Virus record (IMG/VR): IMGVR_UViG_3300030202_003452
Span: 43,261 to 107,260 of that record
Source of the DNA: a virus
Direction: 5' to 3' (one strand)
Length of the DNA stretch: 64,000 bases
In this document: in pieces, positions 1 to 64,000 of the stretch
Layout of the letters: each line of letters starts with the position of its first letter
How positions within the stretch are numbered: position 1 is the stretch's first letter
The notes under the pieces: generated by a model
The model's input: the letters and a program-made list of their open reading frames with translations, nothing else
Told to the model about the DNA's origin: nothing
Databases searched by the model: none
Made by a program: the position numbers and the translations under genes

Positions 1-1
1 T

Positions 2-3000
2 CGCTTAAAGACATCTTTCGGTAGTCAGATGGTGTTCTTTGCAAATGATGAGCCGAATCGTTACTATGATTTGGTTTTTGAGACTGATGAGAACTACGAG
101 AATCTTAAAAAATTATATCTTAAAGATGCTCTTGGAAGTGACTCATCACCAATGGATAGATTTACATTTTTGTCATACAAACAACAAATATGGCCAAAGC
201 AAGAGTATGCTTTTCTAGACAAGACAAGGTCTCGAACGTTTTTTGTTAATACCTTCTGGAGAGACGTAAGAACATCTAGAACAGAGACAAATGTTTCAAA
301 CGGTCAAGGAGTTACGGTTCCGTTTCAATCAATGTGGCCACTGGATGCCGCCGCTGATTTTGAAACAAGAAGTGAGCCAAATTTACAAGATAACGTTTAT
401 GCTGCTGGTAACAATCATGCATTTTATTATTATGTTGGTGGTGTATCCGGTTCCGGTGATGGGGGGAGTTCTGGTAAGACCCTCGGTGGCTTCAATACAG
501 GCCAAGATACAGAATCAGGAACGGCAGGTACCCCAAACGCCTCTTTGGGGGGCAGTGGTGTTCTTTGCAATTCATACTCTCAAGTTATGAGAGGAAATTA
601 CATCGCTGGAAGTTCACCGGGCAGTGTCAGCACTCTCAACGGCATTACAGACCCAGGTCAAGCGCTTTCTTCCTCTTGTTATTACGCTAGACGACACACT
701 CTTAACTCAATCACTTCTGTTGTTGGCCCCTCTGGTATGCAAATCGTAGAAACCGGAAGTCAAGCCTCAATTAGCACTGGCTCTTTGTTTGAAGGGATTG
801 CTGCTTGGGATGCTGGTAAGCAGGCAGGGAAGAATCCTTTCTACGATTCTTATGAGGATTACAATCAAAATATACGCCTGAAAGGACAAGGGTACTCAAT
901 TGTTCCTGAATTTAGGATTAGTTCTCACGTTAAAACTTATCAATCCAAAGGTGTTACTGAAGAATTAAAAGAGATTTTTGAACTGTCCGGTGCTTTAGGA
1001 CAGAATACAACCACTAGTGGTTCTTCAACTTTCTATAAAGTCTTGTCGAACAGTGAATTCTTAAAACACTTTGATTTGATCAAGAAAGACCATGAGGATT
1101 TTGCTAATCCAATATCAATTGCATTAAGGTGTAAAGCAGTTAAGAAGTTTCTTCCGTATGAAGGTTTCTACCCAGCACAAAGATGTGTTAATTTGTCACA
1201 GCAATTCTATGATTCTTATGGCGATAAGATCCTTACGTATATCAACGGTGCTCAACAAGATTCTAGTGATAATTTTGCTGTTCAATCAATAATTGAGCCA
1301 CTTTTTGCACCAGGGATACTTTTTAATACAATTAAGTCAGGAGTCGCTTGTGATTATCCGATTATTCTTTCTGATGATATCCATACAGGAAAGGTCAGTT
1401 ATTTAGGTAAAGAATCAAACAAAAGGATCAATTATTTAATCACTGGTTCTGATTATGCTCTTGATCACGATCAGTTGTATTCGGCGTTTATTAGAGTGCC
1501 TTTTGAAGCAATAGTAGAACCAGAAAGATTCCTTGCCGGTCGTGATTTAAGAACAATGGGTCCTCATCCATTTGAACTTGCAGCATCTGACATTTCTGCC
1601 CAATGGTCAGGCGACGGCGACCTTTTATACAAAAAAATGGCAAATAACTTTTTAGCAGAATCTACAGAATTTTTTCTAAAAAATGGGAATATGACAACAA
1701 TCACATCCTTGCCATCAGAAAACCCAGCGTTTGGAAACGCAGAGTCTGGCTCTTTCTATGCCATGAGAGTCAAAATGAGAAGGACAAGAAACAAACCAAA
1801 TGATTTTCTTCCTGGTTTTGGAGCAGATAAAGTTATTCCGCCCCAGGATCTCTATCCAAGATTTGATGTTAGAGAGAACTTTACAATGTATTCTCGACCA
1901 TCTGCTTTTAGTCCTCCAACTTGGGGCGGTGATGGAACTGGTAGTTATGGAACCACCAATCAGTTTACCATTAATGGGTCGGATTCTATGTGGGGATATA
2001 ATTTCCCTTATACTGCACCATATTATCACGGGGAGGGTTGGGCAGACCTGATTTTTAGACCTTCTGAAACTAAAAAATATACTGTTGATGAAATAATTGC
2101 ATCGGCTTCTCTCTACCCTTACTATACAAGGTTTTGGTGGAACGGAACACAAGATGCATTACGTGACCTGTCTGGATATAGTGGATCTGAAGGAACAGCA
2201 TTGCCATGGTCACAACCCCTGGATATTGCTGCTGGGGCATATACTCAATATGATAAATCTCCGTGGTTCACTTTAATCTCATCCTCTGCTAATATTATAC
2301 AGGGTGAGCAAATGGCAGATACACAGAATTACGCAGCCAGTTTCAATTGGGGTGATGGTCTACCATTTGCCTCAAATTACCCAACAAGGGTTGCGTATGC
2401 GAATTACCCAAGTCAATATGCAATACAACATCCATATTATATAAATTATAATGCAATGCAAATGAATTCAAGTGTAAATTTGTTTGGTAAAGGAACCGCT
2501 CGTGTTATAACATCAGAAGAAGGTGATGAGCAAATTATTGATATTAACACCGAAGCCACAAGCGGAAGAAAAACACGTTGGATTATTCAACCAAAATTTG
2601 AAACTCCAATGCTAAATTTTAACTCCTACACAGATCTTACAGCAGATCCAAATCTTACTTGCCCAACCTTTGCTTCAGAATCGGTACCTCGAGGAATGTG
2701 GCATCAATATGGTCAAATTGAAGAAGATCCCTCAAGAGGAGTTTTCTTAGAAATCTCTGATATCCCACCAACATGGTGGAAAGGCGCCCTCGGTGTTAAT
2801 CAGGGTATTCAAAATAAATATATTAAGTCTCTCGCTGACCTTTGCGGTTTTTCAAAGGAACCAGTTCGATTAGGAGAAGTTGGTCAAGCAAAAGAAATAT
2901 CAGAGGCCGTTGTGGCAGTGCCTTTTATTGAACAAGATGGAACTCGTAAGTTCTTCAGTCTCCCTAGGATTGACATCACAACAGCACTTGATCGTATAAG

Positions 3001-3835
3001 AAACGAAAAAAGAATGTCATTTGTAGAGCCTCCAAATGTTGGGGACACTGTTTTGGAGATGGTGCGCAATATGCAAAAGTATGTTTTCCCACCGTCCATG
3101 GACTTTGTAAAAAATGAAGAAATCGATCCATTTGCAATGTACATTTTCGAATTTAAGCACGTTCTTGACAAACAAGATCTTGCTGACATGTGGCAGAACT
3201 TGCCTCCAAAAATTGGACGGTCTTTTGAAGAGGCAGAGGCGACCATTGGACACCCTCTTGTTGCTGAAGAACTTCTTGGCGGTGGTGCTGTAATCCAAGC
3301 CGACAAAATCAGAAAAAATATACAAACAAATCTTGATAGCAAAATTCAGTGGATGATTTTCAAGGCAAAGAAAAGAGCAAGGACAAATTATTTTGACAAA
3401 GTTGTTGCCAAGAAAGGTGGTACCATGGATAGTTCTGTTGTTTCTGTTGAAAACTCAAGCACAAGTGAACTTGGTGATGATATGGGTGTCACGTACAATT
3501 GGCCTTACGATTTCTTTTCGCTAGTAGAACTAGTTAAAATAGATGCGGAAGTCAATCTCGGAAACCTCCCTCCACCGGTGGATAATAATATAATGCAAGA
3601 AATAGCAGCCGAAGTTCCAAACAGCGTAAAGCAAAAAGCAATTACCAATCCTACCGGGCTGATGAGCGCAGACAACCCTGGGTCTCTTGCGACAAATATT
3701 GCGGAGCAAAATGCGAGCACACCTGGGTTTTCTGAGGCTGGCTCATCTGGAGAGATTGACCCATCTGATATTTCAGGACCTGGTGGTGGCTCTGGTCCTG
3801 GATTTAACAGCGGCGGCGGAGGATTTGGATTTTGA
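2..3835 (+). CDS. Large virion protein, 5' end outside window
   Basis: The frame is open from base 2. The residues before the first ATG (base 29) read as ordinary protein (RLKTSFGSQ), so the gene almost certainly starts upstream; about 1,277 residues are present. No enzymatic motif is visible. The protein is rich in Gly, Ser, Thr and aromatic residues, as in beta-rich virion proteins, and ends in a glycine-rich tail (GGGGFGF). Its stop overlaps the next gene's TTG start. It heads a block of seven large virion-type genes. A baseplate or tail-tip role is inferred from context only; the size exceeds most T4 wedge proteins. Confidence 0.75.
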   Translation, partial: RLKTSFGSQMVFFANDEPNRYYDLVFETDENYENLKKLYLKDALGSDSSPMDRFTFLSYKQQIWPKQEYAFLDKTRSRTFFVNTFWRDVRTSRTETNVSNGQGVTVPFQSMWPLDAAADFETRSEPNLQDNVYAAGNNHAFYYYVGGVSGSGDGGSSGKTLGGFNTGQDTESGTAGTPNASLGGSGVLCNSYSQVMRGNYIAGSSPGSVSTLNGITDPGQALSSSCYYARRHTLNSITSVVGPSGMQIVETGSQASISTGSLFEGIAAWDAGKQAGKNPFYDSYEDYNQNIRLKGQGYSIVPEFRISSHVKTYQSKGVTEELKEIFELSGALGQNTTTSGSSTFYKVLSNSEFLKHFDLIKKDHEDFANPISIALRCKAVKKFLPYEGFYPAQRCVNLSQQFYDSYGDKILTYINGAQQDSSDNFAVQSIIEPLFAPGILFNTIKSGVACDYPIILSDDIHTGKVSYLGKESNKRINYLITGSDYALDHDQLYSAFIRVPFEAIVEPERFLAGRDLRTMGPHPFELAASDISAQWSGDGDLLYKKMANNFLAESTEFFLKNGNMTTITSLPSENPAFGNAESGSFYAMRVKMRRTRNKPNDFLPGFGADKVIPPQDLYPRFDVRENFTMYSRPSAFSPPTWGGDGTGSYGTTNQFTINGSDSMWGYNFPYTAPYYHGEGWADLIFRPSETKKYTVDEIIASASLYPYYTRFWWNGTQDALRDLSGYSGSEGTALPWSQPLDIAAGAYTQYDKSPWFTLISSSANIIQGEQMADTQNYAASFNWGDGLPFASNYPTRVAYANYPSQYAIQHPYYINYNAMQMNSSVNLFGKGTARVITSEEGDEQIIDINTEATSGRKTRWIIQPKFETPMLNFNSYTDLTADPNLTCPTFASESVPRGMWHQYGQIEEDPSRGVFLEISDIPPTWWKGALGVNQGIQNKYIKSLADLCGFSKEPVRLGEVGQAKEISEAVVAVPFIEQDGTRKFFSLPRIDITTALDRIRNEKRMSFVEPPNVGDTVLEMVRNMQKYVFPPSMDFVKNEEIDPFAMYIFEFKHVLDKQDLADMWQNLPPKIGRSFEEAEATIGHPLVAEELLGGGAVIQADKIRKNIQTNLDSKIQWMIFKAKKRARTNYFDKVVAKKGGTMDSSVVSVENSSTSELGDDMGVTYNWPYDFFSLVELVKIDAEVNLGNLPPPVDNNIMQEIAAEVPNSVKQKAITNPTGLMSADNPGSLATNIAEQNASTPGFSEAGSSGEIDPSDISGPGGGSGPGFNSGGGGFGF

Positions 3836-4797
3836 CAACATTTTTTGACAAAAAGCAAGATGTTATTTCGATTGAACTAACTCCATACGGTCGCCACCTT
3901 CTTTCTCTTGGGAGACTGAAGCCTGCTTACTATGCATTCTTTGATGATGATATTCTTTATGATGCTGCCGCTGGTGGATTTACCGAGGACAATACTGCCA
4001 TCAGAAAAAGAATTATCGAAGAAACACCGCGCTTAAGACCACAAAGAGACATTGATTCACCTGCTGGAACTATAACACAGTCAGAAAACTATTTATCAGT
4101 TAAAAAAATTAGAAGACCTAGTACGCAACAGAGGGTCCATTTTTTAACTGAACCTTTGGGGACTTCCGATGCGGCAAAAGATGAGCCTCCAAGGTTTAAA
4201 ACATCTTTTATTCAAGGAAAAATAACAGGCAGCGTACACACTACATTAACTGGGTCATACTACGAAAAGCACATTACGCAAATTAATTGTGACTTAGAGT
4301 ACACGATGAGCCTTGGCAACACAGCAAATGATCCAAAAGTAAGAGGTCGTTTGTCAAGCCTGAATAAATCGGTTAGCGATATTAAGCCTGACAATACATA
4401 TATAAAAATTGACGACGAACAAATACTTGTTGAATTACTTGAACTAAATGGGTTTAGATTTAAAGATGGCCTTGAGGTAGAAGTTTTTTTGTATGACGAT
4501 GTTTCTGGTAATGAGACTCTTAGGCCACTTAAGTTCTTACCAGAACAAAAAAGCATTGTTAATGACCTAATGATAGACCCAGTACCAACTTTAGTTGATC
4601 CTTCCCCTGATTATGTTGAGCACTATTTTAATTTCTTGACAGATAATCAGATACCCGAAAGAGACATCTGCGACGGACTTGAGAACTTAAAGTCAAAAGA
4701 CATATTTATTGACACGGAACTTGACTGTCCAGATAGAGAGGCCATTGATTTTGACATTTATGGAACAAGAGTTACTGATGTGGAGGTTTGCGACTGA
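3832..4797 (+). CDS. Virion protein with 'LTxxGRxxL' N-terminal domain
   Basis: 321 residues from a TTG start that overlaps the previous stop by four bases; GGAGG at 3818-3822 sits nine bases upstream and supports this start. The N-terminus (SIELTPYGRHLLSLG, then YYAFFDDDILYD) matches in spacing the start of the protein at 9761 (DVVLTDHGRKVLAKG, then KFALADEEIDYSLY), so the two share a related N-terminal domain. The remainder is unrelated to anything I can name. No signal peptide or membrane segment. It is translationally coupled to both neighbours, which suggests one tail or baseplate substructure. The exact role is unknown. Confidence 0.7.
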   Translation: MTTFFDKKQDVISIELTPYGRHLLSLGRLKPAYYAFFDDDILYDAAAGGFTEDNTAIRKRIIEETPRLRPQRDIDSPAGTITQSENYLSVKKIRRPSTQQRVHFLTEPLGTSDAAKDEPPRFKTSFIQGKITGSVHTTLTGSYYEKHITQINCDLEYTMSLGNTANDPKVRGRLSSLNKSVSDIKPDNTYIKIDDEQILVELLELNGFRFKDGLEVEVFLYDDVSGNETLRPLKFLPEQKSIVNDLMIDPVPTLVDPSPDYVEHYFNFLTDNQIPERDICDGLENLKSKDIFIDTELDCPDREAIDFDIYGTRVTDVEVCD

Positions 4798-7700
4798 TGT
4801 CAAATGAATTAGTGGGATTAGAAAATGTACCAAACTGTTATATTTCCAGAATAGTTTTGGATGACAATACAACCAAGTCTTTTACATGCTCGGTTAACTT
4901 GGAAGTATTCGATGTCAATGAAGGCGACAGAACTATTTGGGGATACAATTCTTTATTTTCAGACTTTCTTAAAGTTGCCTTAATTGAGACAAGAAGAACA
5001 CCTCTGGCTCAGCGTTTAACTAATGGAAGTACTTCACCACTGCCGTCAAAAATAAAACAAAGCCCATTCTTTGATGAAACCTCAAAGATCCATATCGCAT
5101 CAATTAAGGAGTTTACCAAACTAAATGGTGCTTATGTAAAAAAAATTAAGTTTCAAGTACCAATCAATTCAGAGAATTTATCTGTTTTTGCTGTTTGTTA
5201 TATTGACACAAAAGGACTTAGTAATTTTTTACAACTTGATATGACTGGTGAGTTATCTCATTACCACGGAGCAGTAGCATCCGAGAAAGTTCTTGTTGAT
5301 GGAGATACTATCAAGTCCTCTACGGTCTTCTATAAGCCTGATGATGCGGTCTGGACAGGTCCCGTTCATCAACATGACGGAATGTATATGGAAGGCTCTA
5401 AGCATACAACAGAACCCCATAACGTGCTCCGAGTTGGAACCGTTCAAAACCTAAAACTAATAGATCGAAGAGGAAAGAATTTTTCTGATAGACAGCAAGA
5501 CTCAATCAAAAACAACCCAGTAATCAGCAATCTTCATTTGTCTGTTAATAACAATGATGATTTAAATGGATTGTTCTTTGTCAATATGAAACAGTTATTG
5601 CTTACGAGAACAAAACTAGGTAAAAAAATAGCAAATTTGAGTGCGAGAATGTTCAACGACTTTCTGATGCAGATTCAAATCTCACAATTAATTGTTAAGA
5701 GATTTAACTCCAACATTAGATTAGTCAAGGGCAAGATGGGAACCTTCCAGAAAAGCACAATCAATACAAAAAAAAGTGACATAATTGCCGCCTCTATAGA
5801 CTTGGCACCTTATTCTCTAAGGTCCCAGGAACTATTGAAGGAAAGGCATTTGTTTACCAATAGAAACATTAGAGCATTTGAGTTTACCGATGACTCTAAA
5901 ACAAGAAAAAATAAGGGTAATTTTAAATACTCAGTCGAATTAACAATTAAAGATAAATCACAAGAATACATCGATAACATAATTTTACAACTTCGCTCCT
6001 CTTTGAGTAGCATGAAGGAGATTCACTACACCTTAACCAGAGAAAATTCTTACGATTATGAGATGAGAAAGTTAAGAGATGGAGTCACTGTTCCTGCCGA
6101 TGTTACCGGTATTATAGAGACCTACTACAACACCCTTCAGTATTTTAAAGATTTCGACGACACAGAGAAAAGCAGACTTATTGACGAAAAAATTAAAGGT
6201 TTCTCTGTTGCCTCTTATAATCCAACGACATCTGAAAAATTTGTTACTGATTTGAACAACTTAAGTAGTCTCATGTTTGAACGCTTTGGTGTTTTAAACA
6301 AATACAATTACAAAACACCAAAAACAACCAAAAAGAGTTTTATACCAGCCCGTATTTTCCTTAAGAAAACTTTTGAGGACAATATAAACTTCTTCAAGTA
6401 TAGTCGTTCATACAATTATATAAAACCGTATACGACAAAGGGAATACCCGTGTTAACCACAAAGGACATTTTAGACAGAGGGAACGAAGAACTTGATAGA
6501 TATTTTTACAGAAATCAATTCCAAGGTAATAACGTTGTTGCAGAAGAACTAAGGTCTCTCCCGCCAGAAATGATCTCTGCCTTGGCCAATCTTGATCCAA
6601 CAAAGGTATCTTATTTTTCACCTCTGTCTTTAGAATACAAAGATGAGACTGTCCCAATGAAAAGCATTCAGAGCGTGGATCTCATGAGGGTAAATTCTGC
6701 TGTCGCCGGTGCAAAAGAGATCTCATCCAAAATAAGATCTACTCACAGTCAAACACATACAAATCGCACAAAAGTTGGAACTACAAACAACCATAATCTT
6801 CAACAAAACTTTTTAAACGAGTTTGGTGTTTCCTCAGTACAGACTGAAGTATTGGACACCTCTAGTAAGAATGAGGAAGAGGTCCAAAGAAGCCTGATAG
6901 AGAGTTTTTATTACTTAGGTGAAAACTCTGAGTTTGTCAATGTTGATGACAATTACACCCCACCTGGAACACAAAATACCAAACAAGCATCGGATCAAAT
7001 TGATCTCGCATTCTCCAATAATTCTGGTGCCAGTAATGAAAGGGAAGGGGGATCTAGTGCGTACAATTATGGTAGTCCAAATAATCTTATCTCTCACATG
7101 TTAAATTCTCAAAGAATTACTGTTGAAGATGTAGATAAAATGGCAGCCCAAATGAAGGCTTTGGTTAATTCAAGATCTGCTGCTGTAAAAAACAACGTCC
7201 TACAGTCACCGATTGATCCTTTGAGTTCAACAATAACCCTAAACACATATGAGATTGTTTTCAAAACTCTTCAAGTGATTGAAAAAATTACTGGCTTTGC
7301 CACTGATTCAAATGGCGTAGAGATCGTAACACAGCCGATTTTTGAAATGCTAGGGACATCAGATGTGACAGATGACTCGACTCTTTTATGTAGAATGAGA
7401 TATTATGAGGATGCCCCAATGAATCTTGGACCAAAGGCTGATTTAATGTTTCCGGTCCGCAACCAGACATTTATTGTATCAAACAGGGATTTGTCTGTGC
7501 CTGAGTACAATGAAACACCAACATTAGTCATTCCTGATCTTTCTATTGTAATATCTCCGGTTGTAAAATATTCTACCACAAACATAGTTACTCAGAGATT
7601 AGATGGTACTTATATTGATACCACAAAGGCAATCGGAACTATTCGAATAGCAAACCAGAGAGTTGGATCTAGAGTTACAAACAGAGGCCAGATAACTGAT

Positions 7701-7826
7701 TCTTCCGCCACTAGAAGACAGAGGCGCACAACCAGAGATACTAGAAACGCTCAAGGGATAACTTCTCCACGCACTGGAGCACCAAGATCAAGTGGTGGCG
7801 GTAGAAGCGGCGGAGGAGGATACTAA
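4797..7826 (+). CDS. Large virion protein with Gly-rich C-terminus
   Basis: 1009 residues beginning MSNELVGLENVPN. An in-frame TTG at 4788 exists, but GGAGG at 4782-4786 lies ten bases before the ATG at 4797, and that ATG overlaps the preceding stop by one base (TGATG), so I take the ATG. Charged, mixed alpha/beta composition without recognisable catalytic motifs. The last 50 residues are Arg/Ser/Thr/Gly rich and end in RSGGGGY, reminiscent of the tail of the first protein in the window. It couples to the next gene through a TAATG overlap. Probably a tail-tip or baseplate component; this is inference from position. Confidence 0.7.
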   Translation: MSNELVGLENVPNCYISRIVLDDNTTKSFTCSVNLEVFDVNEGDRTIWGYNSLFSDFLKVALIETRRTPLAQRLTNGSTSPLPSKIKQSPFFDETSKIHIASIKEFTKLNGAYVKKIKFQVPINSENLSVFAVCYIDTKGLSNFLQLDMTGELSHYHGAVASEKVLVDGDTIKSSTVFYKPDDAVWTGPVHQHDGMYMEGSKHTTEPHNVLRVGTVQNLKLIDRRGKNFSDRQQDSIKNNPVISNLHLSVNNNDDLNGLFFVNMKQLLLTRTKLGKKIANLSARMFNDFLMQIQISQLIVKRFNSNIRLVKGKMGTFQKSTINTKKSDIIAASIDLAPYSLRSQELLKERHLFTNRNIRAFEFTDDSKTRKNKGNFKYSVELTIKDKSQEYIDNIILQLRSSLSSMKEIHYTLTRENSYDYEMRKLRDGVTVPADVTGIIETYYNTLQYFKDFDDTEKSRLIDEKIKGFSVASYNPTTSEKFVTDLNNLSSLMFERFGVLNKYNYKTPKTTKKSFIPARIFLKKTFEDNINFFKYSRSYNYIKPYTTKGIPVLTTKDILDRGNEELDRYFYRNQFQGNNVVAEELRSLPPEMISALANLDPTKVSYFSPLSLEYKDETVPMKSIQSVDLMRVNSAVAGAKEISSKIRSTHSQTHTNRTKVGTTNNHNLQQNFLNEFGVSSVQTEVLDTSSKNEEEVQRSLIESFYYLGENSEFVNVDDNYTPPGTQNTKQASDQIDLAFSNNSGASNEREGGSSAYNYGSPNNLISHMLNSQRITVEDVDKMAAQMKALVNSRSAAVKNNVLQSPIDPLSSTITLNTYEIVFKTLQVIEKITGFATDSNGVEIVTQPIFEMLGTSDVTDDSTLLCRMRYYEDAPMNLGPKADLMFPVRNQTFIVSNRDLSVPEYNETPTLVIPDLSIVISPVVKYSTTNIVTQRLDGTYIDTTKAIGTIRIANQRVGSRVTNRGQITDSSATRRQRRTTRDTRNAQGITSPRTGAPRSSGGGRSGGGGY

Positions 7827-9721
7827 TGCCAAAAGTAAAGATAGCAGAAGCGATACAGGAAAACCTGAAATCTGCCACTGGTTTTGCAAAAGTAGTTGAC
7901 AACTATGACTTTGGTGTCTCTAGAATCAAAGTGATAGATTCTCGATTGTTTAATATGGAATATGGCAACCGTAGAATAAAACAGGAAGATGGGATCATAG
8001 CAGAGGTGCAAACTATTAAGTTGACCACAAAGACCAGTGATTCAATAGAAAACCTAATATCACAAAACTTGACCCTCGACACTGATTACACTGATCACTA
8101 CACCACCTTTCAAGTTCCTCAAAATGCCTTAGATGTACAAGCGATTTCTCTAAACAAGACGATTGCCACATATGATGTGTTTAGTAAATTTAATTTTAAC
8201 TCACCAGAGTATGATAGAATCTCAGTTGATCTTCCAGAGGCAGCACTTCAAGCAGTATTTAATGTACCAGCAGGTGCAGATTTGTCACGCATGATATTAC
8301 CAGGCGGACACCAAGAGGTTAATGACAAACCTTACTATAATGAGATTTCAATTAAGAATAGAGTAGCAAATGACTTCACTAACTTCTTGAGAAAAGTCGG
8401 ATTGTACGAGACAGTATTGAATGACTATCTAGAGGGAGAAAAATCAGAAATATCTTTCAACATACAAAACAACCAGGTTGTTTCCAGCGACACAAGTGTG
8501 CCTATATACAATTTATTAAATTGGGTATACTCCGAATCTTTTGAGTCAGATTTATACTCAGAGAACAGAATAGACGACTCGAACATGATTAAAACGTTTA
8601 AAAGAACCCTGTTTTTGTCTTATGTGAGACAATTATCAAAGAACTTTAGAACATTTAAAGATGTTGTTGCAAATAATGAGTGCTATAAGGAGGACTTTTG
8701 TTATAGTATAGATAAGTACTTAGGTGTCTCAATCGACCCTAAATTACAGCAAATTTACATACCAGCAGAAGATGATATATCAACATTTTTGGACTCACAG
8801 ATAAAATATGGTGAAACCTATGCCTATAAGGGCACCGCACATTACATTATAGTAGGGAATAGTTATCGATACACCAACCTTCGTTTTGTGGAGGACACTG
8901 CTTTAATAGATGTCGTTAATAAGCCAACTGTGGTTATTGTTCCCTTTGAGATGTTCAACCAGACAATTAAAGTTATCCAACCGCCATCGTTACCACCGAA
9001 TGTTCGATTTGTTACAAAAATGAATTCTGAGAATAAAATAAGCATTTATTTGTCTCCAACAAAAGGTCGGATGTTGGGAGAGTTTATCACGGTTCTATCA
9101 GAAGACGACAAGCAACTTCAAGAAATGACAATTAATAGGCAAGAAGGAAAACAATTATTTGAATTTAGCACAAGCCGAGAAGATGGCCTATATGAAATTT
9201 TTAAGACAAAAATCCCGCCAACATCTTATGATGATTTTAGGGACAATAAGTTAATAGAGATAGGTGCCCCTTTTAAAACTGATGATGCAATGTTTGTTGA
9301 TCGAGTGACTCCTAACACTAAATACTACTACATGTTTCGTAAGATAAACGAAAAAGACTTGGTATCAAACCCCTCGCCTATTTTTGAAGTGGAACTATTA
9401 GTCGATGCAGACAATGCCAAAGTTATGGTAAATAAATATGAGTTTCCAAAGCAAGAGACGTATCAATTGTCGAAGACTTTCAAAAGCCTCTTTCAGGTAA
9501 CCCCGGTCATTGAACAAACTTTATTTGAGGAAGAACAGGATGTTTTGTTCAATAAAGATACTTATAAGGGGACGATTGATCGATTAAAGTTGGGAGTTGC
9601 TCAGGAATCTGTTTGGGGAAAGAGGTTTAAAATACGAGTTAAATCTACAACAACAGGTAAAATAATTGATTATAACGTAAATTTTAAATTGAAGAAAAAT
9701 AAATCAGAAGAAGAATTCTAA
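7826..9721 (+). CDS. Virion protein, possible FnIII-like segment near C-terminus
   Basis: 631 residues; the ATG overlaps the preceding stop by one base and is preceded by a strong GGCGGAGGAGG purine run. The segment around residues 490-535 (TPNTKYYYMFRKIN, then VSNPSPIFEVELL) has the look of a fibronectin-type-III strand pair, a module common in phage tail proteins. The rest is unrecognised, with no transmembrane segments. It closes the first set of translationally coupled genes. A promoter-like CTATTTATT box follows directly downstream, so transcription probably restarts before the next gene. Structural role inferred. Confidence 0.65.
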   Translation: MPKVKIAEAIQENLKSATGFAKVVDNYDFGVSRIKVIDSRLFNMEYGNRRIKQEDGIIAEVQTIKLTTKTSDSIENLISQNLTLDTDYTDHYTTFQVPQNALDVQAISLNKTIATYDVFSKFNFNSPEYDRISVDLPEAALQAVFNVPAGADLSRMILPGGHQEVNDKPYYNEISIKNRVANDFTNFLRKVGLYETVLNDYLEGEKSEISFNIQNNQVVSSDTSVPIYNLLNWVYSESFESDLYSENRIDDSNMIKTFKRTLFLSYVRQLSKNFRTFKDVVANNECYKEDFCYSIDKYLGVSIDPKLQQIYIPAEDDISTFLDSQIKYGETYAYKGTAHYIIVGNSYRYTNLRFVEDTALIDVVNKPTVVIVPFEMFNQTIKVIQPPSLPPNVRFVTKMNSENKISIYLSPTKGRMLGEFITVLSEDDKQLQEMTINRQEGKQLFEFSTSREDGLYEIFKTKIPPTSYDDFRDNKLIEIGAPFKTDDAMFVDRVTPNTKYYYMFRKINEKDLVSNPSPIFEVELLVDADNAKVMVNKYEFPKQETYQLSKTFKSLFQVTPVIEQTLFEEEQDVLFNKDTYKGTIDRLKLGVAQESVWGKRFKIRVKSTTTGKIIDYNVNFKLKKNKSEEEF

Positions 9722-9728
9722 GTTAATT

Positions 9729-9737
9729 CTATTTATT
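9729..9737 (+). promoter_or_regulatory. Putative late promoter box CTATTTATT
   Basis: A copy of the recurrent CTATTTA(N)T box, ending 23 bases before the ATG at 9761 in a 39-base gap. The same box precedes at least nine other virion genes here. Assignment as a late-promoter -10 element is inference from recurrence and position. Confidence 0.45.
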
Positions 9738-9760
9738 AAAGATGTAATGGGAGTTATTAA

Positions 9761-10711
9761 ATGGCCTTTTTAGACAACAGCGGCGACATTATTCTAGATG
9801 TCGTACTTACAGACCACGGAAGAAAAGTTTTAGCAAAGGGTGACGGTTCATTCCAGATCACAAAATTTGCTCTTGCGGATGAAGAGATTGACTACTCTCT
9901 TTACAACAAGAATCACCCTAGTGGTAGTTCTTACTATGATCTTTCAATCCTTCAAACACCTATACTGGAGGCATTCACAAACAACGCATCTAGCGTTAAG
10001 ACTAGGCTTTTAACTTATGATAATCTTGAGTTACTGTTTTTGCCTGTTTGTGTTCTTAATGAAAGAAACAATAACACCAAGCGACACTCGACAAAGAATG
10101 CTTTTTTGATCGCGGTTAATGCAGAAACTGAAGACAATGATGGAAGTACTTCAACCACTACTGGTGTTGCCGTGAGTGCGGATGGTGCAATTGTCCAAGG
10201 TTTCCTTCGCGGAGAGACTCTCGCTAGCGAAAACTATATTCAAGTTGATCAAGGGCTTAACACCACTGAAATTTCTCCAAAGAGAAAACTTGACGACGAA
10301 TTGAAAGAGACCAGTTATATCATACAGATGGACAATAGACTAGGTAAATTAACTGATCGTGAAGGTACCGAGGCTACCCCTGATTATATAGACGATGACA
10401 ACGTTGCATACTATACCGTAGATCTTGGAGATACTTTTGTAACTGAGATTCTTGAGGATGGGAATGTAACAACTGAGGCAATTAGTGGACCAAGAGGTAC
10501 CCGTGTATCATTTAAGATCAAGTCTTCAATGGACACAAATACAAGTTCTTACCTATTTACTGAACTAGGCGGAACTGATACTTTGGCTAACAGAACACCT
10601 GGTGGTGCTGGTACTAGTAATGTTCGTTTCATCGACACAAATGTTAGAATTACCGGTGTTAAAACAGGTGGTTTCTTAGACGTACCAGTACGGTACATTA
10701 GACTTCAATAA
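9761..10711 (+). CDS. Virion protein, paralogue of the 3832 gene in its N-terminal domain
   Basis: 316 residues starting MAFLDNSGD, with a purine-rich RBS (ATGGGAG) upstream. The first 50 residues carry the LTDHGRKVLAKG pattern followed by KFALADEEIDYSLY, aligning with the N-terminus of the protein at 3832. The remainder is Asn/Thr/Ser rich and predicted beta-rich, as expected of a virion protein. It is the first gene after a putative late promoter and is followed nine bases later by the 10721 gene. The exact virion location is unknown. Confidence 0.7.
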   Translation: MAFLDNSGDIILDVVLTDHGRKVLAKGDGSFQITKFALADEEIDYSLYNKNHPSGSSYYDLSILQTPILEAFTNNASSVKTRLLTYDNLELLFLPVCVLNERNNNTKRHSTKNAFLIAVNAETEDNDGSTSTTTGVAVSADGAIVQGFLRGETLASENYIQVDQGLNTTEISPKRKLDDELKETSYIIQMDNRLGKLTDREGTEATPDYIDDDNVAYYTVDLGDTFVTEILEDGNVTTEAISGPRGTRVSFKIKSSMDTNTSSYLFTELGGTDTLANRTPGGAGTSNVRFIDTNVRITGVKTGGFLDVPVRYIRLQ

Positions 10712-10720
10712 GGATAGAAA

Positions 10721-11818
10721 ATGACATACAAACCATTAAATGAAAACGATGTAGTTTCAACAAGAACACTGCTTCATGAAGCAATTCCATTAACTGGAAC
10801 TATTGTGTCCGGTACTTACGACGACAATAACATTAAAAATTATACTCATGGCATGTTTCAATCTGTTTATGATTATCCTTATTTGAGTTCATCTGCTAAT
10901 CATATTTTTGATATAACCATTGGCTTGAGTTCTGTTGGTTCTAACCTTTTTGACTCAACCACAGTACAAGCGGTTAAGAAAAAGAACATTTATAATCAAA
11001 TGGCCCAAGTTTTAATGGGTTATGATGCCACTGGTTCAATACTTAGATTTGATGAAGATGGTAATTTGCTTGATGGTGGAAGAAAAGTAAACAACGTGTT
11101 CTTTTTAAATTTCTCTAGGCTTTTGGTCAAAGATGAAATTAAAAAAGGAACCTTTGAGTTGGAACTTGGTATAGATGATGCCTATGCACAAAACGGTGCT
11201 GTTTTTAACAACAGAATAAAAATCACAGACTACAGTGCTTCTTTGGCATCTCCTAGTTATCTAGTGAACTCTCCTGCTGGAGAATATGGTATTCTTTCCG
11301 CCACAGGAAGTAAGGGAACAGATGTAACAGGATTAGCGCAGAGATACTCAGTTGGTTTGATTTTCTATCAGGCTGGTATCGCTGTTATCTCAGGATCTGT
11401 ATTTAACGACACCGCTCTCGGCGGTATTCTAAACAATACACTTAATAGCACTAATTTATCATCCACTAGTGGGCCTTCAGGCTTTCAATTTGTGTCCGGA
11501 TCTGAGATTTCATCATCTGCTGATGCGATTCGAAACAGAATTTATAATCTCCAATTTAACAACACGACTGAATTGAATTCAACTGTTTACTTCTGTCGAG
11601 CAAATCACAATGAATTCAACTACAGTTCGAACCCGACTTATGTATCTGGATCAAAGATCCGAGTTAAGTCTCAATCAACTGATAATCCTGTGTCATATAT
11701 CACCACTGTTGGTCTTTACAACGACAACAATGAGTTGATGGCAACCGCTAAATTATCAGAACCTTTGAAGAAGTCACCAGATACAGAATTTACTATCCGT
11801 GCCAGATTGGACTACTAA
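10721..11818 (+). CDS. Virion protein, first of a paralogous pair
   Basis: 365 residues, ATG preceded by AAGGA. The C-terminal 90 residues (ANHNEFNYSSNPTY, a bridge, then VGLYNDNNELMATAKLSEPL and a final RARLDY) align with the end of the next protein (APYNELNHSNNPTY, VALYDEDKNLIGYAKL, LKLDI). The conserved C-terminal module suggests both assemble through the same interface. Ser/Asn/Thr rich, no membrane segment, no catalytic motif. I infer a tail or baseplate decoration or fibre-attachment role from the neighbourhood. Confidence 0.7.
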   Translation: MTYKPLNENDVVSTRTLLHEAIPLTGTIVSGTYDDNNIKNYTHGMFQSVYDYPYLSSSANHIFDITIGLSSVGSNLFDSTTVQAVKKKNIYNQMAQVLMGYDATGSILRFDEDGNLLDGGRKVNNVFFLNFSRLLVKDEIKKGTFELELGIDDAYAQNGAVFNNRIKITDYSASLASPSYLVNSPAGEYGILSATGSKGTDVTGLAQRYSVGLIFYQAGIAVISGSVFNDTALGGILNNTLNSTNLSSTSGPSGFQFVSGSEISSSADAIRNRIYNLQFNNTTELNSTVYFCRANHNEFNYSSNPTYVSGSKIRVKSQSTDNPVSYITTVGLYNDNNELMATAKLSEPLKKSPDTEFTIRARLDY

Positions 11819-11824
11819 AATGTT

Positions 11825-13012
11825 ATGTCATACTACAAATTTACAGAAGACGATCTTTTCGTCAATACATTAAAGACATACCCGGACGTAGATTTCTACA
11901 TCCAAAGTGGCTCCGTATATATCAATAATGAAACAAATATCTCCGGCACATACTCTGATAATATCAAGGGTGTGCCTGTGGGGTTTATCTCGCTCTATGA
12001 ATATAATATAAATCGCGCCACCAACCAGACAATCTACCCTTTTGTTACAAAGGATGGCTTTAAGAATACCTTCAAGACAATAAACAAGAAAGACTGGAAT
12101 ACACAGTATGGTTATGGCGGAGACCAGATAACATCAAGTTACAATCTCTCTGCTTCTATCACAAGATATTTTGTTAATAGCACAACAGACACAGACTATC
12201 GTAGATTACAGGCACTCAAGAACACAGTGAACCATTATGCCTACCTTTCTCCACGTTATGATTTTGAAACTTACTATTCAACTCCAAGTTCAAACATTAA
12301 TGCTGTGAACATGATTACAATACCAAGTATTTTTTATGGTTCATCAATTAAGAAAGGCTCAGTTAATCTTAAATGGTATGTGTCTGGTACATTGGCTGCT
12401 CAAGCATCCGACTCTCGATTTAATGGTGATCTTGTTCAAGTTTCTGGTTCAACTACTGGTGGTGTTGTGGGTTCTATACTTTACAACGAAGGAGTTATTT
12501 TACTCACAGCATCCGCAGAATTGGACTCCACCTCAATAGCAAACCTTGTTGATAATTCAACTGCTGGTACTCCTCGGTGGATTTACTTTGGTCGGGGGGC
12601 AAATGATGGCTTAACACCAACAGATGTCCAACTAACAACACTATCTGCTTCCTTTGGTATAGAGTTTCAGGGGACCAACGACATTCAGACAGTGACCATG
12701 TTAGCAAAAGCACCATATAATGAACTCAACCACTCAAACAACCCAACTTATTTAAAAGATACAAATGTGACAAGGCGATTTATAACAAAAGCAACTTCCT
12801 CTTATATGTATACCGAGCCAAACATGGAGATTGCTAATGTTGTCCATTCGCCGTTTACAGGCTCTACCCCTCCGTTTCAAAAGGAGACATATATCTCCAA
12901 GGTCGCCTTATATGATGAAGATAAGAATCTGATTGGCTATGCAAAACTTGCAACTCCTGTGAGAAAAACAGAAGACAGAGAGTTTTTGTTTAAATTAAAA
13001 CTTGACATTTAA
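11825..13012 (+). CDS. Virion protein, second of a paralogous pair
   Basis: 395 residues (MSYYKFTEDDLF). Its C-terminal module resembles that of the 10721 protein, while the N-terminal two thirds have diverged. The ribosome-binding site is weak, so translation may depend on coupling to the gene six bases upstream. This is the last virion gene before the nucleic-acid island. Its stop (13010-13012) overlaps the window of a consensus sigma70 promoter (TTGACA at 13002-13007), so the next transcription unit starts inside its 3' end. Role unknown. Confidence 0.7.
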   Translation: MSYYKFTEDDLFVNTLKTYPDVDFYIQSGSVYINNETNISGTYSDNIKGVPVGFISLYEYNINRATNQTIYPFVTKDGFKNTFKTINKKDWNTQYGYGGDQITSSYNLSASITRYFVNSTTDTDYRRLQALKNTVNHYAYLSPRYDFETYYSTPSSNINAVNMITIPSIFYGSSIKKGSVNLKWYVSGTLAAQASDSRFNGDLVQVSGSTTGGVVGSILYNEGVILLTASAELDSTSIANLVDNSTAGTPRWIYFGRGANDGLTPTDVQLTTLSASFGIEFQGTNDIQTVTMLAKAPYNELNHSNNPTYLKDTNVTRRFITKATSSYMYTEPNMEIANVVHSPFTGSTPPFQKETYISKVALYDEDKNLIGYAKLATPVRKTEDREFLFKLKLDI

Positions 13013-13030
13013 TGTTAAATGTGTTATAAT
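13002..13030 (+). promoter_or_regulatory. Consensus sigma70 promoter for the RuvC-like gene
   Basis: TTGACA at 13002-13007, a 17-base spacer, and TATAAT at 13025-13030: a perfect match to the host housekeeping consensus. Expected transcription start is about 13036-13038, essentially on the ATG at 13036. The -35 box lies within the end of the previous coding sequence. This suggests early or middle transcription by host RNA polymerase, unlike the CTATTTA boxes of the virion genes. Confidence 0.8.
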
Positions 13031-13035
13031 ATATT

Positions 13036-13539
13036 ATGATATTAGGTTTAGACGTAAGTAGCAGTAAGATCGGCTACTCAATAATTGATCAAGATAAAAA
13101 ACTCCTTATGTGTGAGTTTAAGAAATTTAAGTCTTCTGTGTCTTTAGAGACAAGAGCACTTGAGTTTTATGAGATATTAAATAATATAAATAATAAATAT
13201 AAAATAAACAAAGTTGTAATTGAAGCACCTTTCATGGCTTTCTCTGGTGGTAGAACAACTGCTATGACAATGAGTAAACTTCAGCGATTCAATGGAATGA
13301 TATCTATTTTGATTCCAATTGTGTTCGAGATGGAAGCCGAACTTGTGAATGCTACATCAGCCAGAAAGAAAGTTGGTCTGAAGATTAAACGTGGAGACGA
13401 CACGAAGAAGATGATTATTGAATGGGTTGCTAACGAATACCCTAATGATTTTGTCGTTGAACTAACGAGGCACGGAAATCCAAAGCCCGGTACAGACGAC
13501 ATGGCTGATTCTGTTATTGTTGCCCTCTCAGGAATTTAA
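13036..13539 (+). CDS. RuvC-like Holliday junction resolvase (RNase H fold)
   Basis: 167 residues, close to cellular RuvC length (about 170). Four acidic residues expected of the RuvC/RNase-H fold are visible: D6 in GLDVSS, E63 in VVIEAPF, and D155 and D158 in GTDDMADSVIVA. It would cleave branched DNA (Holliday junctions, replication or packaging intermediates), the job done in T4 by the unrelated endonuclease VII (gp49). It sits beside primase and Mre11-Rad50, matching a recombination/replication role. The ATG lies only five bases after a TATAAT box, so its mRNA may be leaderless. The catalytic D6 rules out a much later start. Confidence 0.85.
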   Translation: MILGLDVSSSKIGYSIIDQDKKLLMCEFKKFKSSVSLETRALEFYEILNNINNKYKINKVVIEAPFMAFSGGRTTAMTMSKLQRFNGMISILIPIVFEMEAELVNATSARKKVGLKIKRGDDTKKMIIEWVANEYPNDFVVELTRHGNPKPGTDDMADSVIVALSGI

Positions 13540-13549
13540 CCAAAAATAC

Positions 13550-13578
13550 TTGACAAACTTGCCCCACCATGATACGTT
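13550..13578 (+). promoter_or_regulatory. Sigma70-like promoter for primase
   Basis: TTGACA at 13550-13555, a 17-base spacer and TACGTT at 13573-13578 as a weaker -10. It fits within the 56-base gap before the primase gene and predicts a leader of roughly ten bases holding the GAGAGG RBS. Confidence 0.5.
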
Positions 13579-13595
13579 TTTTATGAGAGGCAAAA

Positions 13596-14534
13596 ATGCA
13601 ACACAACAAACTTAAAATTTTGACAGAAGTTCTAGGGTCTTACAGAAGATCCAATGATGAATATCTATTCCATTGTCCATACTGTGGCCATCACAAGAAA
13701 AAGATGTCAGTCAACTTTTCACTGAACGCTTTCAAGTGCTGGGTATGTGATCAGCGTGGCAAGAACATCTATCGTCTTGTCCGCAAGTTTGGCAATTACA
13801 AGCAACGACAACAGTATCTTGAACTGATCGGTCGTTTGGATTTGTCAGAATTTGACAAAATCATGAATGAAATAAACGATGTGGAAGAGCAACAAGTGAT
13901 CGACCTCCCAAATGAGTTTGTTTCTTTATGCAATAGGCACTTACCTTTGGGTTCTAATCGTGCTTTAGACTATTTATACAATCGAGGCATAGAAAAAAAT
14001 GAGATCCTTAGGTGGAAGATCGGATACTGCGAGAAAGGAAAATATGGCGGGAGAGTCATTATACCATCGTTTAATGCTGATGGGGACGTTAACTATTTTA
14101 TCGCTCGCTCTTACGTTGGGCATAACCGTAGGTATCTTAATCCGCCTTGCGGTAGAGATATCATCTTTAATGAGTTGAGCGTTGATTGGGATGAGCCTCT
14201 CATACTTGTTGAGGGCGTGTTTGATGCAATCGTTGCTGGTGATAACGCCGTTCCTATTCTTGGCTCAACGCTACGAACTGAGTCGCTGCTGTTCCAAGCA
14301 ATTGCTGCACATGATACACCAGTGTATCTCGCCTTAGATCCAGATGCAGAGAAGAAAGCAAGGTGGATTATTATGTCGATGCTTCAATACGATGTTGAGA
14401 TTTATAAAGTCCCCATTGGCGACTATGAAGACATCGGGTCAATGAGTCCGGAAACGTTCAAGGACAAACTACGACTATCAGTACCGATAGACAATGAAAT
14501 GTATTTTTTAGAAAAAATGCTAAATAATATTTGA
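13596..14534 (+). CDS. DNA primase, DnaG-type zinc ribbon plus Toprim
   Basis: 312 residues. A zinc ribbon is visible at the N-terminus (C27-P-Y-C30 and C48-W-V-C51, with nearby His), followed by a Toprim domain: E206 in LILVEGVFDAI and the D248-x-D250 pair in ALDPDAE. It should synthesise RNA primers for lagging-strand replication and, like T4 gp61, lacks a fused helicase domain; a helicase would have to be encoded elsewhere. Start chosen at the ATG after GAGAGG. It lies between the RuvC-like gene and a tRNA in a small replication/recombination island with its own sigma70-like promoters. Confidence 0.88.
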   Translation: MQHNKLKILTEVLGSYRRSNDEYLFHCPYCGHHKKKMSVNFSLNAFKCWVCDQRGKNIYRLVRKFGNYKQRQQYLELIGRLDLSEFDKIMNEINDVEEQQVIDLPNEFVSLCNRHLPLGSNRALDYLYNRGIEKNEILRWKIGYCEKGKYGGRVIIPSFNADGDVNYFIARSYVGHNRRYLNPPCGRDIIFNELSVDWDEPLILVEGVFDAIVAGDNAVPILGSTLRTESLLFQAIAAHDTPVYLALDPDAEKKARWIIMSMLQYDVEIYKVPIGDYEDIGSMSPETFKDKLRLSVPIDNEMYFLEKMLNNI

Positions 14535-14558
14535 CAAAAATTATAAACATGTTACATT
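14531..14558 (+). promoter_or_regulatory. Sigma70-like promoter for tRNA-Leu and downstream genes
   Basis: TTGACA at 14531-14536, a 16-base spacer and TACATT at 14553-14558, ending eight bases before the tRNA 5' end. It overlaps the primase stop codon. It could drive tRNA, thioredoxin and possibly the SbcD-SbcC gene. Confidence 0.6.
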
Positions 14559-14566
14559 ACAAGTAT

Positions 14567-14652
14567 GGGATTGTGGTGGAATCGGTAGACACACCAGACT
14601 TAAAATCTGTTGCTCATTGAGCGTGGGGGTTCAAGTCCCCCCAATCCCACCA
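14567..14652 (+). tRNA. tRNA-Leu (anticodon TAA), CCA encoded
   Basis: Acceptor GGGATTG (14567-14573) pairs with CAATCCC (14642-14648), discriminator A, encoded CCA 14650-14652. The D-arm core GGTGGAATCGGTAGACAC is that of class II Leu tRNAs, the anticodon loop is CTTAAAA giving anticodon TAA, a long variable arm (TGCTCATTGAGCG) is present, and the T arm is GGGGG-TTCAAGT-CCCCC. All canonical features are intact. It would read UUA/UUG leucine codons, which are common in this AT-rich genome. Confidence 0.97.
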
Positions 14653-14674
14653 ATATCAACAAAGGAAAAAAACA

Positions 14675-14995
14675 ATGCAAGTTATAGACAATAGAGAGAA
14701 ATTTGAAGAGTTAACTTCCGCAGGGAACGTGATAGTACAGTTTTCAGCAGGATGGTGTCAACCGTGCAAGGTTCTGAGTAGGACAATGGCTAGTGTAACA
14801 CCTGAACACTCAGACGTTTATTTTTACAAAGTGGACATTGACTCAATGGACAGATCACTAATTAATCATTACAATGTTAGATCTGTACCTCGACTACTTA
14901 TGTTTGTCAACGGTGAAGATGTCGCGGAACTTATTGGTGCCAAAGGTACAGATGAGATCAATGGTTTCATTAATTCAAATAAGGAGAACTCATGA
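14675..14995 (+). CDS. Thioredoxin
   Basis: 106 residues, normal thioredoxin length. The redox motif is W27-C-Q-P-C31 (canonical WCGPC with Gln for Gly) and the cis-proline segment SVPRLLMF follows. It would be a cytoplasmic dithiol reductant; in phages thioredoxins can support ribonucleotide reductase or act as polymerase cofactors, but neither partner is in this window. Good RBS (AAAGGAAA) and ATGA coupling to the next gene. Probably cotranscribed with the tRNA from the promoter at 14531. Confidence 0.9.
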   Translation: MQVIDNREKFEELTSAGNVIVQFSAGWCQPCKVLSRTMASVTPEHSDVYFYKVDIDSMDRSLINHYNVRSVPRLLMFVNGEDVAELIGAKGTDEINGFINSNKENS

Positions 14996-15207
14996 GTAAG
15001 GATATTTTTATGCCGCTTTATCGCGATGAAGACGAGACTTGGCTGGAGGCCGCAGAACGTCACGCAGATAACTACGGACTAAAGGACGACGTTCAGGCTA
15101 TCTACTATGAGTTTATAAGAGAAGGCTATGATGATGTCATGGCAGCAGTAGAGGCACTAGAACAACTAAAAATACCTCTAGATGGCTTAGAGGAAGAGTC
15201 CGCTTAA
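14992..15207 (+). CDS. Small acidic protein of unknown function
   Basis: 71 residues, start overlapping the thioredoxin stop (ATGA) with GGAG eight bases upstream. Strongly acidic, predicted all-helical (ETWLEAAERHADNYGL, then IREGYDDVMAAVEALEQL), no Cys. I do not recognise a family. Its last 21 bases are shared with the 3' end of the opposing minus-strand ORF. Confidence 0.7.
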   Translation: MSKDIFMPLYRDEDETWLEAAERHADNYGLKDDVQAIYYEFIREGYDDVMAAVEALEQLKIPLDGLEEESA

Positions 15208-15354
15208 TAAAGCGGCAAGAAAAATAATTCCAAAAACTGGTGCTGTCACGTAGTCATCCGTAAGATCAAATTGTCGCCGATCCCTAACAGAGTTAATAAG
15301 ATCAGTTGAAAAAATTGCAATTATCATGACTAAAAAAACAGCCAACCAGTTCAT
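15187..15354 (-). CDS. Probable two-helix membrane protein on the minus strand
   Basis: A 55-residue ORF filling most of the only sizeable gap in this region. It reads as two hydrophobic helices (WLAVFLVMIIAIFSTDLI at residues 3-20 and APVFGIIFLAALLSGLFL at 38-55) around a charged loop (RDRRQFDLTDD), the layout of small holin, antiholin or other phage membrane proteins. On its own strand it is preceded by GGGGG eight bases before the ATG and by a CTATTTAG box 21 bases upstream, the same box that precedes virion genes. It is the only convincing minus-strand gene seen. Its 3' end overlaps the 14992 gene tail-to-tail by 21 bases. Function unknown. Confidence 0.5.
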   Translation of the reverse strand: MNWLAVFLVMIIAIFSTDLINSVRDRRQFDLTDDYVTAPVFGIIFLAALLSGLFL

Positions 15355-15374
15355 TCATGAGACCCCCGGTATTT

Positions 15375-15382
15375 CTAAATAG
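15375..15382 (-). promoter_or_regulatory. Putative late promoter box (CTATTTAG) on minus strand
   Basis: Read on the minus strand, CTATTTAG is followed by AAAT and, after 21 bases from CTATTTA, by the ATG at 15354. Spacing and sequence match the boxes upstream of + strand virion genes. Role inferred. Confidence 0.4.
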
Positions 15383-15417
15383 TCCCGAGGATATCGAATC
15401 TATACGCAGGAGGAACA

Positions 15418-18400
15418 ATGACTAGATTTGCTCACATTAGCGATACACATATTAGAAATGTAAAGTATCAAGAAGAATATAAAATAGTCTTCAAACAGAT
15501 TTACGAATCTCTTGAAAGAGAACAACCTGACTACATTATCCATACGGGAGATATTGCTCACACAAAAACGCAATTGTCCCCAGAGTATTTTGAGTTGTGT
15601 TCTGACTTTCTTAAAAACTTGGCAGACATTGCACCAACCTATGTCATTCTCGGTAACCACGATGGGAATCTTAAGAATGATAATAGACAGGATGCAATTA
15701 CGCCGATCATTGAGGCACTAGGCCACCCTAATCTTCATCTACTGAAAAACTCAGGAGAAACAAGGTTGGGAAAAAAGATCACCCTTAATGTTCTTTCGGT
15801 CTTTGATCGAGACAACTGGAAGGCTCCAAGCAGCAAGTCTAGAATTAACATTGCACTTTATCATGGGGCAATCCGTGGTTGCAAAATTTCTGATGGGTTT
15901 ACTTTAGAAAGCGGCGAGGACTCAATCAATATCTTTGATGAGTTTGACTATGCTATGCTTGGAGATATCCACAGGCGACAAAAACTTGATGAAGAAGGTC
16001 GCATCTGGTATGCCGGATCTACAGTACAACAAAACTTTGGCGAATCTTTGCTTAAAGGTTATTTGCTGTGGGACATCCGAGGCAAAAAGAAGTTTAAAGT
16101 TGAACCACGACTGTTTATGTCACCGCGACCATTTGTCACTGTGGAAGTAAACCAGGACGGCACTTTACCGAAAACTGATGTGCCAAGAAACGCAAGGCTC
16201 AGATTGGTCTCACATTACAATCTACCGCTCGCAAAGTTGCGTAGGGCCTGTGACTATGCCCGAACCAAATGGAGTGCCTATACGGTCAATTTCGTCAACA
16301 AGGCAGGCTATTCTGGACTGGGACTAGATGGAAATAACCCAGACAGTAAAATTATCAACATGCGAGACCCAAATACACAAGAAAAATATATCAAAGAGTT
16401 CTTGGCAGACAAAGAGATTACTGATGATGTGTTAGACAGGATTATTGAACTTAATTCAAACTATAATAAGCAAATTGAAACTAGTGAAGATGTATCTAGG
16501 AACATTATCTGGAAACTTCGTAAAATGAAATGGAACAACTTGTTTAATTATGGTGAAAAGAACGAACTTGATTTTACAAAACTTAACGGACTTGTTGGTA
16601 TCTTTGGTAAAAACTATTCTGGTAAATCAAGCATTATTGATTCTGTTCTTTTTGGCATGTTCAATACGACATCAAAGACCGAGCGTAAAAATGTGCATTT
16701 GATTAATCAGAACAAAGAGAAGGCCAGGGTACAACTGGATATTGGAGTTGGTAACGATACGTTCAAGATCACTCGTTCACTTGAGGCATACGAGAAAAAG
16801 AGTAAAGGCACCATAACGAAAGAAGCAAAAACAGACCTAGACTTTACCAAGTATGCACTTGGAACAATGGCAGAGAGCAAGAACGGCACAACTCGTAACG
16901 AGACAGACCTGAACATCAGAAGAGCCTTTGGTACCTTTGAGGATTTCATGATCACCTCTATGTCCTCCCAACTTGATTCTTTAGGTTTCATTAACGAAGG
17001 GTCCACTAAACGTAAAGAGATTCTCGCAAAATTTCTTGATTTACAAATGTTCGAAGAGAAACATAAACTGGCCAAGAAAGACTCCGCAGAACTTAAGGGT
17101 ATCATAAAACACCTCAGTACCATTGATTGGAATAAGAAACTGGTCCATGGCCAAGAGGCACTAGAAGAAATTTTAGAGGAGATAGAACAGCAGTCTGGTT
17201 TGTGCGAAAAACTCAAAGCAAGGATAAAAGAACTGGAAGAAGAATCTGACCTTATTGGAGACCAATTGCGTTCTGTAGAGGATGGTTGGATTGATATAAC
17301 TCAGGTTGAATCTAACTTAGAAGAAAAAGAGAGAGAGAAGTCTAATCTCGTTGGTAAAATTAAATTAATGAACGTATCCCGATTAGAATTTGAAAACAAA
17401 CTCAGATCTGCCATTAATAACCTAAACCCAGAAGAGTTATCTAGATTGGATGGCTTGGTCCAAAAACACAAAGAGTTGCTATACGAACATGAACAAATGT
17501 CACTTGATCTCAAGCCAAAAGAAACAAAGTTGCGTAATCTAAACAAAAAGATTGCTATGCTTCATGACCATGAGTATGATCCAGATTGTAGGTTCTGTTG
17601 TGATAACAAGTTTGTTAAGGATGCTAATAAAGCAAAGGGAGAAGCCCCAGTTATTGAACAGCAAATCAAAACACTACAGGACGAGATTGTATTCTTAGAG
17701 TCTGAAATGGAGGCGCTTGATTTTGATACCATAACAGAAAAACGCGATCAACTTGCAAGTTTTGAGGAACAAAAGACAGACTTTGAAGCCAAGATTCAAA
17801 AGATCACAACTCAAATTCAAATGTGGAATGCAACAAAGCAACTTGTAAAATCGGAGATTAGAGAATTAAGAAAGAAGAAAGATCACTACTATGAAAATCA
17901 AGAGGCCTTTGACAACATTGACTCTCTAAAAAGAGACGTTAGATCTGTCAGAGCAATGATTGAAAACAAGACTCGTGACCTCGCTCGATGCGAAAAGAAG
18001 ACAATGGGCCTTGTATCCGAAGAGGGCGCAACCCGACAACAAATAAAGGAGGCAGAAGCAAAACTAGCAGAGATTCAAACTTACGAGAGAGACTACATTG
18101 CATACGATCTTTTCATTCAAGCAATGCATCCCAACGGGGTTTCTTACAGGGTTATCAGATCAATGCTATCAGTCATCAACTCAGAGATTGCAAAGATTCT
18201 AAACAGTATTGTTGACTTTGAAGTGTTCTTTGATAACGTTGGCAGCAAACTTGAAATCTACATTAAACATCCAAAATACGATCCTCGACCTTTATCGATG
18301 GGTTCCGGAGCAGAAAAGACAATTGCTTCGATGGCTATTCGCTTAGGTCTAATCTCGATAACCAATCTTCCAAAATCGGAATTGTTTATCCTTGACGAAC

Positions 18401-18573
18401 CGGCAACGGCATTGGATGCAGAACACATGGACGGTTTTATCAGACTTCTTCAAATGATTAAGTCACAATTTAAGACGGTTCTGTTGATTTCGCACCTCGA
18501 AACCCTCAAAGACGTTGTTGATATGACAATTGACATACAGAAGAAAGACGGATACGCACACGTCCAAATCTAA
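15418..18573 (+). CDS. Single-chain Mre11-Rad50 (SbcD-SbcC) nuclease-ATPase, T4 gp47-gp46 fusion
   Basis: 1051 residues with RBS AGGAGGA. Residues 1 to about 370 are the Mre11/SbcD phosphoesterase: D9-x-H11, GD at 44-45, GNHD at 79-82, LYHG and LGDIH. Residues from about 378 are the Rad50/SbcC ATPase: Walker A GKNYSGKS near 397-404, coiled coil, zinc hook C724-R-F-C727, second coil, signature SMGSG near 960, Walker B FILDEPATALD near 990 and H-loop LLISH. No stop or frame change separates the halves. T4 encodes these as two genes (gp47, gp46) that process DNA ends for recombination-dependent replication and host DNA breakdown; here one polypeptide would ensure 1:1 assembly. A terminator follows. 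Confidence 0.93.
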   Translation: MTRFAHISDTHIRNVKYQEEYKIVFKQIYESLEREQPDYIIHTGDIAHTKTQLSPEYFELCSDFLKNLADIAPTYVILGNHDGNLKNDNRQDAITPIIEALGHPNLHLLKNSGETRLGKKITLNVLSVFDRDNWKAPSSKSRINIALYHGAIRGCKISDGFTLESGEDSINIFDEFDYAMLGDIHRRQKLDEEGRIWYAGSTVQQNFGESLLKGYLLWDIRGKKKFKVEPRLFMSPRPFVTVEVNQDGTLPKTDVPRNARLRLVSHYNLPLAKLRRACDYARTKWSAYTVNFVNKAGYSGLGLDGNNPDSKIINMRDPNTQEKYIKEFLADKEITDDVLDRIIELNSNYNKQIETSEDVSRNIIWKLRKMKWNNLFNYGEKNELDFTKLNGLVGIFGKNYSGKSSIIDSVLFGMFNTTSKTERKNVHLINQNKEKARVQLDIGVGNDTFKITRSLEAYEKKSKGTITKEAKTDLDFTKYALGTMAESKNGTTRNETDLNIRRAFGTFEDFMITSMSSQLDSLGFINEGSTKRKEILAKFLDLQMFEEKHKLAKKDSAELKGIIKHLSTIDWNKKLVHGQEALEEILEEIEQQSGLCEKLKARIKELEEESDLIGDQLRSVEDGWIDITQVESNLEEKEREKSNLVGKIKLMNVSRLEFENKLRSAINNLNPEELSRLDGLVQKHKELLYEHEQMSLDLKPKETKLRNLNKKIAMLHDHEYDPDCRFCCDNKFVKDANKAKGEAPVIEQQIKTLQDEIVFLESEMEALDFDTITEKRDQLASFEEQKTDFEAKIQKITTQIQMWNATKQLVKSEIRELRKKKDHYYENQEAFDNIDSLKRDVRSVRAMIENKTRDLARCEKKTMGLVSEEGATRQQIKEAEAKLAEIQTYERDYIAYDLFIQAMHPNGVSYRVIRSMLSVINSEIAKILNSIVDFEVFFDNVGSKLEIYIKHPKYDPRPLSMGSGAEKTIASMAIRLGLISITNLPKSELFILDEPATALDAEHMDGFIRLLQMIKSQFKTVLLISHLETLKDVVDMTIDIQKKDGYAHVQI

Positions 18574-18581
18574 ACTTGAAG

Positions 18582-18613
18582 CCTATTTAGAGTAAAATCT
18601 AGATAGGTTTTTT
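18582..18613 (+). terminator. Intrinsic terminator after SbcD-SbcC
   Basis: Stem CCTATTTAGA (18582-18591) with TCTAGATAGG (18598-18607), one G-U pair, loop GTAAAA, then six T. The 5' arm contains a CTATTTAG box identical to the putative late promoter element, so early termination and late initiation could overlap here. Confidence 0.75.
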
Positions 18614-18630
18614 GTTTATGGAGACTAAAA

Positions 18631-19002
18631 ATGAAACTTACAGAAGAAAGATTAGTAAAGATGATCTTAGAGGAACTTGATGCGATGGGAGAGGCGTATA
18701 GGGGTTCCGCCGGACAGCCTTTAAGTCGTGCTCAAAGAAGGGCGGCTAGGATGAAAAGACGAACTGGGGGACCTGGAACAATGGAACCACGAAAAAAAGG
18801 AACAGAAGAAGAAGAGGCCAAGCGTACTGCCAAGCGTGCGCTTGATCTCGCTGCGAGACCAACATTGATGATGATTCGGAAAGATATAGAAAATGAAAAA
18901 AAGACACAATATGATGTAGAACGGGACGTTTATAACTATATCAAGAAATTGTCTAGGGATGACCAAGACGTTCTGGATCGCCTAACAATTAAGGAGGACT
19001 AA
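18631..19002 (+). CDS. Small highly charged protein of unknown function
   Basis: 123 residues, RBS GGAGA. It opens with MKLTEERLVKMILEEL, an amphipathic helix of a type seen at the start of several other proteins here (21390, and more loosely 28313). A strongly basic stretch follows (RAQRRAARMKRR, residues 36-47), then a charged helical remainder. No recognised domain. It is the first gene after the terminator and leads a run of small, closely spaced genes. The basic segment could bind nucleic acid, but that is speculation. Confidence 0.7.
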   Translation: MKLTEERLVKMILEELDAMGEAYRGSAGQPLSRAQRRAARMKRRTGGPGTMEPRKKGTEEEEAKRTAKRALDLAARPTLMMIRKDIENEKKTQYDVERDVYNYIKKLSRDDQDVLDRLTIKED

Positions 19003-19005
19003 AAA

Positions 19006-19284
19006 ATGGATTTAAAAGAAGAAGTAATAGACAGAGTAGAGGCTGTCGTTGAAAACATCGATTGCGAAAGTGTTGCTGCTGAGTTGCACCTTGATGACCC
19101 AGAGTTGGGCGTTTTGGATGCTGTTCAAGAAAAACTAATCTCAAGAAAACTTCTTGTGTTTGGTGTTGCAACCGCTCTTATGATCTGGTCAAACCTTGAC
19201 CCGGATACTTGGGGACTTATTGCAATGATGTACATCGGTGGTCAATCTGCCATTGACCTTGCTAAGACTTGGAGACACGGATAA
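19006..19284 (+). CDS. Small membrane protein, holin candidate
   Basis: 92 residues with RBS AAGGAGG. An acidic, helical N-terminal half is followed by two hydrophobic segments (LLVFGVATALMIW near 49-61 and WGLIAMMYIGGQSAI near 69-83) joined by a short DPDT turn, then a basic C-terminus (KTWRHG). The size and two-helix hairpin fit a class II/III-like holin, and the next two genes look spanin-like, but no endolysin is nearby. It couples to the next gene by a TAATG overlap. Holin function is an inference. Confidence 0.6.
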   Translation: MDLKEEVIDRVEAVVENIDCESVAAELHLDDPELGVLDAVQEKLISRKLLVFGVATALMIWSNLDPDTWGLIAMMYIGGQSAIDLAKTWRHG

Positions 19285-19667
19285 TGACCTGGTGGCCAGC
19301 ATTTAAACTGTGGTGTAAACACAATTGGAAAGTGCTGGTCATCGGTGCATCCATCTTAATTGCATTTCTTGCTGGAAACAGAAGAACAGCAGCAGCCAAA
19401 GCGCAACTTAAGTCAACAAGAGAGTTGTACAAGAAAGAACGCGAGGCTCTAAAAAATCTAGATGCCGAAGAAGATGATCTTAAGCAAAAAGCACAAGAGA
19501 AATACAAGAAGGCAATAGCAGTTGCTGACAGGCAGATGCACGAGTCTCGTGATGAGTTAGAGAAAAGAAGAGCAGAGAGGGTTAAGGAACTATTGGTAGA
19601 GAACAGTCATGACCCGAAAGTTATCGACGACATACTCTACAAAGAATTTGGGATTAAAAATAAATGA
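19284..19667 (+). CDS. Membrane-anchored coiled-coil protein, i-spanin-like
   Basis: 127 residues from the ATG overlapping the previous stop; an upstream in-frame TTG at 19269 is less likely because it lies inside the previous gene without an RBS. Architecture: short N-terminus, one transmembrane helix (VLVIGASILIAFLAG, about 17-31), then a long charged coiled coil (about 36-100). This N-in, coiled-coil-out layout is that of Rz-type inner-membrane spanins, which link the inner and outer membranes during lysis of Gram-negative hosts. ATGA coupling to the next gene. Function assigned by architecture only. Confidence 0.55.
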   Translation: MTWWPAFKLWCKHNWKVLVIGASILIAFLAGNRRTAAAKAQLKSTRELYKKEREALKNLDAEEDDLKQKAQEKYKKAIAVADRQMHESRDELEKRRAERVKELLVENSHDPKVIDDILYKEFGIKNK

Positions 19668-20062
19668 TTTTTTTGTTTTTTTCACTTGCAATTGCTGAGC
19701 CTTTGAGTTATACTATAAAGAAGGGTGATCCTGCCCCTATTGATGGTAGACTATTCAACGACGAAGCAGTTGTTAATTTAATTGCCAGTAACGAAAAGTT
19801 ACAAGATCAGTGCGAAATCTCTCTACAATACCAAGGTAAAACTCTGGCCGCTGAACATGCGCTAGAAATGGAATACGTAAAGGCAGAACTTGAGATTGAA
19901 AAGAAGAAAAGCGAGACTTTAATTGGATTACGAGACGAGCAAATAGAACTACTACAGAAGCAACAAAGCCCATACCGCACAATTGGTTGGTTTCTAGCAG
20001 GCTTTGGATTAGGAACAGGAGCATCGATTGCGACTTATTACGCAGCGAAGAACATACAATGA
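19664..20062 (+). CDS. Exported protein with C-terminal membrane helix, lysis-associated candidate
   Basis: 132 residues. A short hydrophobic N-terminus (MIFLFFSLAIAEPL) looks like a signal peptide; it is followed by KKGDPAPIDGRLFNDEAV, a GDxAPxDG segment I associate with Rz-like phage proteins, then a charged helical region and a C-terminal hydrophobic helix (TIGWFLAGFGLGTGASIA, about 106-123). It is coupled to the i-spanin-like gene upstream and to the 20059 gene downstream by ATGA overlaps. A role in envelope disruption is plausible but unproven. Confidence 0.55.
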   Translation: MIFLFFSLAIAEPLSYTIKKGDPAPIDGRLFNDEAVVNLIASNEKLQDQCEISLQYQGKTLAAEHALEMEYVKAELEIEKKKSETLIGLRDEQIELLQKQQSPYRTIGWFLAGFGLGTGASIATYYAAKNIQ

Positions 20063-20490
20063 TTAAAATTAGAATTATCAAAGCAATGAAGCAACTTATG
20101 GGATTTGCATGTCCCGAAGCAACTCAAGATTTGGAGTTAAACACAAAGAATCGTGATGCTTCAATCAAAGCCGAACACATTCAGTACGGCCCTCTTAATG
20201 TAGATGAGCCGGGTGATTACTGGAAGGACATCGCTGAGTACTGGAACACCACTGAGAAGGCAGCAAAGAAGTCTTTATGTGGTAACTGTGTTGCGTTTGA
20301 CATCAGCCCTAGAATGGATGACTGCATGCCCGGCCAGGTATCTGATGAAGATGGCCGTCTAGGGTATTGCTGGATGCATCACTTTAAGTGCCATAGCGCA
20401 CGTTCGTGCAGAACATGGGCAAAGGGCGGCCCAATTACGGAGGACACTATTTCTTACGATTGGCAAGAGAGAGGTGAGAGTGCCCAATAA
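20059..20490 (+). CDS. Cysteine-rich putative metal-binding protein
   Basis: 143 residues. The ATG at 20059 forms an ATGA overlap with the previous stop; an upstream in-frame start near 19987 would add residues from inside the previous gene and is rejected. Cysteines cluster as CGNC, DDC, GYC and KCHSARSC with WMHH between (about residues 74-118), suggesting two metal ions or an iron-sulfur site. A conserved-looking YGPLNVDEPGDYW block precedes them. I recall similar proteins in marine myoviruses but know no function. Confidence 0.7.
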   Translation: MIKIRIIKAMKQLMGFACPEATQDLELNTKNRDASIKAEHIQYGPLNVDEPGDYWKDIAEYWNTTEKAAKKSLCGNCVAFDISPRMDDCMPGQVSDEDGRLGYCWMHHFKCHSARSCRTWAKGGPITEDTISYDWQERGESAQ

Positions 20491-20854
20491 AGATCCAAAC
20501 TATGCTGTTAAGGTAGAGCAGGCAATTGCAAAAAAATACGGCAAAGATACCGTTGTAAACCCAAAATCTCTATGGGATAACGAAAAAGAACAACAGTACG
20601 TTGCTGGACTCAAAGAAACTTACGTGAGAGAGACGTTAGAAGACTATGACAAAGTTGAGGTCGAAGGCGTTTTTATTCCGAGAAAACTAGTTAAAGAAGA
20701 GTCTAGTCGCTCTTGTCCAGTTTGTAATACTTATTCGTTTAAATCAAATGATGACGTGTACATGACCAAATTTGAATGTTGCGAAGAATGTTACATACAA
20801 TGGGTCGAGGGCAGAGAAGAAAGATGGAAAACGGGATGGAGACCAAATAAATGA
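20480..20854 (+). CDS. Small zinc-ribbon protein
   Basis: 124 residues from GTG at 20480, five bases after a GAGAGAGG ribosome site; a GTG at 20474 lies in that site and is less likely. The C-terminal half has two Cys pairs (CPVC near 80-83 and CCEEC about 20 residues later), a zinc-ribbon arrangement, and the protein ends in a Trp/Arg-rich tail (EERWKTGWRPNK). It overlaps both neighbours by a few bases. Possibly nucleic-acid binding; no family recognised. Confidence 0.65.
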   Translation: MPNKDPNYAVKVEQAIAKKYGKDTVVNPKSLWDNEKEQQYVAGLKETYVRETLEDYDKVEVEGVFIPRKLVKEESSRSCPVCNTYSFKSNDDVYMTKFECCEECYIQWVEGREERWKTGWRPNK

Positions 20855-21393
20855 GTTCAACATACGAAATTGTTCAAGGGCTTGCTCAAGCAGCCGCAAA
20901 TGCCTATGACGGCGCACACGATGAGAGATACTCTCTTGACGGTCAAATCAGAAAAGTTGGCCTTAACCGAGAGCAAGGACATCCAATTATTGATAAAAGA
21001 GTTAACGATGGTTTTTCTGTTAAGTTCTACGGAAACTCAATGATCATTAACTATCAAAGTGATGTACGATTGCAGGAAGTTAAAGATCCTAAGTACGATC
21101 AAGAAATCGTTAGAATGCTTAATGAGATCAAGAAGTTTCTTCAAAGAGAGTACAAAACACTTACAGGAAACTCTGTTCGCTTGTCTGCTAAGGGAGAACC
21201 TCAAATCCTCGTACAAAGCACCTCTCGCGTTCGAACTTTCGTTCAGGCATACCAACACTACACAATCTCAGGGATGAAGGCAGATCCAATCCTTCAGCCT
21301 TCTGAAGACACTGAGCGAGATGTCACAAGAAAATTTTTAGAACAATTCTCTGATAAGAGACCTTCAAATGATACAAGAGGTAAAGAACAATGA
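20851..21393 (+). CDS. Protein of unknown function upstream of terminase
   Basis: 180 residues, ATGA overlap with both neighbours. The N-terminus is Ala-rich and helical (GLAQAAANAYDGAHDE), followed by a mixed alpha/beta core including MIINYQSDV and a basic helix (NEIKKFLQREYKTL). No signal, membrane helix or catalytic motif. Its position two genes before the large terminase suggests a head or packaging link, but this is context only. Confidence 0.65.
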   Translation: MSSTYEIVQGLAQAAANAYDGAHDERYSLDGQIRKVGLNREQGHPIIDKRVNDGFSVKFYGNSMIINYQSDVRLQEVKDPKYDQEIVRMLNEIKKFLQREYKTLTGNSVRLSAKGEPQILVQSTSRVRTFVQAYQHYTISGMKADPILQPSEDTERDVTRKFLEQFSDKRPSNDTRGKEQ

Positions 21394-21869
21394 AACTTAA
21401 GATTACAAAAGAAAGACTTGATCAAATCGTCAAAGAAGAGTATGAGAGAATTAAAGAAGAAGAACATGCTGATCCTGTTGGTGCTGGTATCGAAGACATT
21501 AGCGCTGATGACGTTCTGGGCAATCAGCCTGGTCTTGGTTTTGATATAGGCTCTCAACAGGCCTTTGCAGAATTATATGCACGTTACAGCGGTGGTAAAG
21601 ACAAGGCCCAAATAGCGACAGACTTTGAAAAGATTGATGCACTGGGTGATGAAGGCCTATCTAAAATGTTTAAAGCATTTATTCTCCGAAACACACTTCT
21701 TTTCCCTGATGAGACCCCAGGTTCGGTTGATTTGTTGCGTAATGATCCGGAAGCAGTTGATGCAGCGCTCGCCGCTATTCCCGATGAACTAGAGGAATTA
21801 GAAGAAGACATTTCGGATTCACTTGTTAAAGAAATACAAAACCTCCTGAAGCAGCAGGGAAATCTATAA
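21390..21869 (+). CDS. Acidic helical protein directly upstream of terminase (small-terminase position)
   Basis: 159 residues, ATGA overlap upstream and nine bases from the terminase start. It opens with the charged helix MKLKITKERLDQIVKEEY, has a Gly/Asp-rich linker, and ends with acidic helices (DELEELEEDISDSLVKE). T4 small terminase gp16 is of similar length (164) and is the neighbour of gp17, so it is a positional candidate, but I see no DNA-binding motif and the strong acidity argues against simple DNA recognition. Function not established. Confidence 0.6.
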   Translation: MKLKITKERLDQIVKEEYERIKEEEHADPVGAGIEDISADDVLGNQPGLGFDIGSQQAFAELYARYSGGKDKAQIATDFEKIDALGDEGLSKMFKAFILRNTLLFPDETPGSVDLLRNDPEAVDAALAAIPDELEELEEDISDSLVKEIQNLLKQQGNL

Positions 21870-21878
21870 AAGGATTAA

Positions 21879-23462
21879 ATGGGTTATAAACTTTCCAAAA
21901 ACGAAAAAGTTCAAGAGATAATTAGATGCGGCAAGAGTCCTCAATACTTCATTGATAACTACTGTCGCATTTCTCATCCTATGCACGGTCTGATTCCATT
22001 TAAGACTTACGACTACCAGAAGGATCTGCTTAAGGATTTTAACGATTATCGTTTCAACATCATTCTGAAAGCCAGACAGTTAGGTATCTCGACAATCTCA
22101 GCCGGGTACATTGTCTGGTTTATGATGTTTCATCGAGACAAGAACATTCTCGTCATTGCAACTAAGTTTCAGACAGCGGCAAACCTTGTAAAGAAAGTAA
22201 AAGCAATTACAAACAATCTACCAGACTTTATCAAGATTGCAAAAATCTCTGTTGATAACAGGACAGCATTTGAACTTAGTAATGGATCACAAATTAAAGC
22301 AGGAACCACCTCTGGTGATGCTGGTCGTTCGGAAGCATTATCACTGCTCGTTATAGACGAGGCAGCACACGTAGACGGCCTGGAAGATCTATGGACCGGT
22401 CTTTACCCTACCTTGTCAACTGGTGGGCGTTGTATCGCATTGTCAACCCCAAATGGGGTAGGGAATTGGTTCCACAAGACTTACGTTGATGCAGAGGCAG
22501 AAGATAATGATTTTCACCCAATAAATTTACCTTGGGATGTACACCCTGATCGAGACCAAGAGTGGTTTGAGAAAGAGACAAAGAATATGTCTCGTAGACA
22601 AATTGCACAGGAACTAGAGTGCAACTTCAATACATCTGGTGATACCGTAATTCACCCTGATGACATGCAGTGGTTGTTCGAATGCCAACAAGATCCAATC
22701 TACAGAACAGGGCACGATAGAAACTTTTGGATTTGGGAGAAGTACATTGAGGAAGCATCTTATCTCTTGGTAGCAGATGTCGCTCGAGGCGATGGCCAGG
22801 ACTCATCCGTTTTTCATGTGATACGTGTTGATAACATGGCTATTGTTGCTGAGTATCAGGGCAAGCCGTCCCTAGACCTCTACTCGCAGATCTTGTTTGA
22901 TGCCGGCAAAGAGTATGGTGACTGCCTGCTTGTTGTTGAGAACAACGGTATTGGTATCTCTGTTTTGGAGAAACTAAAAGACCTTGCTTATCCAAATTTA
23001 TATTATTCAATCAAGGGATCTCATGAGTTTGTTGAAGCCTACAAGGGTGCTTATGACGACAGAGCGGTGCCTGGGTTTACAACCTCAACAAAGACAAGAC
23101 CGCTTATTGTAGCAAAATTGGAAGAGTTCATCAGAAACAAACTAATTACAATACATTCTACGAGGTTATTTCACGAATTAAAGACTTTTATTTGGCATAA
23201 CGGTAAGCCCCAAGCAATGCGTTCTTACCATGACGATCTAGTTATGGCATTAGCAATTGGTTGTTGGGTTAGAGATACAGCCTTACAGGCTAATCAAGTT
23301 GAAGTCGAATACAAAAAAGCCATGCTTGGTGGAATAATGAAATCAGAAACAAGAATGAACACACAGATTAAAGGACAACATGGATATGCTCAATCGTTTG
23401 AGCAGAGGTATGAAGAAGAAATAAAGCAAGCAAAAGAATTTTTCTGGATTTACAAAGGATAA
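21879..23462 (+). CDS. terL: Terminase large subunit (T4 gp17-like)
   Basis: 527 residues. ATPase motor: Walker A variant KARQLGIST (about 64-72) and Walker B LLVIDEAAH (about 156-164), with the coupling motif ALSTPNG. RNase-H-like headful nuclease: VADVARGDG (D near 300), VVENNGIG (E near 349) and the final acidic pair in YHDDLVMA (about 450). It packages DNA through the portal encoded next. Slightly shorter than T4 gp17 (610). Four bases separate it from the portal gene, as expected of a packaging operon. Confidence 0.95.
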   Translation: MGYKLSKNEKVQEIIRCGKSPQYFIDNYCRISHPMHGLIPFKTYDYQKDLLKDFNDYRFNIILKARQLGISTISAGYIVWFMMFHRDKNILVIATKFQTAANLVKKVKAITNNLPDFIKIAKISVDNRTAFELSNGSQIKAGTTSGDAGRSEALSLLVIDEAAHVDGLEDLWTGLYPTLSTGGRCIALSTPNGVGNWFHKTYVDAEAEDNDFHPINLPWDVHPDRDQEWFEKETKNMSRRQIAQELECNFNTSGDTVIHPDDMQWLFECQQDPIYRTGHDRNFWIWEKYIEEASYLLVADVARGDGQDSSVFHVIRVDNMAIVAEYQGKPSLDLYSQILFDAGKEYGDCLLVVENNGIGISVLEKLKDLAYPNLYYSIKGSHEFVEAYKGAYDDRAVPGFTTSTKTRPLIVAKLEEFIRNKLITIHSTRLFHELKTFIWHNGKPQAMRSYHDDLVMALAIGCWVRDTALQANQVEVEYKKAMLGGIMKSETRMNTQIKGQHGYAQSFEQRYEEEIKQAKEFFWIYKG

Positions 23463-23465
23463 AAA

Positions 23466-25403
23466 ATGGCAAAGAATGATAGAAACCCAAATAATAACCA
23501 AAATGATTTGTTTAAGTCCTTAACTAAGTTGTTCTCCGGGCCTCTTGTAAGGAGAAGAACACAATCAGGAAGACAACTTAGAAGAAGACATCTAGACATG
23601 TATGCATCTAGGTTTAGATCTGCATCTGGTCAGCAGTTTAAGAAATCAGAATATAACCCAATGAACATTACTACGGTGAATATGATTTCAAACCGTAACC
23701 GCTCAGAGCGTTATGTTGATTTTGATCAGATGGAATATACACCGGAGATCGCCTCTTCACTCGATATCTATGCGGACGAGATGACAACCCACTCAACTCT
23801 TACCCCAATGATGCATATTAAGTGCGCCAACGAGGAGATAAAGTTTGTCCTTGATTCTCTTTACAAAGATTCGCTGAATATTGAGCACAACCTATTTGGT
23901 TGGGCGCGTACCATGTGTAAGTATGGAGATCTCTTTTTGTACTTGGACATTGATGACCTGCGTGGTATTACAAATTGCATTGGTCTCCCGTCTCAAGAAA
24001 TTGAGAGATTAGAAGGCGAAGATAAGACAAACCCAAATTACGTGCAGTTCCAATGGAACACAGCAGGATTGACCCTTGAAAACTGGCAGGTTGCTCACTT
24101 TAGAGTTCTGGGCCATGATAAGCATGCCCCATACGGAACAAGTGTCCTAGAGCCTGCTAGACGGATTTGGAGACAATTGACTTTGCTTGAAGATGCTATG
24201 ATGGCGTACAGGATTGTTCGTGCCACTGATCGTCGCGTATTCAAGATTGATGTTGGCGGAATTGCCCCACAAGACGTTGAGCAGTATATGCAGAAAGTCA
24301 TGACCCAAATGAAAAGACACCAAGTTGTAGACCCCACCACTGGCCGTGTAGATTTGCGCTACAACCCTCTTTCAATTGAAGAAGACTACTTTGTACCAAT
24401 TAGAGGAGGCCAGTCCTCTACAGATATTGTCAACCTTCCTGGTGGGCAATTCGCAGCACAGATAGAAGACGTAAAATACTTGCGAGACAAATTGTTTTCC
24501 GCTCTTAAAGTTCCTCAGTCATATTTGTCAATGGGCGAGGGTGCAACTGAGGACAAGACAACCTTGGCACAAAAAGACATCAGGTTCGCAAGAACCATCC
24601 AAAGACTTCAGCGTGTTGTGGTTGCAGAACTTGAAAAGATTGGAATTATTCATCTTTACACCCTAGGGTACCGTGGGGATGATCTTCTTAGTTTCAAATT
24701 ATCTCTTAATAATCCTTCAAAAATTGCTGAAATGCAAGAACTTGAAAACTGGAAAACTAAATTTGATGTTGCAGGCGCTGCTGTTGAAGGATACTTCTCT
24801 AAGCGTTGGGTTTCCGAGAATCTTCTCGGATTGTCAGAAGACGAGTTTATCCGGATGCAAAGAGAGATGTTCCATGATCGTAAGTTTGCAGCGAATCTTG
24901 AAGCAGCGGGTTCTGCTGAACCTCAAGCCGGTGGTGGCTTAGGTGATCTTGGTGGTGGAGACCCCGGAGGTGATCTTGACCTAGGTGATCTTGGCGGCGG
25001 AGACACCCCTGATACACCAGCGGCAGATGAAGGTGGAGATACTGGGGGTGGTGCCGGAGGAGACACTGGTGGCGATGCTGGTGGCGATGATGATACACTC
25101 TTGGCCGCACCTCCTGCTAAAAGAGATGATCGCCCTAAGAAAAGAGGGCCATACAAGAGACACCAAACAACCTACAGAAAGGGTGGCTTGTCCAAACAAA
25201 TGAGAAACCAGGCCAGTGGTGAAGTTGGAACTTCTCGCAAAACGTTTCCTGGAAAGGTTGGCTTTGGCGGACTAGATTCTCTCGCTCGAGGCGTAGTTCA
25301 AGAATCAGCGGATGTTTTGGAAGAGACAAAACTATTTAATACTAGCACAGAACTTCAAAATTTAATTGAATCTTTAACAAAGGGAAATCAAGATGAAACA
25401 TAA
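23466..25403 (+). CDS. Portal vertex protein (T4 gp20-like) with extended C-terminus
   Basis: 645 residues against about 524 in T4 gp20. The core shows the gp20-type features RNRSERYVDFDQMEYTPEIA and SLDIYADEMTT, and YKYGDLF-like region MCKYGDLFLYLDID, ending near residue 475. The last 170 residues are extra: a Gly/Asp-rich low-complexity run of GGDxGG units (about 480-545), a basic patch RPKKRGPYKRH (about 555-565) and a helical end. The portal is the head's DNA entry ring and nucleates prohead assembly with the core proteins encoded downstream. It overlaps the next gene by 11 bases. Confidence 0.92.
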   Translation: MAKNDRNPNNNQNDLFKSLTKLFSGPLVRRRTQSGRQLRRRHLDMYASRFRSASGQQFKKSEYNPMNITTVNMISNRNRSERYVDFDQMEYTPEIASSLDIYADEMTTHSTLTPMMHIKCANEEIKFVLDSLYKDSLNIEHNLFGWARTMCKYGDLFLYLDIDDLRGITNCIGLPSQEIERLEGEDKTNPNYVQFQWNTAGLTLENWQVAHFRVLGHDKHAPYGTSVLEPARRIWRQLTLLEDAMMAYRIVRATDRRVFKIDVGGIAPQDVEQYMQKVMTQMKRHQVVDPTTGRVDLRYNPLSIEEDYFVPIRGGQSSTDIVNLPGGQFAAQIEDVKYLRDKLFSALKVPQSYLSMGEGATEDKTTLAQKDIRFARTIQRLQRVVVAELEKIGIIHLYTLGYRGDDLLSFKLSLNNPSKIAEMQELENWKTKFDVAGAAVEGYFSKRWVSENLLGLSEDEFIRMQREMFHDRKFAANLEAAGSAEPQAGGGLGDLGGGDPGGDLDLGDLGGGDTPDTPAADEGGDTGGGAGGDTGGDAGGDDDTLLAAPPAKRDDRPKKRGPYKRHQTTYRKGGLSKQMRNQASGEVGTSRKTFPGKVGFGGLDSLARGVVQESADVLEETKLFNTSTELQNLIESLTKGNQDET

Positions 25404-26208
25404 TAAGAAAAGAAATACCGCTTTTCTTTACGAATGCTTGATCAAAGAATTGACCAGATCAGTAGTCAGAGAAGACACTGAGAGACAGTCAACAATCAAG
25501 TCTATTCTTAAAGAGTATTTTTCAAGAGGCACAATTCTATCAAATGAATTAGGTGTCTACAGAGAATTGCTGGAAGCAAAAGACTTAGAAGACAGGCATC
25601 ACACAAGACTCTTGACGGAATCTAGAGTTGACTTTGAATCTCTTGATAGGACTCAGGTTTTCAATTCTCAAACAAGTTTGATCAACAAGATCAACAAGCA
25701 ACTTGGTACCGGTGTCTATTCTAACTTTATGCCAAACTACAAAGACATTGCAACCGTTGGACTATTCTTTCAAAACAAATCACTCAGTGCAAAAAAGAGA
25801 ATTATGTTAGAAGAGAGAATGGTGGAATTGCTTTCTCGTAAAGATATTGAAGAGAAAGAGATGGTGCATGTAGATAATCTGACATACAAAACATTTGTTA
25901 ACAAGTTTAACGAAACATACGACAGAACTTTGAGAGAAGAACAGAAAGAATTATTAACCAATTATATTACATCATTTTCTGACAACGGGCTGGGATTGAA
26001 GTCTTATCTAAATGAAGAGATTGGGCGCCTCAAGAATGCTGTAGATGCCGAGATTGTGGAGGGCACTAATATTGCTCTAACCGAAAATTTTCAAAAAGTT
26101 AGAGCAAAGTTGGACAACTACACACAAACGCCTCTAAATCAGCAAATTATTGAAGAGATTTTCTATATTCAAGACCTCATTGCGGAGGTAAGACGAAATG
26201 GCAATTAA
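25393..26208 (+). CDS. Prohead-core-position protein, unknown function
   Basis: 271 residues, predicted almost entirely alpha-helical and charged. Starts MKHNKKRNTAFLYECL; overlaps the portal gene by 11 bases and the next gene by 11. It lies between portal and protease, where T4 has the prohead core genes 67 and 68, so a head-assembly role is likely. No motif allows a more precise call. Confidence 0.7.
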   Translation: MKHNKKRNTAFLYECLIKELTRSVVREDTERQSTIKSILKEYFSRGTILSNELGVYRELLEAKDLEDRHHTRLLTESRVDFESLDRTQVFNSQTSLINKINKQLGTGVYSNFMPNYKDIATVGLFFQNKSLSAKKRIMLEERMVELLSRKDIEEKEMVHVDNLTYKTFVNKFNETYDRTLREEQKELLTNYITSFSDNGLGLKSYLNEEIGRLKNAVDAEIVEGTNIALTENFQKVRAKLDNYTQTPLNQQIIEEIFYIQDLIAEVRRNGN

Positions 26209-26731
26209 AATTAACATTGAAGAGATAGAAAAAGAGTTTAACATAACATTTGAGATGAACATTAGGTCTGCTCTTAATGGCGATCTCATGATTATGGAAC
26301 ATAAAGACATTGATATTATCATTAAACAAAAAGACAACAAAGTAATTGCTTTCCCAAAAGACATTATGTCAGATCTTGTTTATGGTGCGGAATCTAGAAT
26401 GCTAGAGTTTCTTAGGAGACAAGGTGTTATTGAGTATGACTCAATCCAAGGCGGTAATGTTTATGGATCAATGGAAGGTACAATAATGGAGTCAGAGAAA
26501 CTTGACTCAATAAAGGCCACCCTCTTATCATTATCTGAGTGGTTTAAGACAGAGCAGTCTTACATTAGCGGTACAACTGCTTACGATGCTATGCAAGACG
26601 ATGCATTGCTTGAACCTGATAAAGAAGAGTCAACAGAACTTGGTGAAGTTCCTGCCGAGGCTGAGAAGGGGTCAATCACGCAAAACAACTTGTTTGCACC
26701 TTACTTGTACGGAAGATACAGTTATGAGTAA
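26198..26731 (+). CDS. Prohead-core-position protein with acidic C-terminus
   Basis: 177 residues starting MAIKINIEEIEKEFN. The N-terminal 100 residues are a compact alpha/beta region; the C-terminus is acidic (DDALLEPDKEESTELGE) and ends aromatic (APYLYGRYSYE). It overlaps the following ParB-like gene by eight bases. Location between portal and prohead protease suggests a core or head protein, by analogy with T4 gene order only. Confidence 0.65.
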   Translation: MAIKINIEEIEKEFNITFEMNIRSALNGDLMIMEHKDIDIIIKQKDNKVIAFPKDIMSDLVYGAESRMLEFLRRQGVIEYDSIQGGNVYGSMEGTIMESEKLDSIKATLLSLSEWFKTEQSYISGTTAYDAMQDDALLEPDKEESTELGEVPAEAEKGSITQNNLFAPYLYGRYSYE

Positions 26732-27272
26732 ACAACGCATCATACTTGAGAATTGGCGAAGATTCTTAAATGAAAGTCGTCAAGATGTAATAGCATCAGA
26801 GGATGCAGCCGTTAAAGAGTTTATGGGTAAACTAAAAATAGAACCTGGGTATCCCACAGAGAAAGACAATCAACATTGGACTGCGACATACAAAGGCTTT
26901 GCTATTTGTAATGACAAAGAGATTTCAATTACAAGAATGAAAGGCAACGCAGGAGAGCATGAACTTGGGGACTTTGAAAGAGGCTCTATTAAAGGAAGGG
27001 GTAGAAAAAGTTCTGATGAATGGAAAAAACTCAAAGCCGATGTTCTTGAAAAGGGAATAGAAAACCCCATACTTATTGTTGCCAAATGGGAAGGCGATAA
27101 TGTTATTGCTAGAGTTTCTGAGGGCAACCATCGCATACGACTAGGGTGTCAAACCGGGAAGAAAATCCCAGTAGAGATAAGATTTTTTGGTAAAAGCGAA
27201 GAACACATCGATGAAGTTTATTTTGATTTCGACCTGCGAAGATTGATACAATACGGATTAGAGCGAGGCTAA
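26724..27272 (+). CDS. ParB/Srx-like domain protein with T4-like head-targeting N-terminus
   Basis: 182 residues from the ATG at 26724 (GGAAG RBS); the longer upstream reading starts inside the previous gene and is rejected. The C-terminal half has the ParB/sulfiredoxin pattern: KGIENPILIV, then SEGNHRIRLG, then KIPVEIRFFG (about 110-160), a fold used for DNA or nucleotide binding and sometimes nuclease activity. The N-terminus NWRRFLNE|S resembles the T4 capsid-targeting sequence TYQEFIAE|A and fits the prohead protease consensus (L/I)xE|(A/S/G). The protease is two genes downstream. It may be a packaged internal protein (inference). Confidence 0.75.
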   Translation: MSKQRIILENWRRFLNESRQDVIASEDAAVKEFMGKLKIEPGYPTEKDNQHWTATYKGFAICNDKEISITRMKGNAGEHELGDFERGSIKGRGRKSSDEWKKLKADVLEKGIENPILIVAKWEGDNVIARVSEGNHRIRLGCQTGKKIPVEIRFFGKSEEHIDEVYFDFDLRRLIQYGLERG

Positions 27273-27273
27273 A

Positions 27274-27603
27274 TTGGATACGTTACATTTTATCTTAACC
27301 GCTTATGGAATGACATTTATTATTGTCTACGGAAAGATTTTTGAGAACATAAGGCCAAAAAAAGATTACACAAAAAAATGGAACACTTTATGGAACTGCC
27401 CGTTATGCATGGGTTGGTGGTGTTCCTTGTTTCTTTTTGGCATTAACGGCTTTACGGAACTATTTACATTCGAGTATTCTATAGCGAATGCTTTTTGCCT
27501 AGCCTGTTTAGGGGCGGGTACTACTTATTTGCTCTCGGTTTTAGTCAATGACTTTGGCCTAAGAGTATCACCAAGACCAGGGGGTGAACATGTTGGTGAT
27601 TAA
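27274..27603 (+). CDS. Membrane protein with CPxCxGxW motif (DUF1360-like)
   Basis: 109 residues from a TTG start two bases after the previous stop. Three hydrophobic stretches (about 4-21, 43-57 and 67-92) and the cytosolic-loop motif NCPLCMGWW resemble DUF1360-type small membrane proteins of bacteria and phages. The C-terminus is basic and soluble. Role unknown. A structured 3' region and a terminator follow, separating it from the prohead protease. Confidence 0.65.
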   Translation: MDTLHFILTAYGMTFIIVYGKIFENIRPKKDYTKKWNTLWNCPLCMGWWCSLFLFGINGFTELFTFEYSIANAFCLACLGAGTTYLLSVLVNDFGLRVSPRPGGEHVGD

Positions 27604-27652
27604 GCGTTGGACATTACAGCCAGTCCGCCGTTGTTGCAGCGGATCCTAACGC
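27604..27652 (+). other. Possible structured RNA element between stop codon and terminator
   Basis: GCGTTGGA (27604-27611) can pair with TCCTAACGC (27644-27652, one bulged T), and inside it TCCGC (27624-27628) pairs with GCGGA (27639-27643), leaving a 12-base one-sided bulge and a 10-base loop. It immediately follows a stop codon and precedes a separate terminator hairpin. It does not fold as a tRNA. It may be a stable 3' UTR element; function unknown. Confidence 0.35.
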
Positions 27653-27684
27653 GAGTGGGTGGCGCCCACTCTATTTTTTATTTT
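27653..27684 (+). terminator. Intrinsic terminator before prohead protease gene
   Basis: Perfect seven-base-pair stem GAGTGGG (27653-27659) with CCCACTC (27665-27671), loop TGGCG, followed by TATTTTTTATTTT. It ends about 11 bases before the protease start, so it may also limit read-through into the protease gene. Confidence 0.75.
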
Positions 27685-27694
27685 GAGGGAAGGT

Positions 27695-28312
27695 ATGGGA
27701 AAAGAACTTTTACAAGAATTTTATGAACTTTGCAAAGATGGTGTCTGTCTTGATCTCTTAACCGAGGCCGAGAAGAGAGAAGCCATGAACGAAGGAACAA
27801 TGTTTCTTTCTGGTCGCATCCAGACTGCTGATAAGCAGAACGGAAATGGTCGTGTTTACCCTTACGAGGTTCTTAAGAGAGAGATGGACAACTACGCAAG
27901 GATTGTTGCTGACAATAGAGCATGCGGTGAACTTGACCATCCGGACGATTCAGTTGTTAATCTTAAAAACGTATCTCACATCATAACCAAGGTTTGGTGG
28001 GAAGGCAAGGATGTTATGGGCAAGATCAAAGTCCTTGACACCCCATCAGGCAGAATCCTGAAAGACCTTGTGAACGCTGGGGTTAAACTTGGTATCTCTT
28101 CTCGTGGACTTGGATCTGTCCGAGAAAGTATGGGAAAGACAGTTGTAGAGGCTGACTTTCAATTGATTTGTTTTGACATTGTGTCCGAACCTTCCACACC
28201 AGATGCCTATGTTTATCCTGGTAGAGGGATGTCTGAGGTTGTTTCATCTCGCCTTAAAGAGAGAAAAGAGAACAACATTGATGGGCTATTTAGAAGAATT
28301 CTAGGGGATTAA
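27695..28312 (+). CDS. Prohead core protease (T4 gp21-like)
   Basis: 205 residues from the ATG at 27695 (GAGGGAAGG upstream); an earlier in-frame GTG at 27659 lies within the terminator hairpin and is rejected. The T4 gp21 landmarks are present: NRxYP-like GRVYPYEVL, GELDHP with catalytic His82, WWEGKDVMGK, and GISSRGLGS with the catalytic Ser near 135-136, then STPDAYV. T4 gp21 is 212 residues. It self-activates in the prohead, cleaves capsid, core and internal proteins at (L/I)xE, and destroys the scaffold. Matching sites are visible in the major capsid, scaffold, ParB-like and 888-residue proteins. Confidence 0.94.
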   Translation: MGKELLQEFYELCKDGVCLDLLTEAEKREAMNEGTMFLSGRIQTADKQNGNGRVYPYEVLKREMDNYARIVADNRACGELDHPDDSVVNLKNVSHIITKVWWEGKDVMGKIKVLDTPSGRILKDLVNAGVKLGISSRGLGSVRESMGKTVVEADFQLICFDIVSEPSTPDAYVYPGRGMSEVVSSRLKERKENNIDGLFRRILGD

Positions 28313-28750
28313 ATGAACAAGACAGAATTAAAGAAAATGCTAAGACCTCTAATTAAGGAGTGCATTAAAGAAGTTATTTTTGAAGAAGGTACCCTGTCAA
28401 CTATCATCAGTGAAGTCATGATAGGTACATCTCAGCATCAACAACCTTTAATGCAAGAGAACAAACAGAGAGTGCAATTAGAGTCTGATGAGCAAGCAAA
28501 CCGAAGATTACAAGAACGTGCAGAAGCAGAAAAGCAGAGGCGAAAGACTCTTCTTGACTCTATTGGCAAAGACTCGTACAATGGCGTTGATCTTTTTGAA
28601 GGCACTACACCACTGTCCAATCGAGACAGCGGTCGCCAATCTACACCACATGGATCAAAAGCACTAGACGGAATTGCACCTAATGACCCAGGGGTTAATA
28701 TTGGAGCCTTTGCTTCAAACGGCCTTTGGAAAAAACTAGCAGGAAATTAA
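28313..28750 (+). CDS. Small head-region protein of unknown function
   Basis: 145 residues; start directly abuts the protease stop. Opens with a basic/acidic amphipathic helix (MNKTELKKMLRPLIKECIKE) then FEEGTLSTIISEV, a central Gln/Arg/Glu-rich coiled-coil-like region (60-85) and a Gly/Pro/Asn-rich C-terminus ending NGLWKKLAGN. I do not recognise a defined family. The position between protease and bS21 suggests a core or head-assembly protein. Confidence 0.65.
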   Translation: MNKTELKKMLRPLIKECIKEVIFEEGTLSTIISEVMIGTSQHQQPLMQENKQRVQLESDEQANRRLQERAEAEKQRRKTLLDSIGKDSYNGVDLFEGTTPLSNRDSGRQSTPHGSKALDGIAPNDPGVNIGAFASNGLWKKLAGN

Positions 28751-28751
28751 A

Positions 28752-28964
28752 ATGGCAACGAACATTACAGTAAAACCTAGAAAAAATGAAGACCCAAATA
28801 GACTTATCAAAAGATTCCAGAGAAAATGTAAAAAATCTGGAATTTTTGACGAGGTTAGAGAGAGAAGGCATTTTCGTAAACCTTCCGAAAAGAAGCGTTT
28901 AGCAAAGAAAAAGGCCATTGCCAGGCATAAAAAAAGAATGAGAAAAATGGCCCAAAACAACTAA
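28752..28964 (+). CDS. rpsU: Ribosomal protein bS21 homologue
   Basis: 70 residues, the normal bS21 length. It aligns along its whole length with bacterial S21: RENEP-type start becomes KNEDPNRLIKRFQRKC, then KSGIFDEVRERRHF, RKPSEKKRLAKKKAI and RHKKR. Strongly basic. bS21 binds the 30S platform near the anti-Shine-Dalgarno region and helps initiation; phage copies are known from myoviruses including pelagiphages and are thought to replace or supplement host S21 on ribosomes. It is embedded between head genes, with AGGA seven bases before the ATG, so it may be expressed with late genes. Confidence 0.95.
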   Translation: MATNITVKPRKNEDPNRLIKRFQRKCKKSGIFDEVRERRHFRKPSEKKRLAKKKAIARHKKRMRKMAQNN

Positions 28965-28984
28965 TTAACTTATAGGAGTCCAAA

Positions 28985-29395
28985 ATGTCAAATTTTTACT
29001 ACACAGCAGGTCTTCATAATGTTGGTTCTTATCAAGTAGCAGGTCGCCCTTACCTTTCAGGGTCCACTGGTATTAATGCAACCACGAGTGAAAGATTTAT
29101 TTTTCCTCAAGTTTCTAAATCAATTTTAGTAAAAAACACTGATGGGTCAACTGCCATTAGGGTTGGTTTTGCACCAAAAGCAGATGGCGAACATGGGTAT
29201 ACTCATGGTGCTAATGATAATGATAACTATTTTATTGTAAATGCCGGGAAAGAAATTAGTTTTAATGTAAAATGCAAAGAGATATTTATCTGGACAGGTT
29301 CTGGTACTTCTGCTGCTCAAGTTTACGCAGAACTAACAGAAATACCCGATCAAAGAATGTTTACTCTTGACGGAGTAGTAGGAGTTGCTTCATAA
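28985..29395 (+). CDS. Virion protein, 'GLHN-GSY' family member 1
   Basis: 136 residues, RBS ATAGGAG. Shares with the next two proteins the N-terminal YTAGLHNVGSY, central PQVSKSILVKN and C-terminal NVKCKEIFIW ... LTEIPDQRMFTL pattern. Predicted all-beta, no signal peptide. This compact triplicated family beside head and fibre genes suggests a head-decoration or fibre-associated protein; exact location unknown. The stop overlaps the next start (ATAATG). Confidence 0.75.
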   Translation: MSNFYYTAGLHNVGSYQVAGRPYLSGSTGINATTSERFIFPQVSKSILVKNTDGSTAIRVGFAPKADGEHGYTHGANDNDNYFIVNAGKEISFNVKCKEIFIWTGSGTSAAQVYAELTEIPDQRMFTLDGVVGVAS

Positions 29396-29805
29396 TGTCT
29401 AATTTTCACTATACACCTGGCCTGCATAACGCAGGATCATATGTATCATCGGGATACCCTTATTTAAAAACTTACACTCTTTCAAATTCTGGTGTTACCG
29501 AACAACAACTTAGTTTTAATCATGTTACAAAACAGGTAGTAATAACAAATTCAGAAACCACAAGCAATAGAGATCTCAGAGTTCATCTCCTCTCTACAGG
29601 TTCTCAGAGTGGTGCGCAGATTGTTAGTAACAAACACTACTATGATGTTCCAAATAATACTAGCCTCACTCTTGATTTAAAATGTAAAGAGATTTTCTTC
29701 TCTAATGCTAGTGGAGGGTCAATTACATTTTCAGTATTTGCTTCTCAAACACAAATACCGACCGGAAGAATGTATCCTTTGACTGGTTCCGGAATTGATG
29801 AGTGA
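29395..29805 (+). CDS. Virion protein, 'GLHN-GSY' family member 2
   Basis: Also 136 residues and collinear with member 1: YTPGLHNAGSY, NHVTKQVVITN, DLKCKEIFFSN, QTQIPTGRMYPL. Sequence divergence is considerable, which indicates an old duplication. It ends GSGIDE, closely matching the end of member 3 (GSGVDE), so members 2 and 3 are probably the closer pair. Predicted beta sandwich; virion role inferred. Confidence 0.75.
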   Translation: MSNFHYTPGLHNAGSYVSSGYPYLKTYTLSNSGVTEQQLSFNHVTKQVVITNSETTSNRDLRVHLLSTGSQSGAQIVSNKHYYDVPNNTSLTLDLKCKEIFFSNASGGSITFSVFASQTQIPTGRMYPLTGSGIDE

Positions 29806-29814
29806 GGGGGATAA

Positions 29815-30936
29815 ATGAGTGAAAGTTTTAAATATACAGCCGGTCTTCATAATGCTGGATCCTATCGAGTTTCTGGTGTTCCATTTATAACCGGATCTCA
29901 AATCCCTGATAGTTCGTCGGTGAAGGTTTCTTTTTATCAAGTAACAAAAGAGATTAAGGTCAAAAAGACCAGTGGAACGGGTGAACTACGTGTTCACTTT
30001 GGCTCTTTGAGTAATAATGCATTGGCGGCCAAAGGAACTATGGATTTCAGAACTGCTGATAATGTTTTTGATATCCCAAACGGAAGTGGGGCATCATTTG
30101 CCTTTTGGATTAGCGGCAGTGATGGTAATGACACTTTCAATGCTAATGAAAACTTCATTGCTTTGCAAAACGAAGCCGGAGATAATGCAATTGAATTTAG
30201 ACCAAGAAACCCCAGCGGCCTTAACGGAAGGTTCCAGATCAGATCAGTGGATACAGCCGGCGGAACATATAAAAGTTTCTCAGATTCTGATGCAAACCAA
30301 TACACAGATGGCTGGAATCACTTTGTAGTTTCCTTCGACGGTGCTGCTGGTGGCGCCATTAATGTTTACAGGAATGGTAGCGCTATTTCGACAACCACTG
30401 GGGCTACTGGAAATCCACTCACAGGTTCAACTAAGTTCGTTCTATTTAATGGAATTGATTTCGGTAAAGTAGTTGGTATTGATGAAGTAGCAGTATGGGG
30501 AACAGAATTATCATCTGGTGACGTTACCTCTCTATATAATAGTGGTGGCAAAGCAGATCCCCGAAATATTCAAGGAGCCAATTTAAAACTATGGTATCAA
30601 TTTGGCGATAATGAAAATGATGTCGTTGATGGAGCAAATACAATCATTAAAGACTCAAGTGGAAACTCTGACGACCTGAATGACCTAACAAACTTTGGCG
30701 GATCAGATGAATTACTTCCTGTGATTGGCCCTTTCTTTTTGACGAACAACGTTTATAGAAATCTTCACTTCTGGCCGTTACCAAGCAGCGGAGATGAAGT
30801 AACAATACCAGTAAAGTGCAAGCAAGTATTTTTATCTGCTTCTGGTTCTGCTATAGATTATCAACTGCAGGCATCGCTAACAGAGATCCCCGCTGCTAGA
30901 ATGTACGAATTATCAGGGTCTGGGGTCGATGAATAA
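29815..30936 (+). CDS. Virion protein, 'GLHN-GSY' family member 3 with inserted LamG-like domain
   Basis: 373 residues. Residues 1-65 (YTAGLHNAGSY, YQVTKEIKVKK, LRVHF) and 307-373 (VKCKQVFLS, LTEIPAARMYEL) together reproduce the 136-residue family fold. Between them about 240 residues are inserted that look like a concanavalin/LamG lectin domain: FDIPNGSGASFAFWI, DGWNHFVVSFDG, VYRNGS, IDEVAVWGTELSSGDV and LKLWYQFGDN. LamG domains bind glycans or proteins, so this copy may display an adhesive module on the virion. It couples to the following fibre gene (ATAATGG). Confidence 0.8.
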   Translation: MSESFKYTAGLHNAGSYRVSGVPFITGSQIPDSSSVKVSFYQVTKEIKVKKTSGTGELRVHFGSLSNNALAAKGTMDFRTADNVFDIPNGSGASFAFWISGSDGNDTFNANENFIALQNEAGDNAIEFRPRNPSGLNGRFQIRSVDTAGGTYKSFSDSDANQYTDGWNHFVVSFDGAAGGAINVYRNGSAISTTTGATGNPLTGSTKFVLFNGIDFGKVVGIDEVAVWGTELSSGDVTSLYNSGGKADPRNIQGANLKLWYQFGDNENDVVDGANTIIKDSSGNSDDLNDLTNFGGSDELLPVIGPFFLTNNVYRNLHFWPLPSSGDEVTIPVKCKQVFLSASGSAIDYQLQASLTEIPAARMYELSGSGVDE

Positions 30937-33900
30937 TGGCAGAGTTCGGTTGGGCATATGTTTCAGGTGCGCTAGGTAGAGGTGGCACACATGCAGTCCA
31001 GACATCGGACTCTGCTAGTAATCTTTCTGGTAGTCAGCGCTTTGTATATGATGGCTCTTCGGTAGTCTTGACTGGTAGTCTTCTTGTCAAAGGAGATATG
31101 GATTTAAGTGGTACTCTTAATATTGACACGCTCAATGTTAATGAAACTATCATCTTATCTCAGACAGGATCAACTCAAATTGGAAACACTACTAATGATA
31201 CTCACATATTCACAGGACAAATAAGAGTAACATCATCCAACAATTCAGATATAATTTACAAACAAGGAAGCACAGAATATAGCGCTACAGCCTCTGTTGC
31301 TACCGACTCTCCTATCCCAGATGCCGCTACGTTTAATAGAGCCGTAGATCCTGCATTGACTGTTTCTGGTACTGCTGTCTTCGAAGCACCGGTTGCTCTT
31401 AAGGGCGGCCTCTTTGGGGCATCACCAATTAAAATCTTTGCTCCTTTGAGATCTATTGGAAGTTCGGGCGAAACCTTTGATATTAAAGGTGGTCAATTTA
31501 AAGGAAACCTTCGTGTAACTGGTGCGGTAACAATCACTGGATCAGGTCCCGCCGATGGTATGGAAATTCAAATGGGTGCCCTAAAGATGAACTCTGTGGA
31601 GCCTGGGTCTTTCCTTCCAATTATTACAATGGAGAACAGAAACGCCTCCAATGTACAGAGACCACAAATAATCTTATCAAATAACCTAGCAGGTACTTTT
31701 AGTGCTGGAACAAGTTCTATGCAGATTAACGCTGGTGAAATTAGTTTCAAGGTGCCAACCAATGATGCAGTGGCTGGTGAAGAAGTTGGATCATTTGAAT
31801 TTAAAAGAAAAGACAATGCAACTAATAAACAGTCATTTTTTAGATTTGCCATTAAATCAGTTGCTCCATTGTCCGCTTCTAACGGTGCCGTTAGTGGTTC
31901 TGATAAAGTTCAAGAAATTGCTGTTCTTGGTGATTTCCAAGGAACAGTTTATAAAAACAATTTCAACCAACAAAGGGGCCTTGTTATTTTTGGAAACGTT
32001 GTTCCTAAATCAATCGCCGCAAATAATGCTAATGCAACTGCTATTCCAACTGATAACTTTTCACTTGGAACACCAAACCTTAGATGGGGTGATGTATTTA
32101 TCGGAGATGATCGAGAGATAAACTTTGGAGACTCACAAGATGTTAAGTTAGGATTTAACTCAACAACAGATGATCTTGAAGTATCTGGAAAGTATTTATC
32201 TGCCAAAAACAACTTGCGAGTGCAGGCTGGTGGTTATGTTTCTTTTGGAGATACTGACACCACTAGTGGTTATGGATTTAGAGACAACTCTGGCACTCTA
32301 CAATTCAAAAACTCTGGTGGAGATTGGACTAATTTTGGGGCTGGTGGATCTGGTGGAACTATTGGTGCCGCTGAAGATGGGAACTATAATGATGGGTTAT
32401 TTATCGACTTCACAACTGAGACCCCTATTGGCACACCAATAGATCGCTTTAATGAGTTGTTCTCTGTTCTAGTACCAAATGCAGCACCAGATGTAAGTCA
32501 ACTTGATTACAATGTTCCTGCTGGTCACGCCATGAAGATTTCTTTCGACACGACAAATGACCCAACAGGATATACACAACAAGCAAATACTGCCGGCTTT
32601 ACTGAACTGGATGTGAACGACCAGGTTACAATTGCTTCATCAGGTGCAAACCTTAGACTTGGTGTTTATCAGAAGAACCAAGAGATTACCGGGACGGTTA
32701 ATTACAACGTTGCCCAAGATATGGAAGGCTCTTATGAGAACCACCCAGCAGATGCTTTTGGTAACGCAGAAACTGGCTCTCTGCAATTGTTTGTTAATGG
32801 TGCTTCGGTTCATTCAATTAATCTAGCAGTTGATTTAGGAACTGGTAGTGCTGGTTCTGGTACCGGATTGGCATTGAACGCAAATGGTTCCGGTTTTATC
32901 AATCTTTCAGTTGCTGATCCGGCCACAGATGCAAACAATAAAACATTTACAATCTTTAAGCACAGAACCTCAAAAGTTGTAATTGACACCAGAGACCAGA
33001 GAAATGGTTGGAACTATGCTCAAGTCAAACACGTAATAGGCGCTAGCACGAAGACAACCAACTTCTTAGAGTGGATAAATGATGGGGAGGCTTCTGGTAG
33101 CGCAATCACATTTACCAACCCTAGAATCTCATCCTTGGGCCTCTCAGGCAACAAGTATTTATCTGGTGTTAGGTATCATACTTCTGCTGCCCCAGTTTAC
33201 AATACACAGATTTCAAATTTCTATAGAAATACTTATCCTACAGGAAGCGTAATAACTTTCTCTTCTAATTTTGGATCTTCCAACGCTCAAACTCCTCCAG
33301 CAATTGGAGGGTCAGAAGATTACACTAAGCAGATTTTATTAACTGCCAGTTTTACAAACACTGCAACAACTTATTATGGCACATCTTTCACGAATCAAAT
33401 TGCAGTTTCTCACCCATTTAAAACTCAAACTGGTGTTGGTCCTGCAACTGGTAGTGGAATCTTGCTGGATAATATTACAAATAATACAACTAATTTGTCA
33501 GAGCGGTTTACTAGTGAAGCGTTCCGTTTGCCATCTGGGTCTTTTGCAAACCAGTCAGCAGTAACATCAGCAACTTGGTTCTCTGGCTCTCATATGACTG
33601 GGTCAGATCACGCAAATGGACTGTTGGTTTTTGCTCAAAAAATACAATCACCAAAGAACACTTCTGGGACAGGAATTACAAACGGTAACTTTACTGGCCC
33701 TGGTAATGCTTACGGCGGTCAGCCTAACTATTCTAGTGTGTCTGGGACACGGACTTATTTTAGAAAAGTTCAGAACACTTCTGGTGCAACCAAGAGAGAC
33801 TTGAAAATCACAACAACTAAGAGCAGCAGAATAAATAATGATTCTCTTACAACCAATAATGTTCAGATGTTTGTGAAACTTCCGGGCGCCACAGGGTTTA

Positions 33901-35921
33901 TGGACGTATCTCAGAATTTCTCATTTGGAACTTATAGTAATGGTGCCGGCGCCTTAATAAATGGTGCTGATGACAACTCAAATACTGGTGGGACAGTAAA
34001 TTCAAATGCTGTGCATTGTGTAACATTTGGTACACAAAGCATTGCGAATAACGAATACATTGTTGTCAAGATGATTGCTGATGCTGGGTGGACCGGTAAC
34101 TTCTCGCAGATTAATTTTCAGTTTGGAGCATCTGATGTTTCTGCTCCTACAGAGGCGCCGGCACTTGATGATATTGATGGCAATGATGTTGGTTCAACAG
34201 TGAAACTATCCTTTGGTGCAACAAATGGTGTTGTTGGTTATTCAAATGCAACCAGGTCATCAATTGGAGCATCTAACTTGGATTCAAATGCTACGTTTTC
34301 TATTTCTGGGGATCAGCGCGGTGCTTTCCAATCTGTAAGAGTGATAGATGGAAACTTAAATGAAGATGTTGGCGCTAACGGAAACAATTATCTTGCTAAC
34401 TCTTTTAAAGATGCGTACACTGGATCATTAGTAATAGAAGTTAATGGTAGTGAATTACATACTGTAAATTTAAACAGTTCAGTTGGCACAATAAATAGCA
34501 CAAATGGTAATGGATCTGGTTTTGCTTTAAACGCTCTAAGTTTCTCTGAAACTACAGACGGAATTCCTGATTACACCAAGAACTATAGGACGGGAACTTA
34601 TACTGTTGGAAACAACGATCAAAGGAATGGTTGGAACTATGCGAGAGTAATACACAGAATTGGCGGGTCAAATACTACTACCAACTATGTTGACTGGGTT
34701 AATGACCCATCCGGATCAACAGTCGCTATGGCCTCTTCGTCTGCTGTTATGGATAATTTTGACCATGGTAATAAATATTATCAATCAGGTGTCGGATACT
34801 TTGCTAGTAGGCCAAGTGCCAGTTTCAAGTACATAGCCTCTCAGGTTTATTCTAATGTCTACTCAAACTCTTCAACTGCTGTATCCTATGGAACAACAAC
34901 CAACTCTTCTGTTACAAAAATTAAAATTATTGGAACTGGTATCAATGATGCAGAAACCTCAGCGGCAGCAGTTGCGCTTCCTTCTCTTAATAATAGTGCA
35001 GGTTGCGAGGCTAAAGATATTCAAATAACTGGAACAGTATTATTTGATAACTTAACCAGTATTAAGGAAGGTCTTAGTTTGTTCACTGCTTATGATATAG
35101 CAGTTGCCTCAACGGTGGTTCATCCATTAAAAACAAACCTCACGACGACAACATATTCAAAAACCGCTTTTATGGTTTATTCTGGCTCTCTTGGATCCAC
35201 AAATTTGAACACTAATGAATACTTTAATAATGAAGCCTACAGAATTGTATCTGGAAACTATGTGTCTCAGTCACATGTAACCTCTGGTGGTAATGCTTGG
35301 GATTCTACAATTTCTGTTAATGACAATGACAATTATGCTACTTATTGTGATGGTATGGTTACAGTGAATGGTTACGCCATTTCTCCATTGAAAATTGGAA
35401 ACGCTGGCGATACGAGAAATGTTGCTAACGGCGGAATCTTACAAGCACCAGCAAACAACCCAAACTATTCATCTTTAACAAAGGCTACCAGAACGTTCTA
35501 CAGATATTTCCGGAACCAAACCGGTGTATCATCGGCAACACCAACACTACAACTTTATGGTGATGCAACAATAGTTGCTAAGTCTGGTGCTTTCTATACA
35601 GGCACACTAGGTGCGAACAAGTTAATTAATGTAGAAATAAAAGTCCCATTTGATCCATCATTTACAGGTGGCGATGATACATCTACTGCATGGAGTGATG
35701 CTGTCAAGCCGTACTCTGCAGGAGTTCAACCAAACACTGATGGTGTTGGTGTTTATGGTGGTGGCGGATCTGGACTAGATCAAACAGTTGATGCTAATGG
35801 TAATAGTTTCCAACTTCAACTTCAACAGAAACAAATTAGAAATAATCAGTATGTAATTGTAAAAATTACAGCACACAAAGATTGGACAGGATATTTATCT
35901 AGGATAAACATCTCTTATTAA
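30936..35921 (+). CDS. Large fibre-type protein with two tandem divergent repeats
   Basis: 1661 residues. The N-terminal 470 residues have fibre-like beta-structured repeats (GSLLVKGDMDLSGTLNID, then GDDREINFGDSQDVKLGF). Residues about 500-1070 and 1071-1661 are two copies of one module: both contain NDQRNGWNYA-type blocks (near residues 690 and 1230), a NYxxxWxND segment and a closing Trp-Thr-Gly motif (GWTGNFSQINFQFG and DWTGYLSRINISY). A fibre or whisker role in host attachment is inferred. The duplication implies that two receptor-binding or spacer units are present per chain. Confidence 0.8.
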   Translation: MAEFGWAYVSGALGRGGTHAVQTSDSASNLSGSQRFVYDGSSVVLTGSLLVKGDMDLSGTLNIDTLNVNETIILSQTGSTQIGNTTNDTHIFTGQIRVTSSNNSDIIYKQGSTEYSATASVATDSPIPDAATFNRAVDPALTVSGTAVFEAPVALKGGLFGASPIKIFAPLRSIGSSGETFDIKGGQFKGNLRVTGAVTITGSGPADGMEIQMGALKMNSVEPGSFLPIITMENRNASNVQRPQIILSNNLAGTFSAGTSSMQINAGEISFKVPTNDAVAGEEVGSFEFKRKDNATNKQSFFRFAIKSVAPLSASNGAVSGSDKVQEIAVLGDFQGTVYKNNFNQQRGLVIFGNVVPKSIAANNANATAIPTDNFSLGTPNLRWGDVFIGDDREINFGDSQDVKLGFNSTTDDLEVSGKYLSAKNNLRVQAGGYVSFGDTDTTSGYGFRDNSGTLQFKNSGGDWTNFGAGGSGGTIGAAEDGNYNDGLFIDFTTETPIGTPIDRFNELFSVLVPNAAPDVSQLDYNVPAGHAMKISFDTTNDPTGYTQQANTAGFTELDVNDQVTIASSGANLRLGVYQKNQEITGTVNYNVAQDMEGSYENHPADAFGNAETGSLQLFVNGASVHSINLAVDLGTGSAGSGTGLALNANGSGFINLSVADPATDANNKTFTIFKHRTSKVVIDTRDQRNGWNYAQVKHVIGASTKTTNFLEWINDGEASGSAITFTNPRISSLGLSGNKYLSGVRYHTSAAPVYNTQISNFYRNTYPTGSVITFSSNFGSSNAQTPPAIGGSEDYTKQILLTASFTNTATTYYGTSFTNQIAVSHPFKTQTGVGPATGSGILLDNITNNTTNLSERFTSEAFRLPSGSFANQSAVTSATWFSGSHMTGSDHANGLLVFAQKIQSPKNTSGTGITNGNFTGPGNAYGGQPNYSSVSGTRTYFRKVQNTSGATKRDLKITTTKSSRINNDSLTTNNVQMFVKLPGATGFMDVSQNFSFGTYSNGAGALINGADDNSNTGGTVNSNAVHCVTFGTQSIANNEYIVVKMIADAGWTGNFSQINFQFGASDVSAPTEAPALDDIDGNDVGSTVKLSFGATNGVVGYSNATRSSIGASNLDSNATFSISGDQRGAFQSVRVIDGNLNEDVGANGNNYLANSFKDAYTGSLVIEVNGSELHTVNLNSSVGTINSTNGNGSGFALNALSFSETTDGIPDYTKNYRTGTYTVGNNDQRNGWNYARVIHRIGGSNTTTNYVDWVNDPSGSTVAMASSSAVMDNFDHGNKYYQSGVGYFASRPSASFKYIASQVYSNVYSNSSTAVSYGTTTNSSVTKIKIIGTGINDAETSAAAVALPSLNNSAGCEAKDIQITGTVLFDNLTSIKEGLSLFTAYDIAVASTVVHPLKTNLTTTTYSKTAFMVYSGSLGSTNLNTNEYFNNEAYRIVSGNYVSQSHVTSGGNAWDSTISVNDNDNYATYCDGMVTVNGYAISPLKIGNAGDTRNVANGGILQAPANNPNYSSLTKATRTFYRYFRNQTGVSSATPTLQLYGDATIVAKSGAFYTGTLGANKLINVEIKVPFDPSFTGGDDTSTAWSDAVKPYSAGVQPNTDGVGVYGGGGSGLDQTVDANGNSFQLQLQQKQIRNNQYVIVKITAHKDWTGYLSRINISY
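32436..35918 (+). repeat. Two tandem coding repeats of about 1.7 kb in fibre gene
   Basis: Unit 1 covers about 32436-34145 and unit 2 about 34146-35918. They are recognisable at protein level (NDQRNGWNYAQVKHVIG-type against NDQRNGWNYARVIHRIG) and in short DNA patches such as ATGGTTGGAACTATGC near 33004 and 34627. Boundaries are approximate. Confidence 0.6.
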
Positions 35922-35930
35922 GGCAAATAA

Positions 35931-37028
35931 ATGAGTACGGGAAAAACTAACTTAACATCAACGCAATTTGCCGCCAAGAAACTTCTTGGTAAAGCACACA
36001 CGTCCAACTTAAAGGGGGACGTTAACGAGGCTATTCCATCAAACGTATCAATGCCATCTGATGGTGTGTTTGCGGAGACCATTCCAAACAGTCCTGGCGA
36101 TACTTTCTTTGTTGTTCAGAGTGCATCTGCAAACGACCCTGGGACTGTTGAGAGAGTTTATTTAGATGTGGTGTCTCTTTCAGATACAATCTATGATGCA
36201 AATGTTTCTGGTGGAGGTGGTGACGAGTCTTCAACAAGCGGTGCTCACGGATACTATCTCAAATTACCAGCAAATTACCAAACTACTTCATCAAATCCTC
36301 AAAGAGGCACTGGTTCTTTTGTTAACAGCAAGAGAGTCTATGACTCTCGTGGTTCTTTACAGTTGGTACCCCCTCTTATTTCAAATGCTAGTCCCAACAA
36401 GTATTTCCTTAAGTTATACAAGGGTGATCCAACAAATGCCGCCAATGAAATTACAAGTGGCGATACAGTTGATTGGCAAGTTGATTATTACTCCGGAGTT
36501 ATCTTTATACAGGATTACAACTCCTCCACAATACCAGTGACTGCATCTGCTTATATTTATACTGGAAAGTATCTTAATGAGAAATTAACAGACATCTCAT
36601 CTTCTGCTGGTGGTAGCCTAATCGTTAAAGATGAAGGCTCTAATATAACAACAGCAGCCGCTAGTTTAAACTTTGTTGGGGCTTCTGTTGCTGCTTCTAA
36701 CAGCGGTAACGATGTGACCGTTACATTATCCTCTGCCGTTTTCTCTAGAACTGCGGTGACATCGACAACAACGTCATCTGTCAATGATCGGATACTTGGT
36801 GTTTCTGCATCTGCTGCACTTGATATAAGACTTCCTGCTGCATCTGGGTTCTCTAGTGGCGCAAACTTTACAATCAAAGATGAGGCAGGTAATTCAAATA
36901 ATTTTAACATAACAATTAGGACAGCCGGATCTGATACTATTGATGGACGAACGTCAATTATCTTGGAATCGCCCTATGCTGCTGTGAACATTTACACCAA
37001 TGGTAGCAATAAATTCTTTGTTTATTGA
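35931..37028 (+). CDS. Fibre-associated virion protein sharing a C-terminal module with next gene
   Basis: 365 residues (MSTGKTNLTSTQFAAKKLLG). Ser/Ala/Asn/Gly rich and beta-predicted. The last 50 residues (TIRTAGSDTIDGRTSIILES, then PYAAVNIYTNG) match the end of the 37119 protein (TINRAGSQLIDGAASIRLES, PFAAVELVYV), a terminal module common in phage fibres. The gene follows the large fibre by nine bases and is the last of its transcription unit before a promoter-like box. Confidence 0.75.
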   Translation: MSTGKTNLTSTQFAAKKLLGKAHTSNLKGDVNEAIPSNVSMPSDGVFAETIPNSPGDTFFVVQSASANDPGTVERVYLDVVSLSDTIYDANVSGGGGDESSTSGAHGYYLKLPANYQTTSSNPQRGTGSFVNSKRVYDSRGSLQLVPPLISNASPNKYFLKLYKGDPTNAANEITSGDTVDWQVDYYSGVIFIQDYNSSTIPVTASAYIYTGKYLNEKLTDISSSAGGSLIVKDEGSNITTAAASLNFVGASVAASNSGNDVTVTLSSAVFSRTAVTSTTTSSVNDRILGVSASAALDIRLPAASGFSSGANFTIKDEAGNSNNFNITIRTAGSDTIDGRTSIILESPYAAVNIYTNGSNKFFVY

Positions 37029-37039
37029 CAACTAAAATA

Positions 37040-37048
37040 CTATTTATT
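37040..37048 (+). promoter_or_regulatory. Putative late promoter box CTATTTATT with structured leader
   Basis: The box lies 70 bases before the ATG at 37119, farther than usual. The leader can form a seven-pair stem, CGAGATG (37050-37056 region) with CATCTTG (about 37081-37087, one G-U), before the GGAGG site. Possibly a 5' stem-loop stabilising a highly expressed mRNA; inference. Confidence 0.4.
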
Positions 37049-37118
37049 GCGAGATGTAACCTGTCACTAGTTGGCATTTGCATCTTGTCATAATATTATA
37101 TTAATGGAGGAAAAATAT

Positions 37119-39206
37119 ATGGCTTATAAATTTCAATTGGGAGCATTCGTTGCTTCCGGTTCGATCACTGCCGAGGAAGGTCTCGATGCTGGTGATTCGA
37201 ATATTACGAATGTCGGTGACATCGCACTAGATTCTATCTCTGCTGATGGCAATGACATGGAAATCAACATGACTGATAATAGAAGCACTGCTTTTGTTAT
37301 TAAAGAGAGTTCAAACATCTACATGAGAGCAAGCACTGCTGACGGTGCTGAGCAAGTAGAATTTCTTAAGGCAATCTCTGGTTCTGCAAACATGAGTCTT
37401 GGTGGAAACTTGACCATGGCTGGCGGTACTGCAACTATTGCTGAGATTGTTGTTGGTGCTGGTGGACTTGATCTTCAGAACCTTTCTGATACTGCTATTG
37501 CAGTTGGATCTGATGCTCTTGTTTTCAAAGATGCTGATGGGTTTGCTAAGACTGATACTATTGCTGACCTTGCTACTGCAATGGCTGGTAACGGACTTGC
37601 TGCTTCTTCTGGTGTTTTTGCTGTTGGAGTTGATGACAGTTCTATCGAATTGAATTCTGATGCTCTTCGTGTTAAGGCTCAGGGTATTACAAACGCAATG
37701 CTTGCTGATGATGCTGTTGGTGCTGATGAGTTGGCTTCAAATGCAGTTGTTAACGCTTCTGTTGTTGATGGCGCTCTTAAGGCTGATAAACTTGACATCG
37801 ACGGTTCTACCGATATCGGTGCTGATCTTGTTGATGCTGACTTGATGATTGTTGATGATGGTGCTGGTGGTACTAACCGCAAGTCTGCTTTGTCTCGTGT
37901 TAAGAAGTACATCTACGCTGCTATGAGTGGTGATGCTACTGCTTCAGATGCTGGTGTTTTGACTATTGCTGCTCAAGCAGTTGAAAACAGCATGCTTGCT
38001 GATGATGCTGTTGGTGCTGACGAGTTGGCCGCAAACGCTGTTGTCAATGCTTCTGTTGCTACTGGTGCTGCAATCGCTGCTAACAAACTTGACTTCAATG
38101 TTGATCTTGGTGGTGATATCACTTTCGGTAACCAGTCTGACGATACTATTTCTACAACTGGTCACCTTACTGTTGGTGGAAACTTGACTGTAAACGGTTC
38201 TGTTACTTCTGTTAACTCAACCACAATCAACATTACCAGTTCTTTCACTTTTGAAGGACCTGCTGATGCTCACGAGACTGTACTTAGTTCTGGCGCTCCA
38301 GCGGCTGATACTACTCTTACATTACCAACATTGAGTGCTGGATCTTACTTCATTCCTGCTATTGCTGGTGCTGCTACTGATGCTTCTGCTGCTGTAACTG
38401 CTGCTGAATTTGCTCTTCTTGATGGAGGCTCAACAGTTGGAACTACTGCTCTTGCATCTGGTGATGGTTTCTTGCATAATGACAATGGAACTATGAAGCA
38501 AACTTCTATCAACAAAATTGGTGACTACTTGGCATCTGATGGATTGGTTGCAAATGGTAGTGGTCAGTTGGAAGTTAGCCTTAATGGCCTTGGTGCTTCT
38601 TTGACTGCTGTTGCTCAAGCAGACAGCCTTGCTGTCGTTGATGCTGACGGAAGTAATGTTACCAAGAAAATCACCTTCTCTAACTTCGAAGATTCTATCT
38701 TCGGAAATGTTAGTGGTGATGCTACTATCGCTGCTGGTGGTGCTTTGACTATTGCTAATGATGCTGTTGAAAGCGGAATGCTTAACGACAACGTTATCTC
38801 TGGTCAAACCGAGTTGGCTTCTGGTGCTGCTGTTGATGCTGATGAGATGTTAATCTCTGATGGTGGAACACTTAAGAAGATTGGGCTTGACAGCCTCAAA
38901 GTATACATGTCTGATGCTGCTGCTGTTGTTCAGAATGTTGCTGCTGCTGGTACTCTTGTTGTTGGAGTTAACTACTTCTCTGCAATGGGTGCTGATGGTG
39001 AAGATGCTGTAACTCTTCCTGCTTCTCCTTCTGTAGGACAATCAGTTAAAGTTAAGGCTCCATCTGACTGCTCAACTGCGCGTTACATTACAATCAACCG
39101 TGCTGGTTCTCAACTAATTGATGGCGCTGCCTCAATTCGTCTTGAGTCACCATTTGCTGCTGTTGAATTAGTGTATGTTGCTAATGACATTTGGAGAGTA
39201 TTCTAA
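37119..39206 (+). CDS. Ala/Asp-rich repetitive fibre-type structural protein
   Basis: 695 residues from ATG at 37119 with GGAGG upstream; a TTG at 37071 has no RBS and lies in the leader. The protein is built of repeated segments: MLADDAVGADELASNAVVNA recurs almost exactly about 98 residues later, and SGDATxxxxGxLTIAxxAVE occurs at least twice. The end carries the AGSxxIDGxxSIxLESPFAAV fibre-tip module. Codon choice is strikingly uniform (GCT, GAT, GTT, TCT), typical of a very highly expressed phage structural gene. It is flanked by its own promoter-like box and a strong terminator, so it is probably a monocistronic fibre or tail-decoration gene. Confidence 0.75.
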   Translation: MAYKFQLGAFVASGSITAEEGLDAGDSNITNVGDIALDSISADGNDMEINMTDNRSTAFVIKESSNIYMRASTADGAEQVEFLKAISGSANMSLGGNLTMAGGTATIAEIVVGAGGLDLQNLSDTAIAVGSDALVFKDADGFAKTDTIADLATAMAGNGLAASSGVFAVGVDDSSIELNSDALRVKAQGITNAMLADDAVGADELASNAVVNASVVDGALKADKLDIDGSTDIGADLVDADLMIVDDGAGGTNRKSALSRVKKYIYAAMSGDATASDAGVLTIAAQAVENSMLADDAVGADELAANAVVNASVATGAAIAANKLDFNVDLGGDITFGNQSDDTISTTGHLTVGGNLTVNGSVTSVNSTTINITSSFTFEGPADAHETVLSSGAPAADTTLTLPTLSAGSYFIPAIAGAATDASAAVTAAEFALLDGGSTVGTTALASGDGFLHNDNGTMKQTSINKIGDYLASDGLVANGSGQLEVSLNGLGASLTAVAQADSLAVVDADGSNVTKKITFSNFEDSIFGNVSGDATIAAGGALTIANDAVESGMLNDNVISGQTELASGAAVDADEMLISDGGTLKKIGLDSLKVYMSDAAAVVQNVAAAGTLVVGVNYFSAMGADGEDAVTLPASPSVGQSVKVKAPSDCSTARYITINRAGSQLIDGAASIRLESPFAAVELVYVANDIWRVF
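37698..37726 (+). repeat. 29-base direct repeat, copy 1
   Basis: Identical to 37992-38020, 294 bases (98 codons, in frame) downstream; similarity extends on both sides. It encodes MLADDAVGA and marks an internal duplication in the fibre-type gene. Confidence 0.85.
37992..38020 (+). repeat. 29-base direct repeat, copy 2
   Basis: Second copy of the 37698-37726 repeat, in the same frame. A third, more diverged copy of the surrounding module is visible near 38705-38800 at protein level (SGDATIAAGGALTIAND). Confidence 0.85.
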
Positions 39207-39245
39207 TCTTCGGATTGGGATTATTTCCTACAAGTTTTACTTGGG

Positions 39246-39278
39246 CGGACAACCTTCGGGTTGTCCGTTTTTCTTTTT
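39246..39278 (+). terminator. Strong intrinsic terminator after fibre-type gene
   Basis: Perfect nine-pair stem CGGACAACC (39246-39254) with GGTTGTCCG (39259-39267), stable TTCG tetraloop, then TTTTTCTTTTT. Confidence 0.93.
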
Positions 39279-39284
39279 ACATTT

Positions 39285-39293
39285 CTATTTATT
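39285..39293 (+). promoter_or_regulatory. Putative late promoter box CTATTTATT
   Basis: Lies just after the terminator and 24 bases before the ATG at 39318; one of the cleanest terminator-box-gene arrangements in the window. Confidence 0.5.
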
Positions 39294-39317
39294 ACGTAAT
39301 CTACGGAGGATAACCAG

Positions 39318-39878
39318 ATGGGATACAATTATTCAAAAGGTGCTCAAGTAATTGGAGACCTTAAGGCAGCAGATGATGCTGAGAGAAATACACAAATAGA
39401 TTTCGGCGAGGATCAAATTGATTTAGAAACAAGTGGCTCACTAAGGTTTCAGGTTAAAAATGCCGGGACAAGCACCTACTATGACCCAGCACAACTTGCG
39501 AATGATGCTGGTATGGGTGAAATTGTAAAGTTTGGATCTGGTACATTGACCGCTGGAAAATTGTATTATCTTAACGGCAGTTCAGCATGGACAGAAGTAG
39601 ATGCTGATGCTGTAGCATCCGGTGCAGATCAGTTGTTGGGAATTGCATTAGGGTCAGATCCTGCTGGGGCGGGTGTTTTAATTAGAGGAATGTTTGATGC
39701 TCACAGTTACCTATCAAACTTCTCTGCCGGAAAGGCTGTTTACATTAGTGCAACCGCTGGTGGTATGGACACCACAGCACCAAGTGGTGGAGGAGACTAT
39801 GTAAGAATTGTTGGGTATTGTACAAACACATCTAATGTTATTTACTTTAATCCATCAAGTACCTGGATAGAATTGTAA
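39318..39878 (+). CDS. Capsid decoration/head-fibre-type protein (DUF2190-like)
   Basis: 186 residues, RBS GGAGGA. The C-terminal half has the pattern of small phage head-decoration proteins: FGSGTLTAGKLYYLNG, LLGIALGSDPAGAGVLIRG, GKAVYIS, then YVRIVGYCTNTSNVIYF. All-beta, no signal. It has its own promoter-like box after a strong terminator, consistent with abundant expression. It overlaps the next gene by one base (TAATG). The decoration assignment is by resemblance and context. Confidence 0.7.
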   Translation: MGYNYSKGAQVIGDLKAADDAERNTQIDFGEDQIDLETSGSLRFQVKNAGTSTYYDPAQLANDAGMGEIVKFGSGTLTAGKLYYLNGSSAWTEVDADAVASGADQLLGIALGSDPAGAGVLIRGMFDAHSYLSNFSAGKAVYISATAGGMDTTAPSGGGDYVRIVGYCTNTSNVIYFNPSSTWIEL

Positions 39879-40642
39879 TGCCTGATTTTACAAAAATAAT
39901 TGATATTAGTCTTGATAACTTAAGTAAGATACAAGGCATTAGCGCTGATAGCATTGAGAAGGTTGACGGCTTAACACCTGATAGTGGCGGTGGTGCTGGT
40001 ATTGAGCAGTATGGTGCAATGGTGGTCATGCAAGGCGTGCAAAACCAATCATACCTAAACCAAGTTATACAAAGCCCTCAGTCAGATCAGACATATGAGT
40101 ATGAAGATGAAGGTGGTGGCATCTACAGAATTAGAGCAGACAAGTTTCCAAACGGTAACGATGATCAAATCTATGCGCTTCTAACCGCTCCTCTACCAAG
40201 TATTGCTAGCATATCAAATAACACAGACCTTGTAATTAGATTTGGAGTTGAAAGCAAAGGTGCCTATTATGGCTTTATGGCTCAGGACGATCTAGAGTCA
40301 TTCCAATACGCTGATGTTGAAAGAAACTCGGTTCTGTGGCTAGATCAACGAAACGGAAGCAACAATGGTCGTATTTATACGAAAAATAGAACTCAGATTG
40401 GCACTAGTGTTAGTTTTCTTAACACCTCGGCTGTTAGGTTCTCAAAAGATGGCAGCGGGAATCTAACTGTTAAATGGCAGACATACAACACCACGCATAA
40501 CTATTATACTGATCGTGTCACAGTTAGTAACAATTCTACTTTCAATTCTAATTTTGATCCAAACCAGCCTTTGAGATTCTATGTTTACACTCACAGAGTA
40601 GATGCTGTTTTGATGAGAAATTTAGTAACAGTAACAGAATAA
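39878..40642 (+). CDS. Virion-associated protein of unknown function
   Basis: 254 residues starting MPDFTKIIDISLDNLSKI. A short N-terminal helical part (SIEKVDGLTPDSGGGAG) leads into a beta-rich C-terminal domain of about 200 residues (YEYEDEGGGIYRIRAD, FGVESKGAYYGFM, RIYTKNRTQIGTS, NQPLRFYVYTH) that resembles a jelly-roll or lectin-like fold. Coupled to the decoration-type gene upstream, so probably part of the same virion substructure. Not otherwise recognised. Confidence 0.65.
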   Translation: MPDFTKIIDISLDNLSKIQGISADSIEKVDGLTPDSGGGAGIEQYGAMVVMQGVQNQSYLNQVIQSPQSDQTYEYEDEGGGIYRIRADKFPNGNDDQIYALLTAPLPSIASISNNTDLVIRFGVESKGAYYGFMAQDDLESFQYADVERNSVLWLDQRNGSNNGRIYTKNRTQIGTSVSFLNTSAVRFSKDGSGNLTVKWQTYNTTHNYYTDRVTVSNNSTFNSNFDPNQPLRFYVYTHRVDAVLMRNLVTVTE

Positions 40643-40681
40643 CCACTACAGCGAATAAACTTCCTTTTCTTATCGAGAACA

Positions 40682-40690
40682 CTATTTAAT
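40682..40690 (+). promoter_or_regulatory. Putative late promoter box CTATTTAAT upstream of scaffold
   Basis: Positioned 31 bases before the scaffold ATG, in the 79-base gap after the 39878 gene. Would head the scaffold-capsid unit. Confidence 0.5.
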
Positions 40691-40721
40691 AAAGAAATAC
40701 GTATTCTCAGGAGACCCGTTA

Positions 40722-41981
40722 ATGTCTAATATGCTAGAACAGGCTATTGTCGATGCTGCTGCATTGAGAGAGGCCGCCCTCAAAAACGCCGAGCAGGCTA
40801 TCATTGAAAAATATGCTCCACAAATCAAAGAGGCTGTAGAGTCCATGCTTGAGGGAGAACCAGTAGCGGAATCCCATTGCGGGTCTAACGGGTCTAAAAG
40901 AAAGCACGAAGAAAAAATCGTTGAGATTATCGAAGATCTCAATGAAGAAGGACAGTATCTCGTTCAAGCCGAAGGAGAGAAGCCTTATCTTGTGAATGAG
41001 ATGGATCTTCAAGAATTAAATGAAGAAGACATTCTACAAGAAGAAGAAATGGGTATGGATGCGGGAGCAGCAGGTGGCGAGATTGAAGCGCCTTTCGCTG
41101 GAAACCCTTCTATGTCCGCTGATCAATCCGTTGAGTTCTCACTTGATATCGAAGACTTAGGTGATGGGATGGTCAGCATTGATCTTGATGCTCTTGAAAA
41201 AGCAATGAATCTTATGGATGATGCCCCAGTAGAAGATGCACTTCCTCGTGATGATGTTGCTGCTGAACTTGGCGCTGATGATCTGGGGAGTCTTGATAGC
41301 CTGTTGTCTGACATTGATGACACTGAAGGCACAGAAGAAACAGAAGACGATATGGATCTCCAATTACAAGAATTGCTTGATCTTCTTGGAGAGGATGAAG
41401 TACTAGAAGAAAAAATCACTGTTGATATGGCAGAAGATAAAGATGGAACGTTTCAAACAAATGAAGCCACTTTAGAATATGAACAAGCAAAACAAGAAGC
41501 ACATGATGCTCACAGTGATGAAGACAAATTAGAAGAAGAGGAAGATGACTCTGAGTTAAAAGAAACCGGTAAAGTCAACGATCTTCAAGAAACAGTTTCC
41601 GCCCTTGTCTCTCAAAATGAGAAACTTGAAGGCGTGATTTACAAACTTCAAGAACAACTTGAAGCAACTTTGCTATCAAACGCAAAGTTAATTTATAAAA
41701 ACCGCACTTTAAGCGATGCCTCCTTGAATGAGCGACAAAAAGAAAAAATTGTCGAAGCCATTGCCGGAGCGGAGTCTCCAAAAGAAGCAAAGCAACTTCA
41801 TGAGACACTCAAAGCAACAGTGGGATCATCCTCTAAAAAGCATGGTCCACAATCACTAAGCGAGTCAGTCAACCGAAGATCGAATCTTTCGGCTATGCTT
41901 AATTCGAGACAAAACTTAAGCGAGAACAAAAGCGCTGATCCATTTATGGAAAAGATGCAAAAACTCGCAGGCATTAAATAA
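40722..41981 (+). CDS. Prohead core scaffolding protein (T4 gp22-like)
   Basis: 419 residues, RBS CAGGAG. Highly acidic and helical: N-terminal helix AALREAALKNAEQAIIEKY, a long Asp/Glu/Leu-rich middle with repeated LDxLxxD units, a coiled coil (about 285-325) and a basic end (FMEKMQKLAGIK). Its place immediately before the major capsid gene and its composition match T4 gp22, the internal scaffold digested by the prohead protease. Candidate cleavage sites of the (L/I)xE|A type include LRE|A near residue 17. Longer than T4 gp22 (269). Confidence 0.82.
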   Translation: MSNMLEQAIVDAAALREAALKNAEQAIIEKYAPQIKEAVESMLEGEPVAESHCGSNGSKRKHEEKIVEIIEDLNEEGQYLVQAEGEKPYLVNEMDLQELNEEDILQEEEMGMDAGAAGGEIEAPFAGNPSMSADQSVEFSLDIEDLGDGMVSIDLDALEKAMNLMDDAPVEDALPRDDVAAELGADDLGSLDSLLSDIDDTEGTEETEDDMDLQLQELLDLLGEDEVLEEKITVDMAEDKDGTFQTNEATLEYEQAKQEAHDAHSDEDKLEEEEDDSELKETGKVNDLQETVSALVSQNEKLEGVIYKLQEQLEATLLSNAKLIYKNRTLSDASLNERQKEKIVEAIAGAESPKEAKQLHETLKATVGSSSKKHGPQSLSESVNRRSNLSAMLNSRQNLSENKSADPFMEKMQKLAGIK

Positions 41982-42004
41982 TAATTTATAAGGAGTAAAA
42001 TAAA

Positions 42005-43876
42005 ATGTCTATTATTGAAAAATTGACCGAAGGCATTGTAAACCGTGACATGAAGCAGGAAGGCGCCGCTCTTCTTTCTAAGTGGGAATCTACTGGTTTA
42101 CTTGAAGGCCTTCAAAACGAGCATGACAAAAACAACATGGCTCGTCTCTTGGAAAACCAAGCAAAAGAACTTCTTCGTGAGGCTTCTGGTATGGGTGCCG
42201 GTCTGGCAAATGTTGATGGCTTTGCTGCTGTTGCTTTCCCAATCGTTCGTCGTGTATTCGCCGGACTTATTGCTAACGATCTTGTAAGCGTTCAGCCGAT
42301 GTCATTGCCATCTGGTCTGATCTTCTTCCTTGACTTTGTGTATTCTGCTGATATTGGATCAACAACTCAGACTCAACGTCTTGGTAACCAAGATGAAAAA
42401 TCACTCTATGGTACCGACAAGGTTGGTGCTGGAATCATTGATGGCGTAAGTATCACTGATAGTCTTGGTGGCGATCAGTCTGGTCCTCGTGGAATGCCAG
42501 GTTATGCTTATGCTTCAGTAGAAAGTGAAGCAAATGGAACCGTTGACTTCCAAAACAATGCTCAAGGTGCTTTGGCCTCTGTTTTTACATTGAACGGTGC
42601 AGTTCCTGATGCTCAGAAAAAACTAATTGATTATGATCCAGACCTCTTGTCTATTACTAGCAATGCATCTTGTATTGTTATGGATATTGCTGAGAGTAAG
42701 TGTACTAATCCTGATTTTGAGAACATGGGTGCATTCAACTTGCCTGATGTAATTGATGCAACTGTTGTTGGTTCTGCTAACTCTTTGGCTGCTGTATTAA
42801 ACAACTTCGCCACAATTTCAATTGCTACTGGTGCTTCTGAACTTCGATCCATCCGTCGCCTAACTAAGCGTAGAACTGCTACTGAATCATCACTAAGTGT
42901 TGCTTCTGTAAGACTTGTATTGGTTCTTGATACAACTGCTGGTGGTACATCTGCAACTCAAACTCTTACTACTCAACAGGCTGCTGGTGCCGCTGGTATC
43001 CTTGCTGCTGCTAAGTTTAAGTACCCTGCTGCTGATACCGCTACTGATGGTGCAGGAACTGGTGTTATTGATACTTACACAATGCTTCTTGAGAACACTG
43101 AGAACATCCCTGAGATCGACATCAAGGTAGACAGCACTGCAATCACAGCGCAAACCAAGAAGTTGAAGGCCAAGTGGACCCCAGAATTGGGACAAGACTT
43201 GAATGCTTACCACAACTTGGATGCTGAGGTTGAATTGACTTCTATCCTTTCTGAGCAAATTGCTCTTGAAATTGATCGTGAGATCCTTGCTGACCTTATT
43301 CGTGGCGCAACTGCTGCTACTTACTACTGGTCTCGCTCTCCAGGTCTCTTTGTTGATCGTACCACTGGTGCTGAGATTGGTGCCAACAAAGCGGCTCCTG
43401 ACTTCACTGGAACTGTTTCTGAATGGTACGAGACTCTCATTGAAACCATCAATGATGTGTCTGCTGCAATCCACAGAAAGACCCTTCGTGGTGGTGCTAA
43501 CTTCGTAGTTGTTTCTCCTGAAGTAGCAAACATTCTTGAATTCACTGCTGGATTCCGTGCGAATGTTACTGCTGATGCTGACAAAGGCGACATTGGTGCT
43601 GTTAACGTTGGTTCTTTGAGCCGTAAGTTTGACGTAATTGTTGACCCTTACTTCCCAAGACAGATTGTTCTTGTTGGTCGTAGAGGTTCTTCTTTCCTTG
43701 AAAGTGGTTATGTCTATGCACCTTACGTGCCTCTCCAGACAACCCCAACCATCTTTGGGCCAGAGGACTTCGTACCTAGAAAGGGTGTGATGACTCGTTA
43801 TGCCAAGAAGATGGTTCGTCCAGATATGTACGGTCTTGTTGTTGTACGTGGACTAAATGGTGAAGAATACGCCTAA
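42005..43876 (+). CDS. Major capsid protein (T4 gp23-like)
   Basis: 623 residues (T4 gp23 is 521), RBS AAGGAG. Gp23-type landmarks: FPIVRRVFAGLIANDLVSVQP near 77-97, then IKVDSTAITAQTKKLKAKW and LDAEVELTSILSEQI, and TRYAKKMV at the end. The N-terminal 59 residues are a charged helical leader ending LLRE|ASG, equivalent to the T4 cleavage after E65 (FLTE|A). Extra sequence lies in the middle (about 140-340), Ser/Thr/Ala rich, perhaps an enlarged insertion domain. Forms the hexameric shell. A strong terminator follows, as expected of a highly transcribed gene. Confidence 0.94.
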   Translation: MSIIEKLTEGIVNRDMKQEGAALLSKWESTGLLEGLQNEHDKNNMARLLENQAKELLREASGMGAGLANVDGFAAVAFPIVRRVFAGLIANDLVSVQPMSLPSGLIFFLDFVYSADIGSTTQTQRLGNQDEKSLYGTDKVGAGIIDGVSITDSLGGDQSGPRGMPGYAYASVESEANGTVDFQNNAQGALASVFTLNGAVPDAQKKLIDYDPDLLSITSNASCIVMDIAESKCTNPDFENMGAFNLPDVIDATVVGSANSLAAVLNNFATISIATGASELRSIRRLTKRRTATESSLSVASVRLVLVLDTTAGGTSATQTLTTQQAAGAAGILAAAKFKYPAADTATDGAGTGVIDTYTMLLENTENIPEIDIKVDSTAITAQTKKLKAKWTPELGQDLNAYHNLDAEVELTSILSEQIALEIDREILADLIRGATAATYYWSRSPGLFVDRTTGAEIGANKAAPDFTGTVSEWYETLIETINDVSAAIHRKTLRGGANFVVVSPEVANILEFTAGFRANVTADADKGDIGAVNVGSLSRKFDVIVDPYFPRQIVLVGRRGSSFLESGYVYAPYVPLQTTPTIFGPEDFVPRKGVMTRYAKKMVRPDMYGLVVVRGLNGEEYA

Positions 43877-43905
43877 TCTTTGATTAGTTAGTTCTTCCTG
43901 AACGG

Positions 43906-43940
43906 CCCCTGATCGCTTTTTGCGATTGGGGGTTTTTCTT
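43906..43940 (+). terminator. Intrinsic terminator after major capsid gene
   Basis: Stem CCCCTGATCGC (43906-43916) with GCGATTGGGGG (43922-43932; G-U pairs), TTTTT loop, then TTTTTCTT. Confidence 0.88.
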
Positions 43941-43950
43941 TATCTGAGAA

Positions 43951-43959
43951 CTATTTAAA
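43951..43959 (+). promoter_or_regulatory. Putative late promoter box CTATTTAAA with long leader
   Basis: Follows the capsid terminator by ten bases but lies 131 bases from the next ATG (44091). The leader contains GCGGC/GCCGC complementary segments (about 43990 and 44023) and no ORF, so it may be a structured 5' UTR. The rest of the 214-base gap holds nothing else I can name. Confidence 0.4.
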
Positions 43960-44090
43960 GCAACTTGGATTTATTCTCCTTGGGGCGGGGCGGCTGTCCC
44001 TAGAAAGAATTACATCGAGGCCGCTGGTGTGATTCATTGATTAGAGACAAGTTATTGCAATAATATTTTAATTTATAAGGAGAAAATAAA

Positions 44091-44678
44091 ATGGGAAGTA
44101 GAAGATTAGGAAGAGGCCGTTTGGCTAACTTAAATCAATTTGGACAAAATTCGACATCAACAGCACAGCCTGGTATTGTAGATGCTATTGCCTCACAAAC
44201 AGAATTAAGAGATGGTTCACTTATGACAACTGATATTCAGATTGATTTAGGAACATCTTTGAGAGCGATTAACTCTTTTGCTGGTGTTGGCGCTGAGAAT
44301 GCTGGTGGTAGTACTGTTATTGGTTCTGGTTCACTTAGTTCATCAATTATGCTAGTTGCACCTGCTCAGGGTATTCTTGCTCAAGCAGAACTAGTTTGTG
44401 TTGAGCCACCTGCAGGTGGGGAAACAAGAATCGGAGTATTGTACGCTGATAATGTTCTTAGTGCATCAATGAGCATGGCACAGGCAACCAACCCAGTAGT
44501 TCTATTGGCTAATGAAAATTATACTGCTGCTGGTGATATTGCAGTAAACGATGATATTTCTGCTGATATTGATGGCAAATACATTTATCTTTGTGCATCT
44601 GGATCAACTAATGATACGTATAGCGCTGGTAAGTTTATTCTTCGTCTACACGGATATGATCTATTTAGCGATATTTGA
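44091..44678 (+). CDS. Probable capsid-associated (decoration) protein
   Basis: 195 residues, preceded by TATAAGGAG like the capsid gene. A basic N-terminus (GSRRLGRGRLANLNQFGQN) is followed by a beta-rich Ala/Ser/Gly core (GSGSLSSSIMLVAPAQGILA, ETRIGVLYAD, KYIYLCASG) ending LRLHGYDLFSDI. No known catalytic motif. Monocistronic between two terminators next to the major capsid gene, which suggests a late, abundant head protein; not firmly identifiable. Confidence 0.65.
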   Translation: MGSRRLGRGRLANLNQFGQNSTSTAQPGIVDAIASQTELRDGSLMTTDIQIDLGTSLRAINSFAGVGAENAGGSTVIGSGSLSSSIMLVAPAQGILAQAELVCVEPPAGGETRIGVLYADNVLSASMSMAQATNPVVLLANENYTAAGDIAVNDDISADIDGKYIYLCASGSTNDTYSAGKFILRLHGYDLFSDI

Positions 44679-44708
44679 TCAAAAAGGTTGATTTAAACTG
44701 ATCACTTC

Positions 44709-44741
44709 AAAAGTCCCATTAATTTGGGACTTTTGTTTTTT
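44709..44741 (+). terminator. Intrinsic terminator after decoration-type gene
   Basis: Perfect ten-pair stem AAAAGTCCCA (44709-44718) with TGGGACTTTT (44725-44734), TTAATT loop, then GTTTTTT. Confidence 0.92.
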
Positions 44742-44745
44742 ATAA

Positions 44746-44754
44746 CTATTTATA
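44746..44754 (+). promoter_or_regulatory. Putative late promoter box CTATTTATA
   Basis: Immediately follows the terminator; 16 bases before the ATG at 44771. Confidence 0.45.
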
Positions 44755-44770
44755 ATAAATGGAGAATGCT

Positions 44771-44977
44771 ATGAGCAATAAAACTATTAGAATTGGTAGA
44801 CTAGCAAAAAAACGAAAAAATGCTAGCGCTGCTTTGCCAAAAAAACTTAAAGTAAAAGAGGCAGCACCAGCAAAAGATACATCTGCTGCCGAGAAAAAAG
44901 CAAATAAAAAAGCAAGAAAGGCTGCTGCTGCTGCTAAAACGAAAAAGCCGTCCAAAGGATCTGACTCCTCCGATTAA
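44771..44977 (+). CDS. Lys/Ala-rich basic protein, histone-tail-like
   Basis: 68 residues from ATG at 44771, six bases after GGAG (an ATG at 44759 overlaps that site). About half the residues are Lys or Ala, with KKLKVKEAAPAKDTSAAEKK and KARKAAAAAKTKKPSK runs resembling histone H1 C-terminal tails, and a Ser/Asp end. The N-terminus MSNKTIRIGRLAKKRKN is more ordinary. Between its own promoter-like box and terminator, next to head genes, it could be an abundant DNA-binding internal head protein; proposed only from composition and place. Confidence 0.7.
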   Translation: MSNKTIRIGRLAKKRKNASAALPKKLKVKEAAPAKDTSAAEKKANKKARKAAAAAKTKKPSKGSDSSD

Positions 44978-45002
44978 ACTGTGTTGTGTGAATACGATGG
45001 CG

Positions 45003-45039
45003 CCTCTGCTGCATATGATGCGGCAGGGGTTTTTCTTTT
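45003..45039 (+). terminator. Intrinsic terminator after Lys/Ala-rich gene
   Basis: Twelve-pair stem CCTCTGCTGCAT (45003-45014) with ATGCGGCAGGGG (45018-45029; two G-U pairs), ATG loop, then TTTTTCTTTT. Confidence 0.88.
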
Positions 45040-45048
45040 ATCTTGAAA

Positions 45049-45057
45049 CTATTTAGT
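45049..45057 (+). promoter_or_regulatory. Putative late promoter box CTATTTAGT
   Basis: Ten bases after the preceding terminator and 21 bases before the ATG at 45079. Confidence 0.5.
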
Positions 45058-45078
45058 GTTAGCGGAGGAATTCTATTA

Positions 45079-46341
45079 ATGTCATTTCCAAGTTTAAAAC
45101 CAGCATCAACAACAAGTGCCATAATTTTACCAGTGAGCGGTACCTTAACTGATGTGTCGTCTTCCCTAGCAATTAACTTCTATGGAGCAACAGATGCTTT
45201 TGTAACTGGTGCTGTTGCTCAGGTTGCATATACATACAAAAGATTAGGCGGAGATGTTCTAGATATTGAATTAACAGCAAAGAACGTCTATAATAACTAC
45301 GAGGAGGCTGTTTTAGAGTACTCTTACATCGTTAACCTACATCAGGCAAGAAACTCTTTGGGGAGTGCTCTAGGAGGCTCTACGGGATCCTTTGACCATA
45401 AAGGGAACGTATCAGGAACAGATTCTGTATCTCTTAAATATCCAAAGTTTATTTTTGACTATGCATTTAGAGTAGCAGATAAGTTTTCAACCGAATCTGG
45501 TATTGGTGGCACCACTCCTATATATTCTGCTTCTTTTGATAGAGTTACGGACCAACAAGATTATGATCTTCAATCGATTGTAAGCGCATCGGCTAATGCC
45601 GGTGGTGTCCCGTATGCAGACTTTACTGATAATGAAAAAAGTAAAACAAAAAGAATTAAGATTCGCCAAGTATACTATGTCACTCCTCGACAAATGTGGA
45701 GGTTCTACGGGTATTATGGCGGCCTTAATGTAACTGGTGACCTCCAGACATACGGACAATATGCTGATGATTCGTCTTTCCAGGTTATTCCTGTGTGGCA
45801 AAACAAAATGCAAGCAATTCAATATGAAGACCATTTGTATACAAGAACATCTCATTATTCTTATGAGATCATAGATAATAAATTAAGATTATACCCAAAC
45901 CCTGATTCAGTATCGCCGGAAAAATTTTGGTTTAAATTTTCTATTGAAGACAATAATGCATTTGCAACTGGTTCTTATGACTCTGGGGTTGATGGAATTA
46001 ACAATATGAACACGCTACCGATGGAAAATTTACCATTTGCTAGTATCAATTCGATTGGACAACAATGGATTCGTAAATTTTCTCTTGCTTTGTCTAAAGA
46101 GACTCTCGGTCAGATCCGAGGTAAGTTTGGAAACTCTGTTCCTATTCCTGGTGATAATGTAACTCTTAATGCTAGTGAACTGCTGTCTCAGGCAAAAGAA
46201 GAACAAAACAGTCTCCGTGAAGAACTTAACAAGCAACTTGATGAGATGCTTTACGCTAAACTTGCCGAGACAGATAAAGGCATGATTGATAATACCAATG
46301 CTATGGTTGGTAACACCCCACTTAAAATTTTCGTAGGATAA
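45079..46341 (+). CDS. Neck/head-completion protein (T4 gp13 position)
   Basis: 420 residues from ATG at 45079 with GGAGG upstream; a TTG at 45043 precedes the promoter-like box and is rejected. The N-terminal AYTYKRLGGDVLDIELTAKN and NNYEEAVLEYSYIVNLHQAR blocks are typical of connector/neck proteins of marine T4-like phages as I remember them. A conserved-looking MWRFYGYY, SYEIIDNKLRLYPNP and a C-terminal coiled coil (AKEEQNSLREELNKQLDEML) follow. It lies between capsid and gp14/gp15-like genes, the T4 gp13 slot. Role inferred from synteny. Confidence 0.65.
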   Translation: MSFPSLKPASTTSAIILPVSGTLTDVSSSLAINFYGATDAFVTGAVAQVAYTYKRLGGDVLDIELTAKNVYNNYEEAVLEYSYIVNLHQARNSLGSALGGSTGSFDHKGNVSGTDSVSLKYPKFIFDYAFRVADKFSTESGIGGTTPIYSASFDRVTDQQDYDLQSIVSASANAGGVPYADFTDNEKSKTKRIKIRQVYYVTPRQMWRFYGYYGGLNVTGDLQTYGQYADDSSFQVIPVWQNKMQAIQYEDHLYTRTSHYSYEIIDNKLRLYPNPDSVSPEKFWFKFSIEDNNAFATGSYDSGVDGINNMNTLPMENLPFASINSIGQQWIRKFSLALSKETLGQIRGKFGNSVPIPGDNVTLNASELLSQAKEEQNSLREELNKQLDEMLYAKLAETDKGMIDNTNAMVGNTPLKIFVG

Positions 46342-46345
46342 TATA

Positions 46346-49012
46346 ATGAAGTTTAATGATACTGCTTGGAGAAAGTTTCTCCTAGAATCAAAAGAACAGG
46401 TTACTGAGGCCACAGAAGAAGAGATTGAGTATCTCGGAGACCTTCTTGAGATGCCTCCGTCTGCTTTGCCGTTTGATGATTTCTTCAATGGCAAGTATCG
46501 CATGGTCCAAAACTTTAGTGCTACAGAATCCACCGGTATTCTTGCCGACTTGGAGAAGTGGTTCGGTAGAGCCGGTTGGACTATCTATCTTGACGAATCA
46601 GGTAAAAAACCTGTTCTTAAGGCAACTAAAGTTGTCGAGAAGGAATACAAGGATAAAGAAGGTAACAGAAGACAGGTCTCAAAGACAATTGATCTAAAGT
46701 TATCAAAAATCGGCTCTCGCATAATTTCCTTTATTAACAACTGGGAAACCTGGAAAGAAGGAGTCGAAGGTGTCTGGGACCTTGCTATGGAATACACCGA
46801 CAAACTCGGAGAACTTCCAGTAGACGAAGATGGAGAAAGACCGGGTTTTGAGGCAGTCGCGGGAGAATATATTCCAAGATTACAAAAGGCGACAAACCGC
46901 TCTAAAAAACTTATTGCTTCATTTAAGGAATTGTTTGGAAATGGAAACTATGATAATTGGGATAGTGATGCAACGGAAGCCTATCGCCATTTGAAACTCG
47001 GAGGTGATGCAAAAGGTTATGGAAATTATTTTGAAACAGTCCTCGCACCACCGGCTAAGAAAATTGCTGATTTTCTTTTGGACGGAAGTAGTTTAGATGA
47101 CCTAACCAGAAACATTGACAATTACAAGTTGCAGAACTACATTATTTATTCCAGACACCCAATCGATGTCTATCGTATGTCTGACTTTCGTGGTTTAGAC
47201 TCTTGTCACTCATTACCTTCTCGTAAAGGAACATTGGGATTTGACGAATACAACGTCTGTGCTTTGGCTGAGGCTCACGGTAACGGTCTTATTTCTTATG
47301 TTGTGACCGCCGAGAGCATAAGAGAATTTATCGGAGCAGAAGAAGGACAAGAAATAACCCCAGAAATGATTAGAGAGAAACTTGACCTACACGAACTACC
47401 AGAAGCGGGAGACGGAGAAATCTTCGCAGACGAAGAAAGGGGCGTTGAAGGTATGGTTCCTGTGTCAAGAGTCAGAATTAAGCATGTGTCATACGATAGC
47501 AACGGTGATGATGAGGACCCAATCAGACTTCTTGTTCCCCAAGGAAACATTTATGGACAAAAAGTCCCTGGTCTTATAGATCACCTTTACAAAACAACAG
47601 TAGAAGCACAAAAAGAAAAGATTGAGGCCATTGCCGAGAAGGAACTTACAACCTCCGATAATGTTAGCATGTATGCCTTTACTCGTTATGGTGGTTCATA
47701 TCAAGACGGCGGCTATCGTGTTAAAGATGCTTTGCCAAGAATGTTTAACATTGCATTTCCTGACGTTGAGATTAATTTTATCGGTTCAATAAACTATGAC
47801 AACGACATGGAGAGGGAATTAGCCGGTGAGACTGGGTTTGTGAACGAAGCGGCAGTTGAAGAACTTATCGAACAGGCAGTTGAAAATCTCGGTGTTTCAT
47901 CCAACATCGATGTTAATTATGAAGTTGAACGATGGGATGAAACTTTTAGCATCAGCATTAGTGCTACTGTTGAATTTCGTTTTGAATTTCCAAGAGAAAC
48001 CGGCATGACTTACGCTGAAGCATCATCTGTTAATGATCTAATCGATAGCAAACTTGAAAACTTTGGTGAATTGCTGGGTCCGCAAGAAAGTCTAGTTGAT
48101 AATGTTACAACAACATACATCGAAGACCCAACATTTTCAGGCTACAAAGTATTGGTAGACATCAACCCCGAGTACTTGGTAATGATGTCTGGGGAAGAAT
48201 ATTGGCAGTATGAAGAGATAGAGTATCAACTTGAGCGAGTTTTTGGTGGTGATGGTTCTAACTATGGAATTGGTCTTGGATTTAGCACTCTTGCAACACG
48301 AGGTGGTGCAATGCAACAGGTGGTTTATAGGGCACTTCAAGATGATGACCTTATGCCTGGTGGTAACGAATACAAGTTTGGCCAAATAGCCGAGTACGAA
48401 TTCCAGGCCGGCTACAACACACCACTTGTTAATGGCGACTTTGAAATTGATTTTGAACTTTACCATGACGATGAAACCGGTGAACCGATGTCCTCTGGTT
48501 ACAGAATCAAGGGCATGACCGAGTATCAAAAAGACGAAGAGGAAGGTATCAAGATTGCTGCACTTCTTAATCTCGCCTATGTAAAGGGAGATGATTATGC
48601 AAAAGGTCTTGTCCGAGAAGTTGTGTATGATGCACTTGGAGGTGAGGTTGCACTGAGAATTCCAGTGGACAAAATGAGAATTTACTTTCAATTAGAAGAC
48701 GAAGACGAAGATCAGTTTGTATACCAACTTGGCTGGTATGCTAATGAGTATGACTTTGAGAAGAAATCAGACATCCAAGATCACCTTAATGCAATAGCAG
48801 AGGATGCCTACTTTGAGGGAATCAATGACCATCTTGTAGATTACATTGATAACAACATTCCACTTAAAAACTTAGGTATTGCAGATGTTATCGCCCAGGC
48901 CGACCAGGACCTCGGACAGACACCATCACAGGTTTCTTTTGAAGACCCAGAGCCTGAACAGGAAATAACCGAATCAAAGAGAAGAGTAAAACTAAGAATT
49001 TTAAGAGGATAA
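46346..49012 (+). CDS. 888-residue protein of unknown function with T4-like head-targeting N-terminus
   Basis: Starts MKFNDTAWRKFLLE|S, which resembles T4 capsid-targeting sequences (TYQEFIAE|A) and the start of the ParB-like protein (NWRRFLNE|S), and fits prohead protease cleavage. The body is soluble and acidic. A distinctive block near 275-320 reads YSRHPIDVYRMSDFRGLDSC, then HSLPSR and CALAEAHGNGLISYVV, with conserved-type Cys/His/Arg that could be catalytic; further on RVRIKHVSY and RLLVPQGNIYGQKVPG. Acidic alternating alpha/beta regions fill the rest, and the end is basic (SKRRVKLRILRG). I recall related uncharacterised proteins in marine phages. Between neck genes; possibly packaged and injected (inference). 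Confidence 0.7.
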   Translation: MKFNDTAWRKFLLESKEQVTEATEEEIEYLGDLLEMPPSALPFDDFFNGKYRMVQNFSATESTGILADLEKWFGRAGWTIYLDESGKKPVLKATKVVEKEYKDKEGNRRQVSKTIDLKLSKIGSRIISFINNWETWKEGVEGVWDLAMEYTDKLGELPVDEDGERPGFEAVAGEYIPRLQKATNRSKKLIASFKELFGNGNYDNWDSDATEAYRHLKLGGDAKGYGNYFETVLAPPAKKIADFLLDGSSLDDLTRNIDNYKLQNYIIYSRHPIDVYRMSDFRGLDSCHSLPSRKGTLGFDEYNVCALAEAHGNGLISYVVTAESIREFIGAEEGQEITPEMIREKLDLHELPEAGDGEIFADEERGVEGMVPVSRVRIKHVSYDSNGDDEDPIRLLVPQGNIYGQKVPGLIDHLYKTTVEAQKEKIEAIAEKELTTSDNVSMYAFTRYGGSYQDGGYRVKDALPRMFNIAFPDVEINFIGSINYDNDMERELAGETGFVNEAAVEELIEQAVENLGVSSNIDVNYEVERWDETFSISISATVEFRFEFPRETGMTYAEASSVNDLIDSKLENFGELLGPQESLVDNVTTTYIEDPTFSGYKVLVDINPEYLVMMSGEEYWQYEEIEYQLERVFGGDGSNYGIGLGFSTLATRGGAMQQVVYRALQDDDLMPGGNEYKFGQIAEYEFQAGYNTPLVNGDFEIDFELYHDDETGEPMSSGYRIKGMTEYQKDEEEGIKIAALLNLAYVKGDDYAKGLVREVVYDALGGEVALRIPVDKMRIYFQLEDEDEDQFVYQLGWYANEYDFEKKSDIQDHLNAIAEDAYFEGINDHLVDYIDNNIPLKNLGIADVIAQADQDLGQTPSQVSFEDPEPEQEITESKRRVKLRILRG

Positions 49013-49015
49013 TAA

Positions 49016-49585
49016 ATGTCAGGATTATCAGGTGGTGACGACCCGGAAATCGGTGGTGGCGGAGATTCTGGAAACTCAGGAGGAAATGGAAGCGTGTCAA
49101 ATAAATGGGAACAACCGGCATCGCCACCTCCTCCAATGTTTCTTGGAGAAAAAGAAAAGAATCTTGTAAAGCAAATCAACGATGAAATTATCGAACGAGT
49201 TGTTGGTCAACAAGTTCTTTACTTCCCAATAGACATTGACCACACAGACTACCACCCAATCTATGGAGAAGCAATACAAAAAACTTTCCTTCATCCTGTC
49301 AGAGTTTATGCCCTAGTTGAATACCAAGGGGTTGAAACCTCTGATATGAGCGGTATTGCAATTGACAAATCAACAAAGATTAAAGTTAACTTCCACAAGA
49401 GACGACTCACAGAAGACCAGAACCTGTTTGTGCGAGAAGGCGACTTTGTTAGGTACGGTAGTATTTACTACGAGATAGTAAATCTTAATGAACCAAAACT
49501 ATTATTTGGACAAGTGGAGGCACCACGCTTTGAGATACAAGCAGAGTGCATTAGAGCAAGGGACGGATTATTTAATGCCGAGTGA
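49016..49585 (+). CDS. Neck/head-completion protein (T4 gp14 position)
   Basis: 189 residues. The first 35 residues are a Gly/Ser/Asp-rich flexible arm with a Pro-rich end (ASPPPPMFLG). The core has YFPIDIDHTDYHPIYGEAI, HPVRVYALVEYQG, HKRRLTEDQNLFVREGDFV and YYEIVNLNEP, a set I associate with head-completion/neck proteins of T4-like marine phages. It sits directly before the gp15-like gene, the T4 gp14 position, and overlaps it by 11 bases. It would seal the head and form the tail-docking surface. Confidence 0.68.
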   Translation: MSGLSGGDDPEIGGGGDSGNSGGNGSVSNKWEQPASPPPPMFLGEKEKNLVKQINDEIIERVVGQQVLYFPIDIDHTDYHPIYGEAIQKTFLHPVRVYALVEYQGVETSDMSGIAIDKSTKIKVNFHKRRLTEDQNLFVREGDFVRYGSIYYEIVNLNEPKLLFGQVEAPRFEIQAECIRARDGLFNAE

Positions 49586-50405
49586 AAGCGTAGAAATAGT
49601 TGAACCATCAAGTCTGGAGACAATTGACTCTGCCATCTACTATTATCTAGATGAGGTACTTAACCTTTCATGTACGACAAATGATGGTTTTAAAAAGGTA
49701 CCAATCGTATGGCACGGATCAGAAAGACCTTATCAAATCAAGAACAACAAAGAACTTAGAGACTCTGTTGGTAAGTTAAAATTACCAATTATATCTGTTC
49801 AGCGTTCATCGGTAAGTAGAGACGATAATTTCAAGGGTGGCTTTCAGGCTACAATTGGAGAAGTAAATGATTATCGAGGAGGCACAGTTGCGGTAACAAA
49901 AGTCATCAAGCAGGACAAAACGAGAAACTTTGCCAATGCTGATCGTCTAAGAAAGTCAAAAAGTCGTGGTGATGAGACTGGAAGGACTGATAATTCAAAA
50001 ATTGTTTATGAAACCATTACAGTTCCTGTTCCAACATACGTTACGTGCATGTATGATATTAAGGTAAAAACAGAGTATCAACAGCAGATGAACGAGATAC
50101 TTCCTGGTTTTGTTTTTGATACTAAAAATAGTTTTCTTGCTGAGTATGACGGTCATCGTTATGAGGCCTTTATAGAAGATAATTACAATATAAATAATGT
50201 TACCGACTTAGGTTCCGAAGAACGAGTTTTTGAATCAACAATTAACATAAAAGTACTTGGGTATCTTTTGGCTGAAGGTCCAAACAGAGACCGTCCAAAG
50301 ATAACGAGAAGAGAAAACCAAGTCGAAGTTAGAATTACAAGGGAAAGGGTCATTGTTGGGGATACAAGACCGTGGGCCAAAGATGATGGAAAGTATAGGC
50401 CGTAG
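49575..50405 (+). CDS. Tail completion/sheath terminator (T4 gp15-like)
   Basis: 276 residues (T4 gp15: 272) from ATG at 49575 with GGGACGG upstream; a longer reading from 49488 would lie within the previous gene. The order of elements matches gp15: KVPIVWHGSERPYQI, LPIISVQRSSV, the YETITVPVPTYVTCMYDIKV strand region, QMNEILPGF, and STINIKVLGYLL near the end. gp15 caps tube and sheath and docks the tail to the neck. It directly precedes the sheath gene, separated by a promoter-like box. Confidence 0.78.
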   Translation: MPSESVEIVEPSSLETIDSAIYYYLDEVLNLSCTTNDGFKKVPIVWHGSERPYQIKNNKELRDSVGKLKLPIISVQRSSVSRDDNFKGGFQATIGEVNDYRGGTVAVTKVIKQDKTRNFANADRLRKSKSRGDETGRTDNSKIVYETITVPVPTYVTCMYDIKVKTEYQQQMNEILPGFVFDTKNSFLAEYDGHRYEAFIEDNYNINNVTDLGSEERVFESTINIKVLGYLLAEGPNRDRPKITRRENQVEVRITRERVIVGDTRPWAKDDGKYRP

Positions 50406-50427
50406 ATGCGTTTCGTAGTTGAAGAAA

Positions 50428-50436
50428 CTATTTACT
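50428..50436 (+). promoter_or_regulatory. Putative late promoter box CTATTTACT upstream of sheath
   Basis: 31 bases before the sheath ATG (50468), in the 62-base gap after the gp15-like gene. Confidence 0.45.
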
Positions 50437-50467
50437 TTGAATGTATTAATGCATAAGGAGAATTTTA

Positions 50468-53392
50468 ATGCCTAGAAGATTTGATTTTATTTCACCTGGC
50501 GTTCAACTGAGAGAAGTTGACGAATCACAGATTAGCCCAGTCCCGGAGGAAGACGGCCTCCTTCTTATTGGTAGAGCACCGATGGGTCCGGCAATGAAGC
50601 CAGTAAAAGTTAATAATTTTGCAGAATTTAGACAAGTTTTTGGAGATCCTGTTTCCGGTAGATCTCAATCTAAAGATGTTTGGAGAGGTGGAAATTATGG
50701 CTCGCCAATGTATGCAATGTATGCTGCACAAGCATATTTGGCATCTGGTGTTGGTCCTGTAAAGTATATCCGTCTTTTGGGAGAAAAGTCCTCAGATGCT
50801 ACGGCTGGTGGAGAAGCAGGTTGGCAAATTCCAGGACTGAACGTGAATGGTCCTAATCAAAATGCTACTAATAACGTTTCTGCTTATGGTTTGTTTATCA
50901 TGCCATCATCATCATTGAATTCATTTCAAGTCGGTTCTTTCACAGGATCTCTTGCCGCTGTTTTTTATGTAACTGGTGCCGGTGTTCAGTTGATTGGAAC
51001 ACCAACCACAAGTAGTCAAACAGCAACACAGCCTGCAGCCATCACCCCAATCACTGCATCTGGAAGGCTTATTAACTCGATTAGCACTGCAGCCGCACCT
51101 AATACTTTTAGAATATTGGTTGATGATGTACAACATGTTGTAAACTTTGATCCAACTGATACTAACAATTATATTAGAAACAAGTTTAATACAAATCCTC
51201 AGATGATAAGAAACAATGCAAACTTTGGAGGAACTGATTTAAAGTATTTCCTAGGTGAAACATATGAAGAGTCGGTACAAAGAATTGTTACTGATATCTC
51301 TGGAGCGGCAGGTAAGCAATATGGACTCATCCTAGCCTTACAATCTGGTTCGTTGACAAGTAATAACTGGGGATATAATCTAGGCGATGCTCAGGCTGCT
51401 CAAACTGGGTGGTTCATCAGCCAGCAACCACAGCAAGAAAAACTATTTAGATTTATTGCTTTAAGTGAAGGCGATGAGATTCAAAAGAAATACAGAATTA
51501 AAATCTCAGATCTTAAAATGGGAACAGCGGAAGAGCCTTCCTCTTTTTCTGTGTCAGTTATTAATAGTGCTGGTCAAGCAGAAGAATTGTATACTGGATG
51601 TACTTTAGATCCAGGCCGTTCTGACTATATCTCTAGAAAGATTGGTGATCAAAGACCAGAGTGGGATTCGACCGAGAAAAGATTTAGCAATAGAGGTCTG
51701 CATCCACTTAGAGGGAACTTAATTAGAGTTGAAGTTTCTTCAAAAGTAGAAAACAAAACTCTAGCAAGTGCCCTTAGTTTACCAGTTGGGTTCTATGGAC
51801 CTCTTAGGCCTAAGGGTTTCAGTATCATGTCCGGTTCTGGACTGATCAGACCTTTTGGTCTGGCTCTTGGGGACACATCGCCAGCACGCGAACTCAACAC
51901 AGTTGTTACTGGTGGGCTTCAAATGCCAGGCTCTGATGCTGTTGCCGATAGTTTTATATTTGATGAGTTAGGAACATCCCTCGCCTTCACTGGGTCTTTC
52001 ATATATCCTTCTTTGAAACTAACCACACAAGGTACAGCCCCAAATAATCAACCGGCATACGCTCATACTTATAACTTTGGAGTGGACCACAGAAGACTTG
52101 CAGCAGACACTTATCAAGATGCAAGTTATAATGATCTAGTCAGAGAATTGCCTGGTGGTTTTAGTCATTTTCTTTCAGAAACTGCTGCACCACCGGCTGC
52201 AATGGAGTACTCTTTTATATTCTCTCTTGATGATATAAGACAAAACCTTGAATCTGGTCTTCCTTCTAGAAGATTCTATTTTCAATCAGGTTCTTTCAAA
52301 GACAATGTCTCTGTTACTGCGAGAGCATCTGATGGTCTTAAGACACTTTTCACAAGCACTATTAGCGGTGGCGTTAGACAATTTGTTGCACCATTGATGG
52401 GCGGTACAAACGGTGTTGATGTTTTTGAAGCAGATCCATTTGATAATACAAACATTGGAACCAATCTTAACACATCTTATGAAAGAGCAACACTAGAAAA
52501 GACTCTAGACATTGTTGCAGACCCAGAAAACGTATCATTCGATCTTTTAGCAATCCCTGGTATCAACGATAACGATATCACAGATCGCATGTTAGAAATT
52601 GCTGCCGAGCGGACTGATCACCTTGCAATTATTGACCTTGATGGTGGATATGTACCAGGTTACGATGGTAATTCTGGTGTTGAACAGGCCGGTTCGGTAA
52701 GTAGTACTGTTAACAATCTTCAAAACAGATTTATTAACAATTCTTATGCTACTGCATATTACCCAGCAGTTTTGCTAGGAGATACAATTAATGATGTAAA
52801 TCTCTATGTCCCTTCTTCAGTTGCTGGTATTGGAGCGATTGCAGCATCTGAGGCTGCTTCTCAACCATGGTTTGCACCTGCTGGGTTTAATCGCGGGGGC
52901 CTTAGTCCTCTCGGCGGCCCTAATGGTCCACAAGTGCTTGATACTTATGAGAGACTCACCAAAGGACTTCGTGATGATCTTTATGCTGCAAAGATTAATC
53001 CAATTGCCAACTTCTCTGCTGCTGGTGGGATTGTTGCTTTCGGACAGAAGACACTTCAACTTAATCAGTCTGCTCTAGATCGCATCAACGTTCGTCGATT
53101 GATGGTGTTCATCAAGAAGCGTATCGGTGCTGTTGCTCGTAACCTCTTGTTCGACCAAGCAGTTGACGTGACCTTTAATAGATTTAAGGGACAAGCCTCG
53201 AGGATCTTACAGAATGTTAAATCCAATTATGGTGTAACTGATTTTAAGATTGTTCTTGATGAGACAACCACTACACCTGACCTGATCGATCAGAACATCA
53301 TGTATGCCCAGATCTACATTAAGCCGGCTCGTGCTATTGAATTCATCGCTATTGATTTTGTTATCTCTAGAAGCGGTGTAGAATTCGAGTAA
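50468..53392 (+). CDS. Tail sheath protein (T4 gp18-like)
   Basis: 974 residues, larger than T4 gp18 (659), RBS AAGGAG. N-terminal FISPGVQLREVDES and GLLLIGRAPMGPAMKPVKV are the sheath signature; the conserved C-terminal domain includes RRLMVFIKKRIGAVARNLLF, then DQNIMYAQIYIKPARAIEFI and SRSGVEFE. The extra length lies between (about 120-700), presumably surface-exposed insertion domains. It forms the contractile sheath that drives the tube through the envelope, and pairs with the tube proteins encoded next. Confidence 0.95.
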   Translation: MPRRFDFISPGVQLREVDESQISPVPEEDGLLLIGRAPMGPAMKPVKVNNFAEFRQVFGDPVSGRSQSKDVWRGGNYGSPMYAMYAAQAYLASGVGPVKYIRLLGEKSSDATAGGEAGWQIPGLNVNGPNQNATNNVSAYGLFIMPSSSLNSFQVGSFTGSLAAVFYVTGAGVQLIGTPTTSSQTATQPAAITPITASGRLINSISTAAAPNTFRILVDDVQHVVNFDPTDTNNYIRNKFNTNPQMIRNNANFGGTDLKYFLGETYEESVQRIVTDISGAAGKQYGLILALQSGSLTSNNWGYNLGDAQAAQTGWFISQQPQQEKLFRFIALSEGDEIQKKYRIKISDLKMGTAEEPSSFSVSVINSAGQAEELYTGCTLDPGRSDYISRKIGDQRPEWDSTEKRFSNRGLHPLRGNLIRVEVSSKVENKTLASALSLPVGFYGPLRPKGFSIMSGSGLIRPFGLALGDTSPARELNTVVTGGLQMPGSDAVADSFIFDELGTSLAFTGSFIYPSLKLTTQGTAPNNQPAYAHTYNFGVDHRRLAADTYQDASYNDLVRELPGGFSHFLSETAAPPAAMEYSFIFSLDDIRQNLESGLPSRRFYFQSGSFKDNVSVTARASDGLKTLFTSTISGGVRQFVAPLMGGTNGVDVFEADPFDNTNIGTNLNTSYERATLEKTLDIVADPENVSFDLLAIPGINDNDITDRMLEIAAERTDHLAIIDLDGGYVPGYDGNSGVEQAGSVSSTVNNLQNRFINNSYATAYYPAVLLGDTINDVNLYVPSSVAGIGAIAASEAASQPWFAPAGFNRGGLSPLGGPNGPQVLDTYERLTKGLRDDLYAAKINPIANFSAAGGIVAFGQKTLQLNQSALDRINVRRLMVFIKKRIGAVARNLLFDQAVDVTFNRFKGQASRILQNVKSNYGVTDFKIVLDETTTTPDLIDQNIMYAQIYIKPARAIEFIAIDFVISRSGVEFE

Positions 53393-53395
53393 ACA

Positions 53396-53404
53396 CTATT
53401 TAAT
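53396..53404 (+). promoter_or_regulatory. Putative late promoter box CTATTTAAT upstream of tube
   Basis: Three bases after the sheath stop and 18 bases before the tube ATG; would add transcripts for the abundant tube protein. Confidence 0.5.
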
Positions 53405-53422
53405 TTGAAGGAGTTATGAAAC

Positions 53423-53974
53423 ATGAGTTTTTGGAAAGATAATAAACAGGAGCCAAAAAGGCTATTTAGATTTAAGGTTCAACTTGGCGATGATGGTCCT
53501 CTATGGTGGGCAAAAAATGTAAAGATCCCTACCTTTACTTCAACCCCAGTAGAACATCAATATCTAGATAACGTTTACAAGTTTCCCGGGAAGGTTAGAT
53601 GGCAAGATATTACCTTGACACTAGTAGACCCTGCTAGTCCAGATGCAGCCAGTCAAGTTATGAGGCTTTTGCGAGATAGTGGTTACGCAGTAAAAGATGC
53701 CCCAGGCGAGGCACCAACATACAAAACAATTAACAAAGTAGATGCTACTGAAACTTCAATCAAGGATCTTATAATATCAGTTATTGATGCAGATGGTAAC
53801 CCAATTGAAGTTTGGACTGTAAAGCACCCAATGATTGTTGATGCTGATCTTTCAACTTTTAGTTATGATTCAGATGATCTTCGTGAAATTTCAATGACAA
53901 TTGCTTACGATTATGCTGAGTGTGAAATTAAGACTGGTAATAGATCTGTTGATCCGGCGAAATACTTTAAATAA
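53423..53974 (+). CDS. Tail tube protein (T4 gp19-like), copy 1
   Basis: 183 residues (T4 gp19: 163), RBS AAGGAG. Begins SFWKDNKQEPKRLFRFKV; the tube fold is indicated by PGKVRWQDITLTLVDP and the closing REISMTIAYDYAECE. It follows the sheath gene as in T4. This copy is the standard-length one with its own promoter-like box, so it is the likely main tube subunit forming the hexameric ring stack. Confidence 0.9.
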   Translation: MSFWKDNKQEPKRLFRFKVQLGDDGPLWWAKNVKIPTFTSTPVEHQYLDNVYKFPGKVRWQDITLTLVDPASPDAASQVMRLLRDSGYAVKDAPGEAPTYKTINKVDATETSIKDLIISVIDADGNPIEVWTVKHPMIVDADLSTFSYDSDDLREISMTIAYDYAECEIKTGNRSVDPAKYFK

Positions 53975-53982
53975 GGTGATGG

Positions 53983-54705
53983 ATGGCTTTCTGGAAAGAC
54001 AATAAAACTAACCCAAAAAGGCAATTTCGTTTTAAAATTTTAGGAACTGGGGTTTGGTATTGGGCGAAATCAATTGATAAGCCCACTGTTGAGGTCTCTA
54101 GTAATTCATACCAATTAATTAATCACAAATTTAATTACCCTGGTGTTGCTACGTGGTTACCAGTCACTATTACAATAATAGATGATTCTGTTAGAACAAA
54201 TGAAATTTATAATTATTTAATTAGTTCTGGTTACAATACGCCAAATACAGTTGCAGAAAGTGGCAGAGACGGGATTGAAAAAAATGGCTTCGATGGCGCT
54301 TTAAATGATATTATATTCCATCAACTAGAAGCAGACGGAACGTCTTCTGAGGAATGGACATTATATAATAGCATTATAACAAACGTTGACTTTGGAAAAC
54401 TAGACTATTCGTCAGATGAACTAGTTCAACTAACAATACAAATTACATATGACTTTGCAGAATTAAATAAAGGAAGTAATGCACAGAACAAGCAAGCACA
54501 ACAAAAGTCTGAGCAGGAACAAAAAAGCATACTAAACACATCAACAACAGCAGCATTGTCTGCCATACCAAGTCCATCAAAAACGACAACATCCCCACCA
54601 CTATCAGATGAAGTTACAAATAACACCCCGGGATCGACTACACCAGGCGCGCCAAAACGACAAACCGACAAATCTGGTAGAGGTACATACGAACAACTTC
54701 CATGA
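53983..54705 (+). CDS. Tail tube paralogue (copy 2) with Pro/Ser/Thr-rich tail
   Basis: 240 residues. Residues 1-165 align with the preceding tube protein (AFWKDNKTNPKRQFRFKI, YPGVATWLPVTITIID, LVQLTIQITYDFAEL). About 75 extra residues follow: a Gln-rich helix (NKQAQQKSEQEQKS) then a Pro/Ser/Thr-rich disordered end. Divergence implies a specialised role, for example a terminal tube ring, baseplate-proximal ring or a tube-lumen component. GGTGATGG lies just upstream. Confidence 0.8.
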   Translation: MAFWKDNKTNPKRQFRFKILGTGVWYWAKSIDKPTVEVSSNSYQLINHKFNYPGVATWLPVTITIIDDSVRTNEIYNYLISSGYNTPNTVAESGRDGIEKNGFDGALNDIIFHQLEADGTSSEEWTLYNSIITNVDFGKLDYSSDELVQLTIQITYDFAELNKGSNAQNKQAQQKSEQEQKSILNTSTTAALSAIPSPSKTTTSPPLSDEVTNNTPGSTTPGAPKRQTDKSGRGTYEQLP

Positions 54706-54728
54706 CAATAAATTTAATGAGGTGAAAA

Positions 54729-55565
54729 TTGGGAAGAAATAATTCAAACCGCTTAGGCAATAATAAGGCGGAACCAGCAGAGGCACCACCAGTAAGTTTA
54801 CTGGATTTTGTCTCTCCAACAGAAATCGTTGACATTCCTTCGAAGGGTAATCACTATCCCGAAGGACATCCACTAAAAGGCAAGGATTCAGTTGAGATTC
54901 GATACATGACAGCAAAAGATGAGGATATACTTACAAATCAATCACTCATCCGTAAAGGTATTGCTCTAGACAGATTCCTACAGAATATTATCATTGACGA
55001 TTCTATCATTGTTGAGGATCTTTTGATAGGTGATAAGAATGCATTATTAGTTGCAGCAAGAGCGACAGCATATGGGGCAGCGTATGATGCTGAATTACAG
55101 TGTCCACAATGCTCTGTAACGAACGAATTGCGCTTTGATATTGGTAGCCCTAGGATGTTTGAAAATCAATCTCTAGAGGGCCTTAACGTGTCTTCAAATG
55201 GAGATGGAACATTCACAACAACATTACCGATGTCAAATTTTAGTTTACAGTTTAGATTGTTAACTGGAAAGGATGAAAATTATCTTTCAAAATATATTGT
55301 TGACAATATTGAGAGTGAAGAACTTAGTTTATCTTATGAGCAAATTAGTATGGTAACAGTTAACATACATGGCGTTGAAGATAAAGAGATTATTCAAAAT
55401 GTTTTAGATAATATCACGGCATCTGATGCGAGGCATATTAAACTGTGTTTAGAGGCAGTTACTCCGAACATTGAAGTTAAGCAAGACATGAGTTGTAAAA
55501 ACTGCGATTATACACAGGAGGTAGAGGTCCCGTTTGGGATCGACTTTTTTTGGCCTAACCGATAG
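54729..55565 (+). CDS. Baseplate hub protein (T4 gp26-like) with zinc ribbon
   Basis: 278 residues from a TTG start preceded by GAGGTG. The pattern VDIPSKGNHYPEGHPL, VEIRYMTAKDEDIL, GIALDRFLQNII is that of the T4 baseplate protein family containing gp26. Two Cys pairs (CPQC near 134-137, CKNC near 258-261) form a probable zinc ribbon around an inserted beta region. It would act in baseplate hub assembly on the tail-tip side. The end overlaps the next ORF in another frame across a run of seven T (55545-55551). Confidence 0.82.
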   Translation: MGRNNSNRLGNNKAEPAEAPPVSLLDFVSPTEIVDIPSKGNHYPEGHPLKGKDSVEIRYMTAKDEDILTNQSLIRKGIALDRFLQNIIIDDSIIVEDLLIGDKNALLVAARATAYGAAYDAELQCPQCSVTNELRFDIGSPRMFENQSLEGLNVSSNGDGTFTTTLPMSNFSLQFRLLTGKDENYLSKYIVDNIESEELSLSYEQISMVTVNIHGVEDKEIIQNVLDNITASDARHIKLCLEAVTPNIEVKQDMSCKNCDYTQEVEVPFGIDFFWPNR

Positions 55566-55740
55566 GTATATGGAAGCAGTGTATGAACAGTTCTTTTTGC
55601 TAAAACATCATGGGGGCTGGAGTATGACCGAGGCTTACAATTTACCTATAGGTCTTCGTCGATGGTTTGTTGAAAGATTACAAAAACAATTTGAAGATGA
55701 AGCAAAAGAAATAGAAAAGGCTCGTGGAAGTTCAAGATAA
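55534..55740 (+). CDS. Small tail-assembly protein between gp26-like and tape measure
   Basis: 68 residues if started at TTG 55534, six bases after GAGG; 56 residues from ATG 55570 (MEAVYEQFFLLKHHGGW), which has a weaker site. Contains EAVYEQFFLLKHHGG and LPIGLRRWFVERLQKQF, typical of the small helical proteins that lie between gp26-like and tape-measure genes. It is in the +1 frame relative to gp26, open back to 55525, so a ribosomal slip on the T7 run could also join them. Likely a tail-assembly chaperone (inference). Confidence 0.65.
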   Translation: MGSTFFGLTDRYMEAVYEQFFLLKHHGGWSMTEAYNLPIGLRRWFVERLQKQFEDEAKEIEKARGSSR

Positions 55741-55752
55741 TACTTCCATGAG
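55721..55752 (+). terminator. Terminator-like hairpin spanning a stop codon
   Basis: Eleven-pair stem CTCGTGGAAGT (55721-55731) with ACTTCCATGAG (55742-55752; one G-U), ten-base loop containing the TAA stop, followed by CATTTATAATTTTT. The T tract is imperfect, so termination may be partial. A CTATTTAAT box follows at 55769. Confidence 0.55.
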
Positions 55753-55768
55753 CATTTATAATTTTTGA

Positions 55769-55777
55769 CTATTTAAT
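55769..55777 (+). promoter_or_regulatory. Putative late promoter box CTATTTAAT
   Basis: Twenty bases before the GTG at 55798 and after the 55721 hairpin; it would drive the tape-measure unit. Confidence 0.45.
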
Positions 55778-55797
55778 AAGAGATGGAGGGGATTCTC

Positions 55798-56142
55798 GTG
55801 ATCCGTATTGATTTTACAAACAAAGAAATCCTTCAAGAGTCATTCTTGAAGATGTGGGGTTTTTGGAACAAAAAACTTCTTAAATATATTTATGGCGAAG
55901 ATGCTAATGTTGTTGCTAACCTTAATGAAGAAGATGCTGAGGAAGTTAAGTTTGTAATTCGAGGTGAGTATGAGGATGTTAGGGCTTACGCTAAAGTTCT
56001 AAACCTTGAGAAAGAATATCTTGAATCATACGTTGAACTTGGTAAGAGTCATGAGGACACAAGGGCTATCAAGTTAGAACTTGATAAAGCAGCCGTAGAT
56101 TTTACAGAAAAAACAAATCTACCGTGGCCATTTAGAGATTGA
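55798..56142 (+). CDS. Small acidic tail-assembly-region protein
   Basis: 114 residues from GTG at 55798, six bases after GGAGGGG; the ATG at 55783 overlaps this ribosome site and is less likely. Sequence MIRIDFTNKEILQESFLKMW, then KLLKYIYGEDANVV and an acidic helical C-terminus ending PWPFRD. Lies directly before the tape measure, the usual position of tail-assembly chaperones, which are small and helical. No firm homology recognised. Confidence 0.65.
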   Translation: MIRIDFTNKEILQESFLKMWGFWNKKLLKYIYGEDANVVANLNEEDAEEVKFVIRGEYEDVRAYAKVLNLEKEYLESYVELGKSHEDTRAIKLELDKAAVDFTEKTNLPWPFRD

Positions 56143-56154
56143 GGGGAACTTTAA

Positions 56155-58359
56155 GTGTCAACGCAAAAACAATTAGAAATACAAGAGTTACTGAATAAAC
56201 TTAAGAAAGAAGCAGAATTGCTAGATGGCAAAGCCTTAGAGCAAAAACGTCTGGCCATAGATGCTCTTGAGGGATTATTGGCAAAACAACAATTGTATAT
56301 CAATAATTCAGAAGAAGTGTTAAGTCTTGAAAAAGATTTAGCCGCTGCTCAAATTCGTACTGCCTCATCTTTAGAAGATCTTGAGTCCCGGAGACAAGCA
56401 CAGATAAATCTTTTAGAATCTGAAGTTAAATTAGCAATTAAACGAGGGGAACTTGAAGAGGGGATACTTGATCAAATAAGAACACAAGCCACATCAATCT
56501 CTGAGAACACTAAGTTGCGAGAGGCTATTAGCGAACAGGCTGGCGAGATACTTAACAATGCTGAGGAATTATACCAGGTAGGTGTGGCTCAAAACAAAGC
56601 AGGCCGAGACCAGAAAAGGTTACTTAATGACATTGCTGGTTCAATTGGCTTTGTATCAATGAAGAGCAACACTTTTCTGAAGACGATGATGGACGTTGGT
56701 AACGGCCTAAAAACAAGTGAAGATGCCGCGAAATCCTTTGCGGAAAACTTTAAAAGTTTATTTAATTTTACAAATTTAGTTTACACCATGGTAACTAAAA
56801 TTGTTGAACAAACAACCCTGCTAGTTATCGCAGCAGACAAGGCACAAGCATCTTTAGCAAAAACAACTTCTATTGGTAGAGATCTTGTTAATGTTATGGT
56901 AGAAACCCAACTGGCCGCCAATTTATTTGGTGTAAGCATGGCTGATGCTGCCGATGCAGTTGGCATACTTCAGGCACAAACAACAAACTTTGTTAATATA
57001 TCCGATTCTTCTAAAGTGGCTATGGCCTCTCAAGTAGCAATGCTTCAAAAACTTAACGTGACAGGAAAAATGTCTGCTGAGACATTCCAATTCTTAAATT
57101 TAAATTTAGGCATGACTGAAGAACAAAGCAGTAATACTGCTGCTAACATAGCAATGATGGGTGATACTCTTGGAATAACTGCTTCTAAAATGACTCAAGA
57201 CTTTAATAAATCTTTAGGCTTATTAGCAGTTTATGGAGAGAGATCAATACACGTTTTTAAAGGTATTGCAGCCGCAGCCAAAGTAGCAGGAGTTGAGACT
57301 GAAACTCTTCTTAGCATTGCTCGTAAGTTTGACACTTTCCAAGGTTCTGCTGAAGGAGTCGCCAAATTTAATGCCCTTCTTGGTACTCAATTGTCAACAA
57401 CTGAAATGTTGATGTTGAAAGAAGATGAAAGAATTAAAATGCTTATTGAACAAGTTCAGGCCCAAGGGGTTGCATTTAATGATATGGATAAGTTCAGTCA
57501 AAAAGCAATTGCAGCCGCTGCTGGTATTAGCGACCTAAATGAAGCACAAAGAATATTTGGCATGAACATGGGCCAATTTGAAGAGTATCGATCTCAAATG
57601 GAAAGAAGTGCTGATGGTACAGCAAGGCTAAAGGAAGCCGTCGCGGCGACAATGGATATTACAACTAAGTTTAAAGTTCTCGCTGCTGAATTTGCTGTAG
57701 CAGTAAAGCCAATACTTGCTGGTATACATGATGTTTTAGATGCTACACTCGAATTTGTTGATTCAATAGACAAAGACACAAGACAAGCCATTGGTGCAGG
57801 TGTCGTTATATTTGGCTCATTCACTATCGCTCTAAAAGTATTAGTCCCTACTATCCTTATGTCTGTTAAAGCATTTTCGCTTTTGAAAGGTGTTTTGCTT
57901 GGAGGCGCTGCTCTTGGAGGCGCAGGCCTTTTAGGGGCAGGAGGCGCAGGGGCTGCTGGCGGTGGTCTTATTGGGGGCCTTGTTGCCGCAAGTCCAATAC
58001 TGTTGAAAGTTGCTGCTGCGCTAGCAGCAGTTGGCGCTGCTGGGGCTGGTTTGGCAATGCTATCAGACGTTTTTATAGGGGCTGACTCTAGAGCATTAGA
58101 AACAATGAATGAAGAGTTAAAACAAATTGGAGCCAATAATGATGTGATGGTAAGAGCAAGGGCAACTGTTGAAAATCTGGCATTAGTTACTGCTGGTAGG
58201 GCAAAGGATTCAATTACTGGTGCTGCTGTGGCCGCTAGTGCTGTCAATGTAGTGTCAAGTGTTAACAATGTCTTTGAAGGAATGAAAATGGTTCTAAAAC
58301 TTGATGATGCTGGTGTGACTACATTAACAGGATTTGTTGAGGAGGTCGCAAGTCAATGA
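56155..58359 (+). CDS. Tail tape measure protein
   Basis: 734 residues from a GTG start after GAGGGGA. Coiled coil at 1-120, Ala/Met-rich helical centre (LAANLFGVSMADAADAVGIL; MGDTLGITASKMTQDFNKSL), and hydrophobic Gly/Ala segments at about 550-640 (VVIFGSFTIALKVLVPTI; Gly/Ala run near 590; LLKVAAALAAVGAAGAGLAM) that may insert in the host membrane. At roughly 1.5 angstrom per residue it predicts a tail tube near 110 nm, close to T4. Position after small chaperone-like genes and before tube-cap genes supports the call. Confidence 0.85.
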   Translation: MSTQKQLEIQELLNKLKKEAELLDGKALEQKRLAIDALEGLLAKQQLYINNSEEVLSLEKDLAAAQIRTASSLEDLESRRQAQINLLESEVKLAIKRGELEEGILDQIRTQATSISENTKLREAISEQAGEILNNAEELYQVGVAQNKAGRDQKRLLNDIAGSIGFVSMKSNTFLKTMMDVGNGLKTSEDAAKSFAENFKSLFNFTNLVYTMVTKIVEQTTLLVIAADKAQASLAKTTSIGRDLVNVMVETQLAANLFGVSMADAADAVGILQAQTTNFVNISDSSKVAMASQVAMLQKLNVTGKMSAETFQFLNLNLGMTEEQSSNTAANIAMMGDTLGITASKMTQDFNKSLGLLAVYGERSIHVFKGIAAAAKVAGVETETLLSIARKFDTFQGSAEGVAKFNALLGTQLSTTEMLMLKEDERIKMLIEQVQAQGVAFNDMDKFSQKAIAAAAGISDLNEAQRIFGMNMGQFEEYRSQMERSADGTARLKEAVAATMDITTKFKVLAAEFAVAVKPILAGIHDVLDATLEFVDSIDKDTRQAIGAGVVIFGSFTIALKVLVPTILMSVKAFSLLKGVLLGGAALGGAGLLGAGGAGAAGGGLIGGLVAASPILLKVAAALAAVGAAGAGLAMLSDVFIGADSRALETMNEELKQIGANNDVMVRARATVENLALVTAGRAKDSITGAAVAASAVNVVSSVNNVFEGMKMVLKLDDAGVTTLTGFVEEVASQ

Positions 58360-59021
58360 CAAAATATCCAAAAGAATTTTACAATAAGATGCCGACTTCA
58401 GTGCCTAAAGGGTACGCATCTGCTACTGGAGCAAAACTTAAATTTCAATCTATGGTAGAGCCTGATATTGAAATAGAATTTATGGCTTTTTTAAATAATT
58501 TTACACAGAATTTTAACTCGACCTGGAACGCAGAACCAGTTTATGGTCGCAATGATAACATTGCAACGTTTCAAGGTACTAAAAGATCTTATTCTATTTC
58601 GTGGACAGTACCAGCGGGAACCATTCAGGAGGCTCAATATAATTTGGCAAACTGTGGTTTTTTGACACAAATGCTGTACCCTCAATACAACACAGACAAT
58701 AAACAAGTGGGAACAAATACAGTCTCGCAAAATGCGTTAAGTATTTCAAAATCACCATTAATTAGATTGTCATTTGCAAACTTAATTGTCAATTCTAACG
58801 ATGATGGTCAAGGATTATTAGGTTACGTGACAAGTCTTACTTGGACACCAACATTAGAGATGGGAATGTTTACAGAAAATCAGAATTTCTACCCAAAGGT
58901 TATTGAAATCTCAATTGATTTTAATGTTTTGCACGAGCATCAACTTGGATTTAGTAAAGTTAAAGATACCGACGGTACTTTTGGTGGAGGGATTATTGGT
59001 TTCCCGTTTAAAGGAAGATAA
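58356..59021 (+). CDS. Baseplate tube cap/initiator-like protein
   Basis: 221 residues, ATGA overlap with the tape measure. Beta-rich with NNFTQNFNSTWNAEPVYGRN, IATFQGTKRSYSISW, LTQMLYPQY, and a C-terminal VIEISIDFNVLHEHQLGF. This order is common to small tail proteins between tape measure and baseplate genes and, in place, matches T4 gp54/gp48 (tube initiator and baseplate-tube junction). Assignment by position and fold impression, not clear homology. Confidence 0.6.
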   Translation: MTKYPKEFYNKMPTSVPKGYASATGAKLKFQSMVEPDIEIEFMAFLNNFTQNFNSTWNAEPVYGRNDNIATFQGTKRSYSISWTVPAGTIQEAQYNLANCGFLTQMLYPQYNTDNKQVGTNTVSQNALSISKSPLIRLSFANLIVNSNDDGQGLLGYVTSLTWTPTLEMGMFTENQNFYPKVIEISIDFNVLHEHQLGFSKVKDTDGTFGGGIIGFPFKGR

Positions 59022-59023
59022 CT

Positions 59024-59356
59024 ATGAGTAGGTTTAAAACTAGAACCAGAGCAGTGAATGATGATGAGATGTATGAAAACACTTTGGATAACCGAGGGGT
59101 TAAAAAAATTGTTCAATATACAACCACGGAATTAATTTACCCCGACGAAGAAGAGATAAAAAGAATTAATGTTGTTAAACACTTTTGGACACAAGGAGAC
59201 AAGTTCTGGAAACTTGCCTATAGATACTATGGGGATCAGACTCTTTGGTATATCATTGCTCAGTGGAATCAAACACCAACAGAAGGACACTTGATGCCAG
59301 GAGATGTAATTGAGATCCCAACCAACCTTAATGTTGTATTGGGAGCATTTGAATAA
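59024..59356 (+). CDS. Baseplate wedge protein, LysM-like (T4 gp53-like)
   Basis: 110 residues, RBS overlapping the previous stop. The C-terminal two thirds are a LysM-like fold: HFWTQGDKFWKLAYRYYGD, then LWYIIAQWN and MPGDVIEIP. T4 gp53 has this same domain fused to a longer N-terminus and clamps baseplate wedges together; in other phages LysM proteins attach hub to tube. It couples to the next gene through TAATG. Confidence 0.8.
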   Translation: MSRFKTRTRAVNDDEMYENTLDNRGVKKIVQYTTTELIYPDEEEIKRINVVKHFWTQGDKFWKLAYRYYGDQTLWYIIAQWNQTPTEGHLMPGDVIEIPTNLNVVLGAFE

Positions 59357-62300
59357 TGGCTGAAACAATTAGGCTAGAAGGTCTTGAGAACGAATTTCGA
59401 CTCAACGCCGAGGCAAAAGCAAAAAGTGTAATTGATGAACATTTAAGAACAATTGTCCGAAAAATAAGGTCACTGGTGAAAGCCACTGACCAAAAAGGCG
59501 TAGAAGAATCTTTAGAAGAATTGGGCAAACTAAACAATGGTGTTTATTTGCTAGAACAAGTGCTTCAAAATAATACACCTTTTTATAACACTTATGAACT
59601 TGAATATGTGGATCTTGAGGTTTTTGGAGAAAATGAAACAGGTGTTGCAACTAGACAAGGTCAAGATGTAGTCGATGGAACGCTGCACACTGATCAACTG
59701 GATTTTTCTGCTGATGAAATTAAAAAAATAAAAGTAAAAATTGTAAGATATGCGATGAACACTACTGAAAGTATTTTTACAATACCCTTGATATCTTTAA
59801 TAAAGCAATTTTATAATTTTCAAACTTTTGATACGTCTGTAACAGACTTAATCAAAAAAAACCTTTTAGGCAAATACACTTTAAGTGGCAATGCTTCCCC
59901 TCAATCAGCAAAAGAAGTTGAAATTTTTAATTTATTAGGACCTGAGCATGGAGAAATAAGTGAAGAATTGTTTGCAAAATTAAACTTAACCGATCCAGCA
60001 TTTTTTCCCGAGGAAAGTTTAAAAAATAATTTAACCGAAGAGTTTGTCGGGAAATATTTAAAAGACTCTTTAGCATCTAGTGTGATTAAAATCGACCCTG
60101 CTGATGTCTCTAGTAATTGGCTAGATAAATTAGGCTCTTTCTTAACTTCTTTTAGTAGATCCAATAAATTTGTTAATATTTCTACAAAATTAGAAAATGA
60201 TTACTATAAGTTTATAGAAAAAGTTATTGAAGATAGTGAAAACATCTTTGAAGAACCAAATGATAGTTCTTTGTTGGAAAAATTTGAAGAAACAATAGAC
60301 ATCTCTGTTAATTCTAACATGGTTATGGATGGAGAGTTGATAGATTTATTAGACTCAGGTCTTTATTCAATTGTTGCAAGGTTTATTGAAAATGCCAGAA
60401 GAGAACAACTAGTTGAAGATAGAAGGGATTTTGATGAATTTCCAGATCCGGATTCTGAAGGTTTTCAAAAAACCCTTGATGATATAGAAAAGAAAGCCTT
60501 GGGGGAATTATCTGGCTCTCCGTTGGGTGAAGAGGGCGAGAAAGAACTAACTGAAGAAGATATAAAGAACCGACAAAGATTTTTTAAGCAATGCGCTTTA
60601 ATGATGAACTTGCCACAACTTGCAAAATCTTATCAAAAAATTATTAAAAATAGAATACAAAAAACAATGGCTGCTCAAAGTGCGCAATCTAGAGGCTCAG
60701 TTACTTGCCAAACCTTTTCTAGGAAGTTCAATAATGTTCCGTTTGATGGAAGACTTTACATGGTATCAAACCCTGATAATCAATCGGCCACTTTAAGTAA
60801 AATGTTAAACTCTGATGTTGCAAAAGAGTTGTTTAATATTCCGCCTTCTGTGTTGTCTTCTTTGGTTCCAAAAATCAAATTATTTAGGGTACAGAATGAC
60901 GAGAAAAAAGCAGTAAAAACAGAGTTTGTGTTTGAAACCTCGGAGGATTTGAATCGTGAAAGAAACTTTGAAAAAACTATAAACTTTTTTGATTCTCAAT
61001 TTGATAAAGGTTCGGGTGTCGGTCTTAAGAATTTTTCTTTTGAATTTAATGGAACCAACCCTGCTGAGTCACGAAAGGACATCAAAGCGACACTACAATT
61101 GCATTTTCAATCATTTGGTGATTTTGTCGCAGAAAGGATTGGATATAATGGCGAAAAATACAGATTTGTGGATCTTATCTTGCACCCTCCTAAAGATGAA
61201 AAAGAAATAATACACAGAAACCAGTATAGTCCATCATACTATAGAATTATGGCTGAGGTTGGCTATCATATACCAAAAAAGTCTGACTTAGAAGTCATGT
61301 TCCCGTGGTATAACAAGGCAGAGCAATTAGTGGAGTCTCTCGTAAGAACCAATAAATCATTTTATCTTTGTATGATTGACCATGACTTCCAGATAAACGT
61401 TGATGGCACCGTGAATCTTAACATTACTTATGGCGCTTATGTAGAGACAATATTAAAGACACATCAATATGATGCCTTAGCAACCCCAGAAATAGTTGAG
61501 AATAGAAAACAAATTTTTAAAAATTTTATTGATATTGTTAACAAGAGAAATTGCACACAAGAAGAACTTCAAAGATATCGTTCGGCACTTGATGCTCAGC
61601 AACAAATTTTTAGAGAGAAATCATTACAATCAATTATCAAAAGATTGTTAGACAGGGAGAAAATTTTTGTTTGTGAGATCAGCAGTGAACAAGCAAGTAG
61701 TTATAGAACCCTAGGTTTCTTTAAAGATAAGCCTGTACTAACAGGACTTAAAACAAAAACTGAAGATGTAACACAAGAGGATGCTATTCAACAAGGGGAC
61801 ACTCTTCAGGAAGAGAAAACAGAAATTATATTAAACCAAGTTGCTTTACCAGATGGTTATAACTATAATTCCCCCAATGATAATACAATTCAATATTTTT
61901 ACTTCGGAGATCTACTTCATACGATCCTTGACACAATGTACAAAAAAGAGGACCCAACCGTTTTAAGAGAAGAAGTTGAAAACTGTCGTTTTATTTTGGG
62001 CAGTTTTGACTTTGACGTATATAAAGATGCTTCTGGGTTAAATCATACAATTAATATTGCTCAAATACCTATATCTGTTGAATATTTTGCAGATTGGTTT
62101 ACAAACAATGTAATTAAAAAGGGTAGTACTAGAAAAACATTTCCCATCATAACATTTATTAGGAACCTATCAAGCAACCTGTTGCAGCAGTCTTTACTTG
62201 AAAGTTGTGTTAACAGAAGACTTGATAAAAACTATAGTTTTCAAACCGGGCAAATCACAGCATATAATGAAGGCGCATCCGGAAAAAATTCTAGAGACCC

Positions 62301-63219
62301 TTTAAGAAAAGTTTTTGACAACAAATCTCAGCAACCTGTAATTCAAATTCAATCACACAGAACTAATACATCTGGGTCCTCTGGTGGGCGTATTTTTCCT
62401 TTTAAAGGAGACACTGTTTCCGAGGTTAAAGATATTTCAAATTATCATAATTATATATATCTTGGTGTTCTTGGTAGTTCTTTGTCTACTAACGGTAACG
62501 GAAAATACGCAGCAGATAACAAGAATGGGATGTACCATATTGAAATTGGAAACAACAAAGGGATTGTAAAATCAGTTAATTTTGCCAAAACAGATATGCA
62601 GTTTGTTCGTGAAGCCAGGTTCTTTCAGCAAGGAATCGATGGCTTACTTCAGTTATCAACTGTTTATAAGGTGACAATTGAGATGTTTGGTAATACAATT
62701 TTTTACCCAGGAATGGATTTGTATCTTAACCCTTATGGTATTGGTGGGGATAAACTGGGGTCCCCTACCCAGGGACCCTTTGCGCCCGGCGGAGAGCGAT
62801 CTCTGGCGAATAAACTGGGGATAGGCGGATACCATACTGTAACAAGTGTTAAATCTTCAATTGGGGTTAGTGGTTTCAAAACTACTATTGAGGCTCAAAT
62901 GTATTATGCCGGGGATGGCAGTACCTCATATGTCAGTAATGGCGCCCCTAATGGACAAAATGTTCCTTCTATAAGTAAAGCAAAAGGTCGCGCCAATACC
63001 AAAAACTCTGTTGAGTGCGAGAATGTTATTATAGCAGTAGAGTCAGATCTTAACTTGGTTGAACAAAATCAAAGCCCTTATTATCTTTCAAACATCAGTG
63101 ACACCATGGAGACTTCAAATCGAGTGTCAAGTAACGCTAGTGATGCAATAGATGCTGAATTGGATTCACTTTATGGACAAGAAAGTGACCCTGATAATCC
63201 TGGGAGTAGTACGCCATGA
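59356..63219 (+). CDS. Very large baseplate/hub-type protein
   Basis: 1287 residues. N-terminal 110 residues are helical (ENEFRLNAEAKAKSVIDEHL) then PFYNTYELEYVDLEVFG. Long Asp/Glu/Lys-rich helical regions (200-440) alternate with beta domains; a Cys-containing block follows at about 450-780. Near the C-terminus the sequence YPGMDLYLNPYGIGG, LGIGGYHTVTSVKSSIG and TTIEAQMYYAG is typical of phage tail-tip and hub proteins, and a Ser/Asn/Pro-rich tail closes it. It sits where T4 has hub and wedge genes. No lysozyme or peptidase motif seen. It overlaps the next gene by ATGA. Confidence 0.7.
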   Translation: MAETIRLEGLENEFRLNAEAKAKSVIDEHLRTIVRKIRSLVKATDQKGVEESLEELGKLNNGVYLLEQVLQNNTPFYNTYELEYVDLEVFGENETGVATRQGQDVVDGTLHTDQLDFSADEIKKIKVKIVRYAMNTTESIFTIPLISLIKQFYNFQTFDTSVTDLIKKNLLGKYTLSGNASPQSAKEVEIFNLLGPEHGEISEELFAKLNLTDPAFFPEESLKNNLTEEFVGKYLKDSLASSVIKIDPADVSSNWLDKLGSFLTSFSRSNKFVNISTKLENDYYKFIEKVIEDSENIFEEPNDSSLLEKFEETIDISVNSNMVMDGELIDLLDSGLYSIVARFIENARREQLVEDRRDFDEFPDPDSEGFQKTLDDIEKKALGELSGSPLGEEGEKELTEEDIKNRQRFFKQCALMMNLPQLAKSYQKIIKNRIQKTMAAQSAQSRGSVTCQTFSRKFNNVPFDGRLYMVSNPDNQSATLSKMLNSDVAKELFNIPPSVLSSLVPKIKLFRVQNDEKKAVKTEFVFETSEDLNRERNFEKTINFFDSQFDKGSGVGLKNFSFEFNGTNPAESRKDIKATLQLHFQSFGDFVAERIGYNGEKYRFVDLILHPPKDEKEIIHRNQYSPSYYRIMAEVGYHIPKKSDLEVMFPWYNKAEQLVESLVRTNKSFYLCMIDHDFQINVDGTVNLNITYGAYVETILKTHQYDALATPEIVENRKQIFKNFIDIVNKRNCTQEELQRYRSALDAQQQIFREKSLQSIIKRLLDREKIFVCEISSEQASSYRTLGFFKDKPVLTGLKTKTEDVTQEDAIQQGDTLQEEKTEIILNQVALPDGYNYNSPNDNTIQYFYFGDLLHTILDTMYKKEDPTVLREEVENCRFILGSFDFDVYKDASGLNHTINIAQIPISVEYFADWFTNNVIKKGSTRKTFPIITFIRNLSSNLLQQSLLESCVNRRLDKNYSFQTGQITAYNEGASGKNSRDPLRKVFDNKSQQPVIQIQSHRTNTSGSSGGRIFPFKGDTVSEVKDISNYHNYIYLGVLGSSLSTNGNGKYAADNKNGMYHIEIGNNKGIVKSVNFAKTDMQFVREARFFQQGIDGLLQLSTVYKVTIEMFGNTIFYPGMDLYLNPYGIGGDKLGSPTQGPFAPGGERSLANKLGIGGYHTVTSVKSSIGVSGFKTTIEAQMYYAGDGSTSYVSNGAPNGQNVPSISKAKGRANTKNSVECENVIIAVESDLNLVEQNQSPYYLSNISDTMETSNRVSSNASDAIDAELDSLYGQESDPDNPGSSTP

Positions 63220-64000
63220 GCAGATTTAAAGGAAAAAACGACTTAGAGTCAATCTCAGCCCTTGCTGTTGAACGTTCAAAATACAACCGTGAGGCATTCC
63301 CTCAGAACGGCGGACTAGGACCAGAACAGGTTGTTGATTTTAATTTTGCCGAGAAGACTCTTTACGGAAAAGTTAATAGAGAATTAACACCGGTTATAGC
63401 AAAAAAAGAGTTCCTTGTACCATTAAAAATTACAAATGAATCTCAAGGAACAAAACTTGTAATGAATTTTGTTGCAGAGCAGTTTAGAGACTTTGAAAAT
63501 CATTTCATTAGAGCATGTAGATTAGGGTTGCTCCCTGTTAATGATCCTTATCTTTCAGCAGTAAGAGCAGTCAGGACATACGAAGACACCCTGCCAAATT
63601 ATAGTTCGTTTGTGGCAGAGAGCATGTCTACTTTTAATTCAACTTACTTACAGCAATATATGGGACGTGTCTTTAATATTCAAGACTACATTCACTATCT
63701 CGTCGAGTATATGGGAAAAATACGAGATACATTTCCGTTAACGTTATCCGGTTTTCAACGGTCTTATAGATCTTCCAATTTTTCCTCCGGGTTGTGTATT
63801 GACATTGCAGATTTGCCTATTGGTGACGATGAATTGAAAGAAGAATTTTTCTTGACAAATCCTGCTTTTGACTATTATCTTAATTTGGCCAAACAGTACG
63901 GTTTTAGTGTCAGTAAACGCGCACCTAGCATTATTATTTCAGATCTTGCAAGTCCCGTCACAAAGAACTACAGATCTAAATACAACTTACCAACTATCGA
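63216..64000 (+). CDS. Baseplate-region protein, 3' end outside window
   Basis: At least 261 residues, starting at the ATG that overlaps the preceding stop; no in-frame stop before the window end. Starts MSRFKGKNDLESISALAVER and includes LGLLPVNDPYLSAVRAVRTY, FNIQDYIHYLVEYMGKIR and FPLTLSGFQRSYRSSNFSSG. Helical, soluble, unrecognised. Probably continues the tail/baseplate block that resumes with the first gene of this window's neighbourhood, but that linkage cannot be seen. Confidence 0.75.
   Translation, partial: MSRFKGKNDLESISALAVERSKYNREAFPQNGGLGPEQVVDFNFAEKTLYGKVNRELTPVIAKKEFLVPLKITNESQGTKLVMNFVAEQFRDFENHFIRACRLGLLPVNDPYLSAVRAVRTYEDTLPNYSSFVAESMSTFNSTYLQQYMGRVFNIQDYIHYLVEYMGKIRDTFPLTLSGFQRSYRSSNFSSGLCIDIADLPIGDDELKEEFFLTNPAFDYYLNLAKQYGFSVSKRAPSIIISDLASPVTKNYRSKYNLPTI

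Follow-up and report, generated by a model that had tools for sequence, protein, structure and literature searches.

Two proteins of an uncultured marine T4-like phage begin with a short peptide that, judged from sequence, appears to be a diverged and highly portable capsid-targeting signal of the T4 type. We consider it very likely that these N-terminal peptides are lineage-specific targeting sequences of the IPIII kind, and that their cargo is packaged into the head, cut by gp21, and probably injected. By analogy with T4 and with the cyanophage particles that others have analyzed, the tag would most likely load both proteins into the head for delivery to the next host cell. The window, meaning the whole stretch of 64,000 nucleotides that we analyzed, covers positions 43261 to 107260 of a 107-kb contig, which carries terminase, portal, S77 protease, gp23, sheath, and tube genes, based on ORF calls and Pfam and PHROG searches. 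The T4 signal itself was already known; new within the literature searched are its Trp form, its scale in one marine group, a mirrored copy at the C terminus, and its agreement with cyanophage virion proteomes.

Tagged proteins and head genes in the window

The window features given below with both end coordinates lie on the plus strand. The larger tagged protein, of 888 residues (46346..49012), starts at ATG 46346 behind an upstream AGGA. It begins with MKFNDTAWRKFLLE followed by S, a predicted targeting peptide (46346..46387) conserved in orthologues, with the cut predicted after E14 (E14/S15 at 46387/46388). The second, a 182-residue ParB-like protein (26724..27272), begins with MSKQRIILENWRRFLNE followed by S, and the predicted cut after E17 (peptide 26724..26774) places E17/S18 at 26774/26775. 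Its start is ATG 26724, which overlaps the stop of the previous gene, rather than 26586, where a program had begun a longer ORF. In one orthologue (L202) the tag is kept and reads MSKQRIILESWRKFLNE, with a deletion of 12 residues directly behind it. These N termini are as a preliminary description of this DNA gave them, and the two ORFs are the only ones among the approximately 96 called on the 107-kb contig with the motif [WFY]xxF[LIVM]xE near the start.

The same description placed a gp21-type protease beside one of the proteins, and this holds: a peptidase S77 (27659..28312; Pfam S77 E=2e-30; probable true start ATG 27695) lies one ORF from the ParB-like gene and has the segments GEL[ND]HP and G[VI]SSRG in common with T4 gp21. 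The major capsid protein (MCP) gp23 (42005..43876; Pfam/PHROG match) has a predicted propeptide ending LLENQAKELLRE (42005..42181), with a cut at E59/A60 based on conservation in related MCPs; the Glu and the Leu at P3 are kept in the MCPs of 16 related head regions. This predicted site would obey the P3-Leu, P1-Glu rule of the N-terminal tag. A candidate scaffold (40722..41981), assigned to the gp22 position solely because it precedes gp23 and matching no Pfam or PHROG family, would be the likely receptor, the partner that the tag binds within the prohead core.

Register with the T4 signal

In T4, packaging needs no more of IPIII than its first 10 residues; residues 4 and 7 are important for targeting, residues 8 and 10 for processing, and gp21 cuts after L/I-x-E with nothing fixed beyond the Glu (PMC9026906). 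The same review raises the idea that a range of proteins could be acquired by T4-like phages through sequences of this kind. In the T4 genome, IPII and IPIII do begin MKTYQEFIAE/A (the slash marking a cut; Y4, F7, I8, E10), as described earlier for T4 internal proteins, and the gp23 cut reads FGSFLTE/A. The W, F, L, and E of the window peptides stand in the register of the T4 targeting residues Y4 and F7 and the cleavage residues I8 and E10, they align in the same way with the T4 gp23 cleavage site, and their cleavage-motif ends are FLLE and FLNE. The aromatic and Phe anchors lie 7 and 4 residues before the predicted cut, with the peptide confined to the first 10 to 20 residues.

Like the signal of IPI, IPII, and IPIII, then, the window peptides are N-terminal segments of 10 to 17 residues with the aromatic-x-x-Phe-(Leu/Ile)-x-Glu register, an S77 protease is encoded in the genome, and one peptide precedes unrelated cargo. 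Unlike the T4 internal proteins, the form found here (the W-tag) has Trp as the first anchor instead of Tyr or Phe, often within an ENWR core, and the cut usually falls after residue 14 rather than 10. In T4 the strict motif occurs near the annotated start of only ipII, ipIII, and gp61.1. The last of these (19121, minus strand) is a small unstudied protein that starts MKTFKEFIKED, a full capsid-targeting motif.

N-terminal enrichment and conservation

For the window's contig and for four related near-complete genomes, we compared how often the motif occurs at starts and how often internally. Within 16 residues of the start, [WFY]xxF[LIVM]xE occurs 1.2 to 1.9 times per 1,000 residues, versus 0.03 to 0.14 internally, an enrichment of about 20- to 50-fold in the four related genomes. 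A DNA pattern for ENWRxFLxE[AS] gave 59 matches in IMG/VR, 58 of them N-terminal (5 to 14 codons after ATG), versus 2 matches for a codon-reversed control of equal degeneracy. A tblastn search with the short tag against cultured phages gave no match.

Fixing only MKLxxENWRxF recovered at least 124 distinct N termini in at least 65 cargo clusters that have nothing in common beyond the tag. Among the matches listed, the next residue is L, I, or V in 55 of the 65 clusters and position 14 is Glu in 52 of the 65, though neither was searched for; about a fifth of these clusters lack that Glu. The residue that follows the Glu in the 65 listed clusters varies (E in 18, S in 12, A in 12, D in 7, G in 4), so "Ala or Ser" is no general rule. 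Of the motif proposed earlier, the part aromatic-x-x-Phe-(Leu/Ile)-x-Glu stood, in the same register, and we dropped Ala or Ser at P1' as a general feature; it is present in both window proteins and often absent in relatives. In neighboring genes without ENWR, W..[FY] followed by [LIVM] at +4 and E at +6 occurs in 34 of 77 N termini versus 19 of 563 internal occurrences (p=7e-22), and these diverged tags conserve no positions other than W, F, L/I, and E.

Cargo and distribution

A wider count gave approximately 105 unrelated cargo clusters behind the tag in related phages, a number in one phage group that also sets the W-tag apart from the T4 internal proteins. Family searches assigned cargo to NUDIX, HAD, AAA_33/zeta-toxin, protein kinase, SAM lyase, and CTP_transf-like (NMNAT-like) families, and further cargo is 2H-phosphoesterase-like, DUF192, LysM, 5'-3' deoxyribonucleotidase, or polynucleotide kinase; most tagged cargo has no family assignment. 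At tagged loci, the 119 homologues of core T4 genes for replication and structure all lack the W-tag, which answers a concern of the preliminary description, that the motif might be as common on enzymes known to be nonvirion. Within the five genomes alone the same comparison (0 of 20 versus 25 of 961) is too small for significance. Four W-tagged genes lie within about 4.4 kb in each of two loci (L094 and L132), forming islands of tagged cargo, which also occur in L221 and L241.

Of the 14 tagged contigs that reach 119 kb or more, 13 encode gp21 (the S77 protease); shorter ones encode it in 6 of 25, but short contigs are uninformative for such counts. The MCPs of tagged contigs are 74 to 92% identical to that of the window over the matched part, and their propeptides end LL[RK]E/x, where x is mostly A or S. 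Since the tagged phages thus form one MCP clade, co-occurrence with gp21 is not independent evidence. A T4-style pattern, MKxFxxFLxEA, was found at ORF starts in 113 of 124 IMG/VR matches, in 26 cargo clusters, and its cargo includes a HAD-like protein similar to the most frequent cargo of the W-tag.

The ParB-like protein is known as such from its EGNHR motif (core EGNHRIRLG) and otherwise only from a weak match to Spo0J/ParB 6sdk (E=1.8). It gave no significant Pfam or PHROG match, no tblastn match among cultured phages, and an AF2 model too poor to use (pLDDT 37); profile searches of PDB sequences with the cargo proteins yielded nothing usable. Several different W-tagged proteins carry a ParB-like [DE]G[NHR]HR core, and the window's protein therefore belongs to a recurrent class. 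Released along with the DNA, this putative DNA- or nucleotide-binding protein and the 888-residue protein might both serve to protect or handle the incoming genome early in infection.

The 888-residue protein family

The 888-residue protein has an R-M-S-D..SCH and YxxCAxAEA core, and its family is confined here to the marine phage group. We found relatives in approximately 30 of the loci analyzed, with R-M-x-D...SCH, C-A-x-x-E-A, and other residues invariant. There was no match in Pfam or PHROG, none by tblastn in cultured phages, and a single weak match in 84,980 genomes. The sole family gene in that bacterial set lies on a 21-kb contig of a Red Sea MAG (PBOB01000020), which probably derives from a phage and was placed in a bacterial bin. 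A DNA pattern for RMSD..SCH gave 0 matches because its codon choice was too narrow. The AF2 model (pLDDT 58) was too weak to use, and Foldseek found no PDB match at E<=0.001.

The MKFNDTAWRKFLLE tag is kept in orthologues L001 to L003, and diverged versions of the W-tag occur in L020, L241, L140, and L150. In most family members the tag is replaced by another N terminus, MLNDEQILLKT..., and a mirrored signal is found at the C-terminal end, where [LIVT]xE precedes a terminal ..VxxW[KR]xFL, for example GLSE/NLVKTWKRFLNYG or TNE/SLVKTWKGFLNA. Three members carry this signal and the N-terminal tag together. The window protein ends in a basic tail, SKRRVKLRILRG (48974..49009), which follows EITE and is the counterpart of the WKxFL tail of the family; a second cut after E876 is predicted there. 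At both ends of the family a Glu thus stands between cargo and motif, which fits removal of a targeting peptide. Essentially no C-terminal tails of this mirrored type were found beyond the family, and T4 internal proteins differ in this respect as well.

Processing at both ends has a precedent in T4 Alt (PMC9026906), a packaged ADP-ribosyltransferase whose N- and C-terminal propeptides are removed by gp21, as predicted for the 888-residue protein. Unlike that protein, to which it has no sequence relation, Alt begins MELITE/L without aromatic anchors. The ejection proteins of phiKZ and SPN3US, which reside in the head, are comparable in that a gp21-like protease trims them after [AS]-x-E before they leave it, but, as reviews describe them, their propeptides are longer and have no common short N-terminal motif.

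Tagged proteins in cyanophage virions

The link between the signal and virion location comes from published data on cultured relatives. The sole annotated S-SM1 coding sequence with the strict N-terminal motif is the cytidylyltransferase GC190 (MKKFSAFLNE/A), which Sullivan et al. detected in purified virions (PMC3037559). Homologues approximately 41 to 43% identical overall keep this N terminus (MKSFSQFLTE/T in P-SSM2, MKSFLQFLKE/A in S-SCSM1), and the S-SCSM1 protein, an NMNAT, was likewise detected in virions (PMC9602691). In S-CREM2, 52 of 219 proteins were detected in virions (PMC10665884). Its four proteins with the strict motif within 18 residues of the start are all on that list (4 of 4; p=0.003): the SAM hydrolase (MKDFDSFLEE), the APH-like kinase (xKRFDAFLTE, from a GTG start codon), the cytidylyltransferase (MKNFSSFLTE), and gp136 (MQTFSMFFSE). 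The remaining nonstructural, nonlysis protein of the list is gp12 (L385, 7704-10313), with RFASFMAE/A at residues 19 to 25 and TFRDFLN at its end. Its annotation as Cas9 is that of its authors and has no Cas9 match in Pfam, so we used only the motif and not the label.

Cyanophage authors noted that CsCl preparations could carry contaminants, and the S-CREM2 authors did not decide between packaging and contamination for these enzymes (PMC10665884). A common signal on the S-CREM2 virion enzymes argues for packaging over contamination. These nonstructural virion enzymes (NMNAT/cytidylyltransferase, SAM hydrolase, and APH kinase) fit the signal with N termini of the form MK[KSND]FxxFL.E, and kinase, SAM lyase, and NMNAT-like cargo overlaps the W-tagged set, although the signal is a T4-like F4/F7 version unlike the W-tag. 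The available portions of the three virion papers do not point out the signal, nor do they report cleavage of the detected relatives. Homologues of the S-CREM2 kinase have degenerate or shorter N termini (MKRLGRLLAE, MKSLKIFE) or, in S-CRM01, an internal LESILSE. The strict motif would thus miss some packaged proteins, and the S-CRM01 virion kinase, without it at the homologous start, indicates that there are routes into the virion other than this motif. Together with its absence from the 119 core homologues, these virion proteomes support the packaged-effector interpretation that the preliminary description had offered for both window proteins.

Proposed route into the virion and alternatives

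We propose that the peptide forms an amphipathic helix, with W, F, and L/I on one face, that would bind the prohead core during assembly, so that the attached cargo protein becomes enclosed. Phage gp21 would then cut after the conserved Glu of [LI]-x-E, giving mature proteins predicted to start at S15 (888-residue protein) and S18 (ParB-like protein), and the 888-residue protein would probably also lose its C-terminal tail. The freed proteins would remain in the head with the DNA and probably be delivered into the host at infection. For the window's phage we infer packaging, cutting, and injection, as well as any action of the cargo in the cell, from its relatives and from T4.

The two proteins might instead be ordinary structural or assembly proteins of a head-neck operon, as their position among portal, protease, neck, and tail genes would allow, with the motif saying nothing about an effector route. 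We regard this as unlikely: the same tag precedes kinases and SAM lyase-like, NUDIX, and HAD proteins, no core structural homologue has the motif, and tagged proteins that differ in all else also have the ParB-like core. Less probable still is a docking helix for some other assembly (replisome, membrane, or tail) that is neither packaged nor cut and resembles T4 by convergence on a short amphipathic helix. The peptide would indeed be a short helix, P1' residues are often acidic (Glu or Asp), and usually cytoplasmic enzymes such as NUDIX and nucleotidase are among the cargo; but the four tested residues of the T4 targeting sequence are matched in exact register, motif-bearing S-CREM2 and S-SM1 enzymes are present in virions, and the C-terminal mirrors keep a cleavage Glu between motif and cargo that docking would not need.

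A functionless peptide encoded by a DNA-level element, either a recombination adapter or a translation-start signal for cargo swapping, would account for islands of four tagged genes in a row and for the tags that are identical in DNA. Among the matches listed, however, 59 of 65 tags on unrelated cargo have distinct 33-nt DNA, and in codons whose first two positions match, the third is the same in only 58%, which favors selection on the peptide. With diverged tags keeping only W, F, L/I, and E, and with C-terminal copies in existence, we hold this explanation to be very improbable. Chance likeness of two short N termini, conceivable for a short motif with only two cases in the contig, is negligible given the orthologue conservation, the matches in excess of the control, and the enrichment at starts. 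Capsid targeting is our preferred reading.

If it is true, lists of hypothetical proteins from uncultured T4-like phages would yield packaged, probably injected proteins readable from sequence alone, and the long-standing question of what freight T4-like phages carry besides DNA becomes directly testable. It would also explain why virion proteomes of cyanophages repeatedly contain NMNAT, kinase, and SAM hydrolase, and it would provide natural tags with which foreign proteins could be loaded into phage heads.

A second N terminus and other shared starts

A second type of portable N terminus, MK[IL]T[KE]xxLKxIIKEE, precedes unrelated small proteins at 18631, 21390, and 28313 of the window and at many other loci (among them L022, L143, and L153). 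Based on pattern counts, we assign to it the proteins at 18631..19002, beginning MKLTEERLVKMILE followed by E, and at 21390..21869, just upstream of the terminase and beginning MKLKITKERLDQIVKE followed by E. The pattern L...I.EE occurs in 62 clusters versus 2.5 expected, and its L8, I11, I12, and E14 stand in the same register as the W-tag. We give about an even chance to a broader proposal, in which a peptide swappable to either protein end is a general virion export signal of the marine uncultured T4-like group, serving a large, fast-changing set of injected enzymes (ParB-like, kinases, SAM lyase, NUDIX, HAD, and PNK/zeta-like), with MKITKxxLKxIIKEE as a further version in the same register.

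Another shared N terminus, M(E)NFDLKKFLVE/NKLT, occurs on four proteins of the nearest cultured relative, Flavobacterium phage immuto (NC_055915), at 1803, 103806, 117631, and 118632; two of the four are encoded immediately upstream of the terminase. In the window, two successive similar tail-tube-like genes (53423 and 53983) both start M[SA]FWKDNK. Upstream of the tail genes, approximately 17 glycosyltransferase, nucleotide-sugar, and epimerase-like genes lie in a run (L007/L008; contig 6053-21784).
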